Positions 1 to 64,000 of a DNA stretch of 64,000 bases are shown here, piece after piece. How positions within the stretch are numbered: the first letter of the stretch is position 1; every line of letters begins with the position of its first letter. The stretch covers positions 375,529-439,528 of the forward strand of contig BOKP01000001.1 of NCBI GenBank assembly GCA_016861045.1. The letters are read 5' to 3'. The DNA comes from Actinomycetes bacterium (GTDB lineage: Bacteria; Actinomycetota; Thermoleophilia; Solirubrobacterales; 70-9). The notes under the pieces are model-generated. The model worked only from the letters and a program-made list of their open reading frames with translations, was not told where the DNA came from and did no database searches. Made by a program: the position numbers and the translations under genes.

Positions 1-401
1 TCAACAAGCTGCTCGACCAGGGCCAGGCCGGCGACAACATCGGCGCGCTCCTGCGCGGGACCAAGCGCGAGGAGATCGAGCGCGGCCAGGTCCTCTGCAA
101 GCCCGGGTCGATCACCCCCCACACCAAGTTCAAGTCGGAGGTCTACTGCCTGAAGAAGGAGGAGGGCGGCCGCCACACGCCGTTCTTCTCGGGCTACCGC
201 CCGCAGTTCTACTTCCGGACGACCGACGTGACCGGCGTCGCCAACCTGCCCGAGGGCACGGAGATGGTGATGCCCGGCGACAACGTCGAGATGACGATCG
301 AGCTGATCCAGCCGATCGCGATGGACCAGGGGCTGCGGTTCGCGATCCGCGAGGGCGGGCGCACCGTCGGCTCCGGCGTGGTCACCGAGATCATCGAGTA
401 G
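1..401 (+). CDS. tuf: Elongation factor Tu, C-terminal part (5' end outside window)
   Basis: This is the 3' end of EF-Tu, the GTPase that delivers aminoacyl-tRNA to the ribosome. The reading frame is open from base 3 to a TAG at 399-401, giving 132 residues of domains 2 and 3. Recognisable family stretches include [31 protein letters not shown] and the C-terminal [17 protein letters not shown]. The G domain lies upstream of the window. The gene order tuf then rpsJ is the usual str-to-S10 junction. The product is cytoplasmic. The identification is secure; only completeness is unknown because the start is cut off. Confidence 0.97.
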
Positions 402-411
402 GGAAGGCGAA

Positions 412-481
412 GAGCAGCGAGCAGCGAGCAGCGACCGACCGCAGGTCGGCAGGCGTGAACGGGGCGGCACCATGCCGCCCC
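412..481 (+). repeat. Heptamer tandem repeat plus hairpins between tuf and rpsJ
   Basis: Three direct copies of GAGCAGC occupy 412-432. They are followed by an inverted repeat, CCGACC-GCA-GGTCGG (435-449), and a second one, GGGGCGGCA-CCA-TGCCGCCCC (461-481), whose 9-bp stem ends 26 nt before the chosen rpsJ ATG. There is no T-tract, so this is not a classical terminator. A related element lies at 832-900. It could be an attenuator, an RNA-processing site or a small dispersed repeat; the sequence alone does not decide. Confidence 0.6.
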
Positions 482-507
482 GATTCCGCCCTAGCGCCAC
501 GGAAGCG

Positions 508-828
508 ATGTCAGCGATCACCGCAAGCAAGATCAGGATCCGCCTGAAGGCGTACGACCACGACGCCATCGATCGGGCCGCCAGCGAGATCGTCGAGACC
601 GCGCAGCGCACCGGCGCGACCGTCTCCGGTCCCGTCCCGCTGCCGACCTCGAAGAACGTCTACTGCGTGATCCGCTCGCCGTTCAAGGACAAGGACTCGC
701 GCGAGCACTTCGAGATCCGCACCCACAAGCGGCTGATCGACATCAACGACCCGACCCCGAAGACGATCGACGAGCTGCAGCGGATCGAGAACCTGCCGGC
801 CGGCGTCGACGTGGAGATCCGCTTGTGA
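508..828 (+). CDS. rpsJ: 30S ribosomal protein S10
   Basis: Small-subunit protein of the 30S head, also known as NusE in transcription antitermination complexes. The product (106 aa) starts [19 protein letters not shown] and contains the family stretches VSGPVPLPT and RTHKRLIDI. The frame is open back to 472, but the ATG at 508 is preferred. It gives the usual S10 length of about 102-106 aa, whereas the 472 ATG lies inside the 461-481 hairpin. S10 opens the S10-spc cluster, and the repeat/hairpin spacers on both sides may affect its expression. Confidence 0.96.
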
Positions 829-831
829 GGC

Positions 832-900
832 GAGCAGCGAGCAGCGAGCAGCGAGCAGCGGTCCGCCCGCGGCGGACCATCGCCGGCGAGCGCAGCTCGC
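832..900 (+). repeat. Heptamer tandem repeat plus hairpins between rpsJ and rplC
   Basis: Four direct copies of GAGCAGC (832-859) run straight into a perfect 8-bp stem with a 3-nt loop, GGTCCGCC-CGC-GGCGGACC (860-878). A second stem follows, GCGAGC-GCA-GCTCGC (886-900). The order, heptamers then GC-rich hairpin, repeats the element at 412-481, including the GCA loop. No coding role is visible. It separates rpsJ from rplC in a cluster where most neighbours overlap or lie within a few bases. Confidence 0.65.
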
Positions 901-934
901 TGCATGCTGCAGCCTGCACGCCGGGGGCGTTCTG

Positions 935-1552
935 ATGCCCGCGATCCTCGGCACGAAGGTCGGCATGACCCAGCTCTTCACCGACGACGGCGAGAGCGTG
1001 CCGGTGACCGTGATCGAAGCGGCGCCGAACCGGGTGACCGCGGTCCGGACCGAGGACGCCGACGGCTACGCGGCGATCCAGCTCGGGGCCGACGAGGTCG
1101 CCGAGCGCAAGCTCACCAGGGCCGAGCTCGGCCACCTCGCGAAGACCGCTGCGCCGCCGCTGCGCCGCCTCGTCGAGATCCGCGACTACGACGGCGAGGC
1201 CGAGGTCGGCGGCGAGGTCACGGTCGCCGACTTCGAGGCGGGCGACCGCGTCAAGGTCTCGGCGGTCGCGATCGGCAAGGGCTTTCAGGGAACGGTCAAG
1301 CGCCACAACTTCGGCCGCGGCCCCGTCAGCCACGGCTCCCACAACGTCCGCGCTCCGGGATCGATCGGCGCCAGCGCCGACCCGGCCCGGGTCTTCAAGG
1401 GGCAGAGGATGCCGGGACGGATGGGCGGCGGGCGCGTCACCCAGCGCGGGCTCGAGGTCGTCAGCGTCGACGTCGAGCGCAACCTGCTGCTCGTGCGCGG
1501 CTCCGTTCCCGGCCCGAGGAACGGCGCGGTGGAGGTTCGCAGCGATGGCTAG
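935..1552 (+). CDS. rplC: 50S ribosomal protein L3
   Basis: Large-subunit protein that binds near the 3' end of 23S rRNA and reaches towards the peptidyl transferase centre. The 205-residue product begins [15 protein letters not shown], the standard L3 opening, and contains the family segments [39 protein letters not shown] and [14 protein letters not shown]. The length is normal. The last eight bases overlap the rplD start (ATGGCTAG), consistent with translational coupling. Confidence 0.97.
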
Positions 1553-2201
1553 CGCGGCGAAGCCGAAGGCGGCGACGATCGGCAAGCAGGCGAAGACCGA
1601 CCTCCCCGCGGAGCTCTTCTCCGAGCCCTACAACGAGTCGCTCGTCCACGAGGCCGCCCGGGCCGACCTCAACGCCCGCCGGAAGGGGACGCACTCGAGC
1701 CTGACGCGCGGCGAGGTGGCGATGACCGGCGCCAAGGCGTGGCGGCAGAAGGGGACCGGGCGCGCCCGGGTCGGGGCGCTCAGCGTGCCGCACCGCCGCG
1801 GCGGCGGCAACGCGTTCGCGACCAAGCCGCGCAGCTACACCGTCAAGGTCAACCGCAAGGCACGGCGCAAGGCGCTGCGCTCAGCGCTCAGCGTCCATGC
1901 GGCGCGCGGCTCGGTCGCGGTGCTACCGGCGGACACGTTCTCCGAGCCCGCCACCGGGCAGGCCGCGGAGGCGATCTCGAAGTGGGGCGGCGAGCTTCCG
2001 GCGCTGGTCGTGGTCGGCGCCGATGAGGCGGCCGCGGCGAAGAGCTTTCGCAACCTTCCCCGCGTCTCGGTCGTGACCGCGGCCGCGGTCGGGGTCGCCG
2101 AGATCGTCGGACACCGTTCGCTGATCGCCTCCGAGGACGCTCTCGCGACGCTGTCCGAGCGCGCCGGCGCGGTCGTGCGCGGGGGCGGGGAGGAGGCCTG
2201 A
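1545..2201 (+). CDS. rplD: 50S ribosomal protein L4
   Basis: L4 lines the polypeptide exit tunnel, and in some bacteria it regulates the S10 operon. The 218-residue product carries the tunnel-loop region [13 protein letters not shown]-like (here [16 protein letters not shown]), then [14 protein letters not shown] and a C-terminal alpha/beta domain ending in [14 protein letters not shown]-type sequence. The N-terminus is slightly long and Ala/Lys-rich. The start overlaps rplC by 8 nt and the stop overlaps the rplW ATG by one base (TGATG). Confidence 0.96.
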
Positions 2202-2491
2202 TGGATCCGCGTCAGGTGATCATCGAGCCGGTCGTCTCCGAGAAGAGCTACGCGCTGATGGCGGAGGGCAAGTACACGTTCCGCGTCAACGACCGCGCCC
2301 ACAAGACCCAGATCAAGGACGCGGTCGCCAAGATCTTCGACGTCGAGGTGCGCGACGTCCGGACCTCGCGGGTGCGCTCGAAGCCGAAGCGGCGCGGAGT
2401 CCACGCGGGCCGGACGCGGGCCTGGAAGAAGGCCATAGTCGAGCTCGCGCCCGGCGATCAGATCGAGCTGTTCGAAGGGGCGGCCGAGTAG
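2201..2491 (+). CDS. rplW: 50S ribosomal protein L23
   Basis: L23 sits at the tunnel exit and is the docking site for trigger factor and SRP. The 96-residue product, starting [19 protein letters not shown], has the family core [20 protein letters not shown], then [12 protein letters not shown] and a basic segment before the acidic C-terminus. Its ATG shares a base with the rplD stop, and rplB starts 2 nt downstream. Confidence 0.96.
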
Positions 2492-2493
2492 CG

Positions 2494-3339
2494 ATGGCGA
2501 TCCGCAAGACCAAGCCGACCAGCCCCGGGCGCCGGTTCGCGACCTATCAGGACCGGACCGAGCTCACCGCGGCCGAGCCGAGCAAGCGCCTGACGAAGGG
2601 CAAGCGGCGCAGCGGCGGCCGCAACGCGCACGGCCGCGTGACCGCGCGCCATCGTGGCGGCGGCGCCAAGCGCAGGTATCGCAAGATCGACTTCAAGCGC
2701 ACCAAGGACGGCGTCCCGGCGAAGGTGGCGACGATCGAGTACGACCCGAACCGGACGACCTACATCGCGCTGCTCCACTACGCCGACGGGGCGAAGGCCT
2801 ACATCCTTGCGCCCGCCGGGATCGAGGTCGGCGACTCGGTCTCCTCGGGCCCGGGGTCTGACATCCGCGCCGGCAACGCCCTCGAGCTCGGCCAGATCCC
2901 GACCGGCACCGTCGTCCACAACGTCGAGCTGAACCCGGGCCAGGGCGGCCGCCTCGGCCGGGCCGCCGGGACCGCGATCCAGGTCGTCGCCAAGGAGGGC
3001 GACCTGGTGACGCTGCGCCTGCCCTCGTCGGAGATGCGGATGGTCCGGGCCGAGTGCCGGGCGACGGTCGGCACCCTCTCCAACGCCGAGCACCAGAACG
3101 TCACCGTCGGCAAGGCCGGCCGCAGCCGCCACAAGGGCAAGCGACCGCAGAGCCGCGGCATCGCGATGAACCCGGTCGACCACCCGCACGGCGGCGGCGA
3201 GGCCCACAAGGGGCCCGGCGGCCACCCGAAGACCCCCTGGGGCAAGCCGACGCTCGGCTACCGGACGCGGAAGAAGAACAAGCAGTCGAACGCGATGATC
3301 GTTCGCGGCCGCCGCCGCGGGAAGAAGAAGGGACGGTAG
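2494..3339 (+). CDS. rplB: 50S ribosomal protein L2
   Basis: Core 23S rRNA-binding protein needed for subunit association and peptidyl transferase activity. The 281-residue product has the standard L2 layout: N-terminal KPTSPGRRF, the OB/SH3 RNA-binding middle, and the conserved C-terminal [13 protein letters not shown] loop (around residues 224-236). It ends in a basic [11 protein letters not shown] tail. Length is normal for the family. Confidence 0.98.
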
Positions 3340-3348
3340 GCACCGGTC

Positions 3349-3624
3349 ATGGGTCGCTCGACCAAGAAGGGGCCGTACGTCGAGGAGCGCTTGCTGGCGC
3401 GGATCGAGGCGATGAACGAGTCCGGCAGCAAGCAGATGGTCAAGACGTGGTCACGGCGCTCGACGATCTTCCCGGAGATGGTCGGGCACACGATCGCGGT
3501 CCACGACGGGCGCAAGCACGTGCCGGTGTTCGTCTCGGAGTCGATGGTCGGGCACAAGCTCGGAGAGTTCGCGCCGACCCGGACCTTCCGCGCCCACTCC
3601 GGCAGCAAGAAGGAGGAGCGCTGA
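3349..3624 (+). CDS. rpsS: 30S ribosomal protein S19
   Basis: 30S head protein that, with S13, contacts tRNA at the A site. The 91-residue product begins [16 protein letters not shown] and contains [28 protein letters not shown] and [16 protein letters not shown], all standard for S19. Its TGA overlaps the rplV start by one base. Confidence 0.97.
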
Positions 3625-3989
3625 TGGCGGTCACGACGGATGCCCCCGTCGTTCGCGCGAAGGCGCGGTACGTGCGCACCTCGCCGCGCAAGGCGCGGGT
3701 CGTCGCCGATCAAGTTCGCGGCCTCGACGTCGAGCGCGCGATCGCGCTGCTCGAGTTCTCGCCCCGCGGAGCCTCGATCCCGATCCTGAAGCTGCTCCGC
3801 TCGGCGGCGGCGAACGCCGAGAGCAACCACGGCCTCGATCCCGAGGAGATGCGGATCGACGCGATCTCGGTCGACGAGGGCCCGACGCTGCGCCGCTACC
3901 GTCCCCGCGCCCGCGGCCGCGCGACCCGGATCGAGAAGCGGAGCTGCCACATCGCGATCGCCCTGACCCCGATCCCCGACGCCGACTAG
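3624..3989 (+). CDS. rplV: 50S ribosomal protein L22
   Basis: Exit-tunnel protein whose beta-hairpin lines the constriction. The frame is open far upstream inside rplB/rpsS, but the ATG at 3624 (overlapping the rpsS stop as TGATG) gives a 121-residue protein with the expected beginning, then [19 protein letters not shown] and the hairpin region [19 protein letters not shown]. The family is about 110-120 aa, so this start fits. Confidence 0.96.
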
Positions 3990-4002
3990 AGGAGCCAGGA
4001 GC

Positions 4003-4758
4003 ATGGGACAGAAGATCAACCCCGAGGGCTTTCGCGTCGGCTACATCCACGACTGGAAGTCGAACTGGTTCGACGAGCGGCACTTCGCCGACGCCCTCGT
4101 CGAGGACGTCAACATCCGCGGCCACATCGAGCGCAAGCTCGCGCACGCGGGCCTGTCCGACATCGAGATCCGCAAGCAGCGGGGCGAGGTCACCGTCGAC
4201 ATCCACACCGCCCGGCCCGGGATCGTGATCGGCAAGTCGGGCTCCGAGGTCGACGCGCTGCGTCGCGAGCTGCACCAGATCACCGGCAAGCCGGTCCGCG
4301 TCAACATCCGCGAGATCAAGCGCCCCGAGCTCGACGCGAAGCTCGTCGCCCAGTCGATCGCCGAGCAGCTCGAGGGCCGGGTCGCGTTCCGCCGGGCGAT
4401 GAAGCGGGCGCTGACCTCGGCGATGCGCTCGGGCGCCAAGGGCGTGAAGGTCCAGGTCTCGGGCCGGCTCGGCGGCTCGGAGATGGCACGGACCGAGGGC
4501 TACTCGGACGGCCGCGTGCCGCTGCACACGCTGCGTGCCGACATCGACTACGGCTTCGTCGAGGCGCGGACGACGACCGGCCGGATCGGCGTCAAGTGCT
4601 GGATCAACAAGGGCGAGGTGATGCCCGAGGGCTACGCGGGCGCGAGCGACAACGAGGAGCTCGGCGGCCGCGGCCGCCGGCCCGGCGAGCGCGGCGCCCG
4701 CCGGGCCGGCGCGGAGGCCGGGAGCGGCCAGGGCGGGCGTCAGGGAGGAGGCTCCTGA
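4003..4758 (+). CDS. rpsC: 30S ribosomal protein S3
   Basis: 30S protein at the mRNA entry channel. The 251-residue product starts [15 protein letters not shown] and has a type II KH domain with [15 protein letters not shown] (around residues 70-85), followed by the C-terminal domain ([36 protein letters not shown]). From about residue 219 it ends in a Gly/Arg/Glu-rich low-complexity tail, as in other actinobacterial S3 proteins. The stop overlaps rplP by one base. Confidence 0.97.
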
Positions 4759-5171
4759 TGCTGAGCCCGAAGCGGGTCAAGCACCGCAAGCAGCATCGCG
4801 GCCGCATGCGCGGTCACTCGAAGGGCGGCACCCAGGTGGCGTTCGGCGAGTACGGCCTGAAGGCGCTCGATCGCGGCTGGATCACGAACCGGCAGATCGA
4901 GGCCGCCCGCGTGGCGATGACGCGGAAGATCAAGCGCGGCGGCAAGGTCTGGATCAACATCTTCCCCGACAAGCCCTACACGAAGAAGCCCGCCGAGACG
5001 CGGATGGGCTCCGGCAAGGGCAACCCCGAGGGCTGGGTCGCGGTGGTCAAGCCCGGACGGGTCATGTTCGAGCTCTCCGGCGTCTCCGAGGACCTCGCGC
5101 GCGAGGCGATGGAGCTGGCCGGCACGAAGCTGCCCGTGAAGACCAGGTTCGTCACGAAGGGCGGGCGATGA
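4758..5171 (+). CDS. rplP: 50S ribosomal protein L16
   Basis: L16 organises the A-site finger and the peptidyl transferase region of 23S rRNA. The ATG at 4758 (TGATG with the rpsC stop) gives 137 aa starting [17 protein letters not shown], with [40 protein letters not shown] and [18 protein letters not shown]. This matches the usual 137-140 aa length. The open frame further upstream is a shadow of rpsC. Confidence 0.97.
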
Positions 5172-5377
5172 AGGGCTCCGACGTGCACCAGATGGGCGAC
5201 TCCGAGCTCGTCGAGGCGCTGAAGGAGGCGCGTCGGGAGGCGTTCAACCTGCGCCTGCGAAACGCGACCGGCGAGCTCGAGAACACGGCCCGGCTCGGGC
5301 TCAGCCGGCGCGAGGTCGCCCGGCTGTTGACCGTCGCCCGCCAGCGCGGGATCGATCTCGACAAGGAACTGAAGTAG
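5168..5377 (+). CDS. rpmC: 50S ribosomal protein L29
   Basis: Small helical protein near the tunnel exit. The 69-residue product has the two-helix L29 pattern: [21 protein letters not shown] then [11 protein letters not shown] and the Arg/Lys-rich second helix ending KELK. It overlaps the end of rplP by 4 nt (ATGA), and its stop codon lies immediately before the rpsQ ATG. Confidence 0.95.
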
Positions 5378-6103
5378 ATGGCTGAAGAAGAGAAGAACGA
5401 AGCCGAGGAGCGGATCGAGCCGTCCGCTCAGGATGAGGCGGCAGAGGAGCAGGCGAGCGACGAGCAGCCGGCGGCGGCCGAGGCCGAGAGCGCCGAAGAG
5501 GCGGCCGCCGAGGATTCCGCTGCCGACGAAGCGGCGGGCGGCGAGCAGCAGGCGGCGGCCGAGCCGGCCGTCGCTGACGAGGGCGGCGATGGCACCGCCC
5601 CCGCCACCGATGGGGGCGGAGACGAGGAGCCGGTCGCGGAGCTGAGCCCGAAGCAGCGTCGCAAGCTCGCCCGCTCGACCCATGCCGGCGAGCCCGGCCC
5701 CGAGCTGACGGCGGCGGCGCGGCAACAGCGCCGCGAGGCCGAGCGCAAGCGCAAGGCCGAGGCTCGCCGCCGCTACCGCAAGGGCCGGGGGGCCGCGCGA
5801 GCGAAGGCCGCCGGCAAGGGGTCGGGGACCGGCACCCCGCCGGCCGTCCGCGAGACCGGCAACCCGAAGGTTCGCCAGGGCGTCGTCGTCTCCGACCGGA
5901 TGGACAAGACGATCACCGTCCGGGTCGAGAGCGCCCGGCGCCATCCCGCCTACGAGAAGGTGATCCGGACCTCGAAGATGTACCACGCCCACGACGAGCG
6001 CAACGAGGCCGGCGCCGGCGACACCGTGCGCCTCGTCGAGACGCGGCCGATGTCGAAGACGAAGCGCTGGCGGCTGACCGAGATCCTCGAGAAGGCGAAG
6101 TAG
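5378..6103 (+). CDS. rpsQ: 30S ribosomal protein S17 with a long N-terminal extension
   Basis: Primary 16S rRNA-binding OB-fold protein. Only the last 80 or so residues (about 163-241) are S17: [39 protein letters not shown] and [20 protein letters not shown]. Bacterial S17 is usually 80-110 aa, so about 160 N-terminal residues are extra. Residues 1-90 are almost entirely Ala, Glu, Asp and Gly. Residues 91-150 are strongly basic and helical ([27 protein letters not shown]). The ATG at 5378 directly follows the rpmC stop. I see no obvious ATG between the acidic part and the core, although internal initiation cannot be excluded. Confidence 0.93.
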
Positions 6104-6112
6104 GGCGGCGCG

Positions 6113-6481
6113 ATGATCCAGCAGGAGAGCAGGCTCAAGGTCGCCGACAACTCGGGCGCGCGCGAGATCCTCTGCATCCGCGTCAAGGGCGGCCATCACC
6201 GCCGCTACGCGAGCGTCGGCGACGTCATCACCGCGACCGTCAAGCAGGCGACGCCGCGCGGAGGCGTCCGCAAGGGCGAGGTCGTGCAGGCGGTCGTCGT
6301 CCGCACGCGCAAGCAGATCGGCCGTCCCGACGGCACCTACATCGCCTTCGACGAGAACGCCGCCGTGCTCATCGACCCCCAGAACAACCCGCGCGGCACA
6401 CGGATCTTCGGGCCGGTCGCCCGTGAGCTCCGCGACCGCTCGTTCATGAAGATCGTCTCGCTCGCCCCGGAGGTCCTCTAG
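6113..6481 (+). CDS. rplN: 50S ribosomal protein L14
   Basis: Interface protein of the 50S subunit, forming bridges to the 30S; in many bacteria it is also the RsfS target. The 122-residue product begins [19 protein letters not shown] and contains [22 protein letters not shown], the AVVVRTRK segment and [24 protein letters not shown] at its end. Length and motifs are standard. Confidence 0.98.
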
Positions 6482-6483
6482 GC

Positions 6484-6819
6484 ATGGCGAAGTCAATGCG
6501 AATCCGCACCGACGATCACGTGCGCGTGACCTCCGGCAAGGACAAGGGCAAGCAGGGCAAGGTGATCCGCGTCGAGCCGAAGCGCCGCCGCGTCTACGTC
6601 GAGGGCGTGAACATGGTCAAGCGCCACCAGCGCCCGCGCTCGATGACCGATGCCCAGACCGGCCAGGCCGGCATCATCGACAAGGAGGGGCCGATCGACG
6701 TCTCCAACGTCGTCCTCCTCGATCCCGCCGACGACCAGCCGACCAGGGTCGGCGTCCGCATCGGCGACGACGGGCGGCGGGTGCGCTACTCGAAGCGCAC
6801 CGGAAAGGCGCTCGACTGA
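6484..6819 (+). CDS. rplX: 50S ribosomal protein L24
   Basis: Assembly-initiator protein of the 50S with a KOW fold. The 111-residue product starts MAKSMRIRTDDHVRVTSGKDKGKQGKV (the KOW motif is near residues 14-35), then GVNMVKRHQRP and DVSNVVLLDP. It begins 2 nt after the rplN stop. Confidence 0.97.
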   Translation: MAKSMRIRTDDHVRVTSGKDKGKQGKVIRVEPKRRRVYVEGVNMVKRHQRPRSMTDAQTGQAGIIDKEGPIDVSNVVLLDPADDQPTRVGVRIGDDGRRVRYSKRTGKALD

Positions 6820-6833
6820 CCGCCCGGGCGACG

Positions 6834-7628
6834 ATGGAAGCGGCGACGAGGACATCCGAGAGCGCGACGAGCCCGGCGGCTCCGCCGCCGCGGCTGCGCG
6901 AGCGCTACGAGGCCGAGGTGATGCCGGCCCTGACCGCTCGGTTCGGCTACTCGACCCCGATGGCAGTGCCCCGGCTCGTCAAGGTGACCGTGAACATGGG
7001 GATCGGCGAGGCCAGCCGCAGCGGCTCGGTCGTCGACGACGCGAGCGCCGAGTTGGCCACGATCACCGGGCAGCGCCCGAACGTGCGCCGCGCGCGGAAG
7101 TCGATCGCCGCCTTCAAGCTCCGCGACGGGATGCCCGTCGGCGTCGCCGCGACGCTGCGCCGGGCGCGGATGTGGGAGTTCACCGATCGCCTGATCACGA
7201 TCGCGATCCCGCGGATCCGTGACTTCCGCGGCCTCAACCCGCGTTCGTTCGACGGTCGCGGGAACTACTCGCTCGGGATCCGCGAGCAGCTCATCTTCCC
7301 CGAGATCGACTACGACTCGATCTCGGAGACGCGCGGGCTCGACATCACCTTCGCGACGACCGCCGCGAGCGACGAGGAGGGGTTCGAGCTGCTGCTCGGG
7401 CTCGGCTTCCCGTTCGCCGAGGAGGGCCGGCCCGGCGGCAAGAGCGCCGAGGAGATCGAGGCCGAGGCGGAGGAGCACCGCAAGGAGGAGGCGCGCGCCC
7501 GGGCCGAGGCCGAGCGGGCCGCGCTCGAGCAGCTCAAGGAGGAGAACCCGGAGGCGTACGAGAAGCCGGAGCGCCACGCCGAGGGCGAGGACGCCGGTGG
7601 GGACGACGACGAGAAGGAAGAGGAGTAG
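6834..7628 (+). CDS. rplE: 50S ribosomal protein L5 with a charged C-terminal tail
   Basis: 5S rRNA-binding protein of the central protuberance. Residues about 20-195 are L5: LRERYEAEVMPAL, PRLVKVTVNMGIGEA, TGQRPNVRRARKSIAAFKLR, GVAATLRR and the region RDFRGLNPRSFDGRGNYSLGI. The family is about 180 aa, but this protein has 264. From about 199 on it is a highly charged predicted helix rich in Glu, Ala, Arg and Lys (AEEIEAEAEEHRKEEARARA), ending in Asp/Glu runs. The N-terminus is also extended by roughly 15 low-complexity residues. The stop lies next to the S14 ATG, so the tail is not a read-through artefact into another gene. Confidence 0.95.
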   Translation: MEAATRTSESATSPAAPPPRLRERYEAEVMPALTARFGYSTPMAVPRLVKVTVNMGIGEASRSGSVVDDASAELATITGQRPNVRRARKSIAAFKLRDGMPVGVAATLRRARMWEFTDRLITIAIPRIRDFRGLNPRSFDGRGNYSLGIREQLIFPEIDYDSISETRGLDITFATTAASDEEGFELLLGLGFPFAEEGRPGGKSAEEIEAEAEEHRKEEARARAEAERAALEQLKEENPEAYEKPERHAEGEDAGGDDDEKEEE

Positions 7629-7814
7629 ATGGCGAAGACCTCACAGCGCGTCAAGCAGGCAGCGGGCTCGAAGTTCAAGACGCGCAACTACAACCGCTGC
7701 CGCAAGTGCGGCCGCAGCCGCGCGGTGTATCGCAAGTTCGGCCTCTGCCGGATCTGCCTGCGCGAGGCCGCGCACAAGGGCTACGTCCCCGGCATGACCA
7801 AGTCGAGCTGGTGA
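7629..7814 (+). CDS. rpsN: 30S ribosomal protein S14, zinc (type Z) form
   Basis: Short 61-residue S14 with two CxxC pairs, CRKCGRS and CRICLRE, that would bind zinc. This is the C+ form found in many Gram-positive bacteria, as opposed to the longer C- paralogue of about 90-100 aa. It starts immediately after the rplE stop and ends [12 protein letters not shown], the family's usual C-terminus. Confidence 0.97.
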
Positions 7815-7827
7815 GGACCCGCTGAGC

Positions 7828-8223
7828 ATGCTCACCGACCCGATCTCCGATTACCTGACCCGCGTGCGCAACGCGCTCCGCGCCGACCATCCCGAGGTCG
7901 AGATCCCGGCATCGCGCCTGAAGAAGGAGATGACGCGGATCCTCGTCGAGCAGGGATACGTCGACGGCTTCGACGTGGAGCCGACCAGGGTCGGCGAGAC
8001 GATCCGGATCCGGCTCAAGTACACCGAGGACCGCGACCCGGTCATCCACGGGATGCGGAGGGTCTCGCGGCCCGGGCGCCGGCGCTACGTGTCGGGCTCG
8101 GAGGTGCCGCGGGTGCAGGGCGGCATGGGCACCGCGATCATCTCCACCTCGGCCGGCGTGATGACCGGCCACGAGGCGAGGGAGAAGGGCGTCGGCGGCG
8201 AGGTCGTCGCGTACGTTTGGTAG
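7828..8223 (+). CDS. rpsH: 30S ribosomal protein S8
   Basis: Central-domain 16S rRNA-binding protein, and a feedback repressor of the spc operon in E. coli. The 131-residue product begins MLTDPISDYLTRVRNA and has IPASRLKKEMTRIL, the RVSRPGRRRYV loop and a C-terminal STSAGVMTGHEAREKGVGGEVVAYVW, all typical. Confidence 0.97.
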   Translation: MLTDPISDYLTRVRNALRADHPEVEIPASRLKKEMTRILVEQGYVDGFDVEPTRVGETIRIRLKYTEDRDPVIHGMRRVSRPGRRRYVSGSEVPRVQGGMGTAIISTSAGVMTGHEAREKGVGGEVVAYVW

Positions 8224-8244
8224 TTCGATGAGCAGGCAGACGCC

Positions 8245-8778
8245 ATGAGCCGAATCGGAAACAAGCCGATCGAGATCCCCGCCGGCGTGACGGTCGACGT
8301 CGCCCCCGGCCGCGTGACCGTGAACGGCCCCAAGGGCGAGCTGACCCAGGCGGTCAGCCGCGACATCGGGATCGGGATCGACGACGGCGTCCTGACCGTC
8401 TCGCGGCCCACCGATCGCGGCGAGCACCGAGCCCTGCACGGGCTCACCCGCAGCCTGATCGCGAACATGGTCGAGGGGGTCACCAACGGCTTCGAGAAGC
8501 GGCTCGTGATCCAGGGAGTCGGCTACAGGGCCAAGGCGCAGGGCAAGTCGCTGGAGCTCTCGCTCGGCTTCTCCCATCCGGTCAGCGTCAAGGCGCCGGA
8601 GGGGATCGACTTCGAGGTCCCGCAGCCGACCGAGGTCGTGGTTCGCGGCATCGACAAGCAGCTCGTCGGCGAGATCGCGGCCCAGATCCGTCGCCACCGG
8701 CCGCCCGAGCCGTACAAGGGCAAGGGCGTCCGTTACGCCGACGAGCACGTCCGCCGCAAGGTCGGCAAGCGCGCATAG
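8245..8778 (+). CDS. rplF: 50S ribosomal protein L6
   Basis: Protein at the base of the L7/L12 stalk near the sarcin-ricin loop. The 177-residue product begins [15 protein letters not shown] and has duplicated L6 domains, with [21 protein letters not shown] in the middle and the signature [14 protein letters not shown] near the end. Length is normal. Confidence 0.98.
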
Positions 8779-8788
8779 GAGCAGACCG

Positions 8789-9142
8789 ATGGCAGTGAAG
8801 ACAGCAGAGCAGCGTAGGTTGCGCCGCCGCCGCCGCGTCCGGGCCAAGGTCCGCGGCAGCGCGGAGCGGCCGCGGCTCGCCCTGTTCCGCTCCAACCGCG
8901 GGCTCTACGCGCAGTTGATCGACGACGATCGAGGCCACACGATCGCCCAGGCGAGCTGGAACGAGGCCGAGCTCCGCGAGCTCGGTGCTTCCGAGCGACC
9001 GCGCCGGGCCGGCGAGCTGATCGCCGAGCGGGCGAAGCGGGCCGGAGTGGAGGCCTGCGTCTTCGACCGCGGCGGCTACCGGTTCCACGGGCAGGTGGCG
9101 GCACTCGCCGAGGGCGCCCGCGAGGGCGGTCTGCGATTCTGA
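8789..9142 (+). CDS. rplR: 50S ribosomal protein L18
   Basis: 5S rRNA-binding protein. The 117-residue product has a basic N-terminus ([20 protein letters not shown]), then [17 protein letters not shown] and a C-terminal segment, [25 protein letters not shown], which closely matches the family consensus. It is followed by a 49-nt spacer before rpsE. Confidence 0.96.
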
Positions 9143-9191
9143 CCGTTTCCGCCGGGGCCGGGACTTCGAGACAGAGAGCAACAAGGAGCAG

Positions 9192-9869
9192 ATGAGCAGA
9201 GACGTCGAAAGAGTGAGCCCGCAGGGACTCGACCTGCAGGAGCGGGTGATCGAGATCAACCGGGTGGCCAAGGTCGTCAAGGGCGGCCGCCGGTTCTCGT
9301 TCACGGCGCTGGTCGCGGTCGGCGACGAGAACGACGTCGTCGGGATCGGCTACGGCAAGGCACGGGAGGTGCCGCTGGCGATCCAGAAGGCCGTCGAGAA
9401 CGCCCGCAAGGACCTGATCAGGGTCCCCAAGTACGGCCAGACGCTCCCGCACCGCATCATCGGTCGCTACGGCGCCGGCCACGTCGTCCTCCGCCCGGCC
9501 AGCGAGGGGACCGGCGTGATCGCCGGCGGCGGCGTCCGCGCCGTGCTCGAGCTCGGCGGCGTCCGCGACGTGCTGACGAAGTCGATCGGCACCAACAACC
9601 CGATCAACCAGGTGAAGGCGACGATGGCGGGCCTGCGCGGCCTGCGCAGGCCCGAGGACGTCGCCGAGCTGCGCGGGTTGACGATCAAGCAGGTGCTCGG
9701 GGTGCCGAAGGAAGCGGGCGGCGGGCAGCGGGCAGAGGGCGGCTCCGAAGACGAGACGCCGGAGGATGGCGGGACCGCGGTCGCCGTCGCCGGGGAAACG
9801 GGCGGCGAGCAGCGGGCAGCCGGCAGCGACGGCGGAGGGCAGGCCGCGGCGGGCGGGGACGGGTCCTGA
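9192..9869 (+). CDS. rpsE: 30S ribosomal protein S5 with a low-complexity C-terminal tail
   Basis: S5 contributes to decoding fidelity and the mRNA-unwinding entry site. Residues about 15-172 form a normal S5: [37 protein letters not shown], then [20 protein letters not shown] and the [14 protein letters not shown] region. Residues 174-225 are an extra tail of Gly, Ala, Glu and Gln. The DNA of that tail contains GGGCAGC/GAGCAGC-like heptamers resembling the elements at 412 and 832. The stop overlaps the rpmD ATG by one base. Confidence 0.96.
9717..9830 (+). repeat. Degenerate GGGCAGC/GAGCAGC heptamers inside the rpsE 3' end
   Basis: Within the S5 tail the sequence holds runs such as GGGCAGCGGGCAGAGGG (near 9723-9740) and GAGCAGCGGGCAGCCGGCAGC (near 9807-9827). 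These are variants of the heptamer that is perfectly repeated at 412-432 and 832-859. Here the repeat is translated, giving GGQRAEGG and GGEQRAAGS. Common origin is inferred from sequence likeness only. Confidence 0.45.
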
Positions 9870-10060
9870 TGGCCGAGCTCGTGATCAGGCAGGTGCGGTC
9901 GGCGAACGGGTCGAGCCCGCGCCAGCGCGACACGCTGCGGACCCTGAGGCTCGGCCGGATCGGCAAGAGCGTCACCCGCGCCGACGACGAGCACACCCGC
10001 GGGCTGCTGCGGAAGGTCGAGCATCTCGTCGCCGTCGAGGCGGCCGGGAGGGGCTCCTGA
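9869..10060 (+). CDS. rpmD: 50S ribosomal protein L30
   Basis: Small 50S protein. The 63-residue product has the L30 pattern: an N-terminal strand LVIRQVRSANGSSPRQRDTLRTLRLGRIGKSVT, then a helix VRGLLRKVEHLV-like (here THTRGLLRKVEHLVAVE, read from DDEHTRGLLRKVEHLVAVE). It overlaps rpsE and rplO by one base at each end (TGATG). Confidence 0.94.
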   Translation: MAELVIRQVRSANGSSPRQRDTLRTLRLGRIGKSVTRADDEHTRGLLRKVEHLVAVEAAGRGS

Positions 10061-10551
10061 TGGCGCGCGTCGATCCGAAGGACGTCGGGCTCGAGAACCT
10101 GACGCCGAAGCCGGGCACCCGCAAGGACCGCAAGCGGGTCGGGCGCGGGCACGGGTCCGGCACCGGCAAGACGTCCGGCCGCGGCCACAAGGGCGCCGGC
10201 GCGCGCGCGGGCGCGAAGCGCAAGGTCGCGCACGAGGGCGGCCAGAACCCGATCCACATGCGGATGCGGAAGCTGCGCGGTCCGAACAAGAAGATGTCGA
10301 TGCCGTTCGAGCCGTTTCGCACGCACACCCAGCCGGTCAACGTGGCGACGCTCGAGGAGCGCTTCGACCCGGGCGCCGAGGTCTCGCCCGAGTCGCTGCG
10401 GGCGGCCGGGCTGGCGACCAGAAAGCACCCGGTGAAGATCCTCGGCAACGGCGAGCTGAGCAAGAAGCTCACGGTCCGGGCCCATGCCTTCAGCGCCGTC
10501 GCCCGCGAGAAGATCGAGGCCGCGGGCGGCAGCGTCGAAGTCATCGAGTGA
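10060..10551 (+). CDS. rplO: 50S ribosomal protein L15
   Basis: Late-assembly 50S protein. The ATG at 10060 overlaps the rpmD stop and yields 163 aa, near the family length of about 145-160. The N-terminal Gly/Lys/Arg-rich extension reads RKRVGRGHGSGTGKTSGRGHKG and GGQNPIHMRMRKLRG, and the C-terminal globular part ends ARAFSAVAREKIEAAGGSVEV-like. The longer open frame upstream of 10060 lies inside rpsE and rpmD. Confidence 0.96.
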   Translation: MARVDPKDVGLENLTPKPGTRKDRKRVGRGHGSGTGKTSGRGHKGAGARAGAKRKVAHEGGQNPIHMRMRKLRGPNKKMSMPFEPFRTHTQPVNVATLEERFDPGAEVSPESLRAAGLATRKHPVKILGNGELSKKLTVRAHAFSAVAREKIEAAGGSVEVIE

Positions 10552-10554
10552 TCG

Positions 10555-11823
10555 ATGCTCGCGATCCTCGGAAACGCCTTCGCGATCCCGGAGATCCGGC
10601 GCAAGATCGCCTTCACCGCGGCGATGCTGGCGCTCTACCGGCTCGGCGCCTACATCCCGGCGCCGGGGGTCGACGCCAACGCCCTCGACGGCATCCAGGA
10701 CAACTTCGCCGGCTCCGACATCCTCGGCTTCCTGAACCTGTTCAGCGGCGGCGGGCTCGAGCGGCTCTCGCTGTTCGCGCTCGGGATCATGCCCTACATC
10801 ACGGCATCGATCATCCTCCAGCTCCTCACGGTGGTCGTCCCGGCGCTCGAGAAGCTGCAGAAGGAGGGCGAGGTCGGTCAGCAGAAGATCACCCAGTACA
10901 CGCGGTATCTGACCGTCGTTCTCTCGTTCTTGCAGTCGACCGGCTACGTCTTCCTCTTCCAGTCGTTCGGCGCGTCCGGCGAGAGCGTCGTCGGCGAGCT
11001 CACCTTCGCGAAGCTGATGCTGATCGTGATCTCGCTGACCGCCGGCGCCGTGCTGCTGATGTGGCTCGGCGAGCTGATCACCCAGCGCGGGATCGGCAAC
11101 GGCATCTCGCTGATGATCTTCGCCTCGATCGTCGCCGGGCTGCCGGGCGGGATCTCCGCCTGGTGGAACAACCCCGACCAGGTCTTCGTCGTGATGATGC
11201 CGTTCCTCGCGGTCGCGGTGATCGTCGGGATCGTCTTCGTCCAGGAGGGGCAGCGGCGGATCCCGGTGCAGTACGCCAAGCGCGTCGTCGGCCGCAAGAT
11301 GACGACCGGCGGCTCGAGCTACCTGCCGTTGCGCGTCAACATGGCCGGGGTCATCCCGGTCATCTTCGCCGCCTCGATCATGGCCTTCCCGCCGACCGTC
11401 GGCCAGCTCCTCAACACCCCGGCGGCGCTCGACTTCGCCGCGTTCTTCAGCCCCGACCGCTGGGCCTACGTGGTCGGCGAGGTCTTCTTCATCATCATCT
11501 TCACCTACTTCTACACCGCGGTCACGTTCAACCCGGTCGACCAGGCCGACAACCTGAAGAAGTACGGCGGCTTCATCCCCGGCGTCCGGCCCGGACGCCC
11601 GACGGCCGAGTACCTCGACCGGATCCTCTCGCGGCTGACCTTCGCCGGCGCCCTCTACCTCGGCCTCGTCGCGGCGCTGCCGACGATCCTGATCAGCCAG
11701 ACGGCGGCCAACTTCTACTTCGGCGGGACCTCGATCCTGATCGTCGTCGGGGTCGCGCTCGACACGGTCAAGCAGCTCGAGGCGCAGCTGATGATGCGCA
11801 ACTACGAGGGCTTTCTGAAGTAG
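10555..11823 (+). CDS. secY: Preprotein translocase subunit SecY
   Basis: Channel subunit of the Sec translocon in the cytoplasmic membrane. The 422-residue protein has ten hydrophobic segments. Family markers include RRKIAFTAAMLALYRLGAYIPAPGV near the N-terminus, the plug region, GERIGNGISL-like sequence (here TQRGIGNGISLMIFASIVAG) and the cytosolic loops RRIPVQYAKR and DNLKKYGGFIPGVRPGRPTAEYL, which bind SecA and ribosomes. It follows rplO directly, as in the standard spc operon. Confidence 0.98.
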   Translation: MLAILGNAFAIPEIRRKIAFTAAMLALYRLGAYIPAPGVDANALDGIQDNFAGSDILGFLNLFSGGGLERLSLFALGIMPYITASIILQLLTVVVPALEKLQKEGEVGQQKITQYTRYLTVVLSFLQSTGYVFLFQSFGASGESVVGELTFAKLMLIVISLTAGAVLLMWLGELITQRGIGNGISLMIFASIVAGLPGGISAWWNNPDQVFVVMMPFLAVAVIVGIVFVQEGQRRIPVQYAKRVVGRKMTTGGSSYLPLRVNMAGVIPVIFAASIMAFPPTVGQLLNTPAALDFAAFFSPDRWAYVVGEVFFIIIFTYFYTAVTFNPVDQADNLKKYGGFIPGVRPGRPTAEYLDRILSRLTFAGALYLGLVAALPTILISQTAANFYFGGTSILIVVGVALDTVKQLEAQLMMRNYEGFLK

Positions 11824-11838
11824 GCCGCCCCGGCCGCA

Positions 11839-12684
11839 ATGCTTCGCCGGTTGAGCTTCCCCGGGGCGCTGGTCGCGGCGCTGGTCATCTCCGCGCTGCC
11901 GGCCCCGGCGGCCGCCGGGACGCCCACCGAGCTCGACGCGGATGCGCTCTGGGTCTGGTCCTGGGAGGGCTCCGGGTCGTTGACCGACTTCACCGTCGCC
12001 GCCGGGTTCGAGCGCGTCTACCTGTACGCGCAGGGCGGGTTCGGCCCGCACGTTCGCGCGGCCATCGCCGACCTCGGCGCCGCCGGCGTCGCCGTCGAGG
12101 CGCTCGGCGGCGAGCGGCGCTGGGCGACCGTCCGGCGCGGCGGCATGATCGGGTTCGTCCGCTCCGCGCGCCGCTACCAGCGCCGGGCCCCCGCGGACGC
12201 CCGGCTTGCCGGCGTCCACGTCGACGTCGAGCCCTACGCGCTGCGGGCCTGGGACCGGCATCCGCGCCGCGTCCGGCGTGAATACCTCGCGGCGCTGCGA
12301 GCGGCCCGGCGCGCGGCTGGCCCACTGCCGCTTGCGGCCGACATCCCGTTCTGGTTCGACGGCATCCGCCTCGGCGGGATGTCGCTCGCCGCGGCCGCGA
12401 TCAGGGCCACGGACGCGGTCACGGTCATGGCCTACCGGGACTCCGCCGACCGGGTGATCGACCTCGCCGAGCGGGAGGTACGGATCGCCGGCAGGCATGG
12501 CAGCCGGGCGACGGTGGGGGTCGAGACCGGCGACCACGACCCGCCGTCGATCACCTTCTTCGAGGAGGGCCGGGCCGCGCTCGCGGCCGCGCTGGCGGCG
12601 ATCGATGCGCGGCTCGGCGCGCGTCCCGGCTACGGCGGCACGGCCGTGCACCACTACGGATCGCTCGCCGGGTTGAAGCCGTAG
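11839..12684 (+). CDS. Secreted protein of unknown function, possibly TIM-barrel glycosidase-like
   Basis: The 281-residue product has a clear signal peptide (residues about 1-26: LRRLSFPGALVAALVISALP then APAAAG). The mature part contains alternating strand/helix segments such as LAGVHVDVEPYALRAWD and AVTVMAYRD. Their spacing resembles GH18/GH-like (beta/alpha)8 barrels with an acidic strand-4 motif (DVEP). I do not recognise a named family, and no substrate can be proposed. It starts 15 nt after secY, so it may be co-transcribed with the spc genes. That placement, ahead of adk, is unusual. Confidence 0.8.
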   Translation: MLRRLSFPGALVAALVISALPAPAAAGTPTELDADALWVWSWEGSGSLTDFTVAAGFERVYLYAQGGFGPHVRAAIADLGAAGVAVEALGGERRWATVRRGGMIGFVRSARRYQRRAPADARLAGVHVDVEPYALRAWDRHPRRVRREYLAALRAARRAAGPLPLAADIPFWFDGIRLGGMSLAAAAIRATDAVTVMAYRDSADRVIDLAEREVRIAGRHGSRATVGVETGDHDPPSITFFEEGRAALAAALAAIDARLGARPGYGGTAVHHYGSLAGLKP

Positions 12685-12738
12685 CGGCAGGCGCCCGCGC
12701 TGCGGCGGTCGGCGCGACGGCGGGCGCGACCGCTCGGA

Positions 12739-12744
12739 TAGGAT
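12739..12744 (+). promoter_or_regulatory. Candidate -10 box for a leaderless transcript
   Basis: TAGGAT ends 6 nt before the ATG at 12751, so transcription would start at or next to the start codon. The same TANNNT-N6-8-start arrangement recurs at several other genes in the window. No clear -35 is seen. Confidence 0.45.
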
Positions 12745-12750
12745 CGCGCG

Positions 12751-13923
12751 ATGGCAGCCTCCTCAGACACGACCACGATCCCCGACTCCACCACCCTGTA
12801 CTTCGGTCCCTGGTACGAGCGATCCCCGTACTTCAAGGCCACCCTGCGCGCGGGGTGCTCCGCCTACGACGTCTACAACCACCGCTTCATCCCGGCCTAC
12901 TACGACGATCCCGTCAACGAGTACTGGCACCTGCTCGAGCACGTCACCCTGTGGGACGTCGGCGTCGAGCACATCGTCCAGATCAAGGGCCCCGACGCGC
13001 TCGAGTTCACCAACCTGCTCACCTGCCGCGACCTGACCAAGTGCGCCGTCGGGCAGTGCAAGTACGCCCCGCTGATCGAGGCTGACGGCGGCATCGTCAA
13101 CGACCCGGTCCTCCTCCGGCCCGAGGAGGACACGTTCTGGCTCGCGCTCGCCGACAGCGACGCCGGGCTCTGGGCCCGCGGCGTGGCCTGGGGCAGCGAT
13201 CTCGACGTCGAGATCTCCGACCCGCCCGTGTACCCGGTCCAGGTCCAGGGGCCGAAGGCCAAGGACGTTGTCAGCTCCCTGTTCGGGGACGAGGTGCTCG
13301 AGGTTCCCTACTACTACTGCACGCATGCCGAGCTCGACGGCACCCCCGTCGTCCTCGGCCGCACTGGCTGGACGGGCGAGATCGGCTACGAGATCTACCT
13401 CCGCGATCCCGATCGAGGCGACGATCTCTGGGAGCGGGTCATGGAGGCGGGAGCCCCACACGACATCCGCCCGATCGCCCCGTGCGAGGCCCGGCGGATC
13501 GAGGCCGGGATCTTCAACTACCGCTCCGACATGACGCTCGGCGACAACCCGTTCGAGGTCACCGGACTGGAGCGGCTGGTCGAGGAGCAGGAGGCCGACT
13601 ACATCGGCAAGGAGGAGCTGGAGCGGATCCGCGCCGAGGGCGTCAGCCGCAAGCTGGTGGGGATGGAGATCGAGGGTGAGCCGCTCGCATGGGAGCTGAC
13701 CGAGTTCTGGCCCGCGTGGAGCGACGGGGACCGGGTCGGCCACGCGACGATCGCGATCCGCTCCCCGGGGCTCGAGAAGAACATCGGCTACGTGTGGGTG
13801 CCGATCGAGCTCGCCGATCCCGGCAACGAGCTCGATCTGGAGCTGCCCGACGGCTCCCGCCGCCGTGCGGTGACCGCCTCGCTCCCGTTCGTCGACCCGC
13901 GCAAGCGCAAGCCGGCGGAGTAG
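12751..13923 (+). CDS. GcvT-superfamily aminomethyltransferase, DmdA-like
   Basis: The 390-residue product belongs to the folate-dependent GcvT superfamily. It resembles the DMSP demethylase (DmdA) branch in its N-terminal half: YDVYNHRFIPAYY, YWHLLEHVTLWDVGVEHIVQIKG, NDPVLLRPEEDTFWLALADSD. It keeps the T-protein style motif GRTGWTGEIGYEIYL and IEAGIFNYRSDMTLGDNPFE towards the C-terminal half. Family members move a methyl or methylene group to tetrahydrofolate. The actual substrate (DMSP, glycine-like or another methylated compound) cannot be set from sequence. No other glycine cleavage genes are near. It is apparently transcribed from its own start-proximal promoter. Confidence 0.85.
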   Translation: MAASSDTTTIPDSTTLYFGPWYERSPYFKATLRAGCSAYDVYNHRFIPAYYDDPVNEYWHLLEHVTLWDVGVEHIVQIKGPDALEFTNLLTCRDLTKCAVGQCKYAPLIEADGGIVNDPVLLRPEEDTFWLALADSDAGLWARGVAWGSDLDVEISDPPVYPVQVQGPKAKDVVSSLFGDEVLEVPYYYCTHAELDGTPVVLGRTGWTGEIGYEIYLRDPDRGDDLWERVMEAGAPHDIRPIAPCEARRIEAGIFNYRSDMTLGDNPFEVTGLERLVEEQEADYIGKEELERIRAEGVSRKLVGMEIEGEPLAWELTEFWPAWSDGDRVGHATIAIRSPGLEKNIGYVWVPIELADPGNELDLELPDGSRRRAVTASLPFVDPRKRKPAE

Positions 13924-14012
13924 GCGACGCCCGCGACCGGCGAGGCGGCCGGAAGCGAGCGCGCGGGTCGCGGCGGGCGCCGGCCCGCCATCCCCGATCG
14001 CCGGGCGCTCGG

Positions 14013-14018
14013 TAGCCT
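14013..14018 (+). promoter_or_regulatory. Candidate -10 box upstream of adk
   Basis: TAGCCT lies 10 nt before a GTG (14029) and 19 nt before the ATG (14038) of adk. No good -35 and no Shine-Dalgarno are visible, so this is only a candidate promoter. Confidence 0.3.
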
Positions 14019-14037
14019 GCACGGTCCCGTGGCTGAG

Positions 14038-14703
14038 ATGAACCTGATCCTCCTCGGACCGCCTGGGTCCGGCAAGGGCACCCAGGGCGAGCGCCTGCAG
14101 GAGGACTTCCGGCTTCCCTACTACGCGACCGGGGACATCCTCCGAGCCGCGGTCGCCGAGGGCAGCGAGCTCGGCCGGGCCGCGCAGGAGTACATGGATC
14201 GCGGGGACCTCGTTCCCGACGAGGTCATCATCGGCGTCATCGCCGAGCGGGTCGAAAGGCCCGAGGCCGCGGACGGGTTCATCCTCGACGGGTTCCCGCG
14301 GACGGTGGGCCAGGCCGAGGCGCTGGCCGCCGAGATGGAGGGGCTCGGGCGCGCGATCACGGTCGCCGTGCTGATCGACGTCGACGACGAGGAGGTCGTC
14401 CGCCGCCTCGGCGGGCGCCGCACCTGCGCCAAGAGCGGCCACGTCTTCCACGTCGACTTCGACCCGCCCAAGCACGAGGGCGTCTGCGACGTCTGCGGGT
14501 CGCGCCTGATCGTCCGCGACGACGACCGGCCGGAGGTGATCCGGCACCGGCTCGAGACCTATCGCGAGAAGACGATGCCGCTCGTCGACTACTACGAGGA
14601 GCTCGGCGTCCTCAAGCGGGTGGACGGGGAGCTCGAGCCGGAGGAGGTCGGCAACCGGATCAGGGCGCTGCTGGCGACGCTGCGGATGGAAGAAGAGCTC
14701 TGA
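14038..14703 (+). CDS. adk: Adenylate kinase
   Basis: Catalyses ATP + AMP <=> 2 ADP in the cytoplasm. The P-loop GPPGSGKGTQ is at the very N-terminus, followed by the AMP-binding YYATGDILR, DGFPRTVGQAEAL and the LID domain. The LID has the long (zinc-type) form, but only three of the four ligand positions are Cys (C-x2-S ... C-x2-C), so zinc binding is doubtful. I prefer the ATG at 14038 because Adk proteins normally begin MNLILLGPPG; a GTG at 14029 adds three residues. adk followed by map is the usual order after secY. Confidence 0.96.
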   Translation: MNLILLGPPGSGKGTQGERLQEDFRLPYYATGDILRAAVAEGSELGRAAQEYMDRGDLVPDEVIIGVIAERVERPEAADGFILDGFPRTVGQAEALAAEMEGLGRAITVAVLIDVDDEEVVRRLGGRRTCAKSGHVFHVDFDPPKHEGVCDVCGSRLIVRDDDRPEVIRHRLETYREKTMPLVDYYEELGVLKRVDGELEPEEVGNRIRALLATLRMEEEL

Positions 14704-14710
14704 CCGGCCC

Positions 14711-15466
14711 TTGATCGTCGCGAAGACCCCGGAGCAGGTCGACAAGATGGCGGCGGCCGGCGAGATCCTGGCCCGCTGCCTGCGCATGCTGCGCAAGAGC
14801 GCCCGCCCCGGCGTCACGACGCTCGACCTCGACCTCGCCGCCGAGCGGTTCATCCGCTCGCAGGGCGCCGAGGCCGCGTTCAAGGGCTACAACGGCTTTC
14901 CCGGATCGATCTGCGCGTCGCCGAACTCGATGGTCGTCCACGGCATCCCCGGCCCCTACGAGCTGAAGCGCGGCGACGTGATCGCGCTCGACGTCGGCGT
15001 GACCCTCGACGGCTGGGTCGCCGACGCCGCGATGACGATCCCGATCGGGCCGGTCGCCGAGCCCGCCCTGCAGCTGCTCGAGACGACCCGCGACTCGCTG
15101 TTCTGCGGGATCGCCGAGGCGAAGGCGGGCAACCGGCTCGGCGACGTCTCGGCGGCGATCCAGGAGCGGGTCGAGCGCGACGGGCTCGCGGTGATCCGCA
15201 GCCTCGTCGGGCACGGGATCGGCCGGCGCATGCACGAGGACCCGCAGATCCCGAACTTCGGCGAGCCCGGCACCGGGCCCGTGCTCGAGGAGGGGATGAC
15301 GCTCGCGATCGAGCCGATGGTCAACATCGGCTCGCCCGAGATCACGATGGGCTCCGACAACTGGGCGGTCTACTCCGAGGACGGCTCGCTCGCCGCCCAC
15401 TTCGAGTTCACGGTCGCCGTCGGCGCCGACGGTCCGCGGATCCTCACCCCCTGGCACGAGGGGTAG
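14711..15466 (+). CDS. map: Methionine aminopeptidase, type I
   Basis: Removes the initiator Met from nascent proteins. The 251-residue product has the pita-bread metallopeptidase fold signatures: the His in SPNSMVVHGIPG, the metal ligands in DVGVTLDGWVADAAMT, the conserved SLVGHGIGRRMHEDP, and the Glu ligands in GMTLAIEPM and HFEFTVAV. It starts with TTG 7 nt after the adk stop. Normally infA and rpmJ would follow, but here a 24.6-kb block begins after map. Confidence 0.97.
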   Translation: MIVAKTPEQVDKMAAAGEILARCLRMLRKSARPGVTTLDLDLAAERFIRSQGAEAAFKGYNGFPGSICASPNSMVVHGIPGPYELKRGDVIALDVGVTLDGWVADAAMTIPIGPVAEPALQLLETTRDSLFCGIAEAKAGNRLGDVSAAIQERVERDGLAVIRSLVGHGIGRRMHEDPQIPNFGEPGTGPVLEEGMTLAIEPMVNIGSPEITMGSDNWAVYSEDGSLAAHFEFTVAVGADGPRILTPWHEG

Positions 15467-15567
15467 GTGGAAGCCCTCCCCTTGCTCTGAGGCCGAGGAG
15501 CTCGCGTCCGAGCGTTCGTCGGCTCCGAGCGGCGGAGGCCACGCCGGCCCGTCGCCGGCATCGTGGC

Positions 15568-15573
15568 TAGTAT
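15568..15573 (+). promoter_or_regulatory. Candidate -10 box for the polysaccharide operon
   Basis: TAGTAT (context GGCTAGTATCTCG) lies 48 nt before the first gene of the locus, and a purine-rich GGGAAGGGGG sits between it and the ATG. The -35 region is poor. It is the only promoter-like signal in the 155-nt gap between map and 15622. Confidence 0.4.
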
Positions 15574-15621
15574 CTCGATCGGCGGTAGTGGACGAGCCTC
15601 AGGGAAGGGGGCCGTACTCAG

Positions 15622-16665
15622 ATGCGATCCGAGAAGTTGACGATGGCTGTCGTCGGCCTCGGCTACTGGGGCCCGAATCGCCTTCGGGTGATCAACGACC
15701 TTCATGAGGCTGAGGTCGGCTGGATCTGCGACCTGGAGCCGGCACGCCTCGCGCATCACGCGGAGCGAAACCCGCTTGCGCGCGCGACCGCGGACATCGA
15801 TGAGCCTCTTGCTGATCCCGCGGTTGACGCGGTGATCATCGCCACACCCGTGTTCGCTCACGAGGAGCTTGCGACCAAGGCGCTGGAGGCGGGCAAGCAC
15901 GTCTTCGTGGAGAAGCCGCTGGCCGCATCGTGCTCCCAGGCCGCCGGCCTCGTCGAGCTCGCCGAGCGGCGTGATCTCGTGCTGGCGTGCGGCCACACCT
16001 TTCTGCACAGCCCCCCGGTGCAGGCGGCGAAGGCGATGATCGATGCCGGCGATCTCGGCGCGATCCACTACGTCTCATCGAGCCGCGTCAACCTCGGCCC
16101 CTATCGCAGCGATGTCAGCGCGATCTTCGACCTCGGGCCGCACGACTTCTCGATCCTCCGCTACTGGATCGAGCGTAACCCGGCGACGGTCAGCGCGATC
16201 GGGCTCGACGCGATCTCACCGGGGGTAGCCGACGTCGCCTTCGTCCATCTCGACTTCCGCGACGACTTGATCGCCCATGTCGAGTTGAGCTGGCTGGCGC
16301 CGAGCAAGCTTCGCCGGACGGTAATCATCGGAAGCGAGAAGATGCTGGTCTACGAGGACGGCAGTCCGGAGCCATTGCGCCTCTATGACAGCGGGATCGA
16401 GTATCGGGATCCGGAGACGTTCGGTGAGTACCAGCTCTCATACCGCACAGGGGACATCGTGTCGCTGCGGGTCGAGGCGACCGAGCCTATCGCCGCCGAG
16501 CTCCGCGACTTCACCGGTTCGGTGATCGACGGGCATCAGCCACTCGCCAACGGCGAAGTCGCCGTCGATGTCCTACGCACCGTCGAAGCCGCTGAGGCGT
16601 CGATGACCAGGGATGGAGAGGTCGTGCGGGTAGAAGCGTCGCAGGTCGGAGATCCGGCTCGGTGA
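15622..16665 (+). CDS. Gfo/Idh/MocA-family NAD-dependent sugar oxidoreductase (WlbA/WbpB-like)
   Basis: The 347-residue protein has an N-terminal Rossmann fold (AVVGLGYWGPNRLRV, residues about 9-23), the catalytic EKPLA motif with Lys98 and the DLGPHDFSIL motif. These are typical of Gfo/Idh/MocA dehydrogenases. Relatives WlbA/WbpB oxidise UDP-N-acetylglucosaminuronic acid at C3. With the aminotransferase at 20973 and the acetyltransferase at 18178, it suggests synthesis of an acetamido sugar nucleotide. The substrate is inferred from context. It is the first gene of the polysaccharide locus, and its stop overlaps the next GTG (GTGA). Confidence 0.87.
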   Translation: MRSEKLTMAVVGLGYWGPNRLRVINDLHEAEVGWICDLEPARLAHHAERNPLARATADIDEPLADPAVDAVIIATPVFAHEELATKALEAGKHVFVEKPLAASCSQAAGLVELAERRDLVLACGHTFLHSPPVQAAKAMIDAGDLGAIHYVSSSRVNLGPYRSDVSAIFDLGPHDFSILRYWIERNPATVSAIGLDAISPGVADVAFVHLDFRDDLIAHVELSWLAPSKLRRTVIIGSEKMLVYEDGSPEPLRLYDSGIEYRDPETFGEYQLSYRTGDIVSLRVEATEPIAAELRDFTGSVIDGHQPLANGEVAVDVLRTVEAAEASMTRDGEVVRVEASQVGDPAR

Positions 16666-18185
16666 GCGGAGACGACTCACCCTCAGTGCCACATTGTTCC
16701 GACGGGCGCGATCAGGGTCGATACCGTCACGCCGCCGCGGAGCTCACGCTCGCCGATCCGTTCCAGGCTGAGGCGCTGGTCTCGAGTGCTCGGCCACGGC
16801 GGGACTCGCTTACCCGCTGGGCGTTGTTGGTCTCCGACCTCCTATCGATCGAGATCGCCCTTCTCGTTGCGGGCCTGGCGGCGAGCGAGAGGCCGGAGCC
16901 GATGGATCTTGCGCTCTACGGGCTAGCGATGCTTCCCGTCTGGGCGTTGCTGTTCAAGGTCTACGGCCTGTATGACCGCGATATCAAGCGAATCAGCCAC
17001 GCCGGCATCGACGACATTCCCGCGGCCTTCCATGCGTTGATCGTCGGGACCCTAGCCTTCTGGTACATCATGAAGGTCGCACCGTCGGAGCAGATGCTCT
17101 TCGCGGAGGTGGCGGGATTCGCGATCGTGTCCCTACCCCTGATCCTCGCCATGCGGGCGCTGACCCGGCGTGCGGTTCTCGCTGCGCTGGGGGGCGAGAA
17201 CGTCCTGATCGCGGCCAACGGCATCCGGTGCGAGATCGTTGCGCGAAAGCTGAACGCCCACCCCGAGTACGGACAGCACCCGCAGGCGCTCCTCGTTCCC
17301 GCCGACGGCGGCGCCATCCCCAGGGCCGCTACCCGCATTGCCGAGCCGTGGGTGGGCGGGGCGGCAGAGCTCGGGCGGAGAATCGCCACCGGCCGCTTTG
17401 ATCGGGTCATCGTCGCTCGTGACGACTACCCGGCGGCGGAAGTCCTCTCGATGATCAACCTCTGCCGACGCTACTGCGTCAAGATCGGGGTCATCCCCAG
17501 CGCCACCGATGCCTTCGGTCCGTCGCTCGAGCTGGATGAGATCGAGGGGCTGACGGTCCTTGGCGTCACCCCACCCGTCTTGAGCCGCACCTCCCGGATC
17601 CTCAAGCGCGGCTTCGACCTCGCCGTGGCGGTGCCGATCCTGGTACTGACGTCGCCGGTCATGGCGGCGGCGGCGATCGCGATCCGATTCGACTCCCCCG
17701 GTCCCGCCCTGTTTCGGCAGGCCCGGGTGGGTCACCGCTCCAAGGTCTTCACCCTGTTGAAGCTCAGAACGATGGTGGATGGCGCCGACAGGCAGCGCGC
17801 CGAGTTGATGAAGGAGAGCAAGGACCCGAACTGGTTGCACCTCCGGGACGACCCGCGGATTACCAGGGTCGGTTCGTTCCTGCGCCGCATTAGCGTCGAT
17901 GAGCTGCCACAGCTGATCAATGTCATTCGCGGCGAGATGAGCCTCGTCGGCCCACGGCCGCTGCCGGAGTCGGAGGACGCCAACGTCAAGGGCTGGGATC
18001 GTGGCCGGCTCGACCTGGTACCGGGCATCACCGGCCTGTGGCAGGTGCTCGGGCGGACGTCGATCCCCTTTCAGGAGATGGTCAAGCTTGACTACGTCTA
18101 TGTAGCCAATTGGACCCTCTGGATGGACATGAGGCTGCTGATGCGAACCCTGCCGGCGATGCTGCGGCGGCGCGGGGTCAACTGA
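16662..18185 (+). CDS. Polyprenyl glycosylphosphotransferase (initiating sugar transferase)
   Basis: The 507-residue membrane protein transfers a sugar phosphate to undecaprenyl phosphate, the first step of a lipid-linked repeat unit. It has four N-terminal membrane segments (about residues 45-180), a middle nucleotide-binding-like domain and the C-terminal catalytic domain from about residue 310. That domain reads KRGFDLAVAVPILVLTSP, PALFRQARVGHRSKVFTLLK, RVGSFLRRISVDELPQL, GEMSLVGPRPLP and PGITGLWQVLGR. This is the WbaP/WcaJ/CpsE architecture. GTG start overlapping the upstream stop. Its 3' end overlaps the convergent acetyltransferase gene by 8 nt. Confidence 0.95.
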   Translation: MSGDDSPSVPHCSDGRDQGRYRHAAAELTLADPFQAEALVSSARPRRDSLTRWALLVSDLLSIEIALLVAGLAASERPEPMDLALYGLAMLPVWALLFKVYGLYDRDIKRISHAGIDDIPAAFHALIVGTLAFWYIMKVAPSEQMLFAEVAGFAIVSLPLILAMRALTRRAVLAALGGENVLIAANGIRCEIVARKLNAHPEYGQHPQALLVPADGGAIPRAATRIAEPWVGGAAELGRRIATGRFDRVIVARDDYPAAEVLSMINLCRRYCVKIGVIPSATDAFGPSLELDEIEGLTVLGVTPPVLSRTSRILKRGFDLAVAVPILVLTSPVMAAAAIAIRFDSPGPALFRQARVGHRSKVFTLLKLRTMVDGADRQRAELMKESKDPNWLHLRDDPRITRVGSFLRRISVDELPQLINVIRGEMSLVGPRPLPESEDANVKGWDRGRLDLVPGITGLWQVLGRTSIPFQEMVKLDYVYVANWTLWMDMRLLMRTLPAMLRRRGVN

Positions 18186-18678
18186 GCTGGCGGCCCGTGG
18201 AGGCTCTCGCCGGGACTCCGACCACGGTCGCTTCCGCCTCAACGTCGCGGGTGACGACCGCGCCGGCGCCGACGAGCGCGCCGGCGCCGATGGTGACGCC
18301 TCCCAAGATCACTGCCGCCGAGCCGATCGTGGCGCCATCCTCGACGTCGATCGGCAACAGCGTCCAGTCGTTGGAGCTCGCAAGCTCCCCATCGCTGTTG
18401 GTGGCCCGCGGGAGCTTGTCGTTGACGAACATCACCCCATGGCCGATGAAGACCCCGTCACCGATCGTGACCCCGTCGCAGATGAATGTGTGGCTCTGGA
18501 TCTTGCATCGTCTTCCAATCACCGCGCCAGTCTGGATCTCGACGAAGGTGCCGATGCGCGAGCCGGCGCCGACCGCGCATCCGTAGAGGTTCGTGAACGG
18601 GTGGACAACGACATCGGCGCCGAACCGGCACTCACGGATCATGCGATGAGGGGCCTCGTTGGCCGGGGATCCCTGCAT
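18178..18678 (-). CDS. Hexapeptide-repeat N-acetyltransferase (WlbB/WbpD-like)
   Basis: The 166-residue product is a left-handed beta-helix acyltransferase with repeated [LIV]-G-x4 hexads: GAGSRIGTFVEIQTGAVIG, CDGVTIGDGVFIGHGV, DGATIGSAAVILGGVTIGAGALVGAGAVV. The loop FVNDKLPRATNSDG is typical of sugar-nucleotide acetyltransferases of the WbbJ/WlbB group. Together with the Gfo/Idh and DegT enzymes it would complete an acetamido sugar. It is on the opposite strand to its partners. A second ATG at residue 13 is an alternative start. A candidate -10, TATCCT (18689-18694, minus strand), lies 10 nt upstream of the first ATG. Confidence 0.9.
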   Translation of the reverse strand: MQGSPANEAPHRMIRECRFGADVVVHPFTNLYGCAVGAGSRIGTFVEIQTGAVIGRRCKIQSHTFICDGVTIGDGVFIGHGVMFVNDKLPRATNSDGELASSNDWTLLPIDVEDGATIGSAAVILGGVTIGAGALVGAGAVVTRDVEAEATVVGVPARASTGRQLS

Positions 18679-18737
18679 GGGTGTCCCGAGGATAGGGGAA
18701 CGTCATCGGCCCTCTAGCCGCTGACGATGACCGTCCC

Positions 18738-19940
18738 GTGCGCCGAACGGCGTTGCTGGGGGCGGCGCGCGCGCTTGAGGCCTGGGGCTGGGAGCGCGGC
18801 TGGATCGGCCCCGATCCATACGAGGCGCTGAACGGGACCCGGGTGCCGGTGCCGCGGAGCGGGCGTGGACGCCGAGTCGTCATCCAAGCCATCAAGCGCG
18901 CTCCCATTGACCTCCGCCGACCGCTTGGAATCCACCCTCGTCGCGATTCCGCCGCCATCGCCCAAGTGCTGTCGGCCTACGTGCGACCGGGCCTGCTCGC
19001 CGACGAGCGGGTCCGACGTGCACGAATCGGTTGGTGCGTCGACCGGCTGGTCGAGTTGCGCACGCCGTTCAGCTCCGAGAGCTCCTGGGGCTACCACTTC
19101 GATGTGGAGACCCGGTTCTTCTTCTACCCCAAGACGACACCGAACACGATCGCGACCGCCTTCACCGGCCTTGCGCTGCTCGATGCTCACGCGGCGGGTG
19201 TGGAGGGCGACACCATGGGGCTCGCCGCATCCGCCGGGCGCTTCTTCCTCGACTCAGTCGAGCAGACCCCGGGCAGAGGGGGTGCGTTCTTCGGCTATTT
19301 CCCGGGAGATCGCTCACCGATCCACAACGCGAGCCTGCTCGCCTGTCGCCTGCTCGCTCGCCTGCTTGCCGCCGGCGGCGCCGGCGGTGATGAGCGGCGG
19401 ATGGCCGACGCCGTCGAGGCCGGGGTCGGCTTCGCCCTCGCCCATCAGCGTGCGGATGGCTCCTGGCCGTACGCCGAGGCCGCGATCGGCGGATGGGTCG
19501 ACAACTTCCACACCGGCTACGTCCTCGATGCATTGCTGGATTGCGTCCCGGTGCTGTCGCCCAGGCTTCGAGAACGAGCCTTGGCCGCCTGGCGGCGCGG
19601 CCTTGACCTCTATACGAAGGGGCTGTTCGATCCCGACGGCGCCCCACGGGCCACGATGGCGCGGCGCTATCCGATCGACGGCCAATGCGTTGCCCAGGCG
19701 ATCGAGACCTATTCGCGAGCCTCGGCGATCGAGCCCGGGTTCCTCGGGGCGGCGTGGAGGGCATTCGACTTCGCGATACGGAGAATGCGCCGGGTCGACG
19801 GCACCTTCGTCTTCCAGCGTCACCGACTGTGGACGAATCGCGTTCCTCACGTCCGCTGGGTGCAGGCGCCTATGCTTGCCGCAATGGGTTCGCTGCTCGA
19901 TGCGAGCGTCGGCGGGGTCGAAGCGGATCGCGCCCGGTGA
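18738..19940 (+). CDS. Unknown protein with an alpha/alpha-toroid fold, polysaccharide locus
   Basis: The 400-residue product (GTG start) is mostly helical. It has repeated helix-hairpin segments that resemble (alpha/alpha)6 barrels of cyclases and polysaccharide-active enzymes: SSWGYHFDVETRFFFYPK, NTIATAFTGLALLDAH, ADGSWPYAEAAIGGWVDNFH. No signal peptide or membrane segment is evident. A role in glycan modification is suggested only by the neighbours: it overlaps the DUF354 gene by 4 nt and sits between sugar-synthesis genes. I cannot name a reaction. Confidence 0.85.
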   Translation: MRRTALLGAARALEAWGWERGWIGPDPYEALNGTRVPVPRSGRGRRVVIQAIKRAPIDLRRPLGIHPRRDSAAIAQVLSAYVRPGLLADERVRRARIGWCVDRLVELRTPFSSESSWGYHFDVETRFFFYPKTTPNTIATAFTGLALLDAHAAGVEGDTMGLAASAGRFFLDSVEQTPGRGGAFFGYFPGDRSPIHNASLLACRLLARLLAAGGAGGDERRMADAVEAGVGFALAHQRADGSWPYAEAAIGGWVDNFHTGYVLDALLDCVPVLSPRLRERALAAWRRGLDLYTKGLFDPDGAPRATMARRYPIDGQCVAQAIETYSRASAIEPGFLGAAWRAFDFAIRRMRRVDGTFVFQRHRLWTNRVPHVRWVQAPMLAAMGSLLDASVGGVEADRAR

Positions 19941-20980
19941 GGGTCTGGATCGACATGGCCAACTCCCCGCATCCGCTGCTGTTCGCCCCGGTGGCGAGGC
20001 GTCTGGTTGAGCAAGGGGCCGAGGTGCTCATCACCGTACGGAATCACGCGCAGACGCTCGAGCTGACGCGCCAGCGCTGGCCCGAGGCCGAGATCCTCGG
20101 GGCTCCGGGCCGAGACGGCAGACTGGGAAAGCTCGGCTCGTTGGCACGCCGGGTCGCGGAATGCCGGACTTGGGCCCGACGTCGCCGCCCCCATGTTGCG
20201 CTGTCCCACAACTCCTACGCGCAGATCGTCGCCGCTCGCTTGGTTGGCGTGCCGGTGGTCACCGGGATGGACTACGAGCACCAGCCAATGAACCACCTCG
20301 CCTTTCGCGGTGCAAGCCGGATCCTCGTCCCGGAGGCCGTTCCGGCTGGTGTGATTCGGAGGCAGGGAGCAACCGGAGCCAAGACCATCCGCTACCCGGG
20401 TCTCAAGGAGGAGCTCTACCTGGCCGACTTCGAGCCGGACCCGGGGGTCCTCGATGTCGTCGGAGTATCGCGTCAGGCGGGAGAGGCGGTCGTGGTGGTG
20501 CGCTCCGCTCCCGTCGGCTCCGCCTATCACCCCGACGAGAACCCCCGCTTCGTGGACGGGTTGCGGTACCTCGCTGCGCAGCAGCACGTCCGCTGCGTTG
20601 TCCTTGCCCGGCATGAGAGCCAGCGACAGGAGATCGAAGGGCTCGACCTGCCCAACTGCGTAATCCCCAAGAGGGCTGTGGACGGCCGCTCGCTGCTGTG
20701 CGCCGCGGATCTCTTCATCGGTGCGGGCGGCACGATGTGTCGCGAGGCGGCGCTGCTCGGCGTGCCGACGCTGAGCATGTTCGCCGGCCGCCCCGCCGCC
20801 GTGGATGGCTGGCTCGAGCGCCAAGGTCGGATGGCCCGTTTCGAGCGTCCCGATCAACTCGACCGGGTACGTCCGCGAGCTAATCGGGCCGCCGATCTCG
20901 CGCGCTTGCGAAGTGCCGCCGAGCCGATCCAGCGTGTGTTCATCGAGGCGACAGCAGCCGCGGGCGCGCTCGATGGATGA
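19937..20980 (+). CDS. DUF354-type glycosyltransferase-like protein
   Basis: The frame is open from 19685, but the GTG at 19937 (GTGA overlap with the upstream stop) gives the expected start, MRVWIDMANSPHPLLFAPVARRL. This is characteristic of the DUF354 family, a GT-B-like group found in archaeal and bacterial polysaccharide loci. The 347-residue protein has two Rossmann-like halves; the second contains GAGGTMCREAALLGVPTLSMF, which matches the nucleotide-sugar binding loop of GT-B enzymes. Donor and acceptor are unknown. Confidence 0.87.
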   Translation: MRVWIDMANSPHPLLFAPVARRLVEQGAEVLITVRNHAQTLELTRQRWPEAEILGAPGRDGRLGKLGSLARRVAECRTWARRRRPHVALSHNSYAQIVAARLVGVPVVTGMDYEHQPMNHLAFRGASRILVPEAVPAGVIRRQGATGAKTIRYPGLKEELYLADFEPDPGVLDVVGVSRQAGEAVVVVRSAPVGSAYHPDENPRFVDGLRYLAAQQHVRCVVLARHESQRQEIEGLDLPNCVIPKRAVDGRSLLCAADLFIGAGGTMCREAALLGVPTLSMFAGRPAAVDGWLERQGRMARFERPDQLDRVRPRANRAADLARLRSAAEPIQRVFIEATAAAGALDG

Positions 20981-22088
20981 TCGCGTAGTTCCATTCGTCG
21001 ATCTCGGCCGCACGCACGACGCGATCAACGGCGACATCCTCGACGCCATCGAGGCGGTGGTCGATAGCGGAGACTTCATCCTCGGCTCCGCCGTCGAACG
21101 GTTCGAGCGGGCGTTTGCCTCGTTCGTGGGGGTCGGCCATGGCACCGGCGTGGGATCCGGAACGGCCGCGCTGACGGTCGCTACCCTCGCCACCGGCATC
21201 GAGGCCGGCCAGGAGGTGATCGTTCCCGCGCACACCTACATCGCGACTGCGCTAGGCGTGATGCACGCAGGTGCGGTACCCGTTTTTTGCGAGGTCGATT
21301 CCGTGACCGGATTGATCGACCTCGATTCCGCGGCCGCCGCAGTCGGGGGCCGAACCGCGGCGGTCGTCCCGGTTCATCTCTACGGCCAGGCCTGCCCGAT
21401 GGACGAGGTGGCGGCTTTCGCCGAGCGTCACGGGTTGGTCGTGATCGAGGACGCCGCACAGGCCCATGGCGCGAGTTGGCGAGGCGCTAAGGCGGGCTCA
21501 TTCGGGCACGCGGCTGCCTTCAGCTTCTACCCGTCCAAGAACCTCGGCGCCCTCGGTGACGGTGGCATCGTGCTGACCGACGACGAGGAGGTCGCCGCTG
21601 CCGCCCGGCGGTGGCGGAACCTCGGCCAGCGCGCCAAGGGCGAGCACGTCGAGGCCGGGTTCAACACTCGCCTCGACACCTTGCAGGCAGCGGCTCTGAG
21701 CATCAAGCTCCGGTATCTGGATGGGTGGAATGCCAGCCGTCGCGAGGCATCGACGATCTATCGCGAGCGTCTCGGGGGCGTCGTGGGGGTGCTTCCACGG
21801 CGGCCCGGTGCCGACGACGTCTGGCACCTGTTCCCGGTGCTCGTTGCAGATCGCGATCGCGTGGCCGAGCGGATGAGGGGGCGAGGTATCGGGGTTGGCC
21901 TGCACTACACGCCCGCCGTCCACATGCAGCCGCCGTTCGGCGGGCAGGATCGGGCTGGTGAGTTCCCGGTGGCGGAGGCCTGGGCCGCGCGTGAGCTGTC
22001 CCTACCGATGTTCCCCGGGATCACGCGTTCGGAGGTCGAGCGAGCAGCGGACGCTCTGCTCGAGTCCGTCGGTGATGCGGGGCGGTGA
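20973..22088 (+). CDS. DegT/DnrJ/EryC1/StrS-family sugar aminotransferase
   Basis: A PLP-dependent aminotransferase that would aminate a keto-sugar nucleotide, here probably the product of the 15622 dehydrogenase. The ATG at 20973 overlaps the previous gene by 8 nt and gives 371 aa. Motifs: GSGTAALTVA, PAHTYIATALGV, EDAAQAHGASW and the PLP lysine in FSFYPSKNLGALGDGG (Lys189). The C-terminal GIGVGLHYTPAVHMQPPF is typical of the WbpE/WlbC/ArnB group. It is the last gene of the forward block and faces the 22378 gene. Confidence 0.94.
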   Translation: MDDRVVPFVDLGRTHDAINGDILDAIEAVVDSGDFILGSAVERFERAFASFVGVGHGTGVGSGTAALTVATLATGIEAGQEVIVPAHTYIATALGVMHAGAVPVFCEVDSVTGLIDLDSAAAAVGGRTAAVVPVHLYGQACPMDEVAAFAERHGLVVIEDAAQAHGASWRGAKAGSFGHAAAFSFYPSKNLGALGDGGIVLTDDEEVAAAARRWRNLGQRAKGEHVEAGFNTRLDTLQAAALSIKLRYLDGWNASRREASTIYRERLGGVVGVLPRRPGADDVWHLFPVLVADRDRVAERMRGRGIGVGLHYTPAVHMQPPFGGQDRAGEFPVAEAWAARELSLPMFPGITRSEVERAADALLESVGDAGR

Positions 22089-22377
22089 GCGTGCGCCGCG
22101 GGTAGAGCCGTTTTCGTGACGGACGCCTCAAGCTGCTCCAAGCGGTGTCGGCCGCGTCGAGGCGCCACAGATCTGGGCGCGAGCGTGCCGTGTGTGTCGA
22201 CTGCGACCGCCAGCACCGGCGCCCGACGCTCGATCGCTGCCCGATCGGTGGTCGTCAGCCAGCCGTCCGGTCGGCGGCGCCTGCGCAGCACCGGCGTTTG
22301 GGTGCCTTGCTCTCGGTGCCGCGTGGCCTGGGACCCGGCGCCCCCCGGTCAACGCCGGAGGCGGCATCGGTCGATCG
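22089..22377. other. Intergenic gap between convergent genes, no gene recognised
   Basis: This 289-nt stretch lies between two convergent 3' ends. Both strands contain open frames of 80-130 codons here, but they look like GC-bias frames with Arg/Pro/Ala-rich content. No strong stem with a T-run is visible. Confidence 0.6.
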
Positions 22378-24879
22378 CTACTCCAGCAGGCGGATTTCGT
22401 AGATCGTTGCCCGCCCGCGGTCGATGCCGGTGATCCAGATCAGAAAGTAGCGATGCGGTTCGCCCGCATTCAGGTCGACGATCTGCCTCCCCCGAGACAC
22501 GAGCTCGCGGGTCAGCGGGGGACCCCACGCGGGCAGGTCCGCCGGAGGGGTGTCGAGGTTCCAGCCGTGGATCTCGTAGGTCCGGCCACCACCGCCGGTT
22601 CGGAGCTGCATCCGGCTCGGGGTGACGGGCTTACCGGCATCGACGTAGATCCCAACGCCGTCCTTTGGGATCCCGTCGAGCCCCGCGTAGTAGTCCTCGG
22701 TGCTCCAAGCGGTGTTCGGATCGCCGTCGATCGCCATGCTCGTATCGGCGGCGTGCTCATCGCCGTCCCCACCTGAGCTCGCCGGATCGAAGTCGGTCGC
22801 CGAGTTGAGCGCGATCGACTTCCCGTCCTCGCTCCTCGAGGGTTCTCGCTCGGTGCGACCCCGACCTCCGTGGCTCGCGCCTTCAATGTCGAGGAAGGTC
22901 GCCATCGGGTTGAGCTCCTGTGCCCTTCGAAGTGCCGCCCGGGCCGCACTCGCTCTGCCGAGCAGGGCCCGCTGCCGGCTGAGCACCCACCAAGTCTCCC
23001 AGTTGGTCGGCTCCGCATCCGTGGCGGCATGGGCCACGGCCGTCGCCGCGGCGGGATTGCCAAGTCGCTCATAGGCGAACGCCTGCTGGACAAGCGGGGT
23101 GGCCGCATACGGCTGCAGGCCCGTGGCTTCCTTCGCCCGTGACAGCGACTCGTTGAAATCCCCGGCTCGGAACGCTGCCTGGCTCTCGGCAACGATCCTC
23201 GATCCGTACATCGGAATCGCGGTCACGGCGATGGCTGCGGCGGCGACGATCGTCGCGATGCCGGCGACTGCGATCCGGGTGGCCCTCGAGCCAATCGGCG
23301 CGGGTCGTTCGTCGCCAGCCCGGACGATCGCCGCCGCGATCCACAGGAACGCGATCGGGATCACCGCGATCTCCCAGAGCCAGTCGATCCCCGCCGCGAT
23401 CGTGAACGCGAGTGCCGACGCGGTCGCGGCGGCCATTGCCTGGCGCTCACGGCCTTCGACCAGGAAGGACCTGCGCACGCCCGTGACGAGGGCGAGCAGG
23501 ACGAATCCGCCGATCAGCGTCAGGCCGACGATCCCGAGCTCCCCGAGGACCTCGGCGAACAGCGAGTGCGCGTCGCGGATGAAGCCGGGGATCTCCTTGT
23601 GCTGGCTCCAGAAGTAGACGAACGTGCCCGGCCCGATGCCGTGGATCGGCTCGCTCGTGAACGCCTCGACCGCCCCGGACCAATACTGCCAACGGCCGTT
23701 GCCGCTCGCGCTCGAGAGCCGGTCGGCCTGTGCGCCCGGATGGTCTGGCTGTTTGAAGGTCTCCCAGTCCTCACTCAGACGTTGGGGGCCACCCCCAAGG
23801 AGAAAGCCCAAGATCGCGATTCCCATCGCGATCGCCGCCGCGCCGACAGCGACGCGGCGGGACACCGCGGGCATCTCGGGAAGCCTGCCCCGCCGAACGG
23901 CCCAGCCGATCCCGGCGATCAGCACGCCCACCACCACGCCCCCCCCGATGACCGCCACGAGCATCTGATCGCCTTCTGCCAAAGCGGTCTGATCGACGAG
24001 CCCGGATCGCAGGGAGGGACGTTGCTCAGCCGCCCAGATCAGGCCCGCGCTCGCGACCGCGAGAACGCTCAGCGTCGGGATGAGGGACAGCCGTCGCTCC
24101 GACAGCGCCACGAGCGCGACCACTCCGACGAAGCATGCGATGATTCCGCCGCGCGAGAACGTGTAGTAGGCCGTTAGAGCCATCATCGGAGCCAGGGCCG
24201 CCGCACCGCCGCGGACCGGAAGGGAACGTGCCGTGACCGACAGCCAGACGATCAGCGGCAACCCGACCGCGGTCAGGCCGGCGAGGGCGTTCCAGTAGTT
24301 GAGTGGGTAGGCAAGCCGGCTCTGCGTCGTGGGCAACGCGTCGGCTATCCGAACTTCCGGGAACCAGTTCGGCTCCAGTCGCGACAGCAGCGCAACGGTC
24401 GCGATCGCTGCGCAGCCCGTTCCGACGCCGGCCAGCATCGGCCGGAGCCGATCGCGACCGGCAATCAGCATCGCGAGGAGGAAGATCCCGAGGTAGGACG
24501 CCACGCGGCCAGCCTCGATCATCGTCTGCTCGGCGCTGCTCGACCAAGCCAGTGCTGTGATCGTCCATACCACGAACCCGGCGAGAAGCGTGGTCGCGAT
24601 CCATCCGGTTCGCCCTATTCGGACCGCTGGGTTGATCCCCGCGATCAGCCCGAGCAGGGCGATCCACCAAGCCGCGATCCCGACCTGGCCGCGGACCAGG
24701 GTGTCGAACCCGCCGCTCTCCATCCCCAGGTACACGACGACCGCAAACGGCACCAGAAAGCGTGCTGCCGCCCCCGGTTCGGGAGTATTCCGAAGACGCC
24801 GACGCCCGCCGTGGTCGGTTGGCTTCCCGCGGCTGGAGTCAGGCGCCATGAGGTCGCGCGTCGGCTGCCGCACCCGCAC
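22378..24879 (-). CDS. Wzy/O-antigen-ligase-like membrane protein fused to TPR and discoidin-like domains
   Basis: Numbered from the GTG at 24879, the product is 833 aa. Residues about 40-530 hold roughly a dozen membrane segments and the Wzy_C (O-antigen ligase) region with AYYTFSRGGIIACFVG and the loop EPIHGIGPGTFVYFW ... RDAHSLFAEVLGELG. Residues about 567-659 are TPR-like helices (RAGDFNESLSRAKEATGLQP, AYERLGNPAAATAVA). Residues about 690-833 form a discoidin/F5-8-like domain (MAIDGDPNTAWSTEDYY, KDGVGIYVDAGKPV) like that at the end of actinobacterial MviN proteins. It would polymerise or ligate glycan at the outer face of the membrane, with the tail probably extracellular. The start is uncertain: the frame is open to GTG 24948 and an ATG exists at 24849. 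GTG 24879 is 7 nt from a TATCCT box. Confidence 0.88.
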   Translation of the reverse strand: MRVRQPTRDLMAPDSSRGKPTDHGGRRRLRNTPEPGAAARFLVPFAVVVYLGMESGGFDTLVRGQVGIAAWWIALLGLIAGINPAVRIGRTGWIATTLLAGFVVWTITALAWSSSAEQTMIEAGRVASYLGIFLLAMLIAGRDRLRPMLAGVGTGCAAIATVALLSRLEPNWFPEVRIADALPTTQSRLAYPLNYWNALAGLTAVGLPLIVWLSVTARSLPVRGGAAALAPMMALTAYYTFSRGGIIACFVGVVALVALSERRLSLIPTLSVLAVASAGLIWAAEQRPSLRSGLVDQTALAEGDQMLVAVIGGGVVVGVLIAGIGWAVRRGRLPEMPAVSRRVAVGAAAIAMGIAILGFLLGGGPQRLSEDWETFKQPDHPGAQADRLSSASGNGRWQYWSGAVEAFTSEPIHGIGPGTFVYFWSQHKEIPGFIRDAHSLFAEVLGELGIVGLTLIGGFVLLALVTGVRRSFLVEGRERQAMAAATASALAFTIAAGIDWLWEIAVIPIAFLWIAAAIVRAGDERPAPIGSRATRIAVAGIATIVAAAAIAVTAIPMYGSRIVAESQAAFRAGDFNESLSRAKEATGLQPYAATPLVQQAFAYERLGNPAAATAVAHAATDAEPTNWETWWVLSRQRALLGRASAARAALRRAQELNPMATFLDIEGASHGGRGRTEREPSRSEDGKSIALNSATDFDPASSGGDGDEHAADTSMAIDGDPNTAWSTEDYYAGLDGIPKDGVGIYVDAGKPVTPSRMQLRTGGGGRTYEIHGWNLDTPPADLPAWGPPLTRELVSRGRQIVDLNAGEPHRYFLIWITGIDRGRATIYEIRLLE

Positions 24880-24886
24880 CGATGGG

Positions 24887-24924
24887 AGGATAGGGGTTGG
24901 CTCCGGGCGAGTCGATGTTAGACT
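24887..24924. promoter_or_regulatory. Overlapping divergent promoters
   Basis: On the plus strand, TTGGCT (24897-24902), 16 nt and TAGACT (24919-24924) form a sigma70-like promoter for the 25017 gene. On the minus strand, TATCCT (24892-24887) lies 7 nt before the GTG at 24879, suggesting a leaderless transcript for the Wzy-like gene. The two signals interleave, so the genes may compete for polymerase. Confidence 0.5.
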
Positions 24925-25016
24925 CGCCGTGGACCTGTCATGTCGCACGGCGGGGAAAGCGACCCTCCTCTGCCGCGATCCAGCGAGACACCTGAGAGCG
25001 CCAGGGACGCCCCATC

Positions 25017-25520
25017 ATGGCATCAAGATGGCCGACCTCGATAGCCGTCGCAGTGGCCGTGACGCTGCTGATGGTGGTCGATGCCCCGGCGCAGAATCCC
25101 AGCGCCGACCAGTACACACCGGTTGCCCCGAGTGGTGGCGGCCCGGCGCCGCTGGTCGGCGGCAGCTCGGGTGGCGGGGGCTCGGCCGCCGCGGCAAGCC
25201 CGGCCCTGGGCGAAACCTCCGAGTTGCCCGGCGCACAGGCCGGGCTAGAAGCCGCCGGCGAGGCTGACGCGGGTCGTGTCGGCGGCCAGGGAAGGAATGG
25301 CCTCGCTCCGGGGGGAGGCCAGGCGGTGTTTGACGAGGGCATCGTGGCTGCGGGCGGGCAGTCCGGATCCGGCGACCAGTCGGCAGCCAGCCTCGTGCGT
25401 GCGGCCGGGGGTGACCCGGGCATGGGTGGCTTCTTCTGGGTCTTGCTCGGGGCGAGCTTGGTGTGGGCGGCAGTCCTGGGTGTCAGGCGGCACCATGGTG
25501 ACCGGATCCCCAGAGAGTGA
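25017..25520 (+). CDS. Small secreted Gly/Ala-rich protein with a C-terminal membrane anchor
   Basis: The 167-residue product has a signal peptide (residues about 1-25, TSIAVAVAVTLLMVVDAPAQ) and a low-complexity Gly/Ala/Ser middle (PLVGGSSGGGGSAAAASPA). A C-terminal hydrophobic helix (GGFFWVLLGASLVWAAVLG) is followed by RRHHGDRIPRE. That tail shape, TM plus positive end, is like a cell-surface anchor or sorting tail, but no LPXTG is present. It lies between the Wzy-like gene and a secreted glycosidase-like gene, so a surface role is plausible. No family recognised. Confidence 0.8.
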   Translation: MASRWPTSIAVAVAVTLLMVVDAPAQNPSADQYTPVAPSGGGPAPLVGGSSGGGGSAAAASPALGETSELPGAQAGLEAAGEADAGRVGGQGRNGLAPGGGQAVFDEGIVAAGGQSGSGDQSAASLVRAAGGDPGMGGFFWVLLGASLVWAAVLGVRRHHGDRIPRE

Positions 25521-25636
25521 TCCGGGCGCAACTTCCCTCCACCAGCCTTGTTACGTTCGATGTCGATGCTTAGTCCTCACCGGCCGCTCTGCTGGCGTAC
25601 CGACCTGAGGTCGGATGCGCCCGAGCGGAGAGTTCA

Positions 25637-27241
25637 ATGTTCACCCACGCCTGCGAGGGTGCATCAGACCGGATGAGAACGTCCTCGATGTCATCCGTGA
25701 GTGACGTGTCCGGCGCCCGTAGGCATCAGGTTCTCTCAGGCCTGTTGGCGCTTGCCGTTCTCTGCGCCGCATGGCTGGCACTCGCACAACGGGCGAGCGC
25801 CGCTCGAGACCTCGACGTCGGGTTCGCGGACTATCTCTATGGCTCGATCAACGAGCAGGAGCGGGATCTCTGGCTCGACCGCACGGTGGACGCGAACGCG
25901 GATATCGTGCGTGTCAACCTCTACTGGAGTTCGGTGGCGACGAGCAAGCCGTCAGCCCCGCGAGATCCCAGCGATCCCGCTTACAACTTCCAAATGATCG
26001 ACAACGCCGTCCGTGGTGCCGAGGCGCGCGGTCTGGATGTGGAGTTGACGGTACTCAGCGCTCCGCCGTGGGCGGAGGGAGGGGGGCGGCCGCGCAAGGC
26101 CGAGCCCGGCACCTGGAAGCCGGACCCGCGTGCTTACGGTGACTTCGCCCACGCGGTCGCGGTCCGGTATTCGGGCGCCTTCCCTGCCGCGAGCCCGGCG
26201 CCCTTGCCCGTGGTCGAGTACTACCAGGCCTGGAACGAGACGAACCTGGACACCTATCTCGCGCCGCAGTGGAAAGGGAAGCGAAACAGATCCGCGGACA
26301 TCTACGTACCGCTTCTGAACGAGTTCCATGATGAGGTCAAGGCGGTTAATCCGGAGGCCGAGGTCGTCGCGGCCGGAACCGCGCCTTATGGTGATCCGCC
26401 GGGGGGGCCGAGGCGAACTCAACCCCTGCGCTTCTTCCAGGAGATGCTCTGCCTCGACCGGCGGAACAGGCGGGGGAAGTGCCCGAAGGGGGGTAAGCCG
26501 AAGGCGGACATCTTCGCCCATCATCCGATCAATCGCGAGGACCCGCCACGCGAGAAGGCCGATTTCAAGGGCGATGTGGAGATCGCCGACGTCCATCTGC
26601 TGGCCGAGGCGGTCCGCAAGGCCGAGAAGCTGAACACCATCGCTACTCCCGGAAAGCACCCGCTCTGGGCCGACGAGGTGTGGTGGCAGACGGATCCACC
26701 CGATCGCAAGGAAGGGATCACGCTCGAGAAGCATGCCCGATGGACTGCCGAGGGACTCTATCTGCTGTGGAAGCAAGGCGTTTCGAAGGTGATCTTCCTG
26801 CAGTTCCGCGATGCGGAGTACCGGCGCGGTGAGCATGCTCTGGCCAGCTATCAGACCGGGGTCTACACCTACGGCGGCGAGAAGAAGCCCAGCTACGATG
26901 CCGTCAGATTCCCGTTCGTCACCGAGCGAGAGGGCAGCGGCAACAAGCTCCGCGCATGGGGGGTCGCGCCGGAGTCGGGCGAGTTGATCATCGAGGCCAA
27001 ACGAGGGCGAGGCGGCTATCAGCAGGTCGGCGCGAAGCGGGTGAGCGAGGGCAAGGTGTTCACCGACCGGCTGCGCGCACCCGGTGGCCGGCTGAAGCTT
27101 CGGGCAACGGTCGGCGGCGAGCGAAGCTCGGTTTGGGTCCAAGGGAAGGCAGGGAAGCGAAACCGGAAGGCCGGAAGGCGCGGGGCGCGCCATGAGAGGC
27201 ACCGGGGGCACCACGGGCACGAGGGGCATCGGAGCCGGTAG
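25637..27241 (+). CDS. Secreted glycosidase-like protein (GH39/GH5-like, clan A)
   Basis: The 534-residue product has an N-terminal signal or anchor helix (about residues 33-55, LSGLLALAVLCAAWLALAQ) and a (beta/alpha)8 clan-A catalytic domain. The putative acid/base is Glu201 in QAWNETN and the putative nucleophile is Glu347 in LWADEVWW, with NLYWSSV and FAHHPIN in between. The last 30 residues are Arg/His/Gly-rich (RHERHRGHHGHEGHRSR), an unusual tail. It probably acts outside the membrane on the polysaccharide made by the locus, but the bond cut is unknown. Start ATG 25637; a second ATG at residue 13 is possible. Confidence 0.85.
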   Translation: MFTHACEGASDRMRTSSMSSVSDVSGARRHQVLSGLLALAVLCAAWLALAQRASAARDLDVGFADYLYGSINEQERDLWLDRTVDANADIVRVNLYWSSVATSKPSAPRDPSDPAYNFQMIDNAVRGAEARGLDVELTVLSAPPWAEGGGRPRKAEPGTWKPDPRAYGDFAHAVAVRYSGAFPAASPAPLPVVEYYQAWNETNLDTYLAPQWKGKRNRSADIYVPLLNEFHDEVKAVNPEAEVVAAGTAPYGDPPGGPRRTQPLRFFQEMLCLDRRNRRGKCPKGGKPKADIFAHHPINREDPPREKADFKGDVEIADVHLLAEAVRKAEKLNTIATPGKHPLWADEVWWQTDPPDRKEGITLEKHARWTAEGLYLLWKQGVSKVIFLQFRDAEYRRGEHALASYQTGVYTYGGEKKPSYDAVRFPFVTEREGSGNKLRAWGVAPESGELIIEAKRGRGGYQQVGAKRVSEGKVFTDRLRAPGGRLKLRATVGGERSSVWVQGKAGKRNRKAGRRGARHERHRGHHGHEGHRSR

Positions 27242-27256
27242 CGGACGTCTCGGCCG

Positions 27257-28228
27257 GTGCGGCAGACCCGAGCAACTCGATCCCTGGATCTGATCGTCGT
27301 CCATCACTCCGATGCTGCTTCGACCCGTGAATGCGTCGCGTATGAGCTCGCGCAGCTGAGCCGGCTGGAGGCGGTCGGCCCGGCGCGGGTGACAGTCGTC
27401 GACAACGGCCCTACGGGAGAGCTGGACAACCTCGAGCAGAGCGGGGGCGTGGTGGTTCTTCCAGCTCCTTGCCGCCAGGGGTTCGGGGCGAACGCGACGT
27501 TGGCGGCTCGCGCCTCGCCCGCCGAGTTGCTGCTGTTGCTCAATGACGATGCCCGGATCGACGCCGCCTCCATCGACGCCCTCGTCACCGTCCTCGACGA
27601 TCCCGGGGTCGCCGCTGCCGGGCCGCGGATCGTCGACGGGGAGGGCAGCCCCGCCCCGTCCGCATGGCGCTTCCCTAGCTTGACCGGCGTGATCGCTTTC
27701 GCTCTCAGGCGGAACGGCCCTCCATGGATTCAGTCTCGAGTCGAGGTGACGACGCCGGTCGACGTACTCAGTGGGGCCGCGCTGCTCGTTCGTCGGGGGA
27801 CGTTCGTCGATGAGCTCGACGGGTTCGACCCTGAGTTCTTCATGTTCAGCGAGGATGCCGATCTTTGCCGGCGCCTTGCCGATCGCGGCCTGCGGCGTCT
27901 CCTCGTCCCCGCCGCGACGGCGAGTCACATCGGTCAGGCGTCGACCGCAGGACACGAGCGTCGCCGCGATGTGGAGCAGTGGCGCAGTCGCTCGACCTAC
28001 TGGCGCAAGCATCATTCGGCGCTGGAACGAGTCGCGATCCGCGGTGTCTACGCCGTCGCCTACGCGGTCGGTGCGCTGACCGCGCTGGTTCGGGAGCCGG
28101 CGAGGCGGTCGGCGCGCGATCGGAGCCGGCGCCTCTGGTTCCTGACGGCCGCCGCGCTGCGAACTCCCCCGGGCCCGGGCCTCGCTGAACTGGCCGCCGA
28201 TTGGCGTCCCGATCGTCTACGGCGGTGA
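27257..28228 (+). CDS. Family 2 glycosyltransferase
   Basis: The 323-residue protein (GTG start) is a GT-A fold inverting glycosyltransferase of the rhamnosyl/galactofuranosyl-like group. DLIVVHHSDAAST is near the N-terminus, the DxD-type LLLLNDDARID is at about residues 94-104, and the acceptor region is VDVLSGAALLVRRGTFVDELDGFDPEFFMFSEDADLCRRL. A C-terminal amphipathic or hydrophobic stretch may contact the membrane. It would add one sugar to the lipid-linked unit. It lies 15 nt after the glycosidase gene. Confidence 0.93.
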   Translation: MRQTRATRSLDLIVVHHSDAASTRECVAYELAQLSRLEAVGPARVTVVDNGPTGELDNLEQSGGVVVLPAPCRQGFGANATLAARASPAELLLLLNDDARIDAASIDALVTVLDDPGVAAAGPRIVDGEGSPAPSAWRFPSLTGVIAFALRRNGPPWIQSRVEVTTPVDVLSGAALLVRRGTFVDELDGFDPEFFMFSEDADLCRRLADRGLRRLLVPAATASHIGQASTAGHERRRDVEQWRSRSTYWRKHHSALERVAIRGVYAVAYAVGALTALVREPARRSARDRSRRLWFLTAAALRTPPGPGLAELAADWRPDRLRR

Positions 28229-28418
28229 CCGCCCGCCGGCGAATCGCCCGCACGCCAGGACCGTCTCGCGGTCCGCTCCCGGTTCGCGCCCCTGGTGTGA
28301 TGCGAATCGCCCTGCGAGCTCTCGCACCGGTCGTTCTTGAGCAAGCTCCAGCTCCTGAAGCCTTCGCTCCCGGGGCCGGGACCTGCCCTCGGCGACTGCG
28401 CCGGGGCGGGGCCATCCC

Positions 28419-30653
28419 TTGCTAGCCTCGATCGTGGGGTGGTTTCGGGTCCGGCTTCTTGCTGAGATTTTCGGACGGCGCGTCGTGAGAAGCCATCGTG
28501 GCCGCGCTTGGCGCGCCGGCGGGGGCTGTCTGACGTTTGCCGTGCTGATGGCGGTGGCGCCGGCCGCCGCTGCTTCACCGGACCTCGGAGTAGTCTCGAG
28601 GCTTCCCCTCTCCGATGTCGAGCTCGCACGGATGGATGCCGCCGGAGTCGACGTGCTGAGGGTGCCGCTAAGCTGGTCTCGGATCGCCTCGGACTCCGGG
28701 AGTCGCTTTCATTGGCGCCGCGTCGACGATACCGTTCTCGGCGCCGTCGATCATGGCATCGAGGTCATTCCCTACTTGGATGTCCGTCGCTGGCTACGGG
28801 TGGCGCCGGCGGAGAGCGCTCGGGATCTTCGACGGCGCGGATCGAACGCTCGGCCGGGCCTTTGGGAGTGGAAGCGGTTCGTGTCCCACGCGATGTCCCG
28901 CTACGGCACCAGGGGAAGGGTCTGGGGGAACCGTGGCGGCGATGTGGCAACTCCGATCGCGATTACGACTTGGGAGGTGCGGATGGGTCCCGGGTCCTCC
29001 GGCGGTCCGGCGCACCTCCCCGGGACGGAGCTCCGGGGCTACGCGCGGCTGCTTGGGATGGCGGGCCATGCCGCCAGGAGGATCGATCGGGGGGCCGAGG
29101 TCGCCGCCAGCGTCACCGTGGCCCAGTCGCGACGGCGAGGCCCCGGAGCATCCACCCTCGATCGCCTGGTAGCGACGAAGGCGGGCAAGTTCATCGATAC
29201 CGTGACCGTTCGCCCGCCGGCCAGAGCGGGACCTCGGCTGAGCCGTGGGATCGCCCGCGTTCGGCGAAGCCTCGACCGTGGTGGGCTCGACGACGCGAGC
29301 ATCGTGATCGCTCCGATCGGCTGGTCATCCGGCAGCCGTCCGCGGCGGCGGTGGGCCGGTCGGCAGGGGCAGGCCGATCACCTCCGTCGCAGCGTCAAGA
29401 GGATCGATCGCAGCGCCTCCGCCTGGGGGGCCGAGACGGTCATCTGGTCGGCGTGGCGGGATCGGCCCGGCCGAGGTTGCCGCTGGTGCCGGAGATCGGG
29501 CCTGCTCGACCGCACCGGCAAGGTCAAGCCGAGCTTCCGCGCTTTCAAGCGGCTCGCGGAGCAGGATCACGTGGCGGGCGAGGTTCCGGGCGGAGCGTTC
29601 TACGGTGTGACGCCCGACGGCGAGTTGACGGAGGCGGACATCCTAACGATGGACGAGTCCGGCGTCGATGTCGTGCGGCTGGTGATCTCCTGGCCGGGGT
29701 TGCAACCAGGAGGATCGGGCCCGATCGATTGGCGGGGCCTCGACCACCGGGTCGGGTCGCTGGCGGAGCGGGGAGCAGCGGTGCTCCCGCAGCTCATCGG
29801 CTCGCCTGGCCGAGAAGGCCCTCCGACCGCCGGTGAGCTCCCTGAGTGGGCCAGGTTCGTCCATGCCGCTGTTGCCAGGTACGGTGCGGGCGGCACCTTC
29901 TGGCAGGGTTTCTCGGCTGAGCATCCGGACCTCGCGCCGCGTCCCCCGGAGGTCTGGCAGGTGTGGAACGAGCAGAACAACCGTCGGTTCTGGAATCCGG
30001 AGCCATCACCCGAGGCGTACGCGAAGCTCCTTCATGCAAGCGCCGCCGCGATCCGGGCCGCGGACCCACGTGCTGAGGTGATGCTCGGCGGCATGTATGA
30101 GTACGCGGCAGGGATGTCCGCCACCGTGTTCCTCCGGGAGCTTTACGCGATTTCCGGAGCGGGGGACGATTTCGACATTGCGGCCGTCCATCCCTATGCG
30201 CGTGGAAACGCCGGGATCGCCTCCCAGATCGAGGAGGTGAGGGATCTGTTGAACCTGTTCGGTGAACATGGCAAAGACATCTGGATCACCGAGCTCGGGT
30301 GGTCTTCGGTTCCGATCGATGAGTCTGCTGGAGGCGTCTACGCGGAGCTCTCCAGGGACGAAGCCGGCCAGGCGGAGGCGTTGGAGGCCGCTTACGAGAT
30401 GCTCCACGCCAACCGCTCGCGATGGCGGCTGCGGGGGGTTGTCTGGTATTCCTGGCGCGATGCGGCCGAGCCGGTCTGCATCTTCTGTCAGCACACGGGG
30501 CTGCTCCGGATCGACGGCTCGCCGAAGCCTTCGCTGGCGGCGTTCGCCGGGCTGGCGTTGAGTGCCGCCCCCCATGAGGTACCGATTGACCTCGACGCTG
30601 GGCCGATCCGGGTAATGGCCACAACGCCGGAGCCACCCGGGAGCTGCCGCTAA
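28419..30653 (+). CDS. Secreted tandem glycosidase-like protein, first repeat catalytically degenerate
   Basis: The 744-residue product (from TTG 28419) has a hydrophobic signal segment (about residues 36-53) and two homologous (beta/alpha)8 repeats, about 55-380 and 392-712. In repeat 2 the clan-A residues are intact: acid/base Glu518 in WQVWNEQNN and nucleophile Glu625 in WITELGWSS. In repeat 1 the equivalent places read TTWEVRMG and VIAPIGWSS, so the nucleophile is Pro299 and the acid/base motif is gone. Both repeats end alike: IWSAWRDRPG ... KVKPSFRAFKRLA versus VWYSWRDAAE ... SPKPSLAAFAGLA. The first repeat may bind rather than cut glycan. A GTG at 28434, 5 nt after a TAGCCT box, is an alternative start. 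Confidence 0.87.
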   Translation: MLASIVGWFRVRLLAEIFGRRVVRSHRGRAWRAGGGCLTFAVLMAVAPAAAASPDLGVVSRLPLSDVELARMDAAGVDVLRVPLSWSRIASDSGSRFHWRRVDDTVLGAVDHGIEVIPYLDVRRWLRVAPAESARDLRRRGSNARPGLWEWKRFVSHAMSRYGTRGRVWGNRGGDVATPIAITTWEVRMGPGSSGGPAHLPGTELRGYARLLGMAGHAARRIDRGAEVAASVTVAQSRRRGPGASTLDRLVATKAGKFIDTVTVRPPARAGPRLSRGIARVRRSLDRGGLDDASIVIAPIGWSSGSRPRRRWAGRQGQADHLRRSVKRIDRSASAWGAETVIWSAWRDRPGRGCRWCRRSGLLDRTGKVKPSFRAFKRLAEQDHVAGEVPGGAFYGVTPDGELTEADILTMDESGVDVVRLVISWPGLQPGGSGPIDWRGLDHRVGSLAERGAAVLPQLIGSPGREGPPTAGELPEWARFVHAAVARYGAGGTFWQGFSAEHPDLAPRPPEVWQVWNEQNNRRFWNPEPSPEAYAKLLHASAAAIRAADPRAEVMLGGMYEYAAGMSATVFLRELYAISGAGDDFDIAAVHPYARGNAGIASQIEEVRDLLNLFGEHGKDIWITELGWSSVPIDESAGGVYAELSRDEAGQAEALEAAYEMLHANRSRWRLRGVVWYSWRDAAEPVCIFCQHTGLLRIDGSPKPSLAAFAGLALSAAPHEVPIDLDAGPIRVMATTPEPPGSCR

Positions 30654-30723
30654 GGTCCGGCGCTGGATCAGCCGGATCGGTGAGTCTGGGGCGAGGCGCC
30701 GTTCTGCTCCGGCCGAGGTTCTC

Positions 30724-31860
30724 ATGGGTAGCAGACAACGATCGGACGCCGGGCGGATCCGGCTCTTGATGCTCGGCCCGAGCCCCGAGCATCCCGGCGG
30801 GATCACCAAGGTCGTTGATTCGTGGCGAGAGGGAGGGCTCGGGGACCTCGTGAGCTTGCGCGAGATCCACACGAGCCGACTGGACGACCCGTGGCCTCGT
30901 CAGGCGGTCCATGCGGTCGCCGCGCTGATCGCGCTTTTCTGGGTCCTGGGACGCCGGCAGGCCGACGTCGTCCACCTGCACGTCAGCACGGGCGGAAGCC
31001 TGCTCCGGAAGCTGGCGGCGGCGATCCTCGCTCGCCTGTTTGGCGTTCCCTACGTAGCCCAGATCCATTCCGGTCAGTACGAGGAGTGGGTGGCGCACAA
31101 CACGATCGCCCGAACGTGCTCCCGCCTGCTGTTCTCGAACGCGGCCATCACCGCCGTCGTCTCCGAGCGTTGGGTCGGGCTGGCTCGCCGGATCGGGGGG
31201 AAGGAGGTTCTGGTGCTGCCCAACGCACTGTCCCTTCATGAGCGCGAGGTTCTGGCGGCGGCCGCTGCGGCAGTTTCGACCGAGTCGACCGGACCCCCGG
31301 TTCTCCTCTACTACGGGCGCTGGTCTCCGGTCAAGGGTCCCGATCGCATCGCCGCCGCGCTGACCACGGCTCCCCCGGCCGGCTACGAGGTCCGCTTGTT
31401 TGGCAACGGCGATCGCATCTGGCTCGAGGACACCTTCGCGGCGCTGCCGCCCGACAACGTGGTGATCGGCGGCTGGATCCCGCTCTCAGCCAAAGCGGCC
31501 GAGCTCGCCACCGCCACCGCCCTGGTCGTTCCTTCCCGCTTCGAGGGGTTCGGCCGGGTGTTGATAGAAGCCCGGGCGGCCGGAGCACCGGTCGTGGCGA
31601 GCGCCGTCGGCGGCGTGGTGGATGTGCTCAATGGCTACGACCGGGCGCTGCTGGTGCCGGCGGGCGACGACCGTGCACTTCGCTCGGCGCTTGAGCGGGT
31701 GGTCAGCGGTGACTGGCCCCCGCCCGCTGGTCGATCCGGACGCGTTCCGGATCTGCCCGACAGGTACTGGGCCGAGCGGGTCGTCGCCAAGCTCGCGGCG
31801 GAGCTGGAGCGTGTCACGGGGCCGGCAGCTGCCGGCGCGGGGGGGCATGCGAGCGGATGA
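30724..31860 (+). CDS. Family 4 glycosyltransferase
   Basis: The 378-residue GT-B enzyme has PSPEHPGGITKVVDSW at the N-terminal nucleotide fold. A conserved YYGRWSPVKGPDRIAAAL and the E-x7-E motif of GT4 enzymes, PSRFEGFGRVLIEARAAGAPVVAS (about residues 262-285), follow. It is cytoplasmic or membrane-associated and would extend the lipid-linked repeat unit. Donor unknown. The stop overlaps the next start by 4 nt (ATGA). Confidence 0.94.
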   Translation: MGSRQRSDAGRIRLLMLGPSPEHPGGITKVVDSWREGGLGDLVSLREIHTSRLDDPWPRQAVHAVAALIALFWVLGRRQADVVHLHVSTGGSLLRKLAAAILARLFGVPYVAQIHSGQYEEWVAHNTIARTCSRLLFSNAAITAVVSERWVGLARRIGGKEVLVLPNALSLHEREVLAAAAAAVSTESTGPPVLLYYGRWSPVKGPDRIAAALTTAPPAGYEVRLFGNGDRIWLEDTFAALPPDNVVIGGWIPLSAKAAELATATALVVPSRFEGFGRVLIEARAAGAPVVASAVGGVVDVLNGYDRALLVPAGDDRALRSALERVVSGDWPPPAGRSGRVPDLPDRYWAERVVAKLAAELERVTGPAAAGAGGHASG

Positions 31861-33335
31861 TGCTCCGCCGAATCCTCATCATCGGCGGCAGCGGTGCGGT
31901 CGCAGCCGCGGCTCTGGCGGTCGTTCAGATCCGGGTCGGCTCCCTGTTCGGAACCGGAGCCGAGCTCGACGCGTTCTTCGTCGGTGCCGCCCTGCCTTCG
32001 GTCCTTCTCGCCGTCGGCGCCGGAGCGATCTTCAACATCGTCATCCCCCGGTTGCCGGAGGGGCCCGGCGGCGCAGCCGCGGCCGGCCGGTTCGCAGCGC
32101 TCGCCGCCACGTCGGGCGCCCTCGTCACGGCGGCGATCGCCCTGGCCGCCGCACCGATCGTGGATGTGATCGCTCCGGGGCTCGATGGGGACACGGCTCG
32201 GGAGGCGGCCGCCGTCCTCCGCATCTACGCGATCACGATTCCTCCGACGTGCGTCGCTTTTGTCTTCTCGGGATTCGCCTACTCGATCGACCGCTCCTAC
32301 GTCTCCGGAGCATCCGGCACGTTGTACGCCCTTGCCTGGCTTGGCCTGCTGTTCGTGCCCGCCTTCACCGAGAGCGTTGAGCGCGTAGCAGTAGCCGGCG
32401 TTCTCGCCACGATCGTGCAGGTCACGTCGGCGTTCGCCCTTGCCGCTTCGCCTGGCGCTGTGCCGTGGCCCATTACGCGCAGGCTTCGGATCTCGCAGGC
32501 GGCGATGGCGGCCGCCGCAACGGTGCTCGGGGCGACGTTGCTCAGCCGCGTCGGCCTGCTGCTCGATCCTCTCTTCGGATCACTGTTGGAGGCCGGCTCC
32601 GTTTCTCAGCTCACCTACGCCAGCCGGATCATGCTTCTCGCCGTGTTCATCAGCGGACAGGGGCCGGCCTTCGCGTTGCTCGTCGTCGGCCGTCGGCGGG
32701 ACGACGGCTCGGACGCCGACGCACGAATCGGCGTCGTGGTGCCGCTGCTGCTTTCGCTCGGCGCTGCCGCCGTGTTCGCGATTTGCGGCCCGGGCCTCGC
32801 CCAGCTCCTCCTCGCCCGCGGCGAGCTGACCACGGCCGACGCTCGGGAGATCGGTGAGCTGATGCGGATCTACGCGCCGTCGATCTGCGTGATCGCTCTC
32901 GTCTGGGCGCTCGAGGCCATCCTCTACGCGTCGCAGCGGGCGCGTGAGGTGCTCATGCGCGTGCTCGCCGGGCTGCTGGTCAACATGGTCGCCTCGGCCG
33001 CCTTCGTGGCCCTGCTCGGAGTCGACGGCAGGCCGATCGGAGTCTTCGTGGGGATGAGTGCTCAGCTCGTTCTTCTCCTCGTTCTACTCGGTGGTGACCC
33101 GCGTGTCACCGTGCTGTCCGAACCACGAACGCGTGACTACGCGTTCGGGCTGCTGGTCACCACGGTCGCTGTCACGTCGATCGTTTACCTTGCCTGCGGC
33201 GCGCTCACGTCCCTAAGCATCGCGGGTGTGGTGGCTGCCCTCGTCGCGGCGCTCGTCGTCCTCGTGTTCGTCGTCAGGTACGGCCGCAACGCGGTCGCGC
33301 TCCGGGACGCCGACGTAGGATCGCGTAGCCGATGA
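31857..33335 (+). CDS. MurJ/MviN-like or Wzx-like lipid-linked oligosaccharide flippase
   Basis: The 492-residue protein has about 12-14 membrane helices. It starts like MurJ-family flippases (VVQIRVGSLFGTGAELDAFFVG, AGAIFNIVIPRLPE), with FSGFAYSIDRSY and SQLTYASRIMLLAVFISGQG further on. Since the gene sits among glycosyltransferases and a Wzy-like gene, it most likely flips the undecaprenyl-linked repeat unit rather than lipid II. It overlaps both neighbours by 4 nt, indicating a tight operon. Confidence 0.9.
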   Translation: MMLRRILIIGGSGAVAAAALAVVQIRVGSLFGTGAELDAFFVGAALPSVLLAVGAGAIFNIVIPRLPEGPGGAAAAGRFAALAATSGALVTAAIALAAAPIVDVIAPGLDGDTAREAAAVLRIYAITIPPTCVAFVFSGFAYSIDRSYVSGASGTLYALAWLGLLFVPAFTESVERVAVAGVLATIVQVTSAFALAASPGAVPWPITRRLRISQAAMAAAATVLGATLLSRVGLLLDPLFGSLLEAGSVSQLTYASRIMLLAVFISGQGPAFALLVVGRRRDDGSDADARIGVVVPLLLSLGAAAVFAICGPGLAQLLLARGELTTADAREIGELMRIYAPSICVIALVWALEAILYASQRAREVLMRVLAGLLVNMVASAAFVALLGVDGRPIGVFVGMSAQLVLLLVLLGGDPRVTVLSEPRTRDYAFGLLVTTVAVTSIVYLACGALTSLSIAGVVAALVAALVVLVFVVRYGRNAVALRDADVGSRSR

Positions 33336-34741
33336 ACTCCACCTCAGCCCGGATCGTCCCGCCGGTGGTCGTCGCGGCCCTCGGGGTGCTTCTCGCCGTG
33401 GTTCTGGCTGCCGGCTCGTTCCTGACGACGGGCTCGTCGCTGCCGATCATGGGACTGGGTCTCCTGCTCGTCGTCGTGGCCGGTGCGGTCTACCTCTGGG
33501 GCGCGGAGGCACCTCTGCTCGGGGCGATCGTGATCGTGCCGCTGATCCCGAACACCACCATCGGCTTCGCGGCTGGAGGGCTGGGGGGCCAGTGGGGTGA
33601 GCTCCGTGCCGTCCTGCTCGTACTCCTGCTCGGGGTGTACCTCGCCTGCTTTCCGCGCGGGGTCCCGAGGCTCCCGCGCGTCCTGATCGGTGTGACGGGA
33701 TCGCTCGTCGCTCTCGCCGGGGCGGGGATGTTCGCGGCCGTCACGAACGGAGGGAGCTCTGTCGGGTTCCTCGCGGAAGCAGCGCACGGGGCCGGCCAGC
33801 CGCTGATCTACGCACTCTTGATCGTTGCCGTTGCAGCCGCGCTTCAGAGCCGAGAGGGTGCTCGGGAGCGCCTCCTCGCCGCGGTCTGCATCGCGATCCT
33901 CGGCCAGGCGATCGTCGTGGTGGCCGGGCTCGCCACCGGAGCGGCCTATGACCCGGTTCGGCAGATCACGCGGGCGCAGGGGACCGTCGGCGCCAACTTC
34001 CTCAGCGCGATGGCGATGCTCGGGTTCTTCGCCGGCCTCTCGCTACGGTCGGGATCGACCGCCCGGCGGTTCCGTTCGCTGGGGATCGTGACCGCGGTAG
34101 CGGCGCTCGCCATCATCGCCGTCGCCACGACTCGAGGCGGTCTGGTCGGTGTCTTCATCGGCGTTGCCTACGTGGTCCTAACAGGGGTGGACGCACGGGC
34201 CCGGATCGCGACGGTCGCGGCGCTCGCCGTCTTGATGGTCGCGTTGACGACGATCCCGCAGGTTTCCGGTCTCTGGTCGGAGCGACTCGACTGGCGGGGC
34301 GGGATCACCGACTTCGATCGTGTCGCCACTTGGATCTCGGGAGTCCGGATGGGGCTCGATGATCCGCTCGGCGGACTTGGCAACGCAGGGGTCGCCGAGG
34401 GCGTCGCGGAGGTTTCGCGCTACCAGCAGACCCCGGCGGGCCCGACCAGCGTCGTCCCTCACAACATCTGGATTCTCGCGTTCGCTGAAGCGGGTATCGC
34501 CGGCCTGCTCATGTCGCTCGTCTTCTCGTTCTTCTTCTGCCTCGCGATCTGGCGTCGGCCTCGCCGCCGCAGCCTCCCCGACCGGTTCCTTGTCGGTGGG
34601 CTGCTCGGCCTGATCGCCGTCTCGCTGATCAACAACCTGTTCACCCACCCCGAGGTGATGCTCCCCGGATTCGTCTTCCTCGCCGTCGTCTGCTCCGGGG
34701 CACTCGCCGGGAGGCGGCTCGGCCAACCAGTGGTCTCCTGA
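33332..34741 (+). CDS. Second Wzy/O-antigen-ligase-like membrane protein
   Basis: The 469-residue protein has about 12 membrane helices and the Wzy_C/ligase loop pattern: VATTRGGLVGVFIGVAYVVLTG, then a large outside loop with VRMGLDDPLGGLGNAGVAEG and VPHNIWILAFAEAGIAGLLMSL (His in HNIWI as in ligases). It lacks the TPR and discoidin parts of the 22378 protein. One of the two may polymerise and the other ligate the glycan to the wall. The ATG overlaps the flippase stop by 4 nt. Confidence 0.88.
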   Translation: MNSTSARIVPPVVVAALGVLLAVVLAAGSFLTTGSSLPIMGLGLLLVVVAGAVYLWGAEAPLLGAIVIVPLIPNTTIGFAAGGLGGQWGELRAVLLVLLLGVYLACFPRGVPRLPRVLIGVTGSLVALAGAGMFAAVTNGGSSVGFLAEAAHGAGQPLIYALLIVAVAAALQSREGARERLLAAVCIAILGQAIVVVAGLATGAAYDPVRQITRAQGTVGANFLSAMAMLGFFAGLSLRSGSTARRFRSLGIVTAVAALAIIAVATTRGGLVGVFIGVAYVVLTGVDARARIATVAALAVLMVALTTIPQVSGLWSERLDWRGGITDFDRVATWISGVRMGLDDPLGGLGNAGVAEGVAEVSRYQQTPAGPTSVVPHNIWILAFAEAGIAGLLMSLVFSFFFCLAIWRRPRRRSLPDRFLVGGLLGLIAVSLINNLFTHPEVMLPGFVFLAVVCSGALAGRRLGQPVVS

Positions 34742-34772
34742 GCGGGCCGGGCCGTATGGGTCGCGGCGCTGC

Positions 34773-36149
34773 TCAGCTCTCGACCAGTACCACCCCGCGA
34801 AGTGATCCTGTGACGCTCCTGACCTCCTCCGCGAGCGCACGGCAGTCGCTCTCCAGCGATCCCAGCGCCACCACGGCGAGGGTAACCTCGGCCTCGCCGA
34901 CCAACGGGATGGCATCGGCGGAGGCGACGGGCGACGGAACGGTCATCACGATGAGCTCGTACGTACTCGTGAGATCGTCGAGCAGCGCCTTCATTGCGGG
35001 GCGGTGGAGGAGCGCCGCGGTGTCGCCGACGCCGCGTGCCGACTCGCCGGGGCCCATCGAATCGGCGTTGTCGGCGAGGGCAGCGGTCACCGCGACGCGG
35101 GAGGCCTCGCCTTCGAGAACCTCGGCGAGACCGGGGCCGGGTGGGTTCCCGGCCGAGGCGAGATCAGCGTCGATCGATATCGCGCGACGACCGCTGAGGG
35201 CGACCGCGGCCACCAGTCGGCGAGCGACGCGATCAGCCGGCTCGTTCTCGAGCGGCGCCAGGACGAGCGTCCGCGGTGGGTCGTGCCCGGGACGGGTCAG
35301 GAGCTTTGCCCGCAGCGTCTCGACTGCCGCTCGATCGCCATCGCCGGTGATCGTCGTTAGTACCGGCGCGCCGAAAGCCGCTTCGGCGGAACGACGATCG
35401 CGAATCCTCGGGCGGATCCGATCGGCGATAAGGACCGCCGCGATCGCGATCAGCACCCCGGCCACCGCGCCGCCGATGGTGCTGGACACGATCGGCCGTC
35501 CCCCGGAGGCGGCGGGTGCCACTGCTTTCTGGGCCTGCTCGGTGTTGCCGGTCTGGAAATCGCGATAGGCGTTCAGATCGTCGATCCGGCGTTGTAGGTC
35601 CCGCGCCTGGGGTGATCCTCTCGGAGCATCCTGCAGGTTCGCCTGCAGATTCCGCTGGACCCGGTCGACGTCGCTGATCGCCGCCCGGCGCCGGCTGGCG
35701 ATGGCAGCGCGAGCGTAGGTGTTGGCGAGTTCAGCGGCCAACTCGGGGCTTTCCGCCTCCGCCTCGATCGAGATCAATCCCCCTGTGCTCTTGATGGTCA
35801 CGTCCTCATCGACCTCGATCGGATCGGGCGTTCCCCCGAGCGCCCGCGACGTCTCCCTCGCGATCTGATCGAGATCGGCGAGTTCAGCGTATGAGGTCAG
35901 GGGGTCGGGCACGGTGTCCACGAGAACGCGCGGATCGAAGGCATCGTCGGAGAAGGCCGGTACGCGCGGATAGATGACGGCCTCCGCCTTGAACGTCCCT
36001 TGGAGGCTGAGCGCGTAGATCAAACCAATCAGGCCAAGGCCGACCCCGGCCAGCAAGATCGGTACGAGCTTCGCTCGGATCGCGACGAGAGCGGTGGCGA
36101 CGTCGTATGTGCGGAGCCGTGCTTCGTCCATGGTCTCGGCGGGCCGCAT
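34773..36149 (-). CDS. Wzz / BY-kinase-like chain-length protein with degenerate ATPase motif
   Basis: The 458-residue protein has two membrane helices (about 29-49 and 221-243) flanking a Wzz-like outer domain with coiled-coil potential (DRVQRNLQANLQDAP, DLQRRIDDLNAY). A C-terminal domain related to CpsD/CapB tyrosine kinases follows. In that domain the Walker A region reads LAPLENEPADRVARR (about 297-311), without the GKT/S of a P-loop. The Walker A'-like SIDADLAS and GLAEVLEGEAS survive. No C-terminal Tyr cluster is present. It probably sets chain length or scaffolds the Wzy complex without kinase activity. Opposite strand to the export genes and convergent with 33332. Confidence 0.86.
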   Translation of the reverse strand: MRPAETMDEARLRTYDVATALVAIRAKLVPILLAGVGLGLIGLIYALSLQGTFKAEAVIYPRVPAFSDDAFDPRVLVDTVPDPLTSYAELADLDQIARETSRALGGTPDPIEVDEDVTIKSTGGLISIEAEAESPELAAELANTYARAAIASRRRAAISDVDRVQRNLQANLQDAPRGSPQARDLQRRIDDLNAYRDFQTGNTEQAQKAVAPAASGGRPIVSSTIGGAVAGVLIAIAAVLIADRIRPRIRDRRSAEAAFGAPVLTTITGDGDRAAVETLRAKLLTRPGHDPPRTLVLAPLENEPADRVARRLVAAVALSGRRAISIDADLASAGNPPGPGLAEVLEGEASRVAVTAALADNADSMGPGESARGVGDTAALLHRPAMKALLDDLTSTYELIVMTVPSPVASADAIPLVGEAEVTLAVVALGSLESDCRALAEEVRSVTGSLRGVVLVES

Positions 36150-36246
36150 CCTGCCGGACAGGCTGGCCGGCCCCCTAACCCGAGAATATTGGGTGTGCGT
36201 CGACGAAGCTGAGCGTGCTCCCGCGCGCGACTAGAGTTCCCGACCG

Positions 36247-38724
36247 CTACTCGACGACCCGCAGCGTCGAGGGGACGTCCATCCGCCGCAGGCGCCGGAC
36301 CGTCAGAAGCGGCGCCAGCGCCATCGCTCCGGCCCCCGCGATCGCGGCGAGCACCAGCGTCCCGAACGAGAGCGAGCCGACGATGCCGAGCTCGGGCAGG
36401 ACCTCCTCGAGGCTGACGTTGATCACCCACGAGAGGATCAGCAGCCCGAGGCCGATGCCGGCGGCGGTCGCGAGCAGGCCGATGATCAGGCTCTCGATCA
36501 CCGCCATTCGCAACACGGTCCGGACCGGGACGCCGTAGGCGAACATCGTCGCGTACTCGCGGGCGCGCTCGTCGGAGCTGATCGCGGTCGCGTTGAAGGC
36601 GATCAGCAGCACGAGCACGATCGCGATCGCGACGACGACGCGGATGACCGCCGCGAACTCGTCGAGCCCCTGCTCGAGCGCGTCGCCGAGCGCCGACGCC
36701 GACTCGATCGTGGCGACGCCAGGCCTGGTCAGCAGCGCCCGCTTCGCCGCGTCCTCGTCGACGCCCCGCGGCGGGACGAGATCGATCGCGTTGATCCAGC
36801 CGTCGAGCCCGAGCGTGGCGGCGCCGGCGGCGCTCATGAAGGCCGGGAAGCGGAACGGGTCGGCGTGGGTGCCGCTCACGGTCACCGGCGTCGCGGCCGT
36901 CCGGAAGCGGTCGCGACCGATCCGCTCGGGATGGATCAGGGTCAGCCGCCCTCCCGGCTCGACGTCCAGGTCCGTGGCGGCGCTCGCCGCGATCAGGATC
37001 TCGCGTGGGCCGCGCGGAGGCGAGCCCGCGGACGCGCGCGGCGACCAGATCGGCGTGCCGGCGGGGGCCGTCTCGACCACCACCTCGATCTCCTCGCCCC
37101 CGGGGCTGCGGAGGGTCGCCGGGAGCGCCAGCCGTCCGGCCGTGCGCTCGGCGACGGCCGGGTCATCGAGCCCGCGCAGCTCCGGCGCGTCGGCGGGCAT
37201 GAAGCCGGCGAGGTTTACGGCGAGGCGGTCCGGGGCCATCCGCAGCTCCTCGGCGTCGTTGCGGTCGACCGTTGCCCGGAACGAGTCGAGCATCCCCGAC
37301 ATCGACACGGCGACCGAGATCACGGCCGCGCTCGCCAGCACCGTCAGCAGCGTCCGCCGCGGGGCCCGCATGACGTTGCGGGAGGGCATCTGGGCGAGGC
37401 TCCCGCCGGGCAGCGGCAGCCGGGCGAGAAGCGGCGCGAGCCCGCCGCCGCGGGCGGTGCGGAAGCCGACGCGGATCGCCTCGATCGGCGTGACCCGGAG
37501 CCCGCGCCAGACCGGCCATCCGGCGGCGAGGAGGGGGATGGCGAACCCGATCGCGGCGCGTGCGGCGAAGCGCCCCCAGCGCACGTCGGAGTCGACGAAG
37601 GGGAGCGGGAGCTGGTCGATGAGCAGCCCGCGCAGCCAGGCGTTGACGGCCATGCCCACGAGCACCCCGAGGGCGACGCCGACGATCGCGATCTGGAGGC
37701 CGAGCAGGAGCGGTCGCACCGCCAGCCGCCGGCGCTCGACGCCGAGCGCCATCCCGATCCCGATCTCGCGCCGCTGGGCCTCGACCGTCCGGCTGATCAG
37801 GTTGAACGCGCCGAACGCGGCCCCGGCGAGGATCAGGAAGGCGAACACGTCGAAGAGCTGCTGGTCGTTGTCGGCGTCGTCGTAGAGGATCCTCCGCCCG
37901 TCGATGTCGGCCGTGGTCGTGACGCTCATCGCGAATCCGGGCAGCTCGCGGCCGATCCGCCGCTCGAGCCGGGCGGCGATCCGCTCCGGGTCCGCGCCCG
38001 GCTCGAGCGCGATCGCGAGGTCGTTGACCTGATCCCGCCGGCCCGTCAGCCGTTGGGCGGCGGCGAGCGGCACGAAGACGGTCCCGAAGTCGGCCTCGCT
38101 GCTGAAGCTGCCGCCCGGCCCGATCACGATGAAGGTCTCCGGCGAGTTGCCGAGGCCGCTCACGGCGACGGTGCCGCCGCCGGCGACGCGGATCCTGGCG
38201 GGCGCCTCGATGCCGTTCTCGTCCGCGTACTGGGGGTCGAGCACGCCGACCGGCTCGTCGCCGCGGGCCGGGAGCCCCCTGCCGTCGCGGATCGCGATCG
38301 AGTCGACCGAAGGGCCGCTCACCTCGACGCCGTCGACCTCGCGGGCCGGCTCCGTCTCGACCCCGATGATCTGTCCCGGCGTGATCACCGTTCGCCCGGC
38401 GGCGGAGGCGTCGATCTGCGTCGGCGAGATCAGCCGCTCGGTCGCCGCCGCGATGCCGTCGGCGCCCGCGATCCGGCTCGCCGCGCGCTCGAGCGCGCCC
38501 GCCGGCGCGTAGGCGCCCTCCTCGGCCTCGACCCGGAGGTCGTGGACGCGGAGGGCGCCGAAGCTCGCGTCGTTCGAGCCGATGCGCCAGTCGCGCATGC
38601 TCGCGAGACCGGCGGCGAGGCCGATCCCGCCGGCGAGCAGGAGCCCGATCGCGACCACCAGCGGCCATCTCGTCCGCAGGTCGCGCCAGGACCAGCGCAG
38701 CCAGAAGCGGGGGCCGCGGGCCAC
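36247..38724 (-). CDS. FtsX-like ABC transporter permease (LolCE/MacB-type)
   Basis: The 825-residue protein carries two FtsX permease domains. Hydrophobic segments are at about residues 20-40, 290-400 and 470-490, with a last cluster at about 690-800. Two large extracytoplasmic domains lie between them. The motif TVEAQRREIGIGMALGVERRRLAVRPLL (about 315-340) and the matching SSDERAREYATMFAYGVPVRTVL are the usual coupling-helix regions. Double-length permeases of this kind occur in Gram-positive mechanotransmission or lipid-handling ABC systems. It lies 4 nt after the ATPase gene. Substrate unknown. Confidence 0.92.
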   Translation of the reverse strand: MARGPRFWLRWSWRDLRTRWPLVVAIGLLLAGGIGLAAGLASMRDWRIGSNDASFGALRVHDLRVEAEEGAYAPAGALERAASRIAGADGIAAATERLISPTQIDASAAGRTVITPGQIIGVETEPAREVDGVEVSGPSVDSIAIRDGRGLPARGDEPVGVLDPQYADENGIEAPARIRVAGGGTVAVSGLGNSPETFIVIGPGGSFSSEADFGTVFVPLAAAQRLTGRRDQVNDLAIALEPGADPERIAARLERRIGRELPGFAMSVTTTADIDGRRILYDDADNDQQLFDVFAFLILAGAAFGAFNLISRTVEAQRREIGIGMALGVERRRLAVRPLLLGLQIAIVGVALGVLVGMAVNAWLRGLLIDQLPLPFVDSDVRWGRFAARAAIGFAIPLLAAGWPVWRGLRVTPIEAIRVGFRTARGGGLAPLLARLPLPGGSLAQMPSRNVMRAPRRTLLTVLASAAVISVAVSMSGMLDSFRATVDRNDAEELRMAPDRLAVNLAGFMPADAPELRGLDDPAVAERTAGRLALPATLRSPGGEEIEVVVETAPAGTPIWSPRASAGSPPRGPREILIAASAATDLDVEPGGRLTLIHPERIGRDRFRTAATPVTVSGTHADPFRFPAFMSAAGAATLGLDGWINAIDLVPPRGVDEDAAKRALLTRPGVATIESASALGDALEQGLDEFAAVIRVVVAIAIVLVLLIAFNATAISSDERAREYATMFAYGVPVRTVLRMAVIESLIIGLLATAAGIGLGLLILSWVINVSLEEVLPELGIVGSLSFGTLVLAAIAGAGAMALAPLLTVRRLRRMDVPSTLRVVE

Positions 38725-38728
38725 CGCC

Positions 38729-39463
38729 TCACCAGCGGAGATCGCTCATCGCCGCCGGCACGTTCGGCTCGTCGGCGACGATCCCGCCGCTGGAGAGCTC
38801 GACGATGCGGTCGGCGACGCGGGCGATCTCGCGGTTGTGGGTGACCACGAGCACCGCCGTCCCGGCGGTGTGGGTGACGTCGTGGAGCAGCTCGAGGATC
38901 TGCACCCCGGTGGCGAAGTCGAGCTCGCCGGTCGGCTCGTCGGCGAGCACGATCGGGTTGCCGGCGGCCAGCGCCCGGGCGATCGCCACCCGCTGCTGCT
39001 CGCCGCCGGAGAGCTCGTGCGGGAAGTGCGGCGCGCGGTCGCCGAGGCCGACCCGCTCGAGGACGTCCCGCGCCGCCGCCCGGGGGTCGGGGCGAGCGGC
39101 GACGTCGGCGCCGAACTGCACGTTCTCGAGCGCGGTCAGCCCGGGGAAGAGGTTGAAGCTCTGGAAGATGAAGCCGATCTCGTGACGGCGCAGCGCGAAC
39201 AGCTCGCGCCGGGAGGCGCCGGTGATCTCCCGACCGCCGATCAAGAGCGATCCGGCGGTGGGCGTGTCGAGCGCGCCGATCACGTTCAGAAGCGTCGTCT
39301 TGCCGCTTCCGGAAGCACCGAGGATGACCACGAACTCACCCGGGTGGACCCGCAGATCGACCTCGTCGAGCGCCTTCACGGTCCCGCCGCCGATCTCGTA
39401 GTGGCGGCTGACGCCGCGGAGGTCGATCAGGGGCTCGCTGCCGTCTCGGTCGGGACGCGGCAT
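38729..39463 (-). CDS. ABC transporter ATP-binding protein (LolD/MacB-type)
   Basis: The 244-residue ATPase has Walker A GASGSGKTTLLN, Q-loop FIFQSFNLFPGLTALENV, signature LSGGEQQRVAIARAL and Walker B ADEPTGELD, plus the H-loop VVTHNREIA. It would energise the FtsX-like permease encoded just downstream. The ATG at 39463 is 6 nt from a TAGGTT -10-like box, so the message may be leaderless. The pair is divergent from the flavodoxin gene. Confidence 0.96.
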   Translation of the reverse strand: MPRPDRDGSEPLIDLRGVSRHYEIGGGTVKALDEVDLRVHPGEFVVILGASGSGKTTLLNVIGALDTPTAGSLLIGGREITGASRRELFALRRHEIGFIFQSFNLFPGLTALENVQFGADVAARPDPRAAARDVLERVGLGDRAPHFPHELSGGEQQRVAIARALAAGNPIVLADEPTGELDFATGVQILELLHDVTHTAGTAVLVVTHNREIARVADRIVELSSGGIVADEPNVPAAMSDLRW

Positions 39464-39469
39464 CGAGCC

Positions 39470-39475
39470 AACCTA
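39470..39475 (-). promoter_or_regulatory. Candidate start-proximal -10 of the ABC operon
   Basis: On the minus strand TAGGTT is followed by GGCTCG and the ATG of the ATPase gene (N6), matching the other suspected leaderless starts. No convincing -35 is seen. Confidence 0.45.
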
Positions 39476-39548
39476 GAGCAGGGCTACGGCGCTGAAATCC
39501 GCGTTGACCACGCATCCGCGCAGGCCGCCGCCGCGGGATCCTGCGTGC

Positions 39549-40052
39549 GTGGAAGTCCTCGTCGCCTACGCCTCCAAGCACGGCTCGACCGCCGAGATCG
39601 CCGCGGCCGTCGCCGCCGAGATCCGCGAGCACGGCCTCGGCGCCGACTGCGTCGCGGCCGGCGAGGTCGCGGACGTCGAGCGCTACGACGCCGTGGTGCT
39701 CGGCAGCGCCGTCTACCTGAAGCGCTGGCAGGGCGACGCCCGCCACTTCCTGCGCGTCCACGCCAAGGCGCTCGCCGGGCGGCCCTTCTGGGTGTTCAGC
39801 TCCGGCCCGACCGGCGACCCGGCCGAGGACGATGTCGCCTGGCAGGAGCCGAAGCGGACGATCGCCAGGGCCGAGAAGCTCGGCGCCCGCGACCACGTCG
39901 TCTTCGGGGGGCGGGTCTCCCCGGAGGGGGGCAGGATGCAGCGCACGATGGCCGAGGGGATGCCCGAGGAGTACCGGGACCGCCGCGACTGGGACCAGAT
40001 CCGGGCCTGGGCGGCCGGGGTCGCCGCCGAGCTGCGGGCCGGCGACGGCTAG
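39549..40052 (+). CDS. Flavodoxin-domain protein (HemG-like group)
   Basis: The 167-residue product, from GTG 39549, begins MEVLVAYASKHGSTAEIAAAV, the FMN phosphate-binding loop of flavodoxins. It continues with YDAVVLGSAVYLKRWQGDA and PFWVFSSGPTGDP, as in the HemG-like/menaquinone-dependent protoporphyrinogen oxidase-type flavodoxin group. It probably binds FMN; its redox partner is unknown. The open frame runs 15 codons upstream to a TTG, but that part is Pro/Arg-rich and unlike the family. Confidence 0.88.
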   Translation: MEVLVAYASKHGSTAEIAAAVAAEIREHGLGADCVAAGEVADVERYDAVVLGSAVYLKRWQGDARHFLRVHAKALAGRPFWVFSSGPTGDPAEDDVAWQEPKRTIARAEKLGARDHVVFGGRVSPEGGRMQRTMAEGMPEEYRDRRDWDQIRAWAAGVAAELRAGDG

Positions 40053-40112
40053 ATCCCTCCGCGGTGGCCGCGCCCGCGCTCGAGCGGGTCCCGTGGCCCG
40101 GGGTCCGCGGGC

Positions 40113-40140
40113 TTGTGCGCCCCGCCGCCCGTGCTAGCAT
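40113..40140 (+). promoter_or_regulatory. Candidate promoter for the rpmJ-rplQ ribosomal block
   Basis: TTGTGC (40113-40118), 16 nt and TAGCAT (40135-40140) form a fair sigma70-type promoter 93 nt before the rpmJ ATG. The leader contains a small hairpin, GGCC-CAAG-GGCC, near 40149-40160. A local promoter makes sense because the block is separated from secY-adk-map by 24.6 kb of other genes. Confidence 0.5.
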
Positions 40141-40232
40141 GCCCGTTCGGCCCAAGGGCCGTCCGATGCCGCCTGCCATCCGGTTCCTGGGATGACGCGG
40201 GCCACCTCGAGTCAGATAGAAAGCCGGAAGCG

Positions 40233-40346
40233 ATGAAGGTCCGAGCCTCCGTAAAACCGATGTGCGAGCGATGCCAGGTGATCCGGCGCCGCGGCCGCGT
40301 GCTCGTGATCTGCTCGAACCCCCGCCACAAGCAGAGGCAGGGCTAG
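40233..40346 (+). CDS. rpmJ: 50S ribosomal protein L36, zinc form
   Basis: The 37-residue L36 starts [17 protein letters not shown] and has the zinc ligands Cys11, Cys14, Cys27 and His32, so it is the C+ form. The ATG at 40233 follows GCCGGAAGCG. The longer open frame upstream is not part of the gene. The usual upstream neighbour infA is missing here. Confidence 0.96.
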
Positions 40347-40730
40347 ATGGCGCGGATCGCGGGCGTGAACCTGCCGCTCAACAAGCGCGTCGAGGTCGGC
40401 CTCACCTACGTGCACGGGATCGGCGCCTCGACGTCGCGGAAGATCCTCGCCGAGACCGGGGTCGACGCCGACACCCGGGTCGGCGATCTGACCGAGGACG
40501 AGGTGATCAAGCTCCGCGACGCGGTCGAGGCCCACCCGGTCGAGGGCGATCTGCGGCGCGAGCGCTCCCAGAACGTCAAGCGGCTGATGGAGATCGGCTC
40601 CTACCGGGGCCTGCGCCACCGGCGCGGCCTGCCCGTCCGCGGCCAGCGGACGAAGACCAACGCCCGCGGCCGCAAGGGCCCGAAGAAGATGAGCGTGACC
40701 GGCAAGAAGAAGGCGCCGGCGCCGAAGTGA
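40347..40730 (+). CDS. rpsM: 30S ribosomal protein S13
   Basis: 30S head protein that contacts tRNA and the 50S subunit. The 127-residue product begins [26 protein letters not shown]. It contains [28 protein letters not shown], the helix-two-turn-helix and basic tail typical of S13. It starts immediately after the rpmJ stop. Confidence 0.98.
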
Positions 40731-40741
40731 GGGTCCGCTAG

Positions 40742-41140
40742 ATGCCGCAGCCGAAGCGAAGCGGCGGCCGCTCGAAGCGGCGCGTGCGCAAGAACGTCCC
40801 GTTCGGGCAGGCTCACATCAAGACGAGCTTCAACAACACGATCGTCACCCTGACCGACCCCGAGGGCAACGTGATCGCCTGGGAGTCGGCCGGCAGCGCC
40901 GGCTTCAAGGGCTCCCGCAAGTCGACCCCGTTCGCCGCCCAGGTCACCGCCGACAACGCGGCCCGCAAGGGCATGGAGCACGGCCTCGAGCGGGTCGAGG
41001 TCCACGCCAAGGGCGCCGGCTCGGGCCGCGAGACGGCGATCAGGGCGCTGCAGGCCGCGGGCCTGCAGGTCACCTCGGTCCGCGACGTCACCCCGCAGGC
41101 CCACAACGGCTGCCGGCCGAAGAAGCGACGGAGGGTCTGA
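40742..41140 (+). CDS. rpsK: 30S ribosomal protein S11
   Basis: Platform protein of the 30S near the E site. The 132-residue product has [45 protein letters not shown] and the ending [18 protein letters not shown], all standard. Confidence 0.98.
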
Positions 41141-41144
41141 GGCG

Positions 41145-41765
41145 ATGGCGAGGGACACCGGACCGCAGTGCAAGCAGTGCCGCCGCGAGGGACAGAAGCT
41201 GTTCCTGAAGGGCGAGCGCTGCCTGACCGACAAGTGTGGCGTCGAGCGCCGCTCCTACCCGCCGGGCGAGCACGGCCGCGGCCGCCTGCGCGCTTCCGAG
41301 TACCGCCAGCAGCTCCGCGAGAAGCAGAAGGCGCGGCGCTACTACCAGGTGCTCGAGAAGCAGTTCCGCTCCTACTACGACAAGGCCTCGCGCCAGGACG
41401 GCGTCACCGGCGAGAACCTGCTGCGGCTGCTCGAGCGCCGCTTCGACAACGTCCTCGTCCGCCTCGGCTTCGCGGCGTCGCGCCGCCAGGCCCGGCAGCT
41501 GATCCGCCACGGCCACTGGCAGGTCAACGGCCGCCGCGTCGACATCCCCAGCTACCAGCTCAAGCCCGACGACATCGTCTCGATCAGGTCCGGCTCCAAC
41601 GCCGAGACGACCGTCCGCGTCGCCACCGAGCTCATCTCCACCGTGCCCCCATGGCTGCAGGCCGATCACGACTCGCTCACCGCCAAGGTGCTGCGCCTCC
41701 CCGAGCGGGACGAGATCGACGCGCCGATCTCCGAGCAGCTCATCGTCGAGCTGTACTCGAAGTAG
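41145..41765 (+). CDS. rpsD: 30S ribosomal protein S4, zinc-type N-terminus
   Basis: Primary 16S rRNA-binding assembly protein that also takes part in transcription antitermination. The 206-residue product starts [12 protein letters not shown] and has four Cys (9, 12, 26, 31) in a zinc-finger arrangement, as in C+ S4 proteins. The S4 RNA-binding domain is at about residues 95-155 ([41 protein letters not shown]). Confidence 0.98.
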
Positions 41766-41799
41766 GGGCTCCCAAGACCCAGCGACGGAAGGAAGCGCC

Positions 41800-42759
41800 A
41801 TGACCACCCTGCCCGATTTCCAGACCCCGACGATCTCCGCCGAGGAGGTGGAGGACAACAGGGGCACGTTCACGATCGAGCCCCTCGACAAGGGCTTCGG
41901 CTACACCTACGGCAACAGCCTCCGCCGCGTCCTGCTCTCCTCGCTGAAGGGCGCGGCGATCACGAGCGTCAGGATCGAGGGCGTCGCCCACGAGTTCTCG
42001 GCCATCGCCGGGGTCAAAGAGGACGTCACCGACATCATCCTCAACCTCAAGGACATCGTCGTCCGCATGCACACCGACGCCGACGTCGTCGAGGTACCGC
42101 TGGTCGCGACCGGTCCCGGCGAGGTCACCGCCGCCGACCTCGAGCTCCCGGCCGGGGTCGAGGTCCTCAACCCCGAGGCGCCGATCGCCACGCTCGAGAA
42201 GAAGACGAAGCTCGAGATGTACCTGACGGTCGGCCGCGGCCGCGGCTACTCGCCCGCCGAGGACAACAAGACCGAGGACCAGCCGATCGGCGTGATCCCG
42301 ATCGACTCGATCTTCTCGCCGATCAGGCGGGCCTCCTACCGGGTCGATGCGGCCCGCGTCGGCCAGCGGACCGACTTCGACAAGCTCTCGCTGCAGCTCG
42401 AGACCGACGGCTCGATCGAGCCCGGAGCGGCGCTGCGCGAGGCGGCCGAGCTGATGATCGCGAGCCTCGCGATCTTCACCGACGCCGATCGCGTCGACGA
42501 GCTCACGCAGCGCAACGGCGCCGAGCCGGAGGCCGACGACGAGGCGGTCGCGGGCGGCGGCGACGACCGCCTGATCGAGGAGCTCGAGATCGGCGTCCGC
42601 GCCTACAACTGCCTGAAGCGGGCGGGCGTGCAGACGATCGGCGACCTGCAGGCCAAGTCGGAGTCGGAGCTGAAGGCGATCCCGAACTTCGGCGAGCGCT
42701 CGATCGAAGAGGTGATCGAGGCGATGCACGGGCTCGGGCTCGATCTCCGCGCCGAGTAG
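41800..42759 (+). CDS. rpoA: RNA polymerase alpha subunit
   Basis: Assembly platform of RNA polymerase and target of many regulators. The 319-residue protein has the alpha-NTD (PLDKGFGYTYGNSLRRVLLSSLKGAAITSVRI) and, from about residue 250, the alpha-CTD with ELEIGVRAYNCLKRAGVQTIGDL and NFGERSIEEVIEAMHGLGL, which binds UP elements and activators. A short Gly/Asp/Glu linker joins them. Normal length and location, before rplQ. Confidence 0.98.
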   Translation: MTTLPDFQTPTISAEEVEDNRGTFTIEPLDKGFGYTYGNSLRRVLLSSLKGAAITSVRIEGVAHEFSAIAGVKEDVTDIILNLKDIVVRMHTDADVVEVPLVATGPGEVTAADLELPAGVEVLNPEAPIATLEKKTKLEMYLTVGRGRGYSPAEDNKTEDQPIGVIPIDSIFSPIRRASYRVDAARVGQRTDFDKLSLQLETDGSIEPGAALREAAELMIASLAIFTDADRVDELTQRNGAEPEADDEAVAGGGDDRLIEELEIGVRAYNCLKRAGVQTIGDLQAKSESELKAIPNFGERSIEEVIEAMHGLGLDLRAE

Positions 42760-42789
42760 AGCGGGCTCGACGAGGACCGGAGGGAACCG

Positions 42790-43143
42790 ATGCGCCACAG
42801 GCGAAACCGACACAAGCTGAGCCGTGACGCGGCCCATCGCAAGGCGCTGCTCAAGAACCTCTCGCGGCAGCTGATCGAGCACGAGCGGATCAGGACGAGC
42901 CAGGCGAAGGCGAAGGCGGTCAAGCCCGAGGTCGAGCGGATGATCACGATCGCCAAGCGCGGCGATCTGCACTCGCGCCGGCTGCTGCTCTCCCGCCTCG
43001 GCCAGGACAAGTTCACCGTCCACAAGCTGGTCGAGGAGATCGCTCCGCGCTACAGCGAGCGCCCCGGCGGCTACACGCGGATCGTCAAGCTCGGCCCGCG
43101 CCGCTCGGATTCGACCGAGATGGTCTTCCTGGAGCTCGTCTGA
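42790..43143 (+). CDS. rplQ: 50S ribosomal protein L17
   Basis: L17 lies near the tunnel exit. The 117-residue product starts MRHRRNRHKLSRDAAHRKALLKNL and ends PGGYTRIVKLGPRRSDSTEMVFLELV, the family's usual beginning and end. It closes the ribosomal block. Confidence 0.98.
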   Translation: MRHRRNRHKLSRDAAHRKALLKNLSRQLIEHERIRTSQAKAKAVKPEVERMITIAKRGDLHSRRLLLSRLGQDKFTVHKLVEEIAPRYSERPGGYTRIVKLGPRRSDSTEMVFLELV

Positions 43144-43184
43144 CCGATCCCGCATCGCGGCTGACCGGCAGCCGCTCGGCCGCG

Positions 43185-43916
43185 ATGGGCACCTACCGGC
43201 TCGACCTCGCCTACGACGGATCGCGGTTTCGCGGCTGGGCCCGCCAGCCGGGGCTGCGGACGGTGCAGGGAGAGCTCGAGGACGCGCTCGCGCGCGTGCT
43301 CGGCGAGCCGGTCGGGCTGACCGTCGCCGGCCGCACCGACGCCGGCGTCCACGCGCTCGCCCAGGTCGCGTCGTTCGATCTCTACCGCGAGCCGCCCCCG
43401 GCGCTCGCACGGGCGCTGAACGCGCTCACCGGGCCCGACCTGACGGTCACGGGCCTGGCGGCCGCTCCAGGCTTCGACGCCCGCCGCGGGGCCCGCTCGC
43501 GGCGCTACCGCTACCGGGTCGAGACGCGGAGCCCGCCGAGCCCGTTCGAGCGCGGCCGGGCGCTCCATTGGCCGTACGAGCTCGACGCCGAGGCGCTCGA
43601 CGCCTGCGCGGGGCTGCTCCCGGGGACGCACGACTTCACCGCGTTCACGCCGACCGAGACCGAGCACGTCCGCTTCGAGCGCAACGTCCTCGACGCCGGC
43701 TGGCGCGCGGACGGGGAGGGGATCCTCGCTTTCGAGATCGAGGCCGACGCCTTTCTCCGCAACATGGTCCGGGTGCTGGTCGGGACGATGCTCGAGGTCG
43801 GCGGCGGCCGCCGCGACCGGGACGGCTTCCGGCGGCTGCTGGGCGGCGCCCCGCGCAGCGATGCCGGCCCGACGGCGCCGCCGCACGGCCTCTACCTGAT
43901 CGCCGTCCGCTACTGA
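43185..43916 (+). CDS. truA: tRNA pseudouridine(38-40) synthase TruA
   Basis: Converts uridines 38-40 of tRNA anticodon arms to pseudouridine. The 243-residue product has YRLDLAYDGSRFRGWARQPG, the catalytic Asp52 in AGRTDAGVHALAQV and FLRNMVRVLVGTMLEVG. The rplQ-truA order is widespread in Gram-positive bacteria. Confidence 0.97.
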   Translation: MGTYRLDLAYDGSRFRGWARQPGLRTVQGELEDALARVLGEPVGLTVAGRTDAGVHALAQVASFDLYREPPPALARALNALTGPDLTVTGLAAAPGFDARRGARSRRYRYRVETRSPPSPFERGRALHWPYELDAEALDACAGLLPGTHDFTAFTPTETEHVRFERNVLDAGWRADGEGILAFEIEADAFLRNMVRVLVGTMLEVGGGRRDRDGFRRLLGGAPRSDAGPTAPPHGLYLIAVRY

Positions 43917-43948
43917 GGCGGCGGCCCCTCGCGACGCCGCGGCGCTCG

Positions 43949-46798
<2,850 letters not shown>

Positions 46799-47096
46799 TC
46801 GACGGGAGATGGGAGCCTAATCGAGTCCTTCGATTGCCGCCCCGCCAACGAGCTGCTCGGGCCGAGCTCTTCGGGCTCGCCCGCCGAGGCGCAGCGCCAC
46901 CAGTAGCAAGGTTCCAGGGCTGTAGCGAAGGCGAAACGTCGCCCCGCGGCCCGAATGACCTTTGTCCGCGCTTCGGTTGAGGCGCGGGTTGGCACGCCGC
47001 GATTTCAATTCGCCATGCGGGCCGGGTGGAGGCCGGGGGCGATGAGATCGGAACCGTCATGTAACTCTTGACGACATCCGGACATGAACCAAGTGG
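46799..47096. other. Spacer before the ECF sigma gene, no gene recognised
   Basis: This 298-nt spacer has lower GC than its surroundings and contains only short minus-strand frames with no family likeness. Near its end GGAACC (47050-47055) is followed after 16 nt by CGACAT. This faintly resembles an ECF-type promoter and could mean the sigma factor controls itself. TTGACG at 47068 has no good -10. Confidence 0.4.
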
Positions 47097-47654
47097 ATGG
47101 ACGCCTACGAGCACCGCAGTGTGGATGAGGAGACCTTCAACGAGCTCTTCGACGCTCACTACGAAGCCCTGCGGCGATTCGTGGGTCGGCGGATCGCAGA
47201 GCGGGATTCCATCGACGACGTCCTCTCCGAGACCTTCGTAGTCCTCTGGAGCCGGCGGCAAGACGCGGAGGAGATCGGCCCAGCGTTCGTCTTCGGCGTA
47301 TGCCGTCGCGTCATCAAGAATCATCGACGTGGCGCCAGACGCCGGCAGCGGTTGTGGAGCCGGCTCGCCAGCTCGCCTCGGGAAGCGAGCCGGGATCCAT
47401 CGGAGATTCACGAGGAGCGCAGTGAGATCAGAGAAGCGTTCTCTGGACTGCCAGAACGTCAGCGAGAGGTTCTTCGTCTCGTTGCGTGGGATGGCTTGAA
47501 CACCGCCGAGGCGGCAGCCATCCTCGGCTGCAGCGAGGCGGCTTTTCGAGTCCGTCTGCACCGGGCGCGGGTTTCGCTCGCGGCCAAGGTAGCAGTCGAC
47601 AGCCAAGCGCAGCTACTCGTCAGTGATCCGACGACGCTCGAGGAGGCAAGATGA
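47097..47654 (+). CDS. ECF-type RNA polymerase sigma factor
   Basis: The 185-residue protein has sigma region 2 (about 14-80: FDAHYEALRRFVGRRIAERDSIDDVLSETFVVLWSR) and region 4 (about 112-165: LPERQREVLRLVAWDGLNTAEAAAILGCSEAAFRVRLHRAR). It lacks regions 1 and 3, as in extracytoplasmic-function sigma factors. It overlaps the following membrane protein gene by 4 nt, which suggests that protein may be its regulator. Codon use looks less GC-biased than in ligA. Confidence 0.94.
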   Translation: MDAYEHRSVDEETFNELFDAHYEALRRFVGRRIAERDSIDDVLSETFVVLWSRRQDAEEIGPAFVFGVCRRVIKNHRRGARRRQRLWSRLASSPREASRDPSEIHEERSEIREAFSGLPERQREVLRLVAWDGLNTAEAAAILGCSEAAFRVRLHRARVSLAAKVAVDSQAQLLVSDPTTLEEAR

Positions 47655-48121
47655 ACGGCTACGAGAACGATGAGCTCATCCTGAGTCTTCGGCAGGCGGA
47701 CCCGGCCCAGAATTCCGCTCCCGGCGACAGACAGACGCGCGAAGCCGTGCGCCGCAAATCGCTCAACTCACTAGGGCAGGGCGTCGACGCCGATCGTGGC
47801 CTGCCACCGACCTTGGTGCGATGGCTCGCCGTTCTGGCGGCGCTCGTTGCACTACCCGGTGCCTACGCCGTCGGCAAGTCGGTGACGGATGACGGTGTCG
47901 AAGCTGAGGTCACTACTGAGGGCGGAACCGCCGCCGGAGTGATTCGCAGCAAATGTTCCGAGGCGACGGCAGCATTTGAGGAGGCCGGCATCGGACCGAA
48001 GTGGCAGCCAACGGTCTATGCGAACGGCTGTCCGACACCGGAACGAGTGGACGAACTGATTCACATCATCCGACAGGGACGGAGTGTTGTCAGCCCGGGC
48101 CAGTTCCCTGGGGGTAGCTGA
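47651..48121 (+). CDS. Single-pass membrane protein, possible anti-sigma partner
   Basis: The 156-residue product has a cytoplasmic N-terminal 55 residues, one membrane helix (about 58-78, LVRWLAVLAALVALPGAYAVG) and an outside part with two Cys (SKCSEATAAFEEAG, VYANGCPTPERV). It is coupled to the sigma gene by an ATGA overlap. Anti-sigma factors often have this topology, but no zinc-binding HxxxCxxC motif is present, so the role is inferred from position only. Confidence 0.75.
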   Translation: MNGYENDELILSLRQADPAQNSAPGDRQTREAVRRKSLNSLGQGVDADRGLPPTLVRWLAVLAALVALPGAYAVGKSVTDDGVEAEVTTEGGTAAGVIRSKCSEATAAFEEAGIGPKWQPTVYANGCPTPERVDELIHIIRQGRSVVSPGQFPGGS

Positions 48122-48159
48122 TCGACGGCGGCCCAGCTGATCCTCGCCGGCCGGGTCGC

Positions 48160-48294
48160 TTACTCGTGCGCATGCTTGACGAACTTGAAGCACTTGCACC
48201 GGTTCCGGAACCCGTAACGAGCCCAGCCGCGATGCCTGCAGTCGTCCCTCGATGCCGGCCCCGGCGGCGCGTCGAAGAACCTCGGCGCGGCTGA
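48160..48294 (-). pseudogene. Remnant of a secreted-protein gene (C-terminal end only)
   Basis: On the minus strand a TGA at 48297-48295 is followed by an open stretch to TAA at 48162-48160. It encodes [13 protein letters not shown] then [15 protein letters not shown]. This looks like the Cys/Gly/Trp-rich terminus (C-x-x-GGW-x-x-F/YGF-x-NQGxC-x-x-FV) that closes many secreted actinobacterial proteins. No start codon or rest of the gene is present, so I read it as a decayed fragment. Confidence 0.45.
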
Positions 48295-48366
48295 TCAGCA
48301 GGCCGCCGCCGAGCCAGCCCAGGGCACCGGTCTCGCTATCGAGGTCCCGCTCGATCTCGGGGAGCA

Positions 48367-48626
48367 TCGACGAGTCCGAGCGCCGGGCCGGGCCGGGGCC
48401 GCTCAGCGACGGGACCTTCATCCTGACCGGGACCCTTCCAGAGCTGAGCCGCGAGCAGTCGACGGCACTGATCAGGGACGCCGGCGGCAAGGTGACCGGC
48501 TCGGTCTCGAAGAAGACCGACTACGTGGTCGCCGGCGACAGCCCCGGCTCGAAGCTCGCGAAGGCCGAGGAGCTCGGCGTCGAGATCCTCGATGAGGCGG
48601 GGCTGCGCGCGCTGCTCGGGTCGTGA
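48367..48626 (+). pseudogene. Partial duplicate of the ligA 3' end (BRCT domain)
   Basis: About 255 bases match the end of ligA (46542-46798) at roughly 93% identity by eye. They encode a near-identical BRCT segment ([45 protein letters not shown]) ending in its own TGA. The frame is open upstream to ATG 48252, but that part is Arg/Pro/Ser-rich and unrelated to ligase. A free BRCT protein cannot be excluded, yet the simplest reading is a partial gene copy. Confidence 0.8.
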
Positions 48627-48629
48627 GGC

Positions 48630-49343
48630 TCACTCGTCGCCGGCGGAGGACTCGGCGGGGATCCGGACCAGCGAGCCGGGCCCGCGCGCAGTCCAGGCGA
48701 CCACGCCCAGGGCCCCGGCCAGGGATCCCAGCCCGCTGACGAGCATGTCGGTGATCGTGTCCGCGAGCGACTTCGGCAGGTTCGTGCCGAGCCACTGGTC
48801 GGCCGCGTACTCGTACATCTCGTAGAGGGCTTCGAAGGCGAGCCCGAGCGAGAGCACGGTTACGAAGATCCCGACCAAGTGGTGCGCCTCGGGCTTCTGC
48901 TCGTCGGTCGCCGGCATCACCTCGAGGCGGGCCAGCGCCATGTAGCCGGTGGCCGCGACCAGCCCGGTCAGGACGAAGTGCGTGAGCATGTCCCACCAGG
49001 AGATGCTCTCGAACAGGCCGAAGACGTTGCCCCAGGCCTGCAGCGACATGCCGAGGATGAACCCGAGGTCGAACAGCCGCGGCAGCCTCAGGAGCCTTGG
49101 GACCAGGACGAGGACCATCGTCAGGCCAAGCCGCACGGCCTGCCCCAGCTCGCCGGCGACGATCAACGCGGCGGCGCCCACCATGAACGACAGACGGACG
49201 AGGTCGACCGGGTCGCGCAGGAAGGGGGCGCCCCAGTCCCGGACGAGCAGCTTCTCGAGCTGAGGCGTGCCGGCGGGGCGAGAGCCCCGGCGTCCGCTCG
49301 GGGCGGGAGCCGGGTCCGTGCCCGGATGCTCTTCGGAGCCCAA
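48630..49343 (-). CDS. DUF2238/YjdF-like polytopic membrane protein
   Basis: The 237-residue product has about six membrane helices and the DUF2238-type features FLRDPVDLVRLSFMVGAAALIV, then SWWDMLTHFVLTGLVAATGY and FEALYEMYEYAADQWLGTNL near the end. Function of the family is unknown. The start is TTG at 49343, just downstream of the 20-bp tandem repeat that contains AGGAGG. It belongs to a minus-strand group with 49430 and 50144. Confidence 0.82.
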   Translation of the reverse strand: MGSEEHPGTDPAPAPSGRRGSRPAGTPQLEKLLVRDWGAPFLRDPVDLVRLSFMVGAAALIVAGELGQAVRLGLTMVLVLVPRLLRLPRLFDLGFILGMSLQAWGNVFGLFESISWWDMLTHFVLTGLVAATGYMALARLEVMPATDEQKPEAHHLVGIFVTVLSLGLAFEALYEMYEYAADQWLGTNLPKSLADTITDMLVSGLGSLAGALGVVAWTARGPGSLVRIPAESSAGDE

Positions 49344-49350
49344 GAGCCGC

Positions 49351-49438
49351 TACTCCTCCTCGTGCGCCGCTACTCCTCCTCGTGCGCCGCTACTCCTCCT
49401 CGTGCGCCGCTACTCCTCCTCGTGCGCCGCTACTCCTC
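49351..49438 (-). repeat. 20-bp tandem repeat carrying Shine-Dalgarno-like cores and a stop codon
   Basis: Four perfect head-to-tail copies of TACTCCTCCTCGTGCGCCGC (49351-49430) are followed by a partial fifth copy (49431-49438). On the minus strand each unit reads GCGGCGCACGAGGAGGAGTA, so each contains AGGAGG. The array begins at the stop codon of the 49430 gene and ends 7 nt before the TTG of the 48630 gene. The last AGGAGG is 11 nt from that TTG. It looks like repeated copying of the end of the upstream gene. Such arrays can change copy number by slippage. Confidence 0.9.
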
Positions 49439-50095
49439 GTCCGCAGGCACGTCGTAGCTGACGTCCGTGGCGGCGATCGCCGGCAGCCCTTCGAACTCGT
49501 CGAAGAGCTCGATGTACTCGTCCTCGTCGGGATCGTCGTCCTCGAAGACGAACTCCCCCTCGTCCTCGATGTCGCCCGTCACCCGCTCGACCGTGCCGGT
49601 GACCTGGATCGGGTCGCTCTCGGTGATCTCCGCCCTGTCGAGATCGACCTGGTCGGTCGGCAGGACGACGATCGCGCCCTCGCGGTCCAGGGTGCCGATC
49701 GTGAAGGCTCCGGGCACCTGCGACGCATCCGCGACCTCGCCGCTGATCGTCACCGTCTCGCCGAGATACTCCTCGGGCTCGTCGAGGATCGTCCCGACGG
49801 TCGCACCCTCCTCGGGACCGGGAGACTCCTCGGTCGCGGCGAGAACGATCCAGACCACGACTCCGGCGACGATCAGGGCGATGATCACTCCCCCGGTCCA
49901 GGCGGCCGCCCTGCTCCGTCCCGGCGGAGGGGCTCCCGCTTTGCGGGCCTCCGGGGCCGGGCTCGGGGTTCTCTCTCGTTGCCATCGCGCGCTCCTTCGA
50001 TCGCTTGATCCGGGTACGGATCCGCTACCCGGAAGGCGTCGAGGGATGCTGCGATCGTCAGCCGGCTGACAGCATGCGGGAGCGCCGCCGGCCAC
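49430..50095 (-). CDS. Membrane-anchored protein with an OB-fold-like extracytoplasmic domain
   Basis: The 221-residue product has an Arg/Pro-rich N-terminus, one membrane helix (about 67-88, WTGGVIIALIVAGVVVWIVLA) and an acidic outer domain. GATVGTILDEPEEYLGETVTISGEV and DPIQVTGTVERVTGDI in that domain resemble the strands of an OB fold. It ends DVPADEE directly at the tandem repeat. The start is not certain. ATG 50095 is the only usual start in frame, but the first 60 residues look poor, and an ATG at 49985 in another frame could mark the true start if there is a sequencing frameshift. Confidence 0.75.
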   Translation of the reverse strand: MAGGAPACCQPADDRSIPRRLPGSGSVPGSSDRRSARWQRERTPSPAPEARKAGAPPPGRSRAAAWTGGVIIALIVAGVVVWIVLAATEESPGPEEGATVGTILDEPEEYLGETVTISGEVADASQVPGAFTIGTLDREGAIVVLPTDQVDLDRAEITESDPIQVTGTVERVTGDIEDEGEFVFEDDDPDEDEYIELFDEFEGLPAIAATDVSYDVPADEE

Positions 50096-50143
50096 CGGTC
50101 GCGGCCTTGCGAGGGGTACCGGAGGTCCCTGCCCGGTGCGGCG

Positions 50144-51505
50144 TCAAGAGCCCAGCCTGGAGATCGCCACCACCATCTCGTCCTGGATGTGGTGGGCGGC
50201 GTCGAGGTCGGAGACCCCGTTCATCAGCAGCGAGAAGACGACGAGGCCGCGCTTCGACTTGCAGTAGCCGGAGAGGTTGGAGACGCCGGTCAGCGTGCCC
50301 GTCTTGCCGCGGCAGCGCCCGGCGGCGGAGCTGCCGTTCATGCGCGAGCGCAGGGTGCCGTCCCTGCCGGCGATCGCGAGTGACCTGAACAGCGGCTTGG
50401 CGAGCTCGTCGTCGCGCTGGGCGGCGGCGAGCAGCCGGGCGACGTCGCGGGGTGATGCCTTGTTCGAGGCGGTCAGCCCCGACCCGTCGCGCGCCCGGAC
50501 CTTCGAGCCGACGCTCCCGGCGAACCGCTCGACGGCCTTGACGCCGCCGTTGGTGGTGCCCTTGCGGCCGCCCTTCGCCCAGAGGCGCTTCAGCAGCATC
50601 TCCGCGTAGAAGTTGATCGAGTCCTTGTTGGTCGCGCGGACGAGGGACGCGATCGTCGCGGACTCGTGCTCGGCGATCGCCTCGCGGGACCGCACCGATC
50701 CCGGTGCCCGTCTGACCCTGACCTTGCCGCCGACCCTGACGCCGGCGTCGCGAAGCTCGTTCCGGAACGCCTTCGCGGCCTCCTTGGCGGGGTCGCCCGA
50801 GTAGGTCGAGCCGCCGTAGACGAGGCCGCTGAGCGGTGCGATGTAGGGGCTCGGCCCCCAGTTCGAGTCGGGGACGCCGCGGCGGCGGTCGAAGACGCTG
50901 TCGTCGCCGATCACGCGACCGCTGATCCGGTGGATGCCCTCCCTGCGCACCTGGCGGGCGAGGTCGTGGACGCCGTCGGCACCGAACGAGGGATCGCCGC
51001 CGCCGATCAGGTAGATGTCGCCGCGAAGCCGGCCCCTGCGGACCTTGCCGCCGATCTTGACCCTGGTCGGGATCCGCCACTTCGGGCCGAGCCGGTGCAG
51101 GGCGGTCGCCGTCGTGAAGAGCTTCTCGTTCGAGGCCAGCTTTCGCGAATGGCCGGCGTTGCGGTCGAAGATCGGCTTGCTCGACCGGCCGCCGATCCTG
51201 GCCACGAAGTATCCGCTCGACCCCGGTGCCCGGCGGGCGAGGCGCCGGAGCTTGCGCCGCAGCGCCCCGCGGCCCATCGACCTGCGATCGGCGAGCCCGG
51301 TCGGCGCGGCGGCGCGGAACGGCAGATCGGGCCCCGCCAGAGCCTGCCCGCGTGCGCCCGCGACGGGGCTCGCCGGCGCCGGCGCGGCCGCGAGCAGCGC
51401 GACGGCGACCGCCGCCGCGGCGCCCCGCCGAGCGGCGGGAAGCGACCGGTCGCCGGCCCTCGATCGCCGCTCGGCGGGGAGATCGGAGTGCTTTCTCCCG
51501 CGCAC
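50144..51505 (-). CDS. dacB: D-Ala-D-Ala carboxypeptidase/endopeptidase, PBP4 (DacB) family
   Basis: A peptidoglycan-trimming serine peptidase of the cell wall. The 453-residue product has a signal segment (about 27-45) and the three penicillin-binding motifs: S125-N-E-K128 in KLASNEKLFTTA, SIN in NKDSINFYAEMLLKRL, and KTG in CRGKTGTLTGVSNLSGY. The GDIYLIGGGDPSFG and DDSVFD segments are typical of class C PBPs. GTG start, 8 nt after a TACACT box on the minus strand. Confidence 0.95.
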   Translation of the reverse strand: MRGRKHSDLPAERRSRAGDRSLPAARRGAAAAVAVALLAAAPAPASPVAGARGQALAGPDLPFRAAAPTGLADRRSMGRGALRRKLRRLARRAPGSSGYFVARIGGRSSKPIFDRNAGHSRKLASNEKLFTTATALHRLGPKWRIPTRVKIGGKVRRGRLRGDIYLIGGGDPSFGADGVHDLARQVRREGIHRISGRVIGDDSVFDRRRGVPDSNWGPSPYIAPLSGLVYGGSTYSGDPAKEAAKAFRNELRDAGVRVGGKVRVRRAPGSVRSREAIAEHESATIASLVRATNKDSINFYAEMLLKRLWAKGGRKGTTNGGVKAVERFAGSVGSKVRARDGSGLTASNKASPRDVARLLAAAQRDDELAKPLFRSLAIAGRDGTLRSRMNGSSAAGRCRGKTGTLTGVSNLSGYCKSKRGLVVFSLLMNGVSDLDAAHHIQDEMVVAISRLGS

Positions 51506-51513
51506 GACGGGCG

Positions 51514-51519
51514 AGTGTA
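51514..51519 (-). promoter_or_regulatory. Candidate start-proximal -10 for the PBP4 gene
   Basis: TACACT on the minus strand lies 8 nt before the GTG start at 51505. No -35 is recognised. It fits the start-proximal promoter pattern seen elsewhere in the window. Confidence 0.4.
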
Positions 51520-51590
51520 GATGCGGAGGGGGCGTTCGCGCTCGGGTTCCGGCCCGCCGCGCAACGGCGCGGTGGCGCTGTTGGCGCTGC

Positions 51591-51596
51591 CATAAT
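51591..51596 (+). promoter_or_regulatory. Candidate -10 for the patatin gene
   Basis: CATAAT is one of the few AT-rich hexamers here and lies 11 nt before the ATG at 51608. The -35 position is not convincing. Confidence 0.4.
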
Positions 51597-51607
51597 CAGT
51601 CGGGCCG

Positions 51608-52846
51608 ATGAGCGAAGTGGTCCAGCTCGACCCGGCGAGCCGCGCCAAGCGGGCACGTCGGCGCCGGGGCAGCAACTCGAAGACGGCGCTCGTCCTGGGC
51701 GGCGGCGGCTTCACCGGAGCGGTCTACGAGATCGGCGCCCTCCGTGCCTTCGACCTGCTCGCGGTCAACCGCACGGTCAACGACTTCGACGTCTATGTCG
51801 GCACCAGCGCCGGCTCCTTCGTCGGCAGCGCCGTCGCCAACGGGGTCACCCCGGAGGAGATGATGCGGGTGCTCAACAGGCATCTGCCGTCGCCGCTTCG
51901 CGACATGGACCTGGGGATGCTGCTGCGGCCCAACTACAAGGGCTTCGCGGCGGCCGGCCTGAAGCTGCCGTTCCGGGTCGCGGGGATCGCGCGCGACCTC
52001 GCCCGGACCCTGGCCGAAACGTCCGTGATGGACGTCGCCACCGGCCTTGCCGCGGGCCTTCCGAAGGGCCTCTACAGCGGCTCGGGGATCGAGGAGTACG
52101 TGGCCGAGATGCTCGCCGACCCCGACCGCAGCGACGACTTCCGGATGCTGCGCAACGAGCTCTACCTGTGCGCGACCGAGATCGACACCACCGAGCGCAT
52201 CGTCCTCGGCGACGGCGAGTGGAGCGACGTGCCGATCTCGCGCGCGGTCGCCGCTTCGACGGCGCTGCCGCTCGTCTACGAGCCGGTCGAGATCAAGGGC
52301 CGGGAGATGATGGACGGCGGCATCCGCTCGACCACGAACATCGACATCGCGGTCGAGAAGGGCGCGAGGTTCATCGTCGTCGTCAACCCGATCGTCCCCT
52401 TCGTCAACGACTTCAAGAAGCGCGTCCCGACGATCTTCGGCAGCCGCGTCCGCCGCGTCTCCGACATGGGCTTCGTCGCGCTCGCCAACCAGGCGATGCG
52501 GATGATCGCCCACGACCGCCTCCACCGCGCCGTCGACGAGTGGTCGGTCAAGTACCCCGGCGTCGACATCATCCTGATCGAGCCCGAGTTCGGCGACGAG
52601 CTGATGTTCGCGACCTCGATCATGGACTACAAGGCGCGGCTGCAGATCGCCAAGCACGGCTTCGAGTCGGTGACGCTGCGGCTGGCCCGCGACTACGACC
52701 GCTACCGCGAGATCGCCGAGCGGCACGGGATCGAGATCTCCGCCCGCCGCATCCGCCACGTGCTCGACCAGGTCGAGCGCGAGCGCGACCAGACGCCGGC
52801 CTGGCGCCGCGTCTTCGAGCAGACGACGGGCGTGCTGCTGCGCTAG
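51608..52846 (+). CDS. Patatin-like phospholipase / acyl hydrolase
   Basis: The 412-residue product has the oxyanion loop GGGGFTGAVYEIGALRAF (residues about 31-48), the nucleophile elbow GTSAGS with Ser67 and the catalytic Asp236 in MMDGGIRS. These form the Ser-Asp dyad of patatins. It probably hydrolyses acyl chains of lipids. There is no signal peptide, so it is cytoplasmic or membrane-bound. The C-terminal 100 residues are rich in charged helices and of unknown role. Confidence 0.95.
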   Translation: MSEVVQLDPASRAKRARRRRGSNSKTALVLGGGGFTGAVYEIGALRAFDLLAVNRTVNDFDVYVGTSAGSFVGSAVANGVTPEEMMRVLNRHLPSPLRDMDLGMLLRPNYKGFAAAGLKLPFRVAGIARDLARTLAETSVMDVATGLAAGLPKGLYSGSGIEEYVAEMLADPDRSDDFRMLRNELYLCATEIDTTERIVLGDGEWSDVPISRAVAASTALPLVYEPVEIKGREMMDGGIRSTTNIDIAVEKGARFIVVVNPIVPFVNDFKKRVPTIFGSRVRRVSDMGFVALANQAMRMIAHDRLHRAVDEWSVKYPGVDIILIEPEFGDELMFATSIMDYKARLQIAKHGFESVTLRLARDYDRYREIAERHGIEISARRIRHVLDQVERERDQTPAWRRVFEQTTGVLLR

Positions 52847-53117
52847 TCCTCGCCACCCCGGGGTCCACTCGGGTCCCCTCGCGGGGGGTTTCCCATCGGG
52901 GCTGCGCCACCGGCATTGCTCGCCACGGTGGGATTCCCTCCCCGCGGCACCCGCCGCCCGGGGAGATCCGAGTTGGCGCTCCGGCTGCTCACAGCGATCT
53001 GAGGGGCGAGGGGTTGAGGTGCCGCCGACACTCAGCGCGAGCGAAGCCGGCGCGGAGGCGTTGCCTCTGCCCCTCGCCCTCCGCTCACGGGCCGCGGGGG
53101 ACCCGCCGCGAGAAGTC
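52847..53117. other. Gap between convergent genes, weak terminator-like stems only
   Basis: The 271-nt stretch between the patatin and acyl-CoA ligase stops contains GC-rich inverted repeats, e.g. CCCC-TCGC-GGGG followed by GGTTTCCC near 52876-52896. No gene is visible. Bidirectional termination here is plausible but not proven. Confidence 0.4.
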
Positions 53118-54929
53118 TCACGCGTAGAGGGCCTCGATCTCCTTCTCGTACTTCTCGGCGACGACGTTGCGCTTGACCTTCATCGTCGGCGTCAGCTCGC
53201 CGGTCTCCTGGGAGAGGTCGTGGGGGAGGATCTCGATCTTCTTGACCTGCTCGACGCGCGCGAACTTCGCGTTCACACGGTCGACGTGGGCCATGATCGA
53301 GGCCTTGACGCCGGCGTCGGCGGCGAGCGCGGCGGGATCGTCGGCGACGCCGTGCTCGGCCGCGTAGGCGGATACCGCCTCGGGGTCCAAGGTCACCAGC
53401 GCGACCAGGTAGGGGCGGCGGTCGCCGATGACGACGCACTGGCTCACCAGCGGGTGCTGCTTGATCTCGGCCTCGAGGTTGGCCGGGGTGATGTTCTTGC
53501 CCCCGGCGGTGATGATGATGTCCTTCTTGCGGCCGGTGATCGACAGGTAGCCGTCGCCGTCGAGCTCCCCGATGTCGCCGGTGTGGAGCCAGCCGTCGAC
53601 GATCGTCTCCGAGGTCGCCTCCTCGTTCTTGTAGTAGCCCTGGAAGATGTTCGGTCCCTTGATCAGGACCTCGCCGTCGTCGGCGATCTTCACCTCGCAA
53701 CCGGGGAACGGCCTGCCGACGGTCCCGAACTTGAAGTGCGAGGGCGTCGAGATCGTCGCCGCGGTCGACGTCTCGGTCATCCCGTAGCCCTCGAGGACGA
53801 GGACGCCGGCCGCGTCGAAGAACCGGAGGATGTCGCTGTTGATCGGCGCGGCGCCGCTGACGCACTGGCGGACCCGGCCCCCGAACAGGTTGCGGATCTT
53901 CGACAGCACCTGGGCGTCCGCGAACGCGTGCTGGCGCGCGAGCAGGAATCCCGGCTTCCCGCCGCGGCGCTCGATGTCGCGGACCTTCGCCCCGACCCCG
54001 ATCGCCCACCAGAAGATCCGCTTCTTGACCCCGCCCTCCTTGTCGGCGTTGGCCGTGGCGGCCATGTAGATCTTCTCGAAGATCCGCGGGACCGACGGGA
54101 AGTAGTGGGGCCGGACCTCGCTCAGGTTGGGGATGATCTTCAGCGGGTCGCGCTCCCAGTAGGCGATCGACCCGCCGACGTCGAAGCTCCCGAGCTGCAG
54201 CAGCAGCGCGAAGGAATGGGCGAGGGGAAGGAACAGGTAGACGACGTCGCCGGGCTCGACCACGGAGACCGAGAGGGTCATGTCGAGCATCGCCCGGTAG
54301 TTGCCGTGGCTGATCACGCAGCCCTTCGGCGGGCCGGTCGTCCCCGACGTGTAGATGAACGTGCAGGTGTCGTCGGGGGTGACGGCCTCGTAGCGCGCCT
54401 CCCACTCGGAGCGGTCGCGGCGGGCTCCGCGACGGCGCAGCTCATCGAGGTCGATGGCGTCGTCGGCGGTCCCCTCGATGATCACCACCTGCTCGAGCTT
54501 CGGCAGCCGGTCGCGCACCGCGCGGATCTTGGCGAGCTGCTGCTCGTCCTCGACGACGACGACTCTCGCGTCCGAGTTCTCGAGCACGTAGTGGCATTCC
54601 TCGGCGGAGTTGGTCTGGTAGATCGGGACGACGGTCGCGCCGATGCCGAGCGCCGCGAAGTCGATGAAGGTCCACTCGGGACGGGTGTTCGCGAGGATCG
54701 ACACCTTCTCGCTCGGCTCGATCCCGAGGTCGATCAGGCCGAGGGCGAGGCGCTCGACGATCTCCCCGACCTCCGTGAAGGTGCGGCTGACCCAGGCGCC
54801 GGAGGGCTCCTTCCAGCGCACCGCCGGCGCGTCGCCGTAACGGGCGGCTGCCAGCGGCAGCAGGTCGGCGATCGTCCTGCTTCCCGTCCCCCCGGCGGTC
54901 GCCGCCCCGGTCACCGCGGCTGCCTCCAT
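53118..54929 (-). CDS. Long-chain fatty-acid-CoA ligase (AMP-forming)
   Basis: Activates fatty acids to acyl-CoA via acyl-adenylate. The 603-residue protein has the ATP/AMP motif TFIYTSGTTGPPKG, LPLAHSFALLLQLGSFDVGG, the GYGMTETSTAATI motif, LHTGDIGELDGDGYLSITGRKKDIIITAGGKNITP and the C-terminal Lys region KVKRNVVAEKYEKEIE. This is the FadD15-like long form common in Actinobacteria. GAGAGGAGC precedes the ATG. Confidence 0.95.
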   Translation of the reverse strand: MEAAAVTGAATAGGTGSRTIADLLPLAAARYGDAPAVRWKEPSGAWVSRTFTEVGEIVERLALGLIDLGIEPSEKVSILANTRPEWTFIDFAALGIGATVVPIYQTNSAEECHYVLENSDARVVVVEDEQQLAKIRAVRDRLPKLEQVVIIEGTADDAIDLDELRRRGARRDRSEWEARYEAVTPDDTCTFIYTSGTTGPPKGCVISHGNYRAMLDMTLSVSVVEPGDVVYLFLPLAHSFALLLQLGSFDVGGSIAYWERDPLKIIPNLSEVRPHYFPSVPRIFEKIYMAATANADKEGGVKKRIFWWAIGVGAKVRDIERRGGKPGFLLARQHAFADAQVLSKIRNLFGGRVRQCVSGAAPINSDILRFFDAAGVLVLEGYGMTETSTAATISTPSHFKFGTVGRPFPGCEVKIADDGEVLIKGPNIFQGYYKNEEATSETIVDGWLHTGDIGELDGDGYLSITGRKKDIIITAGGKNITPANLEAEIKQHPLVSQCVVIGDRRPYLVALVTLDPEAVSAYAAEHGVADDPAALAADAGVKASIMAHVDRVNAKFARVEQVKKIEILPHDLSQETGELTPTMKVKRNVVAEKYEKEIEALYA

Positions 54930-55028
54930 GACGCTGTCGCTCCTCTCAATCGCAACGGATCGGGCCCGATCCGGGCCTCGGTGGCGGATTCTATGGAACC
55001 CGAGCGACCGGAAACGGCCGCCGGGGAG

Positions 55029-55205
55029 TCAGGCTGCGCGCTTGCCGGGCTCCTTGTCGAGCTGGCGCAGCGAAGCCATGAAGAGCGTCTTGTCGATCCG
55101 CCCGTGCAGGATCGGGATCCCCATCTGGACGCATCTGGCGATCACCTCCTGCCGCTTCATGTCGAACTCGTCGGCAAGCTCCGTGGGCGTCAGGTGATTG
55201 GCCAA
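55029..55205 (-). CDS. Small helix-turn-helix-like protein (58 aa)
   Basis: A short gene starting with TTG at 55205, preceded by a strong AGGAGG 6 nt upstream, and ending with TGA at 55029-55031. The product MANHLTPTELADEFDMKRQEV then IARCVQMGIPILHGRIDKTLF resembles small HTH or IF2_N-like helical folds: a short helix, then a D-x-K-R-x-E-V recognition-like helix and a GIP..GRIDKTLF turn. No family name can be given. It has the best promoter in the window (55239-55266) and lies upstream of the acyl-CoA ligase gene on the same strand. Confidence 0.75.
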   Translation of the reverse strand: MANHLTPTELADEFDMKRQEVIARCVQMGIPILHGRIDKTLFMASLRQLDKEPGKRAA

Positions 55206-55238
55206 GGCACTCCTCCTGATCGTGGATCGCGTGCAGGA

Positions 55239-55266
55239 TGTATATCGGCTGCCGGCGACGTGTCAA
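55239..55266 (-). promoter_or_regulatory. Near-consensus sigma70 promoter of the 58-aa gene
   Basis: On the minus strand TTGACA (55266-55261), 16 nt and TATACA (55244-55239) match the housekeeping consensus almost perfectly, unlike the weak promoters elsewhere. The expected start is near 55232, giving a leader of about 27 nt with the AGGAGG site. Confidence 0.75.
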
Positions 55267-55390
55267 GCCACGGAGCGGCCGTAGTCCATCCGTCCAGGGT
55301 CGGCTCCGTCGCTGGACCGGCCCGCTCCCGGGGCCGAACCAGGATTGCGAGCGCGGAGACCTTCTGCCGCGTTCACATCTCCTGGTCATC

Positions 55391-55424
55391 GTCGACCCCG
55401 CTTCCGAGCGGGGTCGACGCCTTT
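55391..55424 (+). terminator. Strong hairpin, possible terminator
   Basis: A perfect 12-bp stem with a 4-nt loop, GTCGACCCCGCT-TCCG-AGCGGGGTCGAC (55391-55418), is followed by GCCTTTCC. The T-run is short. No gene is recognised immediately upstream on the plus strand, so what it would terminate is unclear; it may insulate the 55449 promoter or belong to an unseen small RNA. Confidence 0.4.
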
Positions 55425-55448
55425 CCGGGGCTGGGCGCGCCGCCGCTC

Positions 55449-55454
55449 TACGAT
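55449..55454 (+). promoter_or_regulatory. Candidate leaderless promoter for 55462
   Basis: TACGAT, then GGTCGCC (N7), then the GTG at 55462. The arrangement is nearly the same as at the 62465 gene (TACGAT-GGCCGCG-ATG). Confidence 0.45.
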
Positions 55455-55461
55455 GGTCGCC

Positions 55462-55725
55462 GTGACGATCGAGCAGACCGCAGCCACCGGTCGAGGCGCC
55501 GGCGAGTTCGTCGAGTCGCTGATGGACACCGACCTCTACTCGATGGGGGCGTTCTTCAGCGACCAGCATCCTGAGCTCGTCGACGAGGTCGTCGATCGCA
55601 GCGCCGAGATCGAGCGAGCCGGCCTCTCCGCCTACGCGGCGGAGAGCGGGATCGACGTCGAGGAGGCCTTCGGGATGCTGCTCACCGGGCTTGCGGTGCG
55701 CTACTACAAGGCAGTCGCCGGCTAG
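55462..55725 (+). CDS. Small conserved-looking acidic protein of unknown function
   Basis: From GTG 55462 the product is 87 aa. It has predicted helices AGEFVESLMDTDLYSMGAFFSDQHP and VDEVVDRSAEIERAGLSAYAAESG, then IDVEEAFGMLLTGLAVRYYKAVAG. An in-frame ATG at 55453 would add three residues. There is no signal peptide. It is 14 nt upstream of the thioredoxin-fold gene and probably in the same operon. Family not recognised. Confidence 0.72.
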   Translation: MTIEQTAATGRGAGEFVESLMDTDLYSMGAFFSDQHPELVDEVVDRSAEIERAGLSAYAAESGIDVEEAFGMLLTGLAVRYYKAVAG

Positions 55726-55739
55726 GGGCGATCCCACCG

Positions 55740-56420
55740 TTGCAGAGCCGCTGGATCCCGCTCATCCTGCTCAGCGTCGCCGCGATCGCGCTCGGCGGGG
55801 CGATCGTCTCGCTGTCGGTCGGCGAGCACGCGGAGGAGGAGTTCGCGGTCGAGGGCGCCGGCGAGGTGCAGGCGCTGATCGCCGGGATCCCCCAGCTCGG
55901 CGACCGCCTCGGCGCCGCCGACGCACCGATCACGATCGACGTCTTCAACGACGTCCAGTGCACCCGCTGCGCCGACTACCAGCTCGAGGTGGTCGACCCG
56001 CTGATCCGGGACCACGTGCGAACCGGCGGGGCGCAGATGACCTTCCGCCACTACCCGCTCGGCGGCGAGCCGGTGACGCTCGGCGGCGTCGCCGCCGAGG
56101 CGGCCGGCGAGCAGGACCGCCAGTGGCAGTTCATCGAGCTCTTCGTCCGCAACCTCGGCCAGGTCCCCGAGCGTGGGGTCACCCGGGAGTTCCTCGGCGA
56201 GATCGCCGCCGCGGTGCCGAAGCTCGAGGTCACCGACTGGGAGGAGGCGATGGCGGGCACCGAGGCCGAGCAGGCCGCCCGCGCCGGCAACGATCTCGCC
56301 ACCCAGCTCGAGATCCCCGCCGACCCCGCCGTGGTCGTCACCGGCCCGAGCGGCAGCGAGGAGCTCGACGGCGCCCCCACGCTCGACGAGGTCGAGGCCG
56401 CCATCGAGCGCGTCGGTTAG
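55740..56420 (+). CDS. Membrane-anchored thioredoxin-fold protein (DsbA/BdbD-like)
   Basis: The 226-residue protein (TTG start) has an N-terminal membrane helix (about 6-26, IPLILLSVAAIALGGAIVSL). Its extracytoplasmic thioredoxin fold carries the active site C-T-R-C in FNDVQCTRCADYQ and a cis-Pro-like AADPAVVVTGPSG-type segment near the end (IPADPAVVVTGPSGSEEL). It would oxidise or isomerise disulfides in exported proteins. The family resembles DsbA/BdbD and MDMPI-type thiol oxidoreductases. Confidence 0.9.
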   Translation: MQSRWIPLILLSVAAIALGGAIVSLSVGEHAEEEFAVEGAGEVQALIAGIPQLGDRLGAADAPITIDVFNDVQCTRCADYQLEVVDPLIRDHVRTGGAQMTFRHYPLGGEPVTLGGVAAEAAGEQDRQWQFIELFVRNLGQVPERGVTREFLGEIAAAVPKLEVTDWEEAMAGTEAEQAARAGNDLATQLEIPADPAVVVTGPSGSEELDGAPTLDEVEAAIERVG

Positions 56421-56437
56421 TCATACTCCATCGCCCT

Positions 56438-56511
56438 CGGGGCGTGGCGCAGCCTGGTAGCGCGCACCGTTCGGGTCGGTGAGGTCCCCGGTTCAAATCC
56501 GGGCGCCCCGA
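56438..56511 (+). tRNA. tRNA-Pro (anticodon CGG)
   Basis: A full cloverleaf can be drawn. The acceptor is CGGGGCG (56438-56444) pairing with CGCCCCG (56504-56510), the D arm has AGCCTGGTAGC, and the anticodon stem CACCG/CGGTG holds loop TTCGGGT. The anticodon CGG is at 56472-56474, and the T arm is CCCGG-TTCAAAT-CCGGG. The C1-G72 pair and the A discriminator fit bacterial tRNA-Pro. CCA is not encoded. Confidence 0.97.
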
Positions 56512-56586
56512 TTGGCTCAGGCGCGACTGGCGCCGGGCCGCTCTCGCCGGCGGCTGCCGATTGCCCGCGCCGCGTCCCGGCCGCGC

Positions 56587-57357
56587 TCAGCGTCCGCGGA
56601 TCGCGAACCGGACACGCTGCACGCCGGCGTTGTTGTTCGCGGCGTCGGCCGCCCACAGCTCGGCGAGATAGCGGCCCGGCCGTGGCCGGAACCGTGACGC
56701 GGCCGCCCCGAGGCGGGCGTCGTTGTAGCCGATGCGCCCGCGCCAGGATGTCCAGCCGGCGTATCGCCGCACGGTCCGACCGCCGCGCCGCTCGTAGCGC
56801 CAGTATTCGACGTCGATGGCGGCCGGCTCGCTGAGCGCATAGGTCACCGCCATGCCGCGGCGACCAGCCGCGAACCGCTTCTTCGTCATGACGTTGAGCC
56901 GGGGAGGCGTCAGGTCGAGTTGGATCCTCGGCACCGGATCGGGCTCGCTCGCCGGATCGCCCGGATCGCCGGAGACGACGACCTCGCCGCGGACGTTCGA
57001 ATGCAGCTTGCAGCGGAACTCGTAGACGCCCGGCTGGTCGAAGCCGACCGTGTAGTCGAAGCCGAGATCGTGATGCGGCTGGTTGGTCTCCGGATCGGAG
57101 TCCCACCGCCTTGCGTTGTCCGAGTCGCCGGTGATCGAGTGCATGAGATCCGGACCGACCCAGTACCAGGTCACGTGCTCACCGAGGTCGATGTGCACCT
57201 CGGGCTCCGACCAGCGGTAGTCGCTGAGCGAGATCCTCCGGTTGGCGGCGTCGGCCGGCGCCGCGACGAGCAGCGTGGCCGCGAGAGCGGCGGCGAGCGT
57301 GGCGACGAGGGCGGAGCAGGGGTGCCGCCGATGGCGCGCTACTCGACCCGGTACCAA
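56587..57357 (-). CDS. Secreted cupredoxin-domain protein
   Basis: From TTG 57357 the product is 256 aa. A signal peptide (about residues 13-36, CSALVATLAAALAATLLVAAPADA) is followed by a plastocyanin-like domain with copper-site features: VTWYWVGPDLMHSITGD gives one His, and PGVYEFRCKLHSNVRGEV gives Cys and His. A C-terminal beta-sandwich-like part (VEYWRYERRGGRTVRRYAGW, GRYLAELWAADAANN) follows. No ATG or GTG is available, and the TTG overlaps the multicopper oxidase gene by 19 nt. Probably an extracytoplasmic electron carrier or copper binder working with that oxidase. Confidence 0.83.
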   Translation of the reverse strand: MVPGRVARHRRHPCSALVATLAAALAATLLVAAPADAANRRISLSDYRWSEPEVHIDLGEHVTWYWVGPDLMHSITGDSDNARRWDSDPETNQPHHDLGFDYTVGFDQPGVYEFRCKLHSNVRGEVVVSGDPGDPASEPDPVPRIQLDLTPPRLNVMTKKRFAAGRRGMAVTYALSEPAAIDVEYWRYERRGGRTVRRYAGWTSWRGRIGYNDARLGAAASRFRPRPGRYLAELWAADAANNNAGVQRVRFAIRGR

Positions 57358-58442
57358 CCGATCATCCCGTGTTCCAGGTGGCTGAAGACGTGGCAGTGGT
57401 AGAACCAGCGGCCCGGGTTGTCCTCGATGAACCGCGCCGACTCGACGTCCCCGGGCCCGACCGTGAAGTTGTCGATGTTGCGGCTGTCGCTCGGGTCCCG
57501 CCAGCGGTGCCCGTGCAGGTGGAAGGTGTGGAAGTAGTTGTCGAGCACGTAGACGTGCCAGGCGACGTCCTCGCCGACCCGGGCCTGGAAGTTCGGCGTG
57601 TTGCCCGTGAAGGCCCGCCCGTTGACGCACGAGAACATCTGCCCCTTGATCCCCGTCGCGGCCGGCGGGAACGCGTGGAAGCCGACGAAGAACTCCCGGT
57701 CGGGCCGAGGCTTGGCGGGATCGCGGACGATGATCGGCCCGAACAGGCCCTTGTAGAGCGGGATCGGGGTCACCGGCCCGTGGTCGTGGTAGAACCAGGC
57801 ACCTTCGCTGCCGGGGATCGCCTCCCACATGTAGTCGACCCGGTCGCCGCGTTGCACGAAGCCACCGGGGTCGGTGAAGGGACCCTTGTACGAGCCGTCC
57901 ATGTCGGCCGAGTACTGGATCCCGTGAGGGTGGATCGTCACCGGCACGGGGAGCCTGTTCTCGAAATGGACGATCACAACGTCGCCGATGTCGGCCTCGA
58001 TCAGGGGACCGGGGATCTTCGCCTTGCCGAGCGGCTCGCCGAAGTCCTCCGTGTACTGGCGGTAGGCGTATGCGGTGAAGGTGGTCCGGCCCTTGACCTT
58101 GTGCCGCATCATCTGATCCCGCCCCGTGGGAACGACGTTCCAGCGCACCTTCTCGGCCCGGATCCAGTACTCGCGGGTCCCGCCGGCGGCAGCCAGCACG
58201 GTCCGCGCCTCGGGGGCGCCGCCTGCCCGGGCGGCCTCCACCTTCGGGGGCACTTCGACGTCCTTGGCGAGCGCCTCGACGTCGGCCGGCTGATCGAGCA
58301 GGATCTGCTTGCCGGCCAGCCCGCAGAGGAACAGCGCGCCGGCGTCCGCGACGAGCTCCCGCCGTCCGATCGATCGCATGCCCAGGGGATCGTCAGCCTG
58401 GAGATCGCTGTCGCCGGCTCGAGATCGCTTGCCCACCTTCAC
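57339..58442 (-). CDS. Multicopper oxidase, probably Tat-exported
   Basis: From GTG 58442 the product is 367 aa. The N-terminus has a twin-arginine-like SIGRRELVADAGALFLCG (about residues 23-40). The oxidase part has copper-binding motifs IHPHGIQYS, WFYHDHGPV, HTFHLHGHRW and HCHVFSHLEHGMIGW, covering type 1, 2 and 3 copper ligands. The size fits a two-domain oxidase. The GTG overlaps the stop of the cupredoxin gene upstream (GTGA). Substrate unknown. Confidence 0.92.
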   Translation of the reverse strand: MKVGKRSRAGDSDLQADDPLGMRSIGRRELVADAGALFLCGLAGKQILLDQPADVEALAKDVEVPPKVEAARAGGAPEARTVLAAAGGTREYWIRAEKVRWNVVPTGRDQMMRHKVKGRTTFTAYAYRQYTEDFGEPLGKAKIPGPLIEADIGDVVIVHFENRLPVPVTIHPHGIQYSADMDGSYKGPFTDPGGFVQRGDRVDYMWEAIPGSEGAWFYHDHGPVTPIPLYKGLFGPIIVRDPAKPRPDREFFVGFHAFPPAATGIKGQMFSCVNGRAFTGNTPNFQARVGEDVAWHVYVLDNYFHTFHLHGHRWRDPSDSRNIDNFTVGPGDVESARFIEDNPGRWFYHCHVFSHLEHGMIGWYRVE

Positions 58443-58870
58443 CGCTCCCTCTCCTCTCCCCCTCTTGCTTTCTTGCCGCCGTTGACCTCGACGGTCAACC
58501 GCATCGCCGAACGGTGCAGCGTGCAGACGAAGCTGTAGCTGCCTCTCCGCTCGAAAGTCGGGTTGAACCTGACCCCGATCGAGCCCGTCGCCGACCGGAA
58601 GTCCCGCCTGATCTGCTTCTTCGTGAGCTTCTTCGGCCCCTTCGTCAGCCAGACGTCGTGGAGGTCCGTGTTCGTCGGGGCCCACTTGAACCTGACCTTC
58701 GTGCCCTTCTTGATCGTCAGGCTCGTCGGCGAGTAGTAGTAGTCGGCGACCGTCACCCGCGGCGACTTCGCCCGCTCGGCATGCGGCGCGAGCGGGCCCG
58801 TCGCTCCCGTGGCCGGCACGGCGATCGCGGCCGCGGCTCCGACGGCCAGGGCAATCAGTCCTGCGCGCAT
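58439..58870 (-). CDS. Secreted cupredoxin-like protein
   Basis: The ATG at 58870, behind GGGAGCGGG, gives 143 aa with a signal peptide (MRAGLIALAVGAAAAIAVPA, then ATG-type cleavage region ATGATG) and a plastocyanin-like fold. VTVADYYYSPTSLTIKKGTKV is the strand pattern. The copper-site His comes from NTDLHDVWL, and RGSYSFVCTLHRSAM provides Cys, His and Met. The frame is open further upstream but that lacks a good start. It lies between the beta-helix gene and the oxidase gene in one operon. Confidence 0.88.
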   Translation of the reverse strand: MRAGLIALAVGAAAAIAVPATGATGPLAPHAERAKSPRVTVADYYYSPTSLTIKKGTKVRFKWAPTNTDLHDVWLTKGPKKLTKKQIRRDFRSATGSIGVRFNPTFERRGSYSFVCTLHRSAMRLTVEVNGGKKARGGEERER

Positions 58871-58884
58871 CGTCCCGCTCCCGT

Positions 58885-60297
58885 TCAGGCGTCGCAATCC
58901 GGACCGGGCGTCACGACGAGCTCCTCGTACCCTTTGAACCTCGGATGCGGGTGTCGGGCCCAGTGGCACTCCTGGGCGTAGGAGGGGTCGGTGGTCGCGT
59001 AGCCGACCATCTTTCCGAACTGACCGCCGTCACCGATGAAGGTGCCGGTGCCCGAGCTGCCGGGGGCCGGGCAATCGGGGTAGACATCGAGGCCCGGGTC
59101 GACGATCGAGCCCTCGTCGAAGACCGAGCTGCTGTTGTCCGCGAAGCAGTTGCCCGTGCCGGAGCCGTCGGCGAAGAAGTCCCAGCGGTTGGGGTCGGTG
59201 CCGCCGCGCCCCATCTCGTTGCCGGCGAGCACGTTGTCCTGGCTGATCGCCTCGACGATCGGGTTGGAGACGAGCGCCGCTCCCCACATGTTGTGGCCGA
59301 AGATCCGGTTGCCCTCGATCTCCCATCCGTCGGCGCCGAGCAGGACGATCCCGGTCCCGATCGGGAACTGGACGGTCAAGCCGCCGATGGTCCCGATCCC
59401 GTTCGAGATCGTCTCGACCCGCGAGGCGGGCAGGAAGTAGTTGAAGTTGTTCCAGAAGATGTCGTTGTTGACGATCTTGCCGCTCGCCGCCGGCATGTAG
59501 GGCTCCGAATCGAGCGTGTTCGGGACCAGGCCGATCCCGTTGTTGTAGAAGGCCGACTTCGTGATCTTCACGTACTTGGCGTTCGTGCCGGAGAAGCCGA
59601 GCACGCTCTCGTGGCCATCGAGGTGGTCGAGCTTCGACCACACCGGGTTCTTCGTCTGCGTCGGCGTCGCGCCGACGTAGAACGCGGAGTCGCCGGAGCC
59701 CCAGCTCCGGGACCGGGTCATGTGCCCGCCGATGCACCCGAACCCGTAGAGGCCGTAGGCGCGGTTGAAGGATGCGACCAGGTTCTTCATCAGGTAGCCG
59801 CGGCAGCGGATCTTGCTCAGCGGCCGGTCGTCGGCGGGATGGGAGTCGCGGGCGAAGAAGCCGTTGGTCGCGTAGTTCTTCGCCCACATGTTCTTCATCG
59901 TGATGTTCTTGACGTCGATCGCCTCGATCCCGTTCTGGGCCAGCCCGGTCGGGCTCTTGGCGTTCTTGCCGTTGAGGACCGCCACGGGGGGCGCCTTCTT
60001 CGCCACCTCGAGCCGCTCGGCGAGCTTCGGGGTGATCTTCCTGGTCCCGGTGATCGTCAGGCCGTCGTGTTTCTTGCCCTCGACGATCACGCCCTCCTTG
60101 TAGACGGCGGGCCGCACCTTGATCGTCGCGTTGCGTCCCGACGCGTCGACCGCCGCCTGGATCGTCCGGTACTTGCAGCCGTGCTTGCAGACCACGAGGG
60201 TCTTCTTCTTCGCGGCGACGGACTGGCCCGGAACGGCGAGCACGGCCATGGCGAGGGCCAGCAGGACGGTTCCGGCCAGGACGATCAGACGCTTCAT
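58885..60297 (-). CDS. Secreted right-handed parallel beta-helix protein
   Basis: The 470-residue product has a signal peptide (residues 1-29, LIVLAGTVLLALAMAVLAVPG) and CKHGCKYRTIQAAVDASGRN, which opens many pectate-lyase-like beta-helices. It then has repeated N-rich turns typical of that fold (AIDVKNITMKNMWAKNYATNG, SAFYNNGIGLVPNTL, KIVNNDIFWNNFNYF, WEIEGNRIFGHNMWGA). No clear lyase active site is seen, so it may bind or modify polysaccharide. GGGAGGAGAG precedes the ATG. It is the first gene of the copper-protein operon; the long open frame upstream of 60297 is a shadow of the ligase gene. Confidence 0.88.
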   Translation of the reverse strand: MKRLIVLAGTVLLALAMAVLAVPGQSVAAKKKTLVVCKHGCKYRTIQAAVDASGRNATIKVRPAVYKEGVIVEGKKHDGLTITGTRKITPKLAERLEVAKKAPPVAVLNGKNAKSPTGLAQNGIEAIDVKNITMKNMWAKNYATNGFFARDSHPADDRPLSKIRCRGYLMKNLVASFNRAYGLYGFGCIGGHMTRSRSWGSGDSAFYVGATPTQTKNPVWSKLDHLDGHESVLGFSGTNAKYVKITKSAFYNNGIGLVPNTLDSEPYMPAASGKIVNNDIFWNNFNYFLPASRVETISNGIGTIGGLTVQFPIGTGIVLLGADGWEIEGNRIFGHNMWGAALVSNPIVEAISQDNVLAGNEMGRGGTDPNRWDFFADGSGTGNCFADNSSSVFDEGSIVDPGLDVYPDCPAPGSSGTGTFIGDGGQFGKMVGYATTDPSYAQECHWARHPHPRFKGYEELVVTPGPDCDA

Positions 60298-60507
60298 CGA
60301 CTCTCCTCCCAATTGCGGTTTGCGCATCCTCGGGGATGCCACAGCCTCACGGCGATCTTGCTGGCCAACCAGCCAGCAGGCCGGCAACCTACACGAATAC
60401 GGGGTCGGCGTGCTCCGGGGTCGCACGGCGGCGGGGCGGGCGGCTCCGCCCCGCCGGTCGGGGCGGGCGGGGGCGAGCCCGGGATCCGTCGCCCGCCGCC
60501 GGCGGCG

Positions 60508-60537
60508 CCCGGCGCGAAGGCCGACGGCGGCGCCGGG
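60508..60537 (-). terminator. Hairpin after the acetoacetate-CoA ligase gene
   Basis: CCCGGCGC (60508-60515) pairs with GCGCCGGG (60530-60537) around a 14-nt loop, right beyond the stop codon. A second stem, CGGGGCGG-GCGGCT-CCGCCCCG, lies at 60432-60453. Neither is followed by a T-run. Together they probably end the transcript, as in other GC-rich genomes. Confidence 0.45.
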
Positions 60538-60539
60538 CC

Positions 60540-62465
60540 CTATCCCGTGCCGGCGGCCAGCTCGGCGAAGTAGTCGAGCGCGGCCGGGTTGGCGAGCGAC
60601 TCGCGGCTCGCTGCACGCTCCGGCGGCGTGCCCATGAGGATCCGCTTCACCGGCACCTCGAGGGCCTTGCCGGAGAGCGTCCGCGGGACCTCGGCGATCG
60701 CCCTGATCTCGCTCGGGACGTGGCGTGGGGAGCACTGCTCGCGGACGGCGGCGGCGATCCGCCCGGTCAGGCCGGCATCGAGCTCGACGCCGTCGGCGAG
60801 GACGACGAAGAGCGGCATCCAGCTCTCCTCGCCCTCGCGGGGGACGTCGACGACGAGGGCGTCGAGGATCTCGTCGAGCGAGAGAACGGCGCGGTAGATC
60901 TCGCTCGTTCCCATCCGGATGCCGCCGCGGTTGATCGTCGAGTCCGAGCGCCCGTAGATGATCGCTGTGCCGCGATCGGTGATCTCGATCCAGTCGCCGT
61001 GGCGCCAGACGCCGGGATAGGTGTCGAAGTAGCTCTCGCGCAGCCGGTGGCCGTCCTCGTCGCCCCAGAAGAAGACCGGCATCGAGGGCATCGGCTGGGT
61101 CAGCACGAGCTCGCCGACCTCGCCGACGAGGTCCTCGCCACCGGGGCCGAACGCATGCAGGTCGGCGCCGAGCGCGCGCGCCTGCAGCTCGCCCTCGTAG
61201 ACGGGCAGGGTCGGGACGCCGCCGACGAACGCGGTGCAGACGTCGGTCCCGCCCGAGGTCGAGAAGAGCCACGTGTCGGCGCCGAGCTGCTGGTAGATCC
61301 AGTCGAAGCCCTCGGGCGCGAGCGGCGAGCCGGTCGAGCCGACCGCCTCGAGCCGCGACAGGTCGCGATCGGCGGCCGGCTCGACGCCGGCCTTCATGCA
61401 GCTCGAGATGAAGCTGGCGCTCGTCCCGAACGTCGTCACGCCGGCGTCGGCGGCGAGCTGCCAGAGCCGGCCGAGGCCAGGGTGGCCGGGGCTGCCGTCG
61501 TAGAGGACGATCTCGGCCTCGGTCAGCAGGATGCCGACGAGGAAGTTCCACATCATCCAGCCGGTCGTCGTGAACCAGAAGACGCGGTCGCCACGCCGGG
61601 CGTCGACGTGGAGGTTCATCTTCTTCAGGTGCTCGAGCAGCATCCCGCCGTGGCCGTGGACGATCGGCTTCGGCAGGCCGGTCGTGCCCGACGAGTAGAG
61701 GACCCAGAGGGGATGGTCGAACGGCAGCGGCTCGAACCGGAGCTCGGCGTCGGCCGGTCCGAGGAACCCCTCCTGCCAGCCCGTGCCGTCGAGGTGGCCG
61801 TAGCGGACCGTGCGCCCGAGCCCGGGGAGCCCGGAGGCGATCGCGGCGACCTCGGCCGAGCGGTCGAAGTCGCGCCCTCCGTAGCGGTAGCCGTCGACGG
61901 CGAGCAGGACCTTCGGCTCGATCTGGGCGAAGCGGTCGACGACGCTGCGGACGCCGAACTCGGGCGCCGCCGAGGACCAGACGGCGCCGAGCGAGGCGGT
62001 CGCGAAGAAGGCGGGGATCGTGGCGAGGATGTTCGGCATGTAGGCGGCGACGCGGTCGCCGCGGCCGACCCCGGCGGCGATCAGCCCGGCTCGGATCCTC
62101 GCGGTCTCGGAGGCGAGCTCGCCCCAGCCGCAGGCCTCGAGGCCGCGAAGCTCGGAGGCGTGGCGGATCGCGATCGCGTCCGGGTCGCGGCCGGCGAGCG
62201 CGTGGCCGGCGTAGTTGACGGCCGCGCCCGGGAACCAGCGGGCGCCCGGCATCGAGCGCTCCGCGAGGACCTCGTCGTAGCTGCCGGCGACGTCGAAATG
62301 GGACCAGATCAGGGCCCAGAAGCGCTCGATGTCGGCGACCGACCAGCGCCAGAGCTCGCCGTAGTCGGTGGGCAGCCCGTGGGCGTGCGCGAACGCGGTG
62401 ATCTGCGCCCGCTCGATCCGCTCCGAAGAGGGTGTCCAGAGCTGCTTCGGGACGGCATGCGGCAT
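60540..62465 (-). CDS. Acetoacetate-CoA ligase (acetoacetyl-CoA synthetase)
   Basis: Activates acetoacetate to acetoacetyl-CoA with ATP. From ATG 62465 the product is 641 aa and has the acyl-CoA synthetase motifs [88 protein letters not shown] and the C-terminal [14 protein letters not shown] with the acetylatable Lys. The N-terminal ACAS domain ([20 protein letters not shown]) is typical of AacS. ATG 62465 is chosen because TACGAT lies 7 nt upstream; 62474 and 62522 are in-frame alternatives. Confidence 0.94.
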
Positions 62466-62472
62466 CGCGGCC

Positions 62473-62478
62473 ATCGTA
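62473..62478 (-). promoter_or_regulatory. Candidate leaderless promoter of the acetoacetate-CoA ligase gene
   Basis: TACGAT on the minus strand, then GGCCGCG, then ATG (62465). The spacing is 7 nt, matching surE and the 55462 gene. Confidence 0.45.
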
Positions 62479-62508
62479 TGCGGAGGAATGGGATGGCCGC
62501 CCGCGGGG

Positions 62509-62516
62509 TATAGATT
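62509..62516 (+). promoter_or_regulatory. Candidate -10 of sodA
   Basis: TATAGATT is an AT-rich -10-like element 35 nt before the ATG. AAGGAG (62538-62543) follows as ribosome-binding site. The -35 is not evident. Confidence 0.5.
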
Positions 62517-62551
62517 CCGCAAGCCACCGAGATCGACAAGGAGACAAGGGA

Positions 62552-63157
62552 ATGGCCTACGAGGTACCCGACCTGCCCTACGGCTACGACGCGCTCGAGC
62601 CCCATATCGACGAGCGGACGATGCAGATCCACCACGACAAGCACCACCAGGCCTACGTCGACAAGGCGAACGCCGCCCTCGAGGGGACCGAGTGGGCCGA
62701 CCGGGACGTCGGGGAGGTGCTGACCGCGCTCGACAGCCTCCCCGCCGACAAGCAGGGCCCGGTCCGCAACAACGCCGGCGGCCACGCCAACCACAGCTTC
62801 TTCTGGCAGATCATGAGCCCCGACGGCGGCGGTCAGCCGGCGGGCGCCCTCGGCGACGCGATCGCGGCGAGGTTCGGCAGCTTCGAGGCCTTCAAGGAGG
62901 AGTTCAAGGCGGCCGGCATCGGTCGGTTCGGCTCCGGCTGGGCCTGGCTGGTCCACGACGGCTCCGGCCTCGCGGTCACCTCGACCGCGAACCAGGACTC
63001 GCCGATCTCGAGCGGCCAGACGCCGCTTCTGGGCGTCGACGTCTGGGAGCACGCCTACTACCTCAAGTACCAGAACAGGCGTCCCGATTACCTCGACGCG
63101 TTCTGGAACGTCGTCGACTGGGGCGAGGTGGCCCGCCGCTACGACGCGGTCGCGTAG
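62552..63157 (+). CDS. sodA: Superoxide dismutase, Mn-type
   Basis: Dismutates superoxide in the cytoplasm. The 201-residue product has all four metal ligands: His27 ([13 protein letters not shown]), His81 (GHANHSFFW), Asp163 and His167 ([17 protein letters not shown]). The GGH before the second His and the Gln in NQDSPI favour the Mn form over Fe, but cambialistic use is possible. AAGGAG ribosome-binding site 8 nt upstream. Confidence 0.96.
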
Positions 63158-63204
63158 GCGCCCTCCGCCCCGGGCTGGCCAGAGGCCGCCCGGGCGAGGC
63201 GCCT
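63156..63204 (+). terminator. Long imperfect hairpin after sodA
   Basis: AGGCGCC (63156-63162) pairs with GGCGCCT (63198-63204). Inside it, CGCCCCGGGC pairs with GCCCGGGCG, capped by GGCC-AGA-GGCC. The structure begins at the sodA stop codon. No T-run follows. It probably terminates or stabilises the sod message. Confidence 0.5.
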
Positions 63205-63444
63205 GGCCGGTGCGGGCTCGCGCCCGGCCCGGCATCGCCGGCGAGCGTGGGTTGCGGCCGAGGAGGGAGATCGAGGGCCCGTGGGTCGATCCCTGCCATC
63301 GAGAAACGCCGATTGGACCGCGGCATCCTTGGCGTCTTCGCACTTCTTGGGGCAGCGACGGCGGATGCTCGTCAGCGAGAGGCGGCGCGCGCTTCCGCGA
63401 TCAACGCGAGCCGCCGCGTCAGGCGGCCGAAGGCTGCACCCGGA
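63205..63444. other. Gap between sodA and lemA, no gene recognised
   Basis: About 240 nt between convergent genes. Open frames on both strands are short and Arg-rich with no family likeness. No promoter-like sequence stands out. Confidence 0.5.
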
Positions 63445-64000
63445 TCAGAACTTGACCTCGGGGGTCGCGCGCTCGGCCGCGTCGTCGATCTCGAAGAACT
63501 CGCGGGCCGTGAAGCCGCCGGAGTTGGCGACGATCGAGTTCGGGAAGATCTGGATCTTGGTGTTGTAGGCCTGGACGTTCGAGTTGTAGATCCGGCGCGC
63601 CGCCTGGATCTCGTCCTCGATCTCGTTCAGGTCGCGCTGGAGCTGCTGGAAGTTCTCCGTGGCGCGCAGGTCCGGGTAGTTCTCGGCGACGGCACGGAGG
63701 TCGGCGAGGGCCCCGGAGAGCTTCGCCTCGGCCTCGCGGGTGGCCTCGACGGTCCCCGCCTTCATCGCCTCGGCGCGTGCCTCGGTCGTCTTCGTGAACA
63801 CCGCCTGCTCGTGCGTCGCGTAGCCCTTCACGGTCTCGACCAGGTTGGGGACGAGATCGTGGCGGCGCTTGAGCTGGACGTCGATCCCGCTCCAGGCCTC
63901 GTCGACCCGGTTGCGGCTGCCGATGATCGAGTTCCTGATCAGGATCCAGATCAGGGCGCCGAGCAGGATCACGGCGGCGATGACGATGAGTGCGACGGCC
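63445..64000 (-). CDS. lemA: LemA family protein (5' end outside window)
   Basis: The frame is open to the window edge, so the gene is cut at its N-terminus. At the edge, codons read AVALIVIAAVILLGALIW, an N-terminal membrane helix, followed by the LemA core NSIIGSRNRVDEAWSGIDVQL, KRRHDLVPNLVETVKGYATHE and YNSNVQAYNTKIQIFPNS. LemA proteins have a membrane anchor and a helical outside or cytoplasmic domain; their biochemical role is poorly defined. A GTG at 63972 is internal to the helix and unlikely to be the start. Confidence 0.93.
   Translation of the reverse strand, partial: AVALIVIAAVILLGALIWILIRNSIIGSRNRVDEAWSGIDVQLKRRHDLVPNLVETVKGYATHEQAVFTKTTEARAEAMKAGTVEATREAEAKLSGALADLRAVAENYPDLRATENFQQLQRDLNEIEDEIQAARRIYNSNVQAYNTKIQIFPNSIVANSGGFTAREFFEIDDAAERATPEVKF

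What the first reader, a model, noticed from the sequence alone, without database searches (positions are those of the whole stretch)
22378..24879. Wzy/ligase-like polymerase fused to TPR and a discoidin-type domain
The membrane polymerase region is followed by TPR-like helices and then by a domain with AIDGDPNTAW, the kind found at the C-terminus of actinobacterial MviN (MurJ homologue) proteins. I know of that domain on the flippase, not on a polymerase. The fusion suggests the domain marks extracytoplasmic glycan-assembly machines and may recognise the growing glycan.
Basis: partly seen in the sequence, partly recalled or inferred. Interest (0 to 1): 0.65.

Follow-up and report, generated by a model that had tools for sequence, protein, structure and literature searches.

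The report
Glycan polymerase wearing a kinase's sensor
In a soil-type actinobacterium, a membrane enzyme that builds surface polysaccharide carries at its end a copy of the outside "feeler" domain of a cell-wall control kinase, a join that arose at least twice, which suggests that sugar-coat building and wall growth may be tied to the same cue.

Summary
Window 22378-24948 (-) is one uninterrupted gene: an O-antigen-ligase/Wzy-type membrane protein (Pfam Wzy_C, E 2.7e-15), TPR helices, and a 167-residue tail. The tail is only a sub-threshold F5/8C Pfam match, but its predicted structure is a clear CBM32/discoidin-like sandwich (Z 15.2). The interpretation needs correcting. The tail does occur on MviN (MurJ plus pseudokinase), but in this order (Solirubrobacterales) its usual carrier is a Ser/Thr kinase. 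In the window's genome that kinase lies beside the PP2C-FtsW/RodA-PbpA-PknB-Ddl wall-synthesis cluster. The window's tail is 56% identical to its own kinase's tail and falls with its genus's kinases (support 100/100). A second, independent Wzy-TPR-tail fusion exists in another genus (G010); its tail DNA is 94% identical to that genome's own kinase tail, and the congener's orthologue lacks it. So the kinase's sensor domain was copied onto Wzy-type enzymes twice. Two fusions were found among 232 genomes of the order. Best reading: the tail brings the enzyme to the same extracytoplasmic ligand, probably a wall glycan, that the kinase reads, coupling polysaccharide assembly to wall growth. Ligand and coupling are inferred, not shown. 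A new variant of a known kind.

The parts
22378..24948 (-). Wzy-type polymerase/ligase-TPR-discoidin fusion gene, 856 aa (alternative starts 24879, 24849)
23218..24777 (-). Multi-spanning membrane core (residues 58-577); positive-inside pattern puts the 385-472 loop and everything after 577 outside
   Evidence: hydropathy and charge per loop
23512..23940 (-). Wzy_C (PF04932) match, residues 337-479; DAHS at 459-462; SRGG lies upstream at 265-268
   Evidence: that these are the usual Arg and His motifs of the superfamily is recalled
22900..23181 (-). TPR region, residues 590-683
22381..22821 (-). Galactose-binding-like (CBM32/discoidin) beta-sandwich, residues 710-856, homologous to the extracytoplasmic domain of the order's Ser/Thr kinase; 22822-22881 is the linker
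22705..22734 (-). AIDGDPNTAW motif, residues 739-748
16662..18185 (+). Neighbour: polyprenyl glycosylphosphotransferase that starts polysaccharide synthesis
   Evidence: TIGR03025 330.9 bits (cut-off 295.6); PF02397
31857..33335 (+). Neighbour: MurJ/Wzx-type flippase without the tail
   Evidence: PF03023 1.1e-25; ORF ends at residue 492
33332..34741 (+). Neighbour: second Wzy_C protein (469 aa), no TPR or tail
   Evidence: PF04932 7.2e-13

Best explanation
The gene encodes an O-antigen-ligase/Wzy-type integral membrane enzyme whose extracytoplasmic C-terminus (TPR helices, linker, CBM32-like sandwich) ends in a copy of the sensor domain of the cell's wall-associated Ser/Thr kinase. Shown: the architecture, the fold prediction, descent from the kinase of the same genus, and a second independent capture in another genus. 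Inferred: the sandwich binds an extracytoplasmic ligand, most likely a cell-wall glycan or precursor, that the kinase also reads. The domain holds the enzyme where that ligand is exposed, so that polysaccharide is polymerised on, or attached to, growing wall in step with kinase signalling.
For: The same genome holds the tail exactly twice, on this gene and on a kinase (PF00069 1.8e-54) at 56% identity. That kinase lies next to a cluster with PP2C, FtsW/RodA, PbpA, PASTA-PknB and Ddl domains. Tail tree: the window tail groups with 3 kinases of its own genus at 100/100, and the G010 Wzy tail with the G010 kinase at 100/99. A single origin of the two Wzy tails is rejected, p-AU 3.3e-16 for tails and 7.5e-5 for Wzy cores. 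G010's two tails share 321 of 342 DNA positions; the orthologue in congener G017 (56% identical) ends without a tail. The window tail keeps 13 of 13 columns that are at least 95% conserved in 50 order kinases, and G010's keeps 11 of the 11 columns it covers. dN/dS of window tail against own kinase tail is 0.32/0.77, a ratio like that between kinases of the genus (0.17/0.39). Fold: Z 15.2, rmsd 2.5 over 129 residues to a chitosan-binding CBM32. Topology puts the tail outside.
Against: No ligand, localisation or activity is known. The fold also serves non-sugar partners: IFT25 and XRCC1 are in the same match list at Z 14.4 and 12.9. The fusion is rare: 2 among 232 genomes of the order. The window tail's branch is about six times longer than that of its sister kinase (0.41 against 0.065), which would fit relaxed constraint or a changed ligand. 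The G010 fusion is cut by a contig end. Whether the core is a polymerase or a ligase cannot be told from sequence.
Confidence: 0.5

Rival explanations
1. Functionless or transient fusion: recombination put the 3' end of the kinase gene behind a Wzy gene, and the extra domain is tolerated but does nothing.
For: Rare in the order; longer branch of the window tail; G010's copy is young (dN 0.040, dS 0.072).
Against: Two independent captures of the same donor domain by the same recipient family. At dS 0.77 the window tail has kept its frame and 13 of 13 conserved columns, with dN/dS about 0.41.
Confidence: 0.22
2. Docking to the kinase: the two like domains pair with each other outside the membrane, so the Wzy protein is regulated by, recruits or titrates the kinase, rather than sharing a ligand with it.
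For: Both copies sit in one cell and stay similar; in G010 they are near-identical, and a kinase whose sensor differs from its congener's is matched by the Wzy tail.
Against: No sign of self-association was tested or seen; CBM32-fold domains are known mainly as single ligand-binding units (recalled).
Confidence: 0.15
3. One reading: a domain of glycan-assembly machines (flippase, polymerase) that recognises the growing polysaccharide itself.
For: MviN and the Wzy fusions both carry it; carbohydrate-binding fold.
Against: Usual carriers are kinases without any glycan-assembly domain; the window copy comes from the kinase; the flippase and second Wzy in the same locus lack it.
Confidence: 0.12

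Closest known systems
Mycobacterium tuberculosis MviN (Rv3910) and its mycobacterial-type relatives
   Same: The C-terminal extracytoplasmic domain is homologous: the tail profile hits residues 1085-1238 of L110, a MurJ + MviN-pseudokinase protein. [quoted passage not shown] PMC12599244 (passages) calls the latter a carbohydrate-binding domain.
   Different: MviN has a MurJ flippase core and a pseudokinase before the domain; the window protein has a Wzy_C core and TPRs and no kinase-like part.
O-antigen ligase / Wzy family with TPR tail (PF04932; weak TIGR03097, 45 bits against a 188 cut-off)
   Same: Membrane core, Wzy_C region and extracytoplasmic TPR. Other relatives end within 0-59 residues after the matched TPR.
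   Different: Extra 167-residue linker and sandwich at the C-terminus, shared only with G010 among the relatives examined.
CBM32 / F5/8 type C (discoidin) domains
   Same: Fold: Z 15.2 to 4zxe, 670 of 993 aligned chains at Z 5 or more.
   Different: Sequence below the Pfam cut-off (14.6 bits against 28.2); 3 of 28 tails reach E 0.1.
PASTA-domain kinases (PknB)
   Same: Same idea of a wall kinase with an outside sensor; a PASTA-PknB gene is in the same cluster.
   Different: The domain transplanted here is the CBM32-like sensor of the neighbouring kinase, not PASTA.

Membership tests
O-antigen ligase/Wzy superfamily (PF04932) | Wzy_C score above the curated cut-off | tested here: met
   56.9 bits against 31.7
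O-antigen ligase/Wzy superfamily (PF04932) | Many membrane helices with a large outside loop before the last ones | tested here: met
   14 hydrophobic peaks, 88-residue loop at 385-472 (simple hydropathy; the full-length single-sequence model was unusable, pLDDT 40.7)
O-antigen ligase/Wzy superfamily (PF04932) | Polymerase or ligase activity | not testable with these tools
   none
F5/8 type C domain (PF00754) | Pfam score above the cut-off | tested here: not met
   14.6 against 28.2 bits
Galactose-binding-like/CBM32 fold | Jelly-roll sandwich structurally similar to CBM32 | tested here: met
   model pLDDT 81.4; Z 15.2, rmsd 2.5, 129 aligned
Galactose-binding-like/CBM32 fold | Carbohydrate binding | not testable with these tools
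   none
MviN (MurJ-pseudokinase-CBM) | MurJ core | tested here: not met
   no PF03023 match to the window protein
MviN (MurJ-pseudokinase-CBM) | Homologous C-terminal extracytoplasmic domain | tested here: met
   tail profile built from A1 hits MurJ-pseudokinase-length ORFs at E 2.4e-21 to 3.6e-19 (L110, L111, L112, L116, L117); the MurJ and pseudokinase parts were checked on L110

The most novel reading that the evidence does not exclude
The sandwich is an exchangeable reading head shared in matched pairs: within one cell the wall kinase and a polysaccharide polymerase carry the same version of the domain, so sensing and building are tuned to one lineage-specific glycan. When the kinase's version changes, the polymerase's changes with it, by copying or gene conversion. 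G010 fits: its kinase has 96% catalytic but 48% sensor identity to its congener's kinase, yet a near-identical sensor to its own Wzy protein.
Probability: 0.2. Interest if true: 0.75.

Novelty: new variant of a known kind. Interest (0 to 1): 0.5.

Why it matters
It gives a natural experiment on what the MviN-type extracytoplasmic domain does. No source I could read states its ligand. Evolution has twice moved it from a wall kinase to a polysaccharide polymerase/ligase, so the ligand should be something both need to find. Measuring that ligand on a soluble ~150-residue domain is straightforward and could show how actinobacteria coordinate wall growth with surface polysaccharide.

Tried and rejected
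Frameshift or chimeric gene: rejected by the continuous frame and codon-position GC. Chance motif: rejected by 222 of 232 genomes. Direct descent from a flippase: rejected by the tail tree. One ancestral Wzy fusion: rejected.

Full-length structure from the single sequence was worthless (pLDDT 40.7) and not used. NCBIfam gives no name to the tail. PDB sequence search with the tail profile gives only weak hits (best E 0.019), so the fold claim rests on the predicted structure. The first genome-contig scan (P0001) found nothing. Search for a contig that continues the G010 repeat found only the two contig ends. A first parse of kinase pairs kept only 11 kinases and was replaced by one with 63. 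The primary MviN paper (Gee et al. 2012) is not held.

Literature searches for a Wzy/ligase with this domain found nothing on it in their listings: 1 paper; 7 papers; 3; 10 listed of 61; 8 listed of 323. I read no text of those papers, so absence in print is not shown.

Full report
WHAT IS THERE. The gene at 22378-24948 (-) has an unbroken 856-codon frame with high third-position GC throughout. Pfam finds Wzy_C above its cut-off (E 2.7e-15) and TPR matches below theirs; designed TPR chains match residues 591-683. Hydropathy and charges per loop give a multi-spanning core. The 88-residue loop 385-472 falls outside; the two short basic loops at 492-502 and 543-558 fall inside. The last helix (559-577) therefore delivers TPRs and tail to the outside. 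SRGG and DAHS motifs are present; their link to the catalytic Arg and His of the superfamily is recalled, not tested.

THE TAIL IS A CBM32/DISCOIDIN-LIKE SANDWICH. Pfam gives only a sub-threshold F5_F8_type_C match (14.6 bits against 28.2), and phmmer a weak hit to a CBM32 (2v72, E 0.026). An AlphaFold2 model on 18 sequences (window plus 17 from named genomes) has pLDDT 81.4. Foldseek's top hits are CBM32s (E 1.5e-6). VIA-align gives Z 15.2, rmsd 2.5 over 129 residues to chitosan-binding module 4zxe. The fold alone does not prove sugar binding: IFT25 and XRCC1 are in the same list.

WHERE ELSE IT OCCURS. In the window's genome the tail profile matches twice: on this gene and, at 56% identity, at the end of a 492-aa Ser/Thr kinase. 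On the opposite strand next to that kinase lies a run of genes with PP2C, FtsW/RodA, PbpA-type transpeptidase, PASTA-kinase (4 PASTA matches) and D-Ala-D-Ala ligase domains. In the order, 222 of 232 genomes have the tail (112 of 112 good-quality ones). In the window's family, 47 of 50 genomes match (family size): 45 with one copy and two (G000, G010) with two. The named relatives are Solirubrobacterales/Thermoleophilaceae; the closest match is Conexibacter sp. QR_Bin.2. Of the tail-bearing ORFs in the order whose frame was long enough (689 aa or more in the lists) to hold a Wzy-TPR-tail, each one read was a kinase or a zinc-ribbon protein except the window's and G010's. Search lists are cut at about 150 rows, so this covers listed matches; 73 two- or three-copy genomes and 64 further genomes were listed separately.

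OTHER CARRIERS. Active-type kinases with HRDxKPxN, one membrane helix, then the tail; kinase-like proteins without that motif; zinc-ribbon one-helix proteins in family f2 (12 read: L083-L085, L099-L106, L186); and MurJ-pseudokinase proteins of about 1230-1500-aa frames in family f32 (8 frames read: L110, L111, L112, L116, L117; L193-L195, by length and tail only). L110 matches PF03023 at 1.3e-117 and the pseudokinase structure 3oun at 9.6e-127, which PMC10166564 (passages) identifies as M. tuberculosis MviN's. In the phylum sample 168 of 396 genomes have the tail.

TWO INDEPENDENT CAPTURES. G010 (same family, another genus) encodes a Wzy_C (2.9e-15)-TPR protein whose frame runs into the same tail and off the contig end at 810 aa. 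Its tail DNA is identical to that genome's own kinase tail at 321 of 342 positions. Both contigs stop in the tail with the last 99 bases identical, as expected where an assembler breaks at a repeat; no third contig carries that stretch. The upstream differences, including an in-frame 6-base gap, show two real copies. The congener G017 has the orthologous Wzy (56% over query residues 49-697, 690-aa frame) ending 16 residues after the TPR match. In a tree of 93 tails, the window tail sits with the three kinases of its genus (100/100) and the G010 Wzy tail with the G010 kinase (100/99) (the bootstrap had not fully settled). Forcing the two Wzy tails together is rejected (p-AU 3.3e-16); forcing the two Wzy cores together is also rejected (7.5e-5, quick tree of 40 cores). 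Among the 41 Wzy rows (two of them the window itself), C-terminal extensions after the match are 0-59 aa except the window (166) and G010 (122). P0001 searches over the order (232 genomes) and class (399 genomes) list no further match that covers the tail without reading through stops; both lists are cut and score only the best candidates of each genome.

IS THE TAIL KEPT BY SELECTION? Window against own kinase: dN 0.32, dS 0.77; kinases of the genus against each other: dN 0.12-0.17, dS 0.38-0.39; G010 pair: 0.040/0.072 (NG86). The window tail keeps 13 of 13 columns conserved at 95% or more in 50 kinases of the order; MurJ tails keep 8-9 and zinc-ribbon tails 5-9 of them. Against this, the window tail's end branch is 0.41 against about 0.065 for its sister kinase, so it has evolved faster.

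SURROUNDINGS. The gene lies in a polysaccharide locus: a glycosylphosphotransferase (16662-18185), a Gfo/Idh-type dehydrogenase (15622-16665), a hexapeptide acetyltransferase (18178-18678), a PseC-like aminotransferase (20805-22088; below PseC's cut-off), glycosyltransferases (27257-28228, 30724-31860), a MurJ/Wzx-type flippase (31857-33335) and a second Wzy_C protein (33332-34741). Since the locus has its own flippase-Wzy pair without tails, the fusion protein may be the ligase that hands the finished polymer to an acceptor; this is inference.

HOW IT MOST LIKELY WORKS. The shared domain binds an extracytoplasmic ligand, probably a wall glycan, given the fold, the kinase's gene neighbourhood, and its use in MviN, whose extra domains regulate peptidoglycan synthesis (PMC10166564, passages; PMC12599244 calls the domain carbohydrate-binding, passages). 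On the kinase it would report that ligand; on the Wzy-type enzyme it would hold the active site where the ligand is exposed, so that coat and wall grow together. Rivals: a tolerated by-product of recombination, or docking between the two like domains.

A FURTHER HINT. Between G010 and G017 the kinases are 96% identical around the catalytic loop but 48% in the sensor (99 aligned residues), the lowest sensor identity among 48 kinase pairs with at least 88% catalytic identity; the next is G005/G015, 93% and 49%. G010's Wzy carries the same version as its kinase. This is the basis of the bolder matched-pair reading; it rests on one case and on draft genomes.

Noticed in passing
L083-L085, L099-L106, L186: In family f2 genomes the second tail copy sits on proteins with a CxxC...CxxC zinc-ribbon-like pair, one membrane helix and a proline-rich linker; the 11 in the tail tree form one clade (100/100). 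Function unknown.
   Followed up: partly
L081 against L089; L021 against L178: Kinase sensors differ strongly between congeners (48-49% identity) while the catalytic parts are 93-96% identical, as if the sensor were replaced or very fast evolving.
   Followed up: partly
L082:1456-10054: The tail kinase lies opposite ddl beside PP2C, FtsW/RodA, PbpA and PASTA-PknB genes, a place that recalls PknA beside PknB in mycobacteria (recalled).
   Followed up: partly
25637-27241 and 28419-30653 (+): Two proteins with weak to moderate cellulase (GH5)-type matches lie beside the fusion gene; the second seems to hold two barrel-like halves.
   Followed up: no
[quoted passage not shown] whether these belong to ActPs3 was not tested.
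   Followed up: no
L002, L003, L005: The window's genome has at least three more Wzy-TPR paralogues (30-44% identical), without the tail by the search rows.
   Followed up: partly

What the first reader, a model, noticed from the sequence alone, without database searches (positions are those of the whole stretch)
28419..30653. Tandem glycosidase with a dead first repeat
Two homologous (beta/alpha)8 repeats are fused. The second has an intact acid/base Glu518 (WNEQN) and nucleophile Glu625 (TELGW). The first has Pro299 at the nucleophile place and lacks the WNE motif, while framework residues such as GWSS and W-x-W-R-D are kept. This looks like duplication followed by conversion of one copy into a binding or regulatory module.
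Basis: seen in the sequence. Interest (0 to 1): 0.7.

Follow-up and report, generated by a model that had tools for sequence, protein, structure and literature searches.

The report
Glycosidase fused to its dead copy
A soil-type actinobacterium makes a secreted sugar-cutting enzyme, related to the biofilm enzyme PslG, that carries in front of it a second, folded but catalytically dead copy of the same kind of barrel; the loss is clear, but this fused protein was found in one species only and the dead half's job is unproven.

Summary
Residues 56-379 and 394-712 are homologous (28% identity, blastp 1e-31) PslG-like (GH39, clan GH-A) barrels. Repeat 2 has the full pocket: Glu518 and Glu625 match PslG Glu165 (acid/base) and Glu276 (nucleophile). 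In repeat 1 these are Gly190 and Pro299. Seven of nine pocket residues are gone (RRMGGRPPW against RWNENHYEW), while the conserved framework is mostly kept (17 of 20 at 90% conservation; Fisher p<0.001). AlphaFold gives repeat 1 a confident barrel (pLDDT 87, pTM 0.88); its best Foldseek match is PslG. So it is a pseudo-glycosidase.

Repeat 1 is not shown to be repeat 2's closest relative; fusion of two head-to-tail neighbour genes, arrays of which are common in relatives, is at least as likely as internal duplication. Sugar contacts of subsite -1 are lost too, so old-pocket binding is unlikely. No orthologue of repeat 1 was found in 232 genomes of the order or 396 sampled from the phylum: a singleton in a variable exopolysaccharide locus, so the conservation test fails. 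Precedents exist (Klotho, lactase-phlorizin hydrolase, non-catalytic GH5 modules). Verdict: real, a new variant of a known kind, moderate interest.

The parts
28419..30653 (+). whole coding sequence of the two-barrel protein (744 codons from TTG; a GTG start at 28485 is as likely)
28485..28574 (+). likely signal peptide (GTG start, RSHRGRAWRAGGGCLTFAVLMAVAPAAAA), residues 23-52
   Evidence: read from the sequence; no signal-peptide program was run
28584..29555 (+). repeat 1, dead PslG-like barrel, residues 56-379
   Evidence: family profile 242 bits; AlphaFold pLDDT 87, pTM 0.88; Foldseek best match PslG, 1e-15
28986..28988 (+). Gly190, place of the acid/base Glu
29313..29315 (+). Pro299, place of the nucleophile Glu
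29556..29597 (+). short linker between the barrels (42 bases, 14 residues, no second signal peptide)
29598..30554 (+). repeat 2, intact PslG-like barrel, residues 394-712
   Evidence: family profile 364 bits; phmmer to PslG 5e-14; modelled mostly at pLDDT above 90
29970..29972 (+). Glu518, acid/base (PslG Glu165)
30291..30293 (+). Glu625, nucleophile (PslG Glu276)
25637..27241 (+). second, single-barrel GH39-like protein of the same cluster (WNETN, ADEVWW apparently intact)
   Evidence: blastp to repeat 2 5e-8; family member in the tree
27257..28228 (+). glycosyltransferase family 2
   Evidence: PF13641
30724..31860 (+). glycosyltransferase group 1 (GT4-like)
   Evidence: PF00534
31857..33335 (+). 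MurJ/Wzx-type flippase
   Evidence: PF03023
33332..34741 (+). Wzy/O-antigen-ligase-type polymerase
   Evidence: PF04932

Best explanation
The protein is a secreted PslG-like (GH39, clan GH-A) retaining endo-glycosidase (repeat 2) of an exopolysaccharide cluster, carrying at its N terminus a folded pseudo-glycosidase (repeat 1) of the same family. Shown by computation: the homology, the exact loss of the pocket in repeat 1, a sequence that still fits the fold, the intact pocket of repeat 2, and the location among glycosyltransferases, a flippase and a Wzy-type polymerase. Inferred: repeat 2 cuts or trims the polysaccharide made by this cluster, as PslG does for Psl; repeat 1 does no chemistry and serves repeat 2 as a non-catalytic partner. 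I think the likeliest role is that repeat 1 holds or positions repeat 2 (packing support and folding help, as in Klotho and lactase-phlorizin hydrolase, possibly with contact to the polymer, cell surface or assembly machinery through its Arg-rich face), rather than binding a sugar in the old pocket. This specific role I put at about 0.4; the dead-plus-live architecture at about 0.9. It most likely arose by fusion of two head-to-tail neighbour genes, with loss of catalysis in the first.
For: Repeat homology. Pocket loss against 69 aligned relatives; acid/base Glu in 118 of 121 and nucleophile Glu in 122 of 123 family domains with residues there, repeat 1 the only one lacking both. Framework kept: at columns 90% conserved, 17 of 20 non-pocket residues kept against 1 of 8 pocket residues (Fisher 0.0007). 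Confident barrel, PslG as best match (VIA Z 27.0, rmsd 2.9 over 279 residues, to GH39 5jvk). Repeat 2 to PslG. Gene neighbourhood. PslG hydrolysis supports Psl production (PMC6813494). Separate head-to-tail family genes with gaps of about 104-170 bases in relatives, one pair in the same frame with a single TGA between.
Against: No orthologue, so no direct test of purifying selection on repeat 1 since the loss. Long branch (2.06 against 0.96 for repeat 2), GC at second codon positions raised to 0.62 (0.50-0.55 in repeat 2 and seven neighbour genes) and Arg 17% would also fit relaxed constraint. The relative arrangement of the barrels is not predicted reliably (full model pTM 0.57). No activity of repeat 2 or role of repeat 1 is tested.
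Confidence: 0.62

Rival explanations
1. Repeat 1 was converted into a carbohydrate-binding module that grips the polysaccharide in the former active-site cleft and feeds repeat 2.
For: Non-catalytic GH5 modules that bind polysaccharide are known (Rsi24C-GH5, PMC3526467). Repeat 1 is basic (+35) and repeat 2 acidic (-18); Arg188 and Arg265 now stand in the old pocket, which could suit an acidic polymer.
Against: The residues that hold the -1 sugar in PslG are gone together with the catalytic ones: Asn164->Met189, Phe319->Ser344 by alignment, His/Tyr->Arg/Pro. Arg at lost conserved positions (4 of 22) is no commoner than in repeat 1 as a whole (17%). Family domains are basic on average (+10.6, sd 15). 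The loop at the old acid/base position has pLDDT under 50 in the model.
Confidence: 0.25
2. Repeat 1 is an evolutionary leftover: one barrel of a fused gene lost its activity, is tolerated, and is drifting.
For: Singleton, long branch, raised GC2 and GC-rich residues at the edge of the family range; high-GC frames stay open easily.
Against: Framework residues are retained selectively and the fold is predicted with high confidence; Trp content, the C-x-x-C pair and most core residues are kept; GC3 is as in neighbours. Part of the retention could still predate the loss.
Confidence: 0.22
3. Repeat 1 is an enzyme with another mechanism or substrate using other side chains (for example Asp121, Glu186 or Asp348).
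For: Asp121 at the end of strand 3 and Glu186 on strand 4 are candidates by position. Glycosidases without the usual pair exist in other families (own knowledge).
Against: No carboxylate on strand 7, none at either canonical place, and the other pocket residues are gone too.
Confidence: 0.05

Closest known systems
PslG of Pseudomonas aeruginosa (GH39, PDB 4zn2, 5bx9, 9g17)
   Same: Nearest solved relative of both repeats; same catalytic pair in repeat 2; same kind of locus, an exopolysaccharide biosynthesis cluster
   Different: PslG has one GH39 barrel and no dead copy; repeat 2 lacks PslG's Arg331/Asp332 contacts (C-x-x-C region instead, by alignment), so the substrate is probably not Psl
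Klotho proteins (KL1-KL2, clan GH-A GH1-like barrels; 8toh and 5w21 came up)
   Same: Two tandem clan GH-A barrels joined by a short linker, catalysis lost, used as scaffold
   Different: Animal membrane receptors, GH1 not GH39, no beta-glucosidase activity reported; here one barrel keeps the full pocket
Lactase-phlorizin hydrolase
   Same: Tandem homologous GH1 domains with an N-terminal profragment that acts as intramolecular chaperone (PMC6412902)
   Different: Animal, four domains, proteolytic removal of the profragment; that its first domains lack catalytic residues is own knowledge
Non-catalytic GH5 modules (GH5_30, Rsi24C-GH5; PMC3526467)
   Same: Clan GH-A barrels that lost the catalytic machinery, some on long branches
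   Different: Not fused in tandem to an active copy of the same family in the cases described; other family

Membership tests
PslG-like GH39 (repeat 2) | sequence similarity to PslG over the barrel | tested here: met
   phmmer 5e-14; family profile to PslG 9.8e-49. Pfam's GH39 model itself is below its cut-off (15 against 26 bits)
PslG-like GH39 (repeat 2) | acid/base and nucleophile Glu after strands 4 and 7 | tested here: met
   Glu518 and Glu625 align with PslG Glu165 and Glu276
PslG-like GH39 (repeat 2) | retaining endo-glycosidase activity | not testable with these tools
   needs enzyme assay
PslG-like GH39 (repeat 1, as an enzyme) | both catalytic Glu | tested here: not met
   Gly190 and Pro299
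PslG-like GH39 (repeat 1, as a fold and by descent) | (beta/alpha)8 barrel and profile match | tested here: met
   242 bits; pLDDT 87 and PslG best match
tandem pseudo-glycosidase architecture of the Klotho kind | two tandem clan GH-A barrels with catalytic residues lost in at least one | tested here: met
   likeness of architecture only, no shared descent of the tandem claimed
tandem pseudo-glycosidase architecture of the Klotho kind | protein-partner or chaperone role of the dead barrel | not testable with these tools
   needs binding and truncation experiments
carbohydrate-binding module | measured glycan binding | not testable with these tools
   needs binding assay; the old sugar contacts are lost

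The most novel reading that the evidence does not exclude
A bacterial counterpart of the Klotho/lactase-phlorizin hydrolase principle: a PslG-type exopolysaccharide endo-glycosidase that carries a dead barrel of its own family as a built-in regulator or docking domain, coupling polymer trimming to the synthesis machinery.
Probability: 0.25. Interest if true: 0.6.

Novelty: new variant of a known kind. Interest (0 to 1): 0.4.

Why it matters
Why exopolysaccharide clusters encode glycosidases is still debated. A natural fusion of a dead and a live PslG-like barrel gives a way to separate catalysis from scaffolding or docking in this enzyme class. Among about 150 related reading frames it is the only tandem and the only one without both catalytic residues, which makes it a clean case of a pseudo-enzyme next to its active sister. 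It is limited by being found in one species.

Tried and rejected
Frameshift decay: other frames do not match the family. Chance repeat: rejected by shuffles. Other Glu residues in the pocket of repeat 1: none on strand 7. Orthologues of the tandem or of repeat 1: none in 61 relatives, 50 family genomes, 232 order genomes, 396 sampled phylum genomes, nor by peptide pattern in genome contigs. Other tandem reading frames: none among 150 family ORFs. Sister grouping of the repeats: neither supported nor rejected. A special Arg pocket: Arg at lost positions is no more frequent than expected from the domain's composition. Promoter and terminator scan: nothing beyond chance, uninformative. Pfam and NCBIfam give only weak clan GH-A matches for repeat 2 and nothing useful for repeat 1. 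No paper found on such proteins in Solirubrobacterales.

Full report
What is there. The ORF at 28419-30653 (+) encodes 744 residues without interruption. The likely start is GTG 28485 or TTG 28419; either way a basic stretch, a hydrophobic run and ...APAAAA|SPD look like a signal peptide (read by eye). Two barrels follow, joined by a 14-residue linker. They align over about 330 residues at 28% identity (1e-31), some 36 standard deviations above shuffles.

Family. Pfam gives only clan GH-A matches (Cellulase, GH53, Glyco_hydro_cc, GH39). Against solved structures repeat 2 matches PslG of P. aeruginosa (5e-14), and a profile of the local family matches PslG at 9.8e-49 and GH39 enzymes next. By that alignment Glu518 = PslG Glu165 and Glu625 = PslG Glu276, the experimentally critical pair (PMC6813494; PMC11912335).

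The dead repeat. Over 69 diverse relatives plus repeat 2, nine pocket positions read RWNENHYEW with few departures; repeat 1 reads RRMGGRPPW. In a wider set of 129 non-redundant domains the acid/base is Glu in 118 of 121 and the nucleophile in 122 of 123 with residues there; repeat 1 is the only one lacking both, while two others lack only the acid/base. The loss is concentrated in the pocket: 7 of 8 pocket against 3 of 20 other residues at columns of 90% conservation or more (Fisher p = 0.0007). The pocket list was drawn up from clan GH-A knowledge after the alignment had been seen, so the p value is indicative. AlphaFold with a 71-row alignment gives a barrel with pLDDT 87 and pTM 0.88; Foldseek ranks PslG first (1.0e-15), and VIA-align gives Z 27.0 (rmsd 2.9, 279 residues) to a GH39 enzyme, tied with GH1 enzymes. 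The aligned family helps AlphaFold towards the family fold, so this shows compatibility rather than proof. Of the carboxylates of repeat 1 only Asp121, Glu186 and Asp348 lie near the pocket ends of strands, none on strand 7. Also gone are the partners of PslG Asn164 (Met189) and of its one stacking aromatic Phe319 (Ser344) (repeat 1 residues and the sequence). Hence repeat 1 should neither hydrolyse nor hold a sugar at -1 in the old way.

Origin. Relatives in the same family and order carry many separate PslG-like genes, often in head-to-tail arrays, many with about 104-170 bases between the domains, stop, start and signal peptide included. In one relative (L092) two such genes lie in the same frame with a single TGA between. 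The window's pair has 42 bases between domains and no stop. Among 150 family ORFs it is the only one with two domains. Repeat 1 scores higher to genes of other species (107-109 bits) than to repeat 2 (80.5 bits). The tree puts the repeats apart, but repeat 1's branch is very long and a forced pairing is not rejected (AU 0.16). So gene fusion and internal duplication both remain open, fusion being at least as likely.

Conservation. No orthologue of repeat 1 appeared in the genus (two other genomes, both fragmented), 50 family genomes, 232 order genomes or 396 genomes drawn from the phylum. The polymerase gene of the same cluster has no counterpart at 1e-30 in 40 relatives either, so the locus as a whole is variable, as is usual for exopolysaccharide clusters.

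Surroundings. The gene sits between a GT2 (27257-28228) and a GT4-like gene (30724-31860), followed by overlapping MurJ/Wzx-type and Wzy_C genes; upstream is another GH39-like single barrel (25637-27241), and further off a second Wzy_C gene and a DegT aminotransferase. In P. aeruginosa PslG and its hydrolytic activity support Psl production (PMC6813494) and shape biofilm development (PMC9075953). A like role for repeat 2 is an inference.

Role of repeat 1. It is Arg-rich (17%, above the family maximum of 15%), net +35, while repeat 2 is -18; but family domains average +10.6 with sd 15, so charge alone is not remarkable. GC at second codon positions is raised (0.62; 0.50-0.55 in repeat 2 and seven neighbour genes) and GC3 normal, consistent with faster evolution of surface residues over a kept core. 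Known dead barrels of this clan act as co-receptor scaffold (Klotho, PMC8465397), intramolecular chaperone (lactase-phlorizin hydrolase profragment, PMC6412902) or polysaccharide sensor (Rsi24C-GH5, PMC3526467). With the -1 site dismantled I favour a scaffold/docking role over an old-pocket binding module, at low confidence.

Verdict. Observation confirmed and sharpened; interpretation partly supported; new variant of a known kind; interest 0.4.

Noticed in passing
window 25637-27241 (+): Second, distant GH39-like barrel in the same cluster with catalytic Glu pair apparently intact (WNETN, ADEVWW) and a His/Arg/Gly-rich tail; a 41% identical paralogue lies elsewhere in the same genome (G000:C4:465732-467171, L147).
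   Followed up: partly
L089:1465-2364 (-) and L102:7504-8496 (-): Two single-barrel relatives keep the nucleophile but have WNA or WNS in place of WNE, i.e. lost the acid/base only; another possible pair of altered enzymes.
   Followed up: no
L090 and L091 (G020:C90): Array of eight or more PslG-like genes within 25 kb of one relative; the family is strongly expanded in this group (16-17 matches in that genome).
   Followed up: partly
L092:1661-3805 (+): Two PslG-like genes in the same frame separated by one TGA and a new signal peptide, a natural picture of the state before fusion.
   Followed up: yes
window residues 354/357 and 687/690 of the protein (29478-29489 and 30477-30488), and family-wide: A C-x-x-C pair after strand 8, present in about 80% of relatives and kept in the dead repeat, replaces the PslG Arg331-Asp332 region; disulfide or metal site unknown.
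   Followed up: no
window 22378-24948 (-) and 33332-34741 (+): Two different Wzy_C (polymerase/ligase) genes in one cluster, on opposite strands.
   Followed up: no
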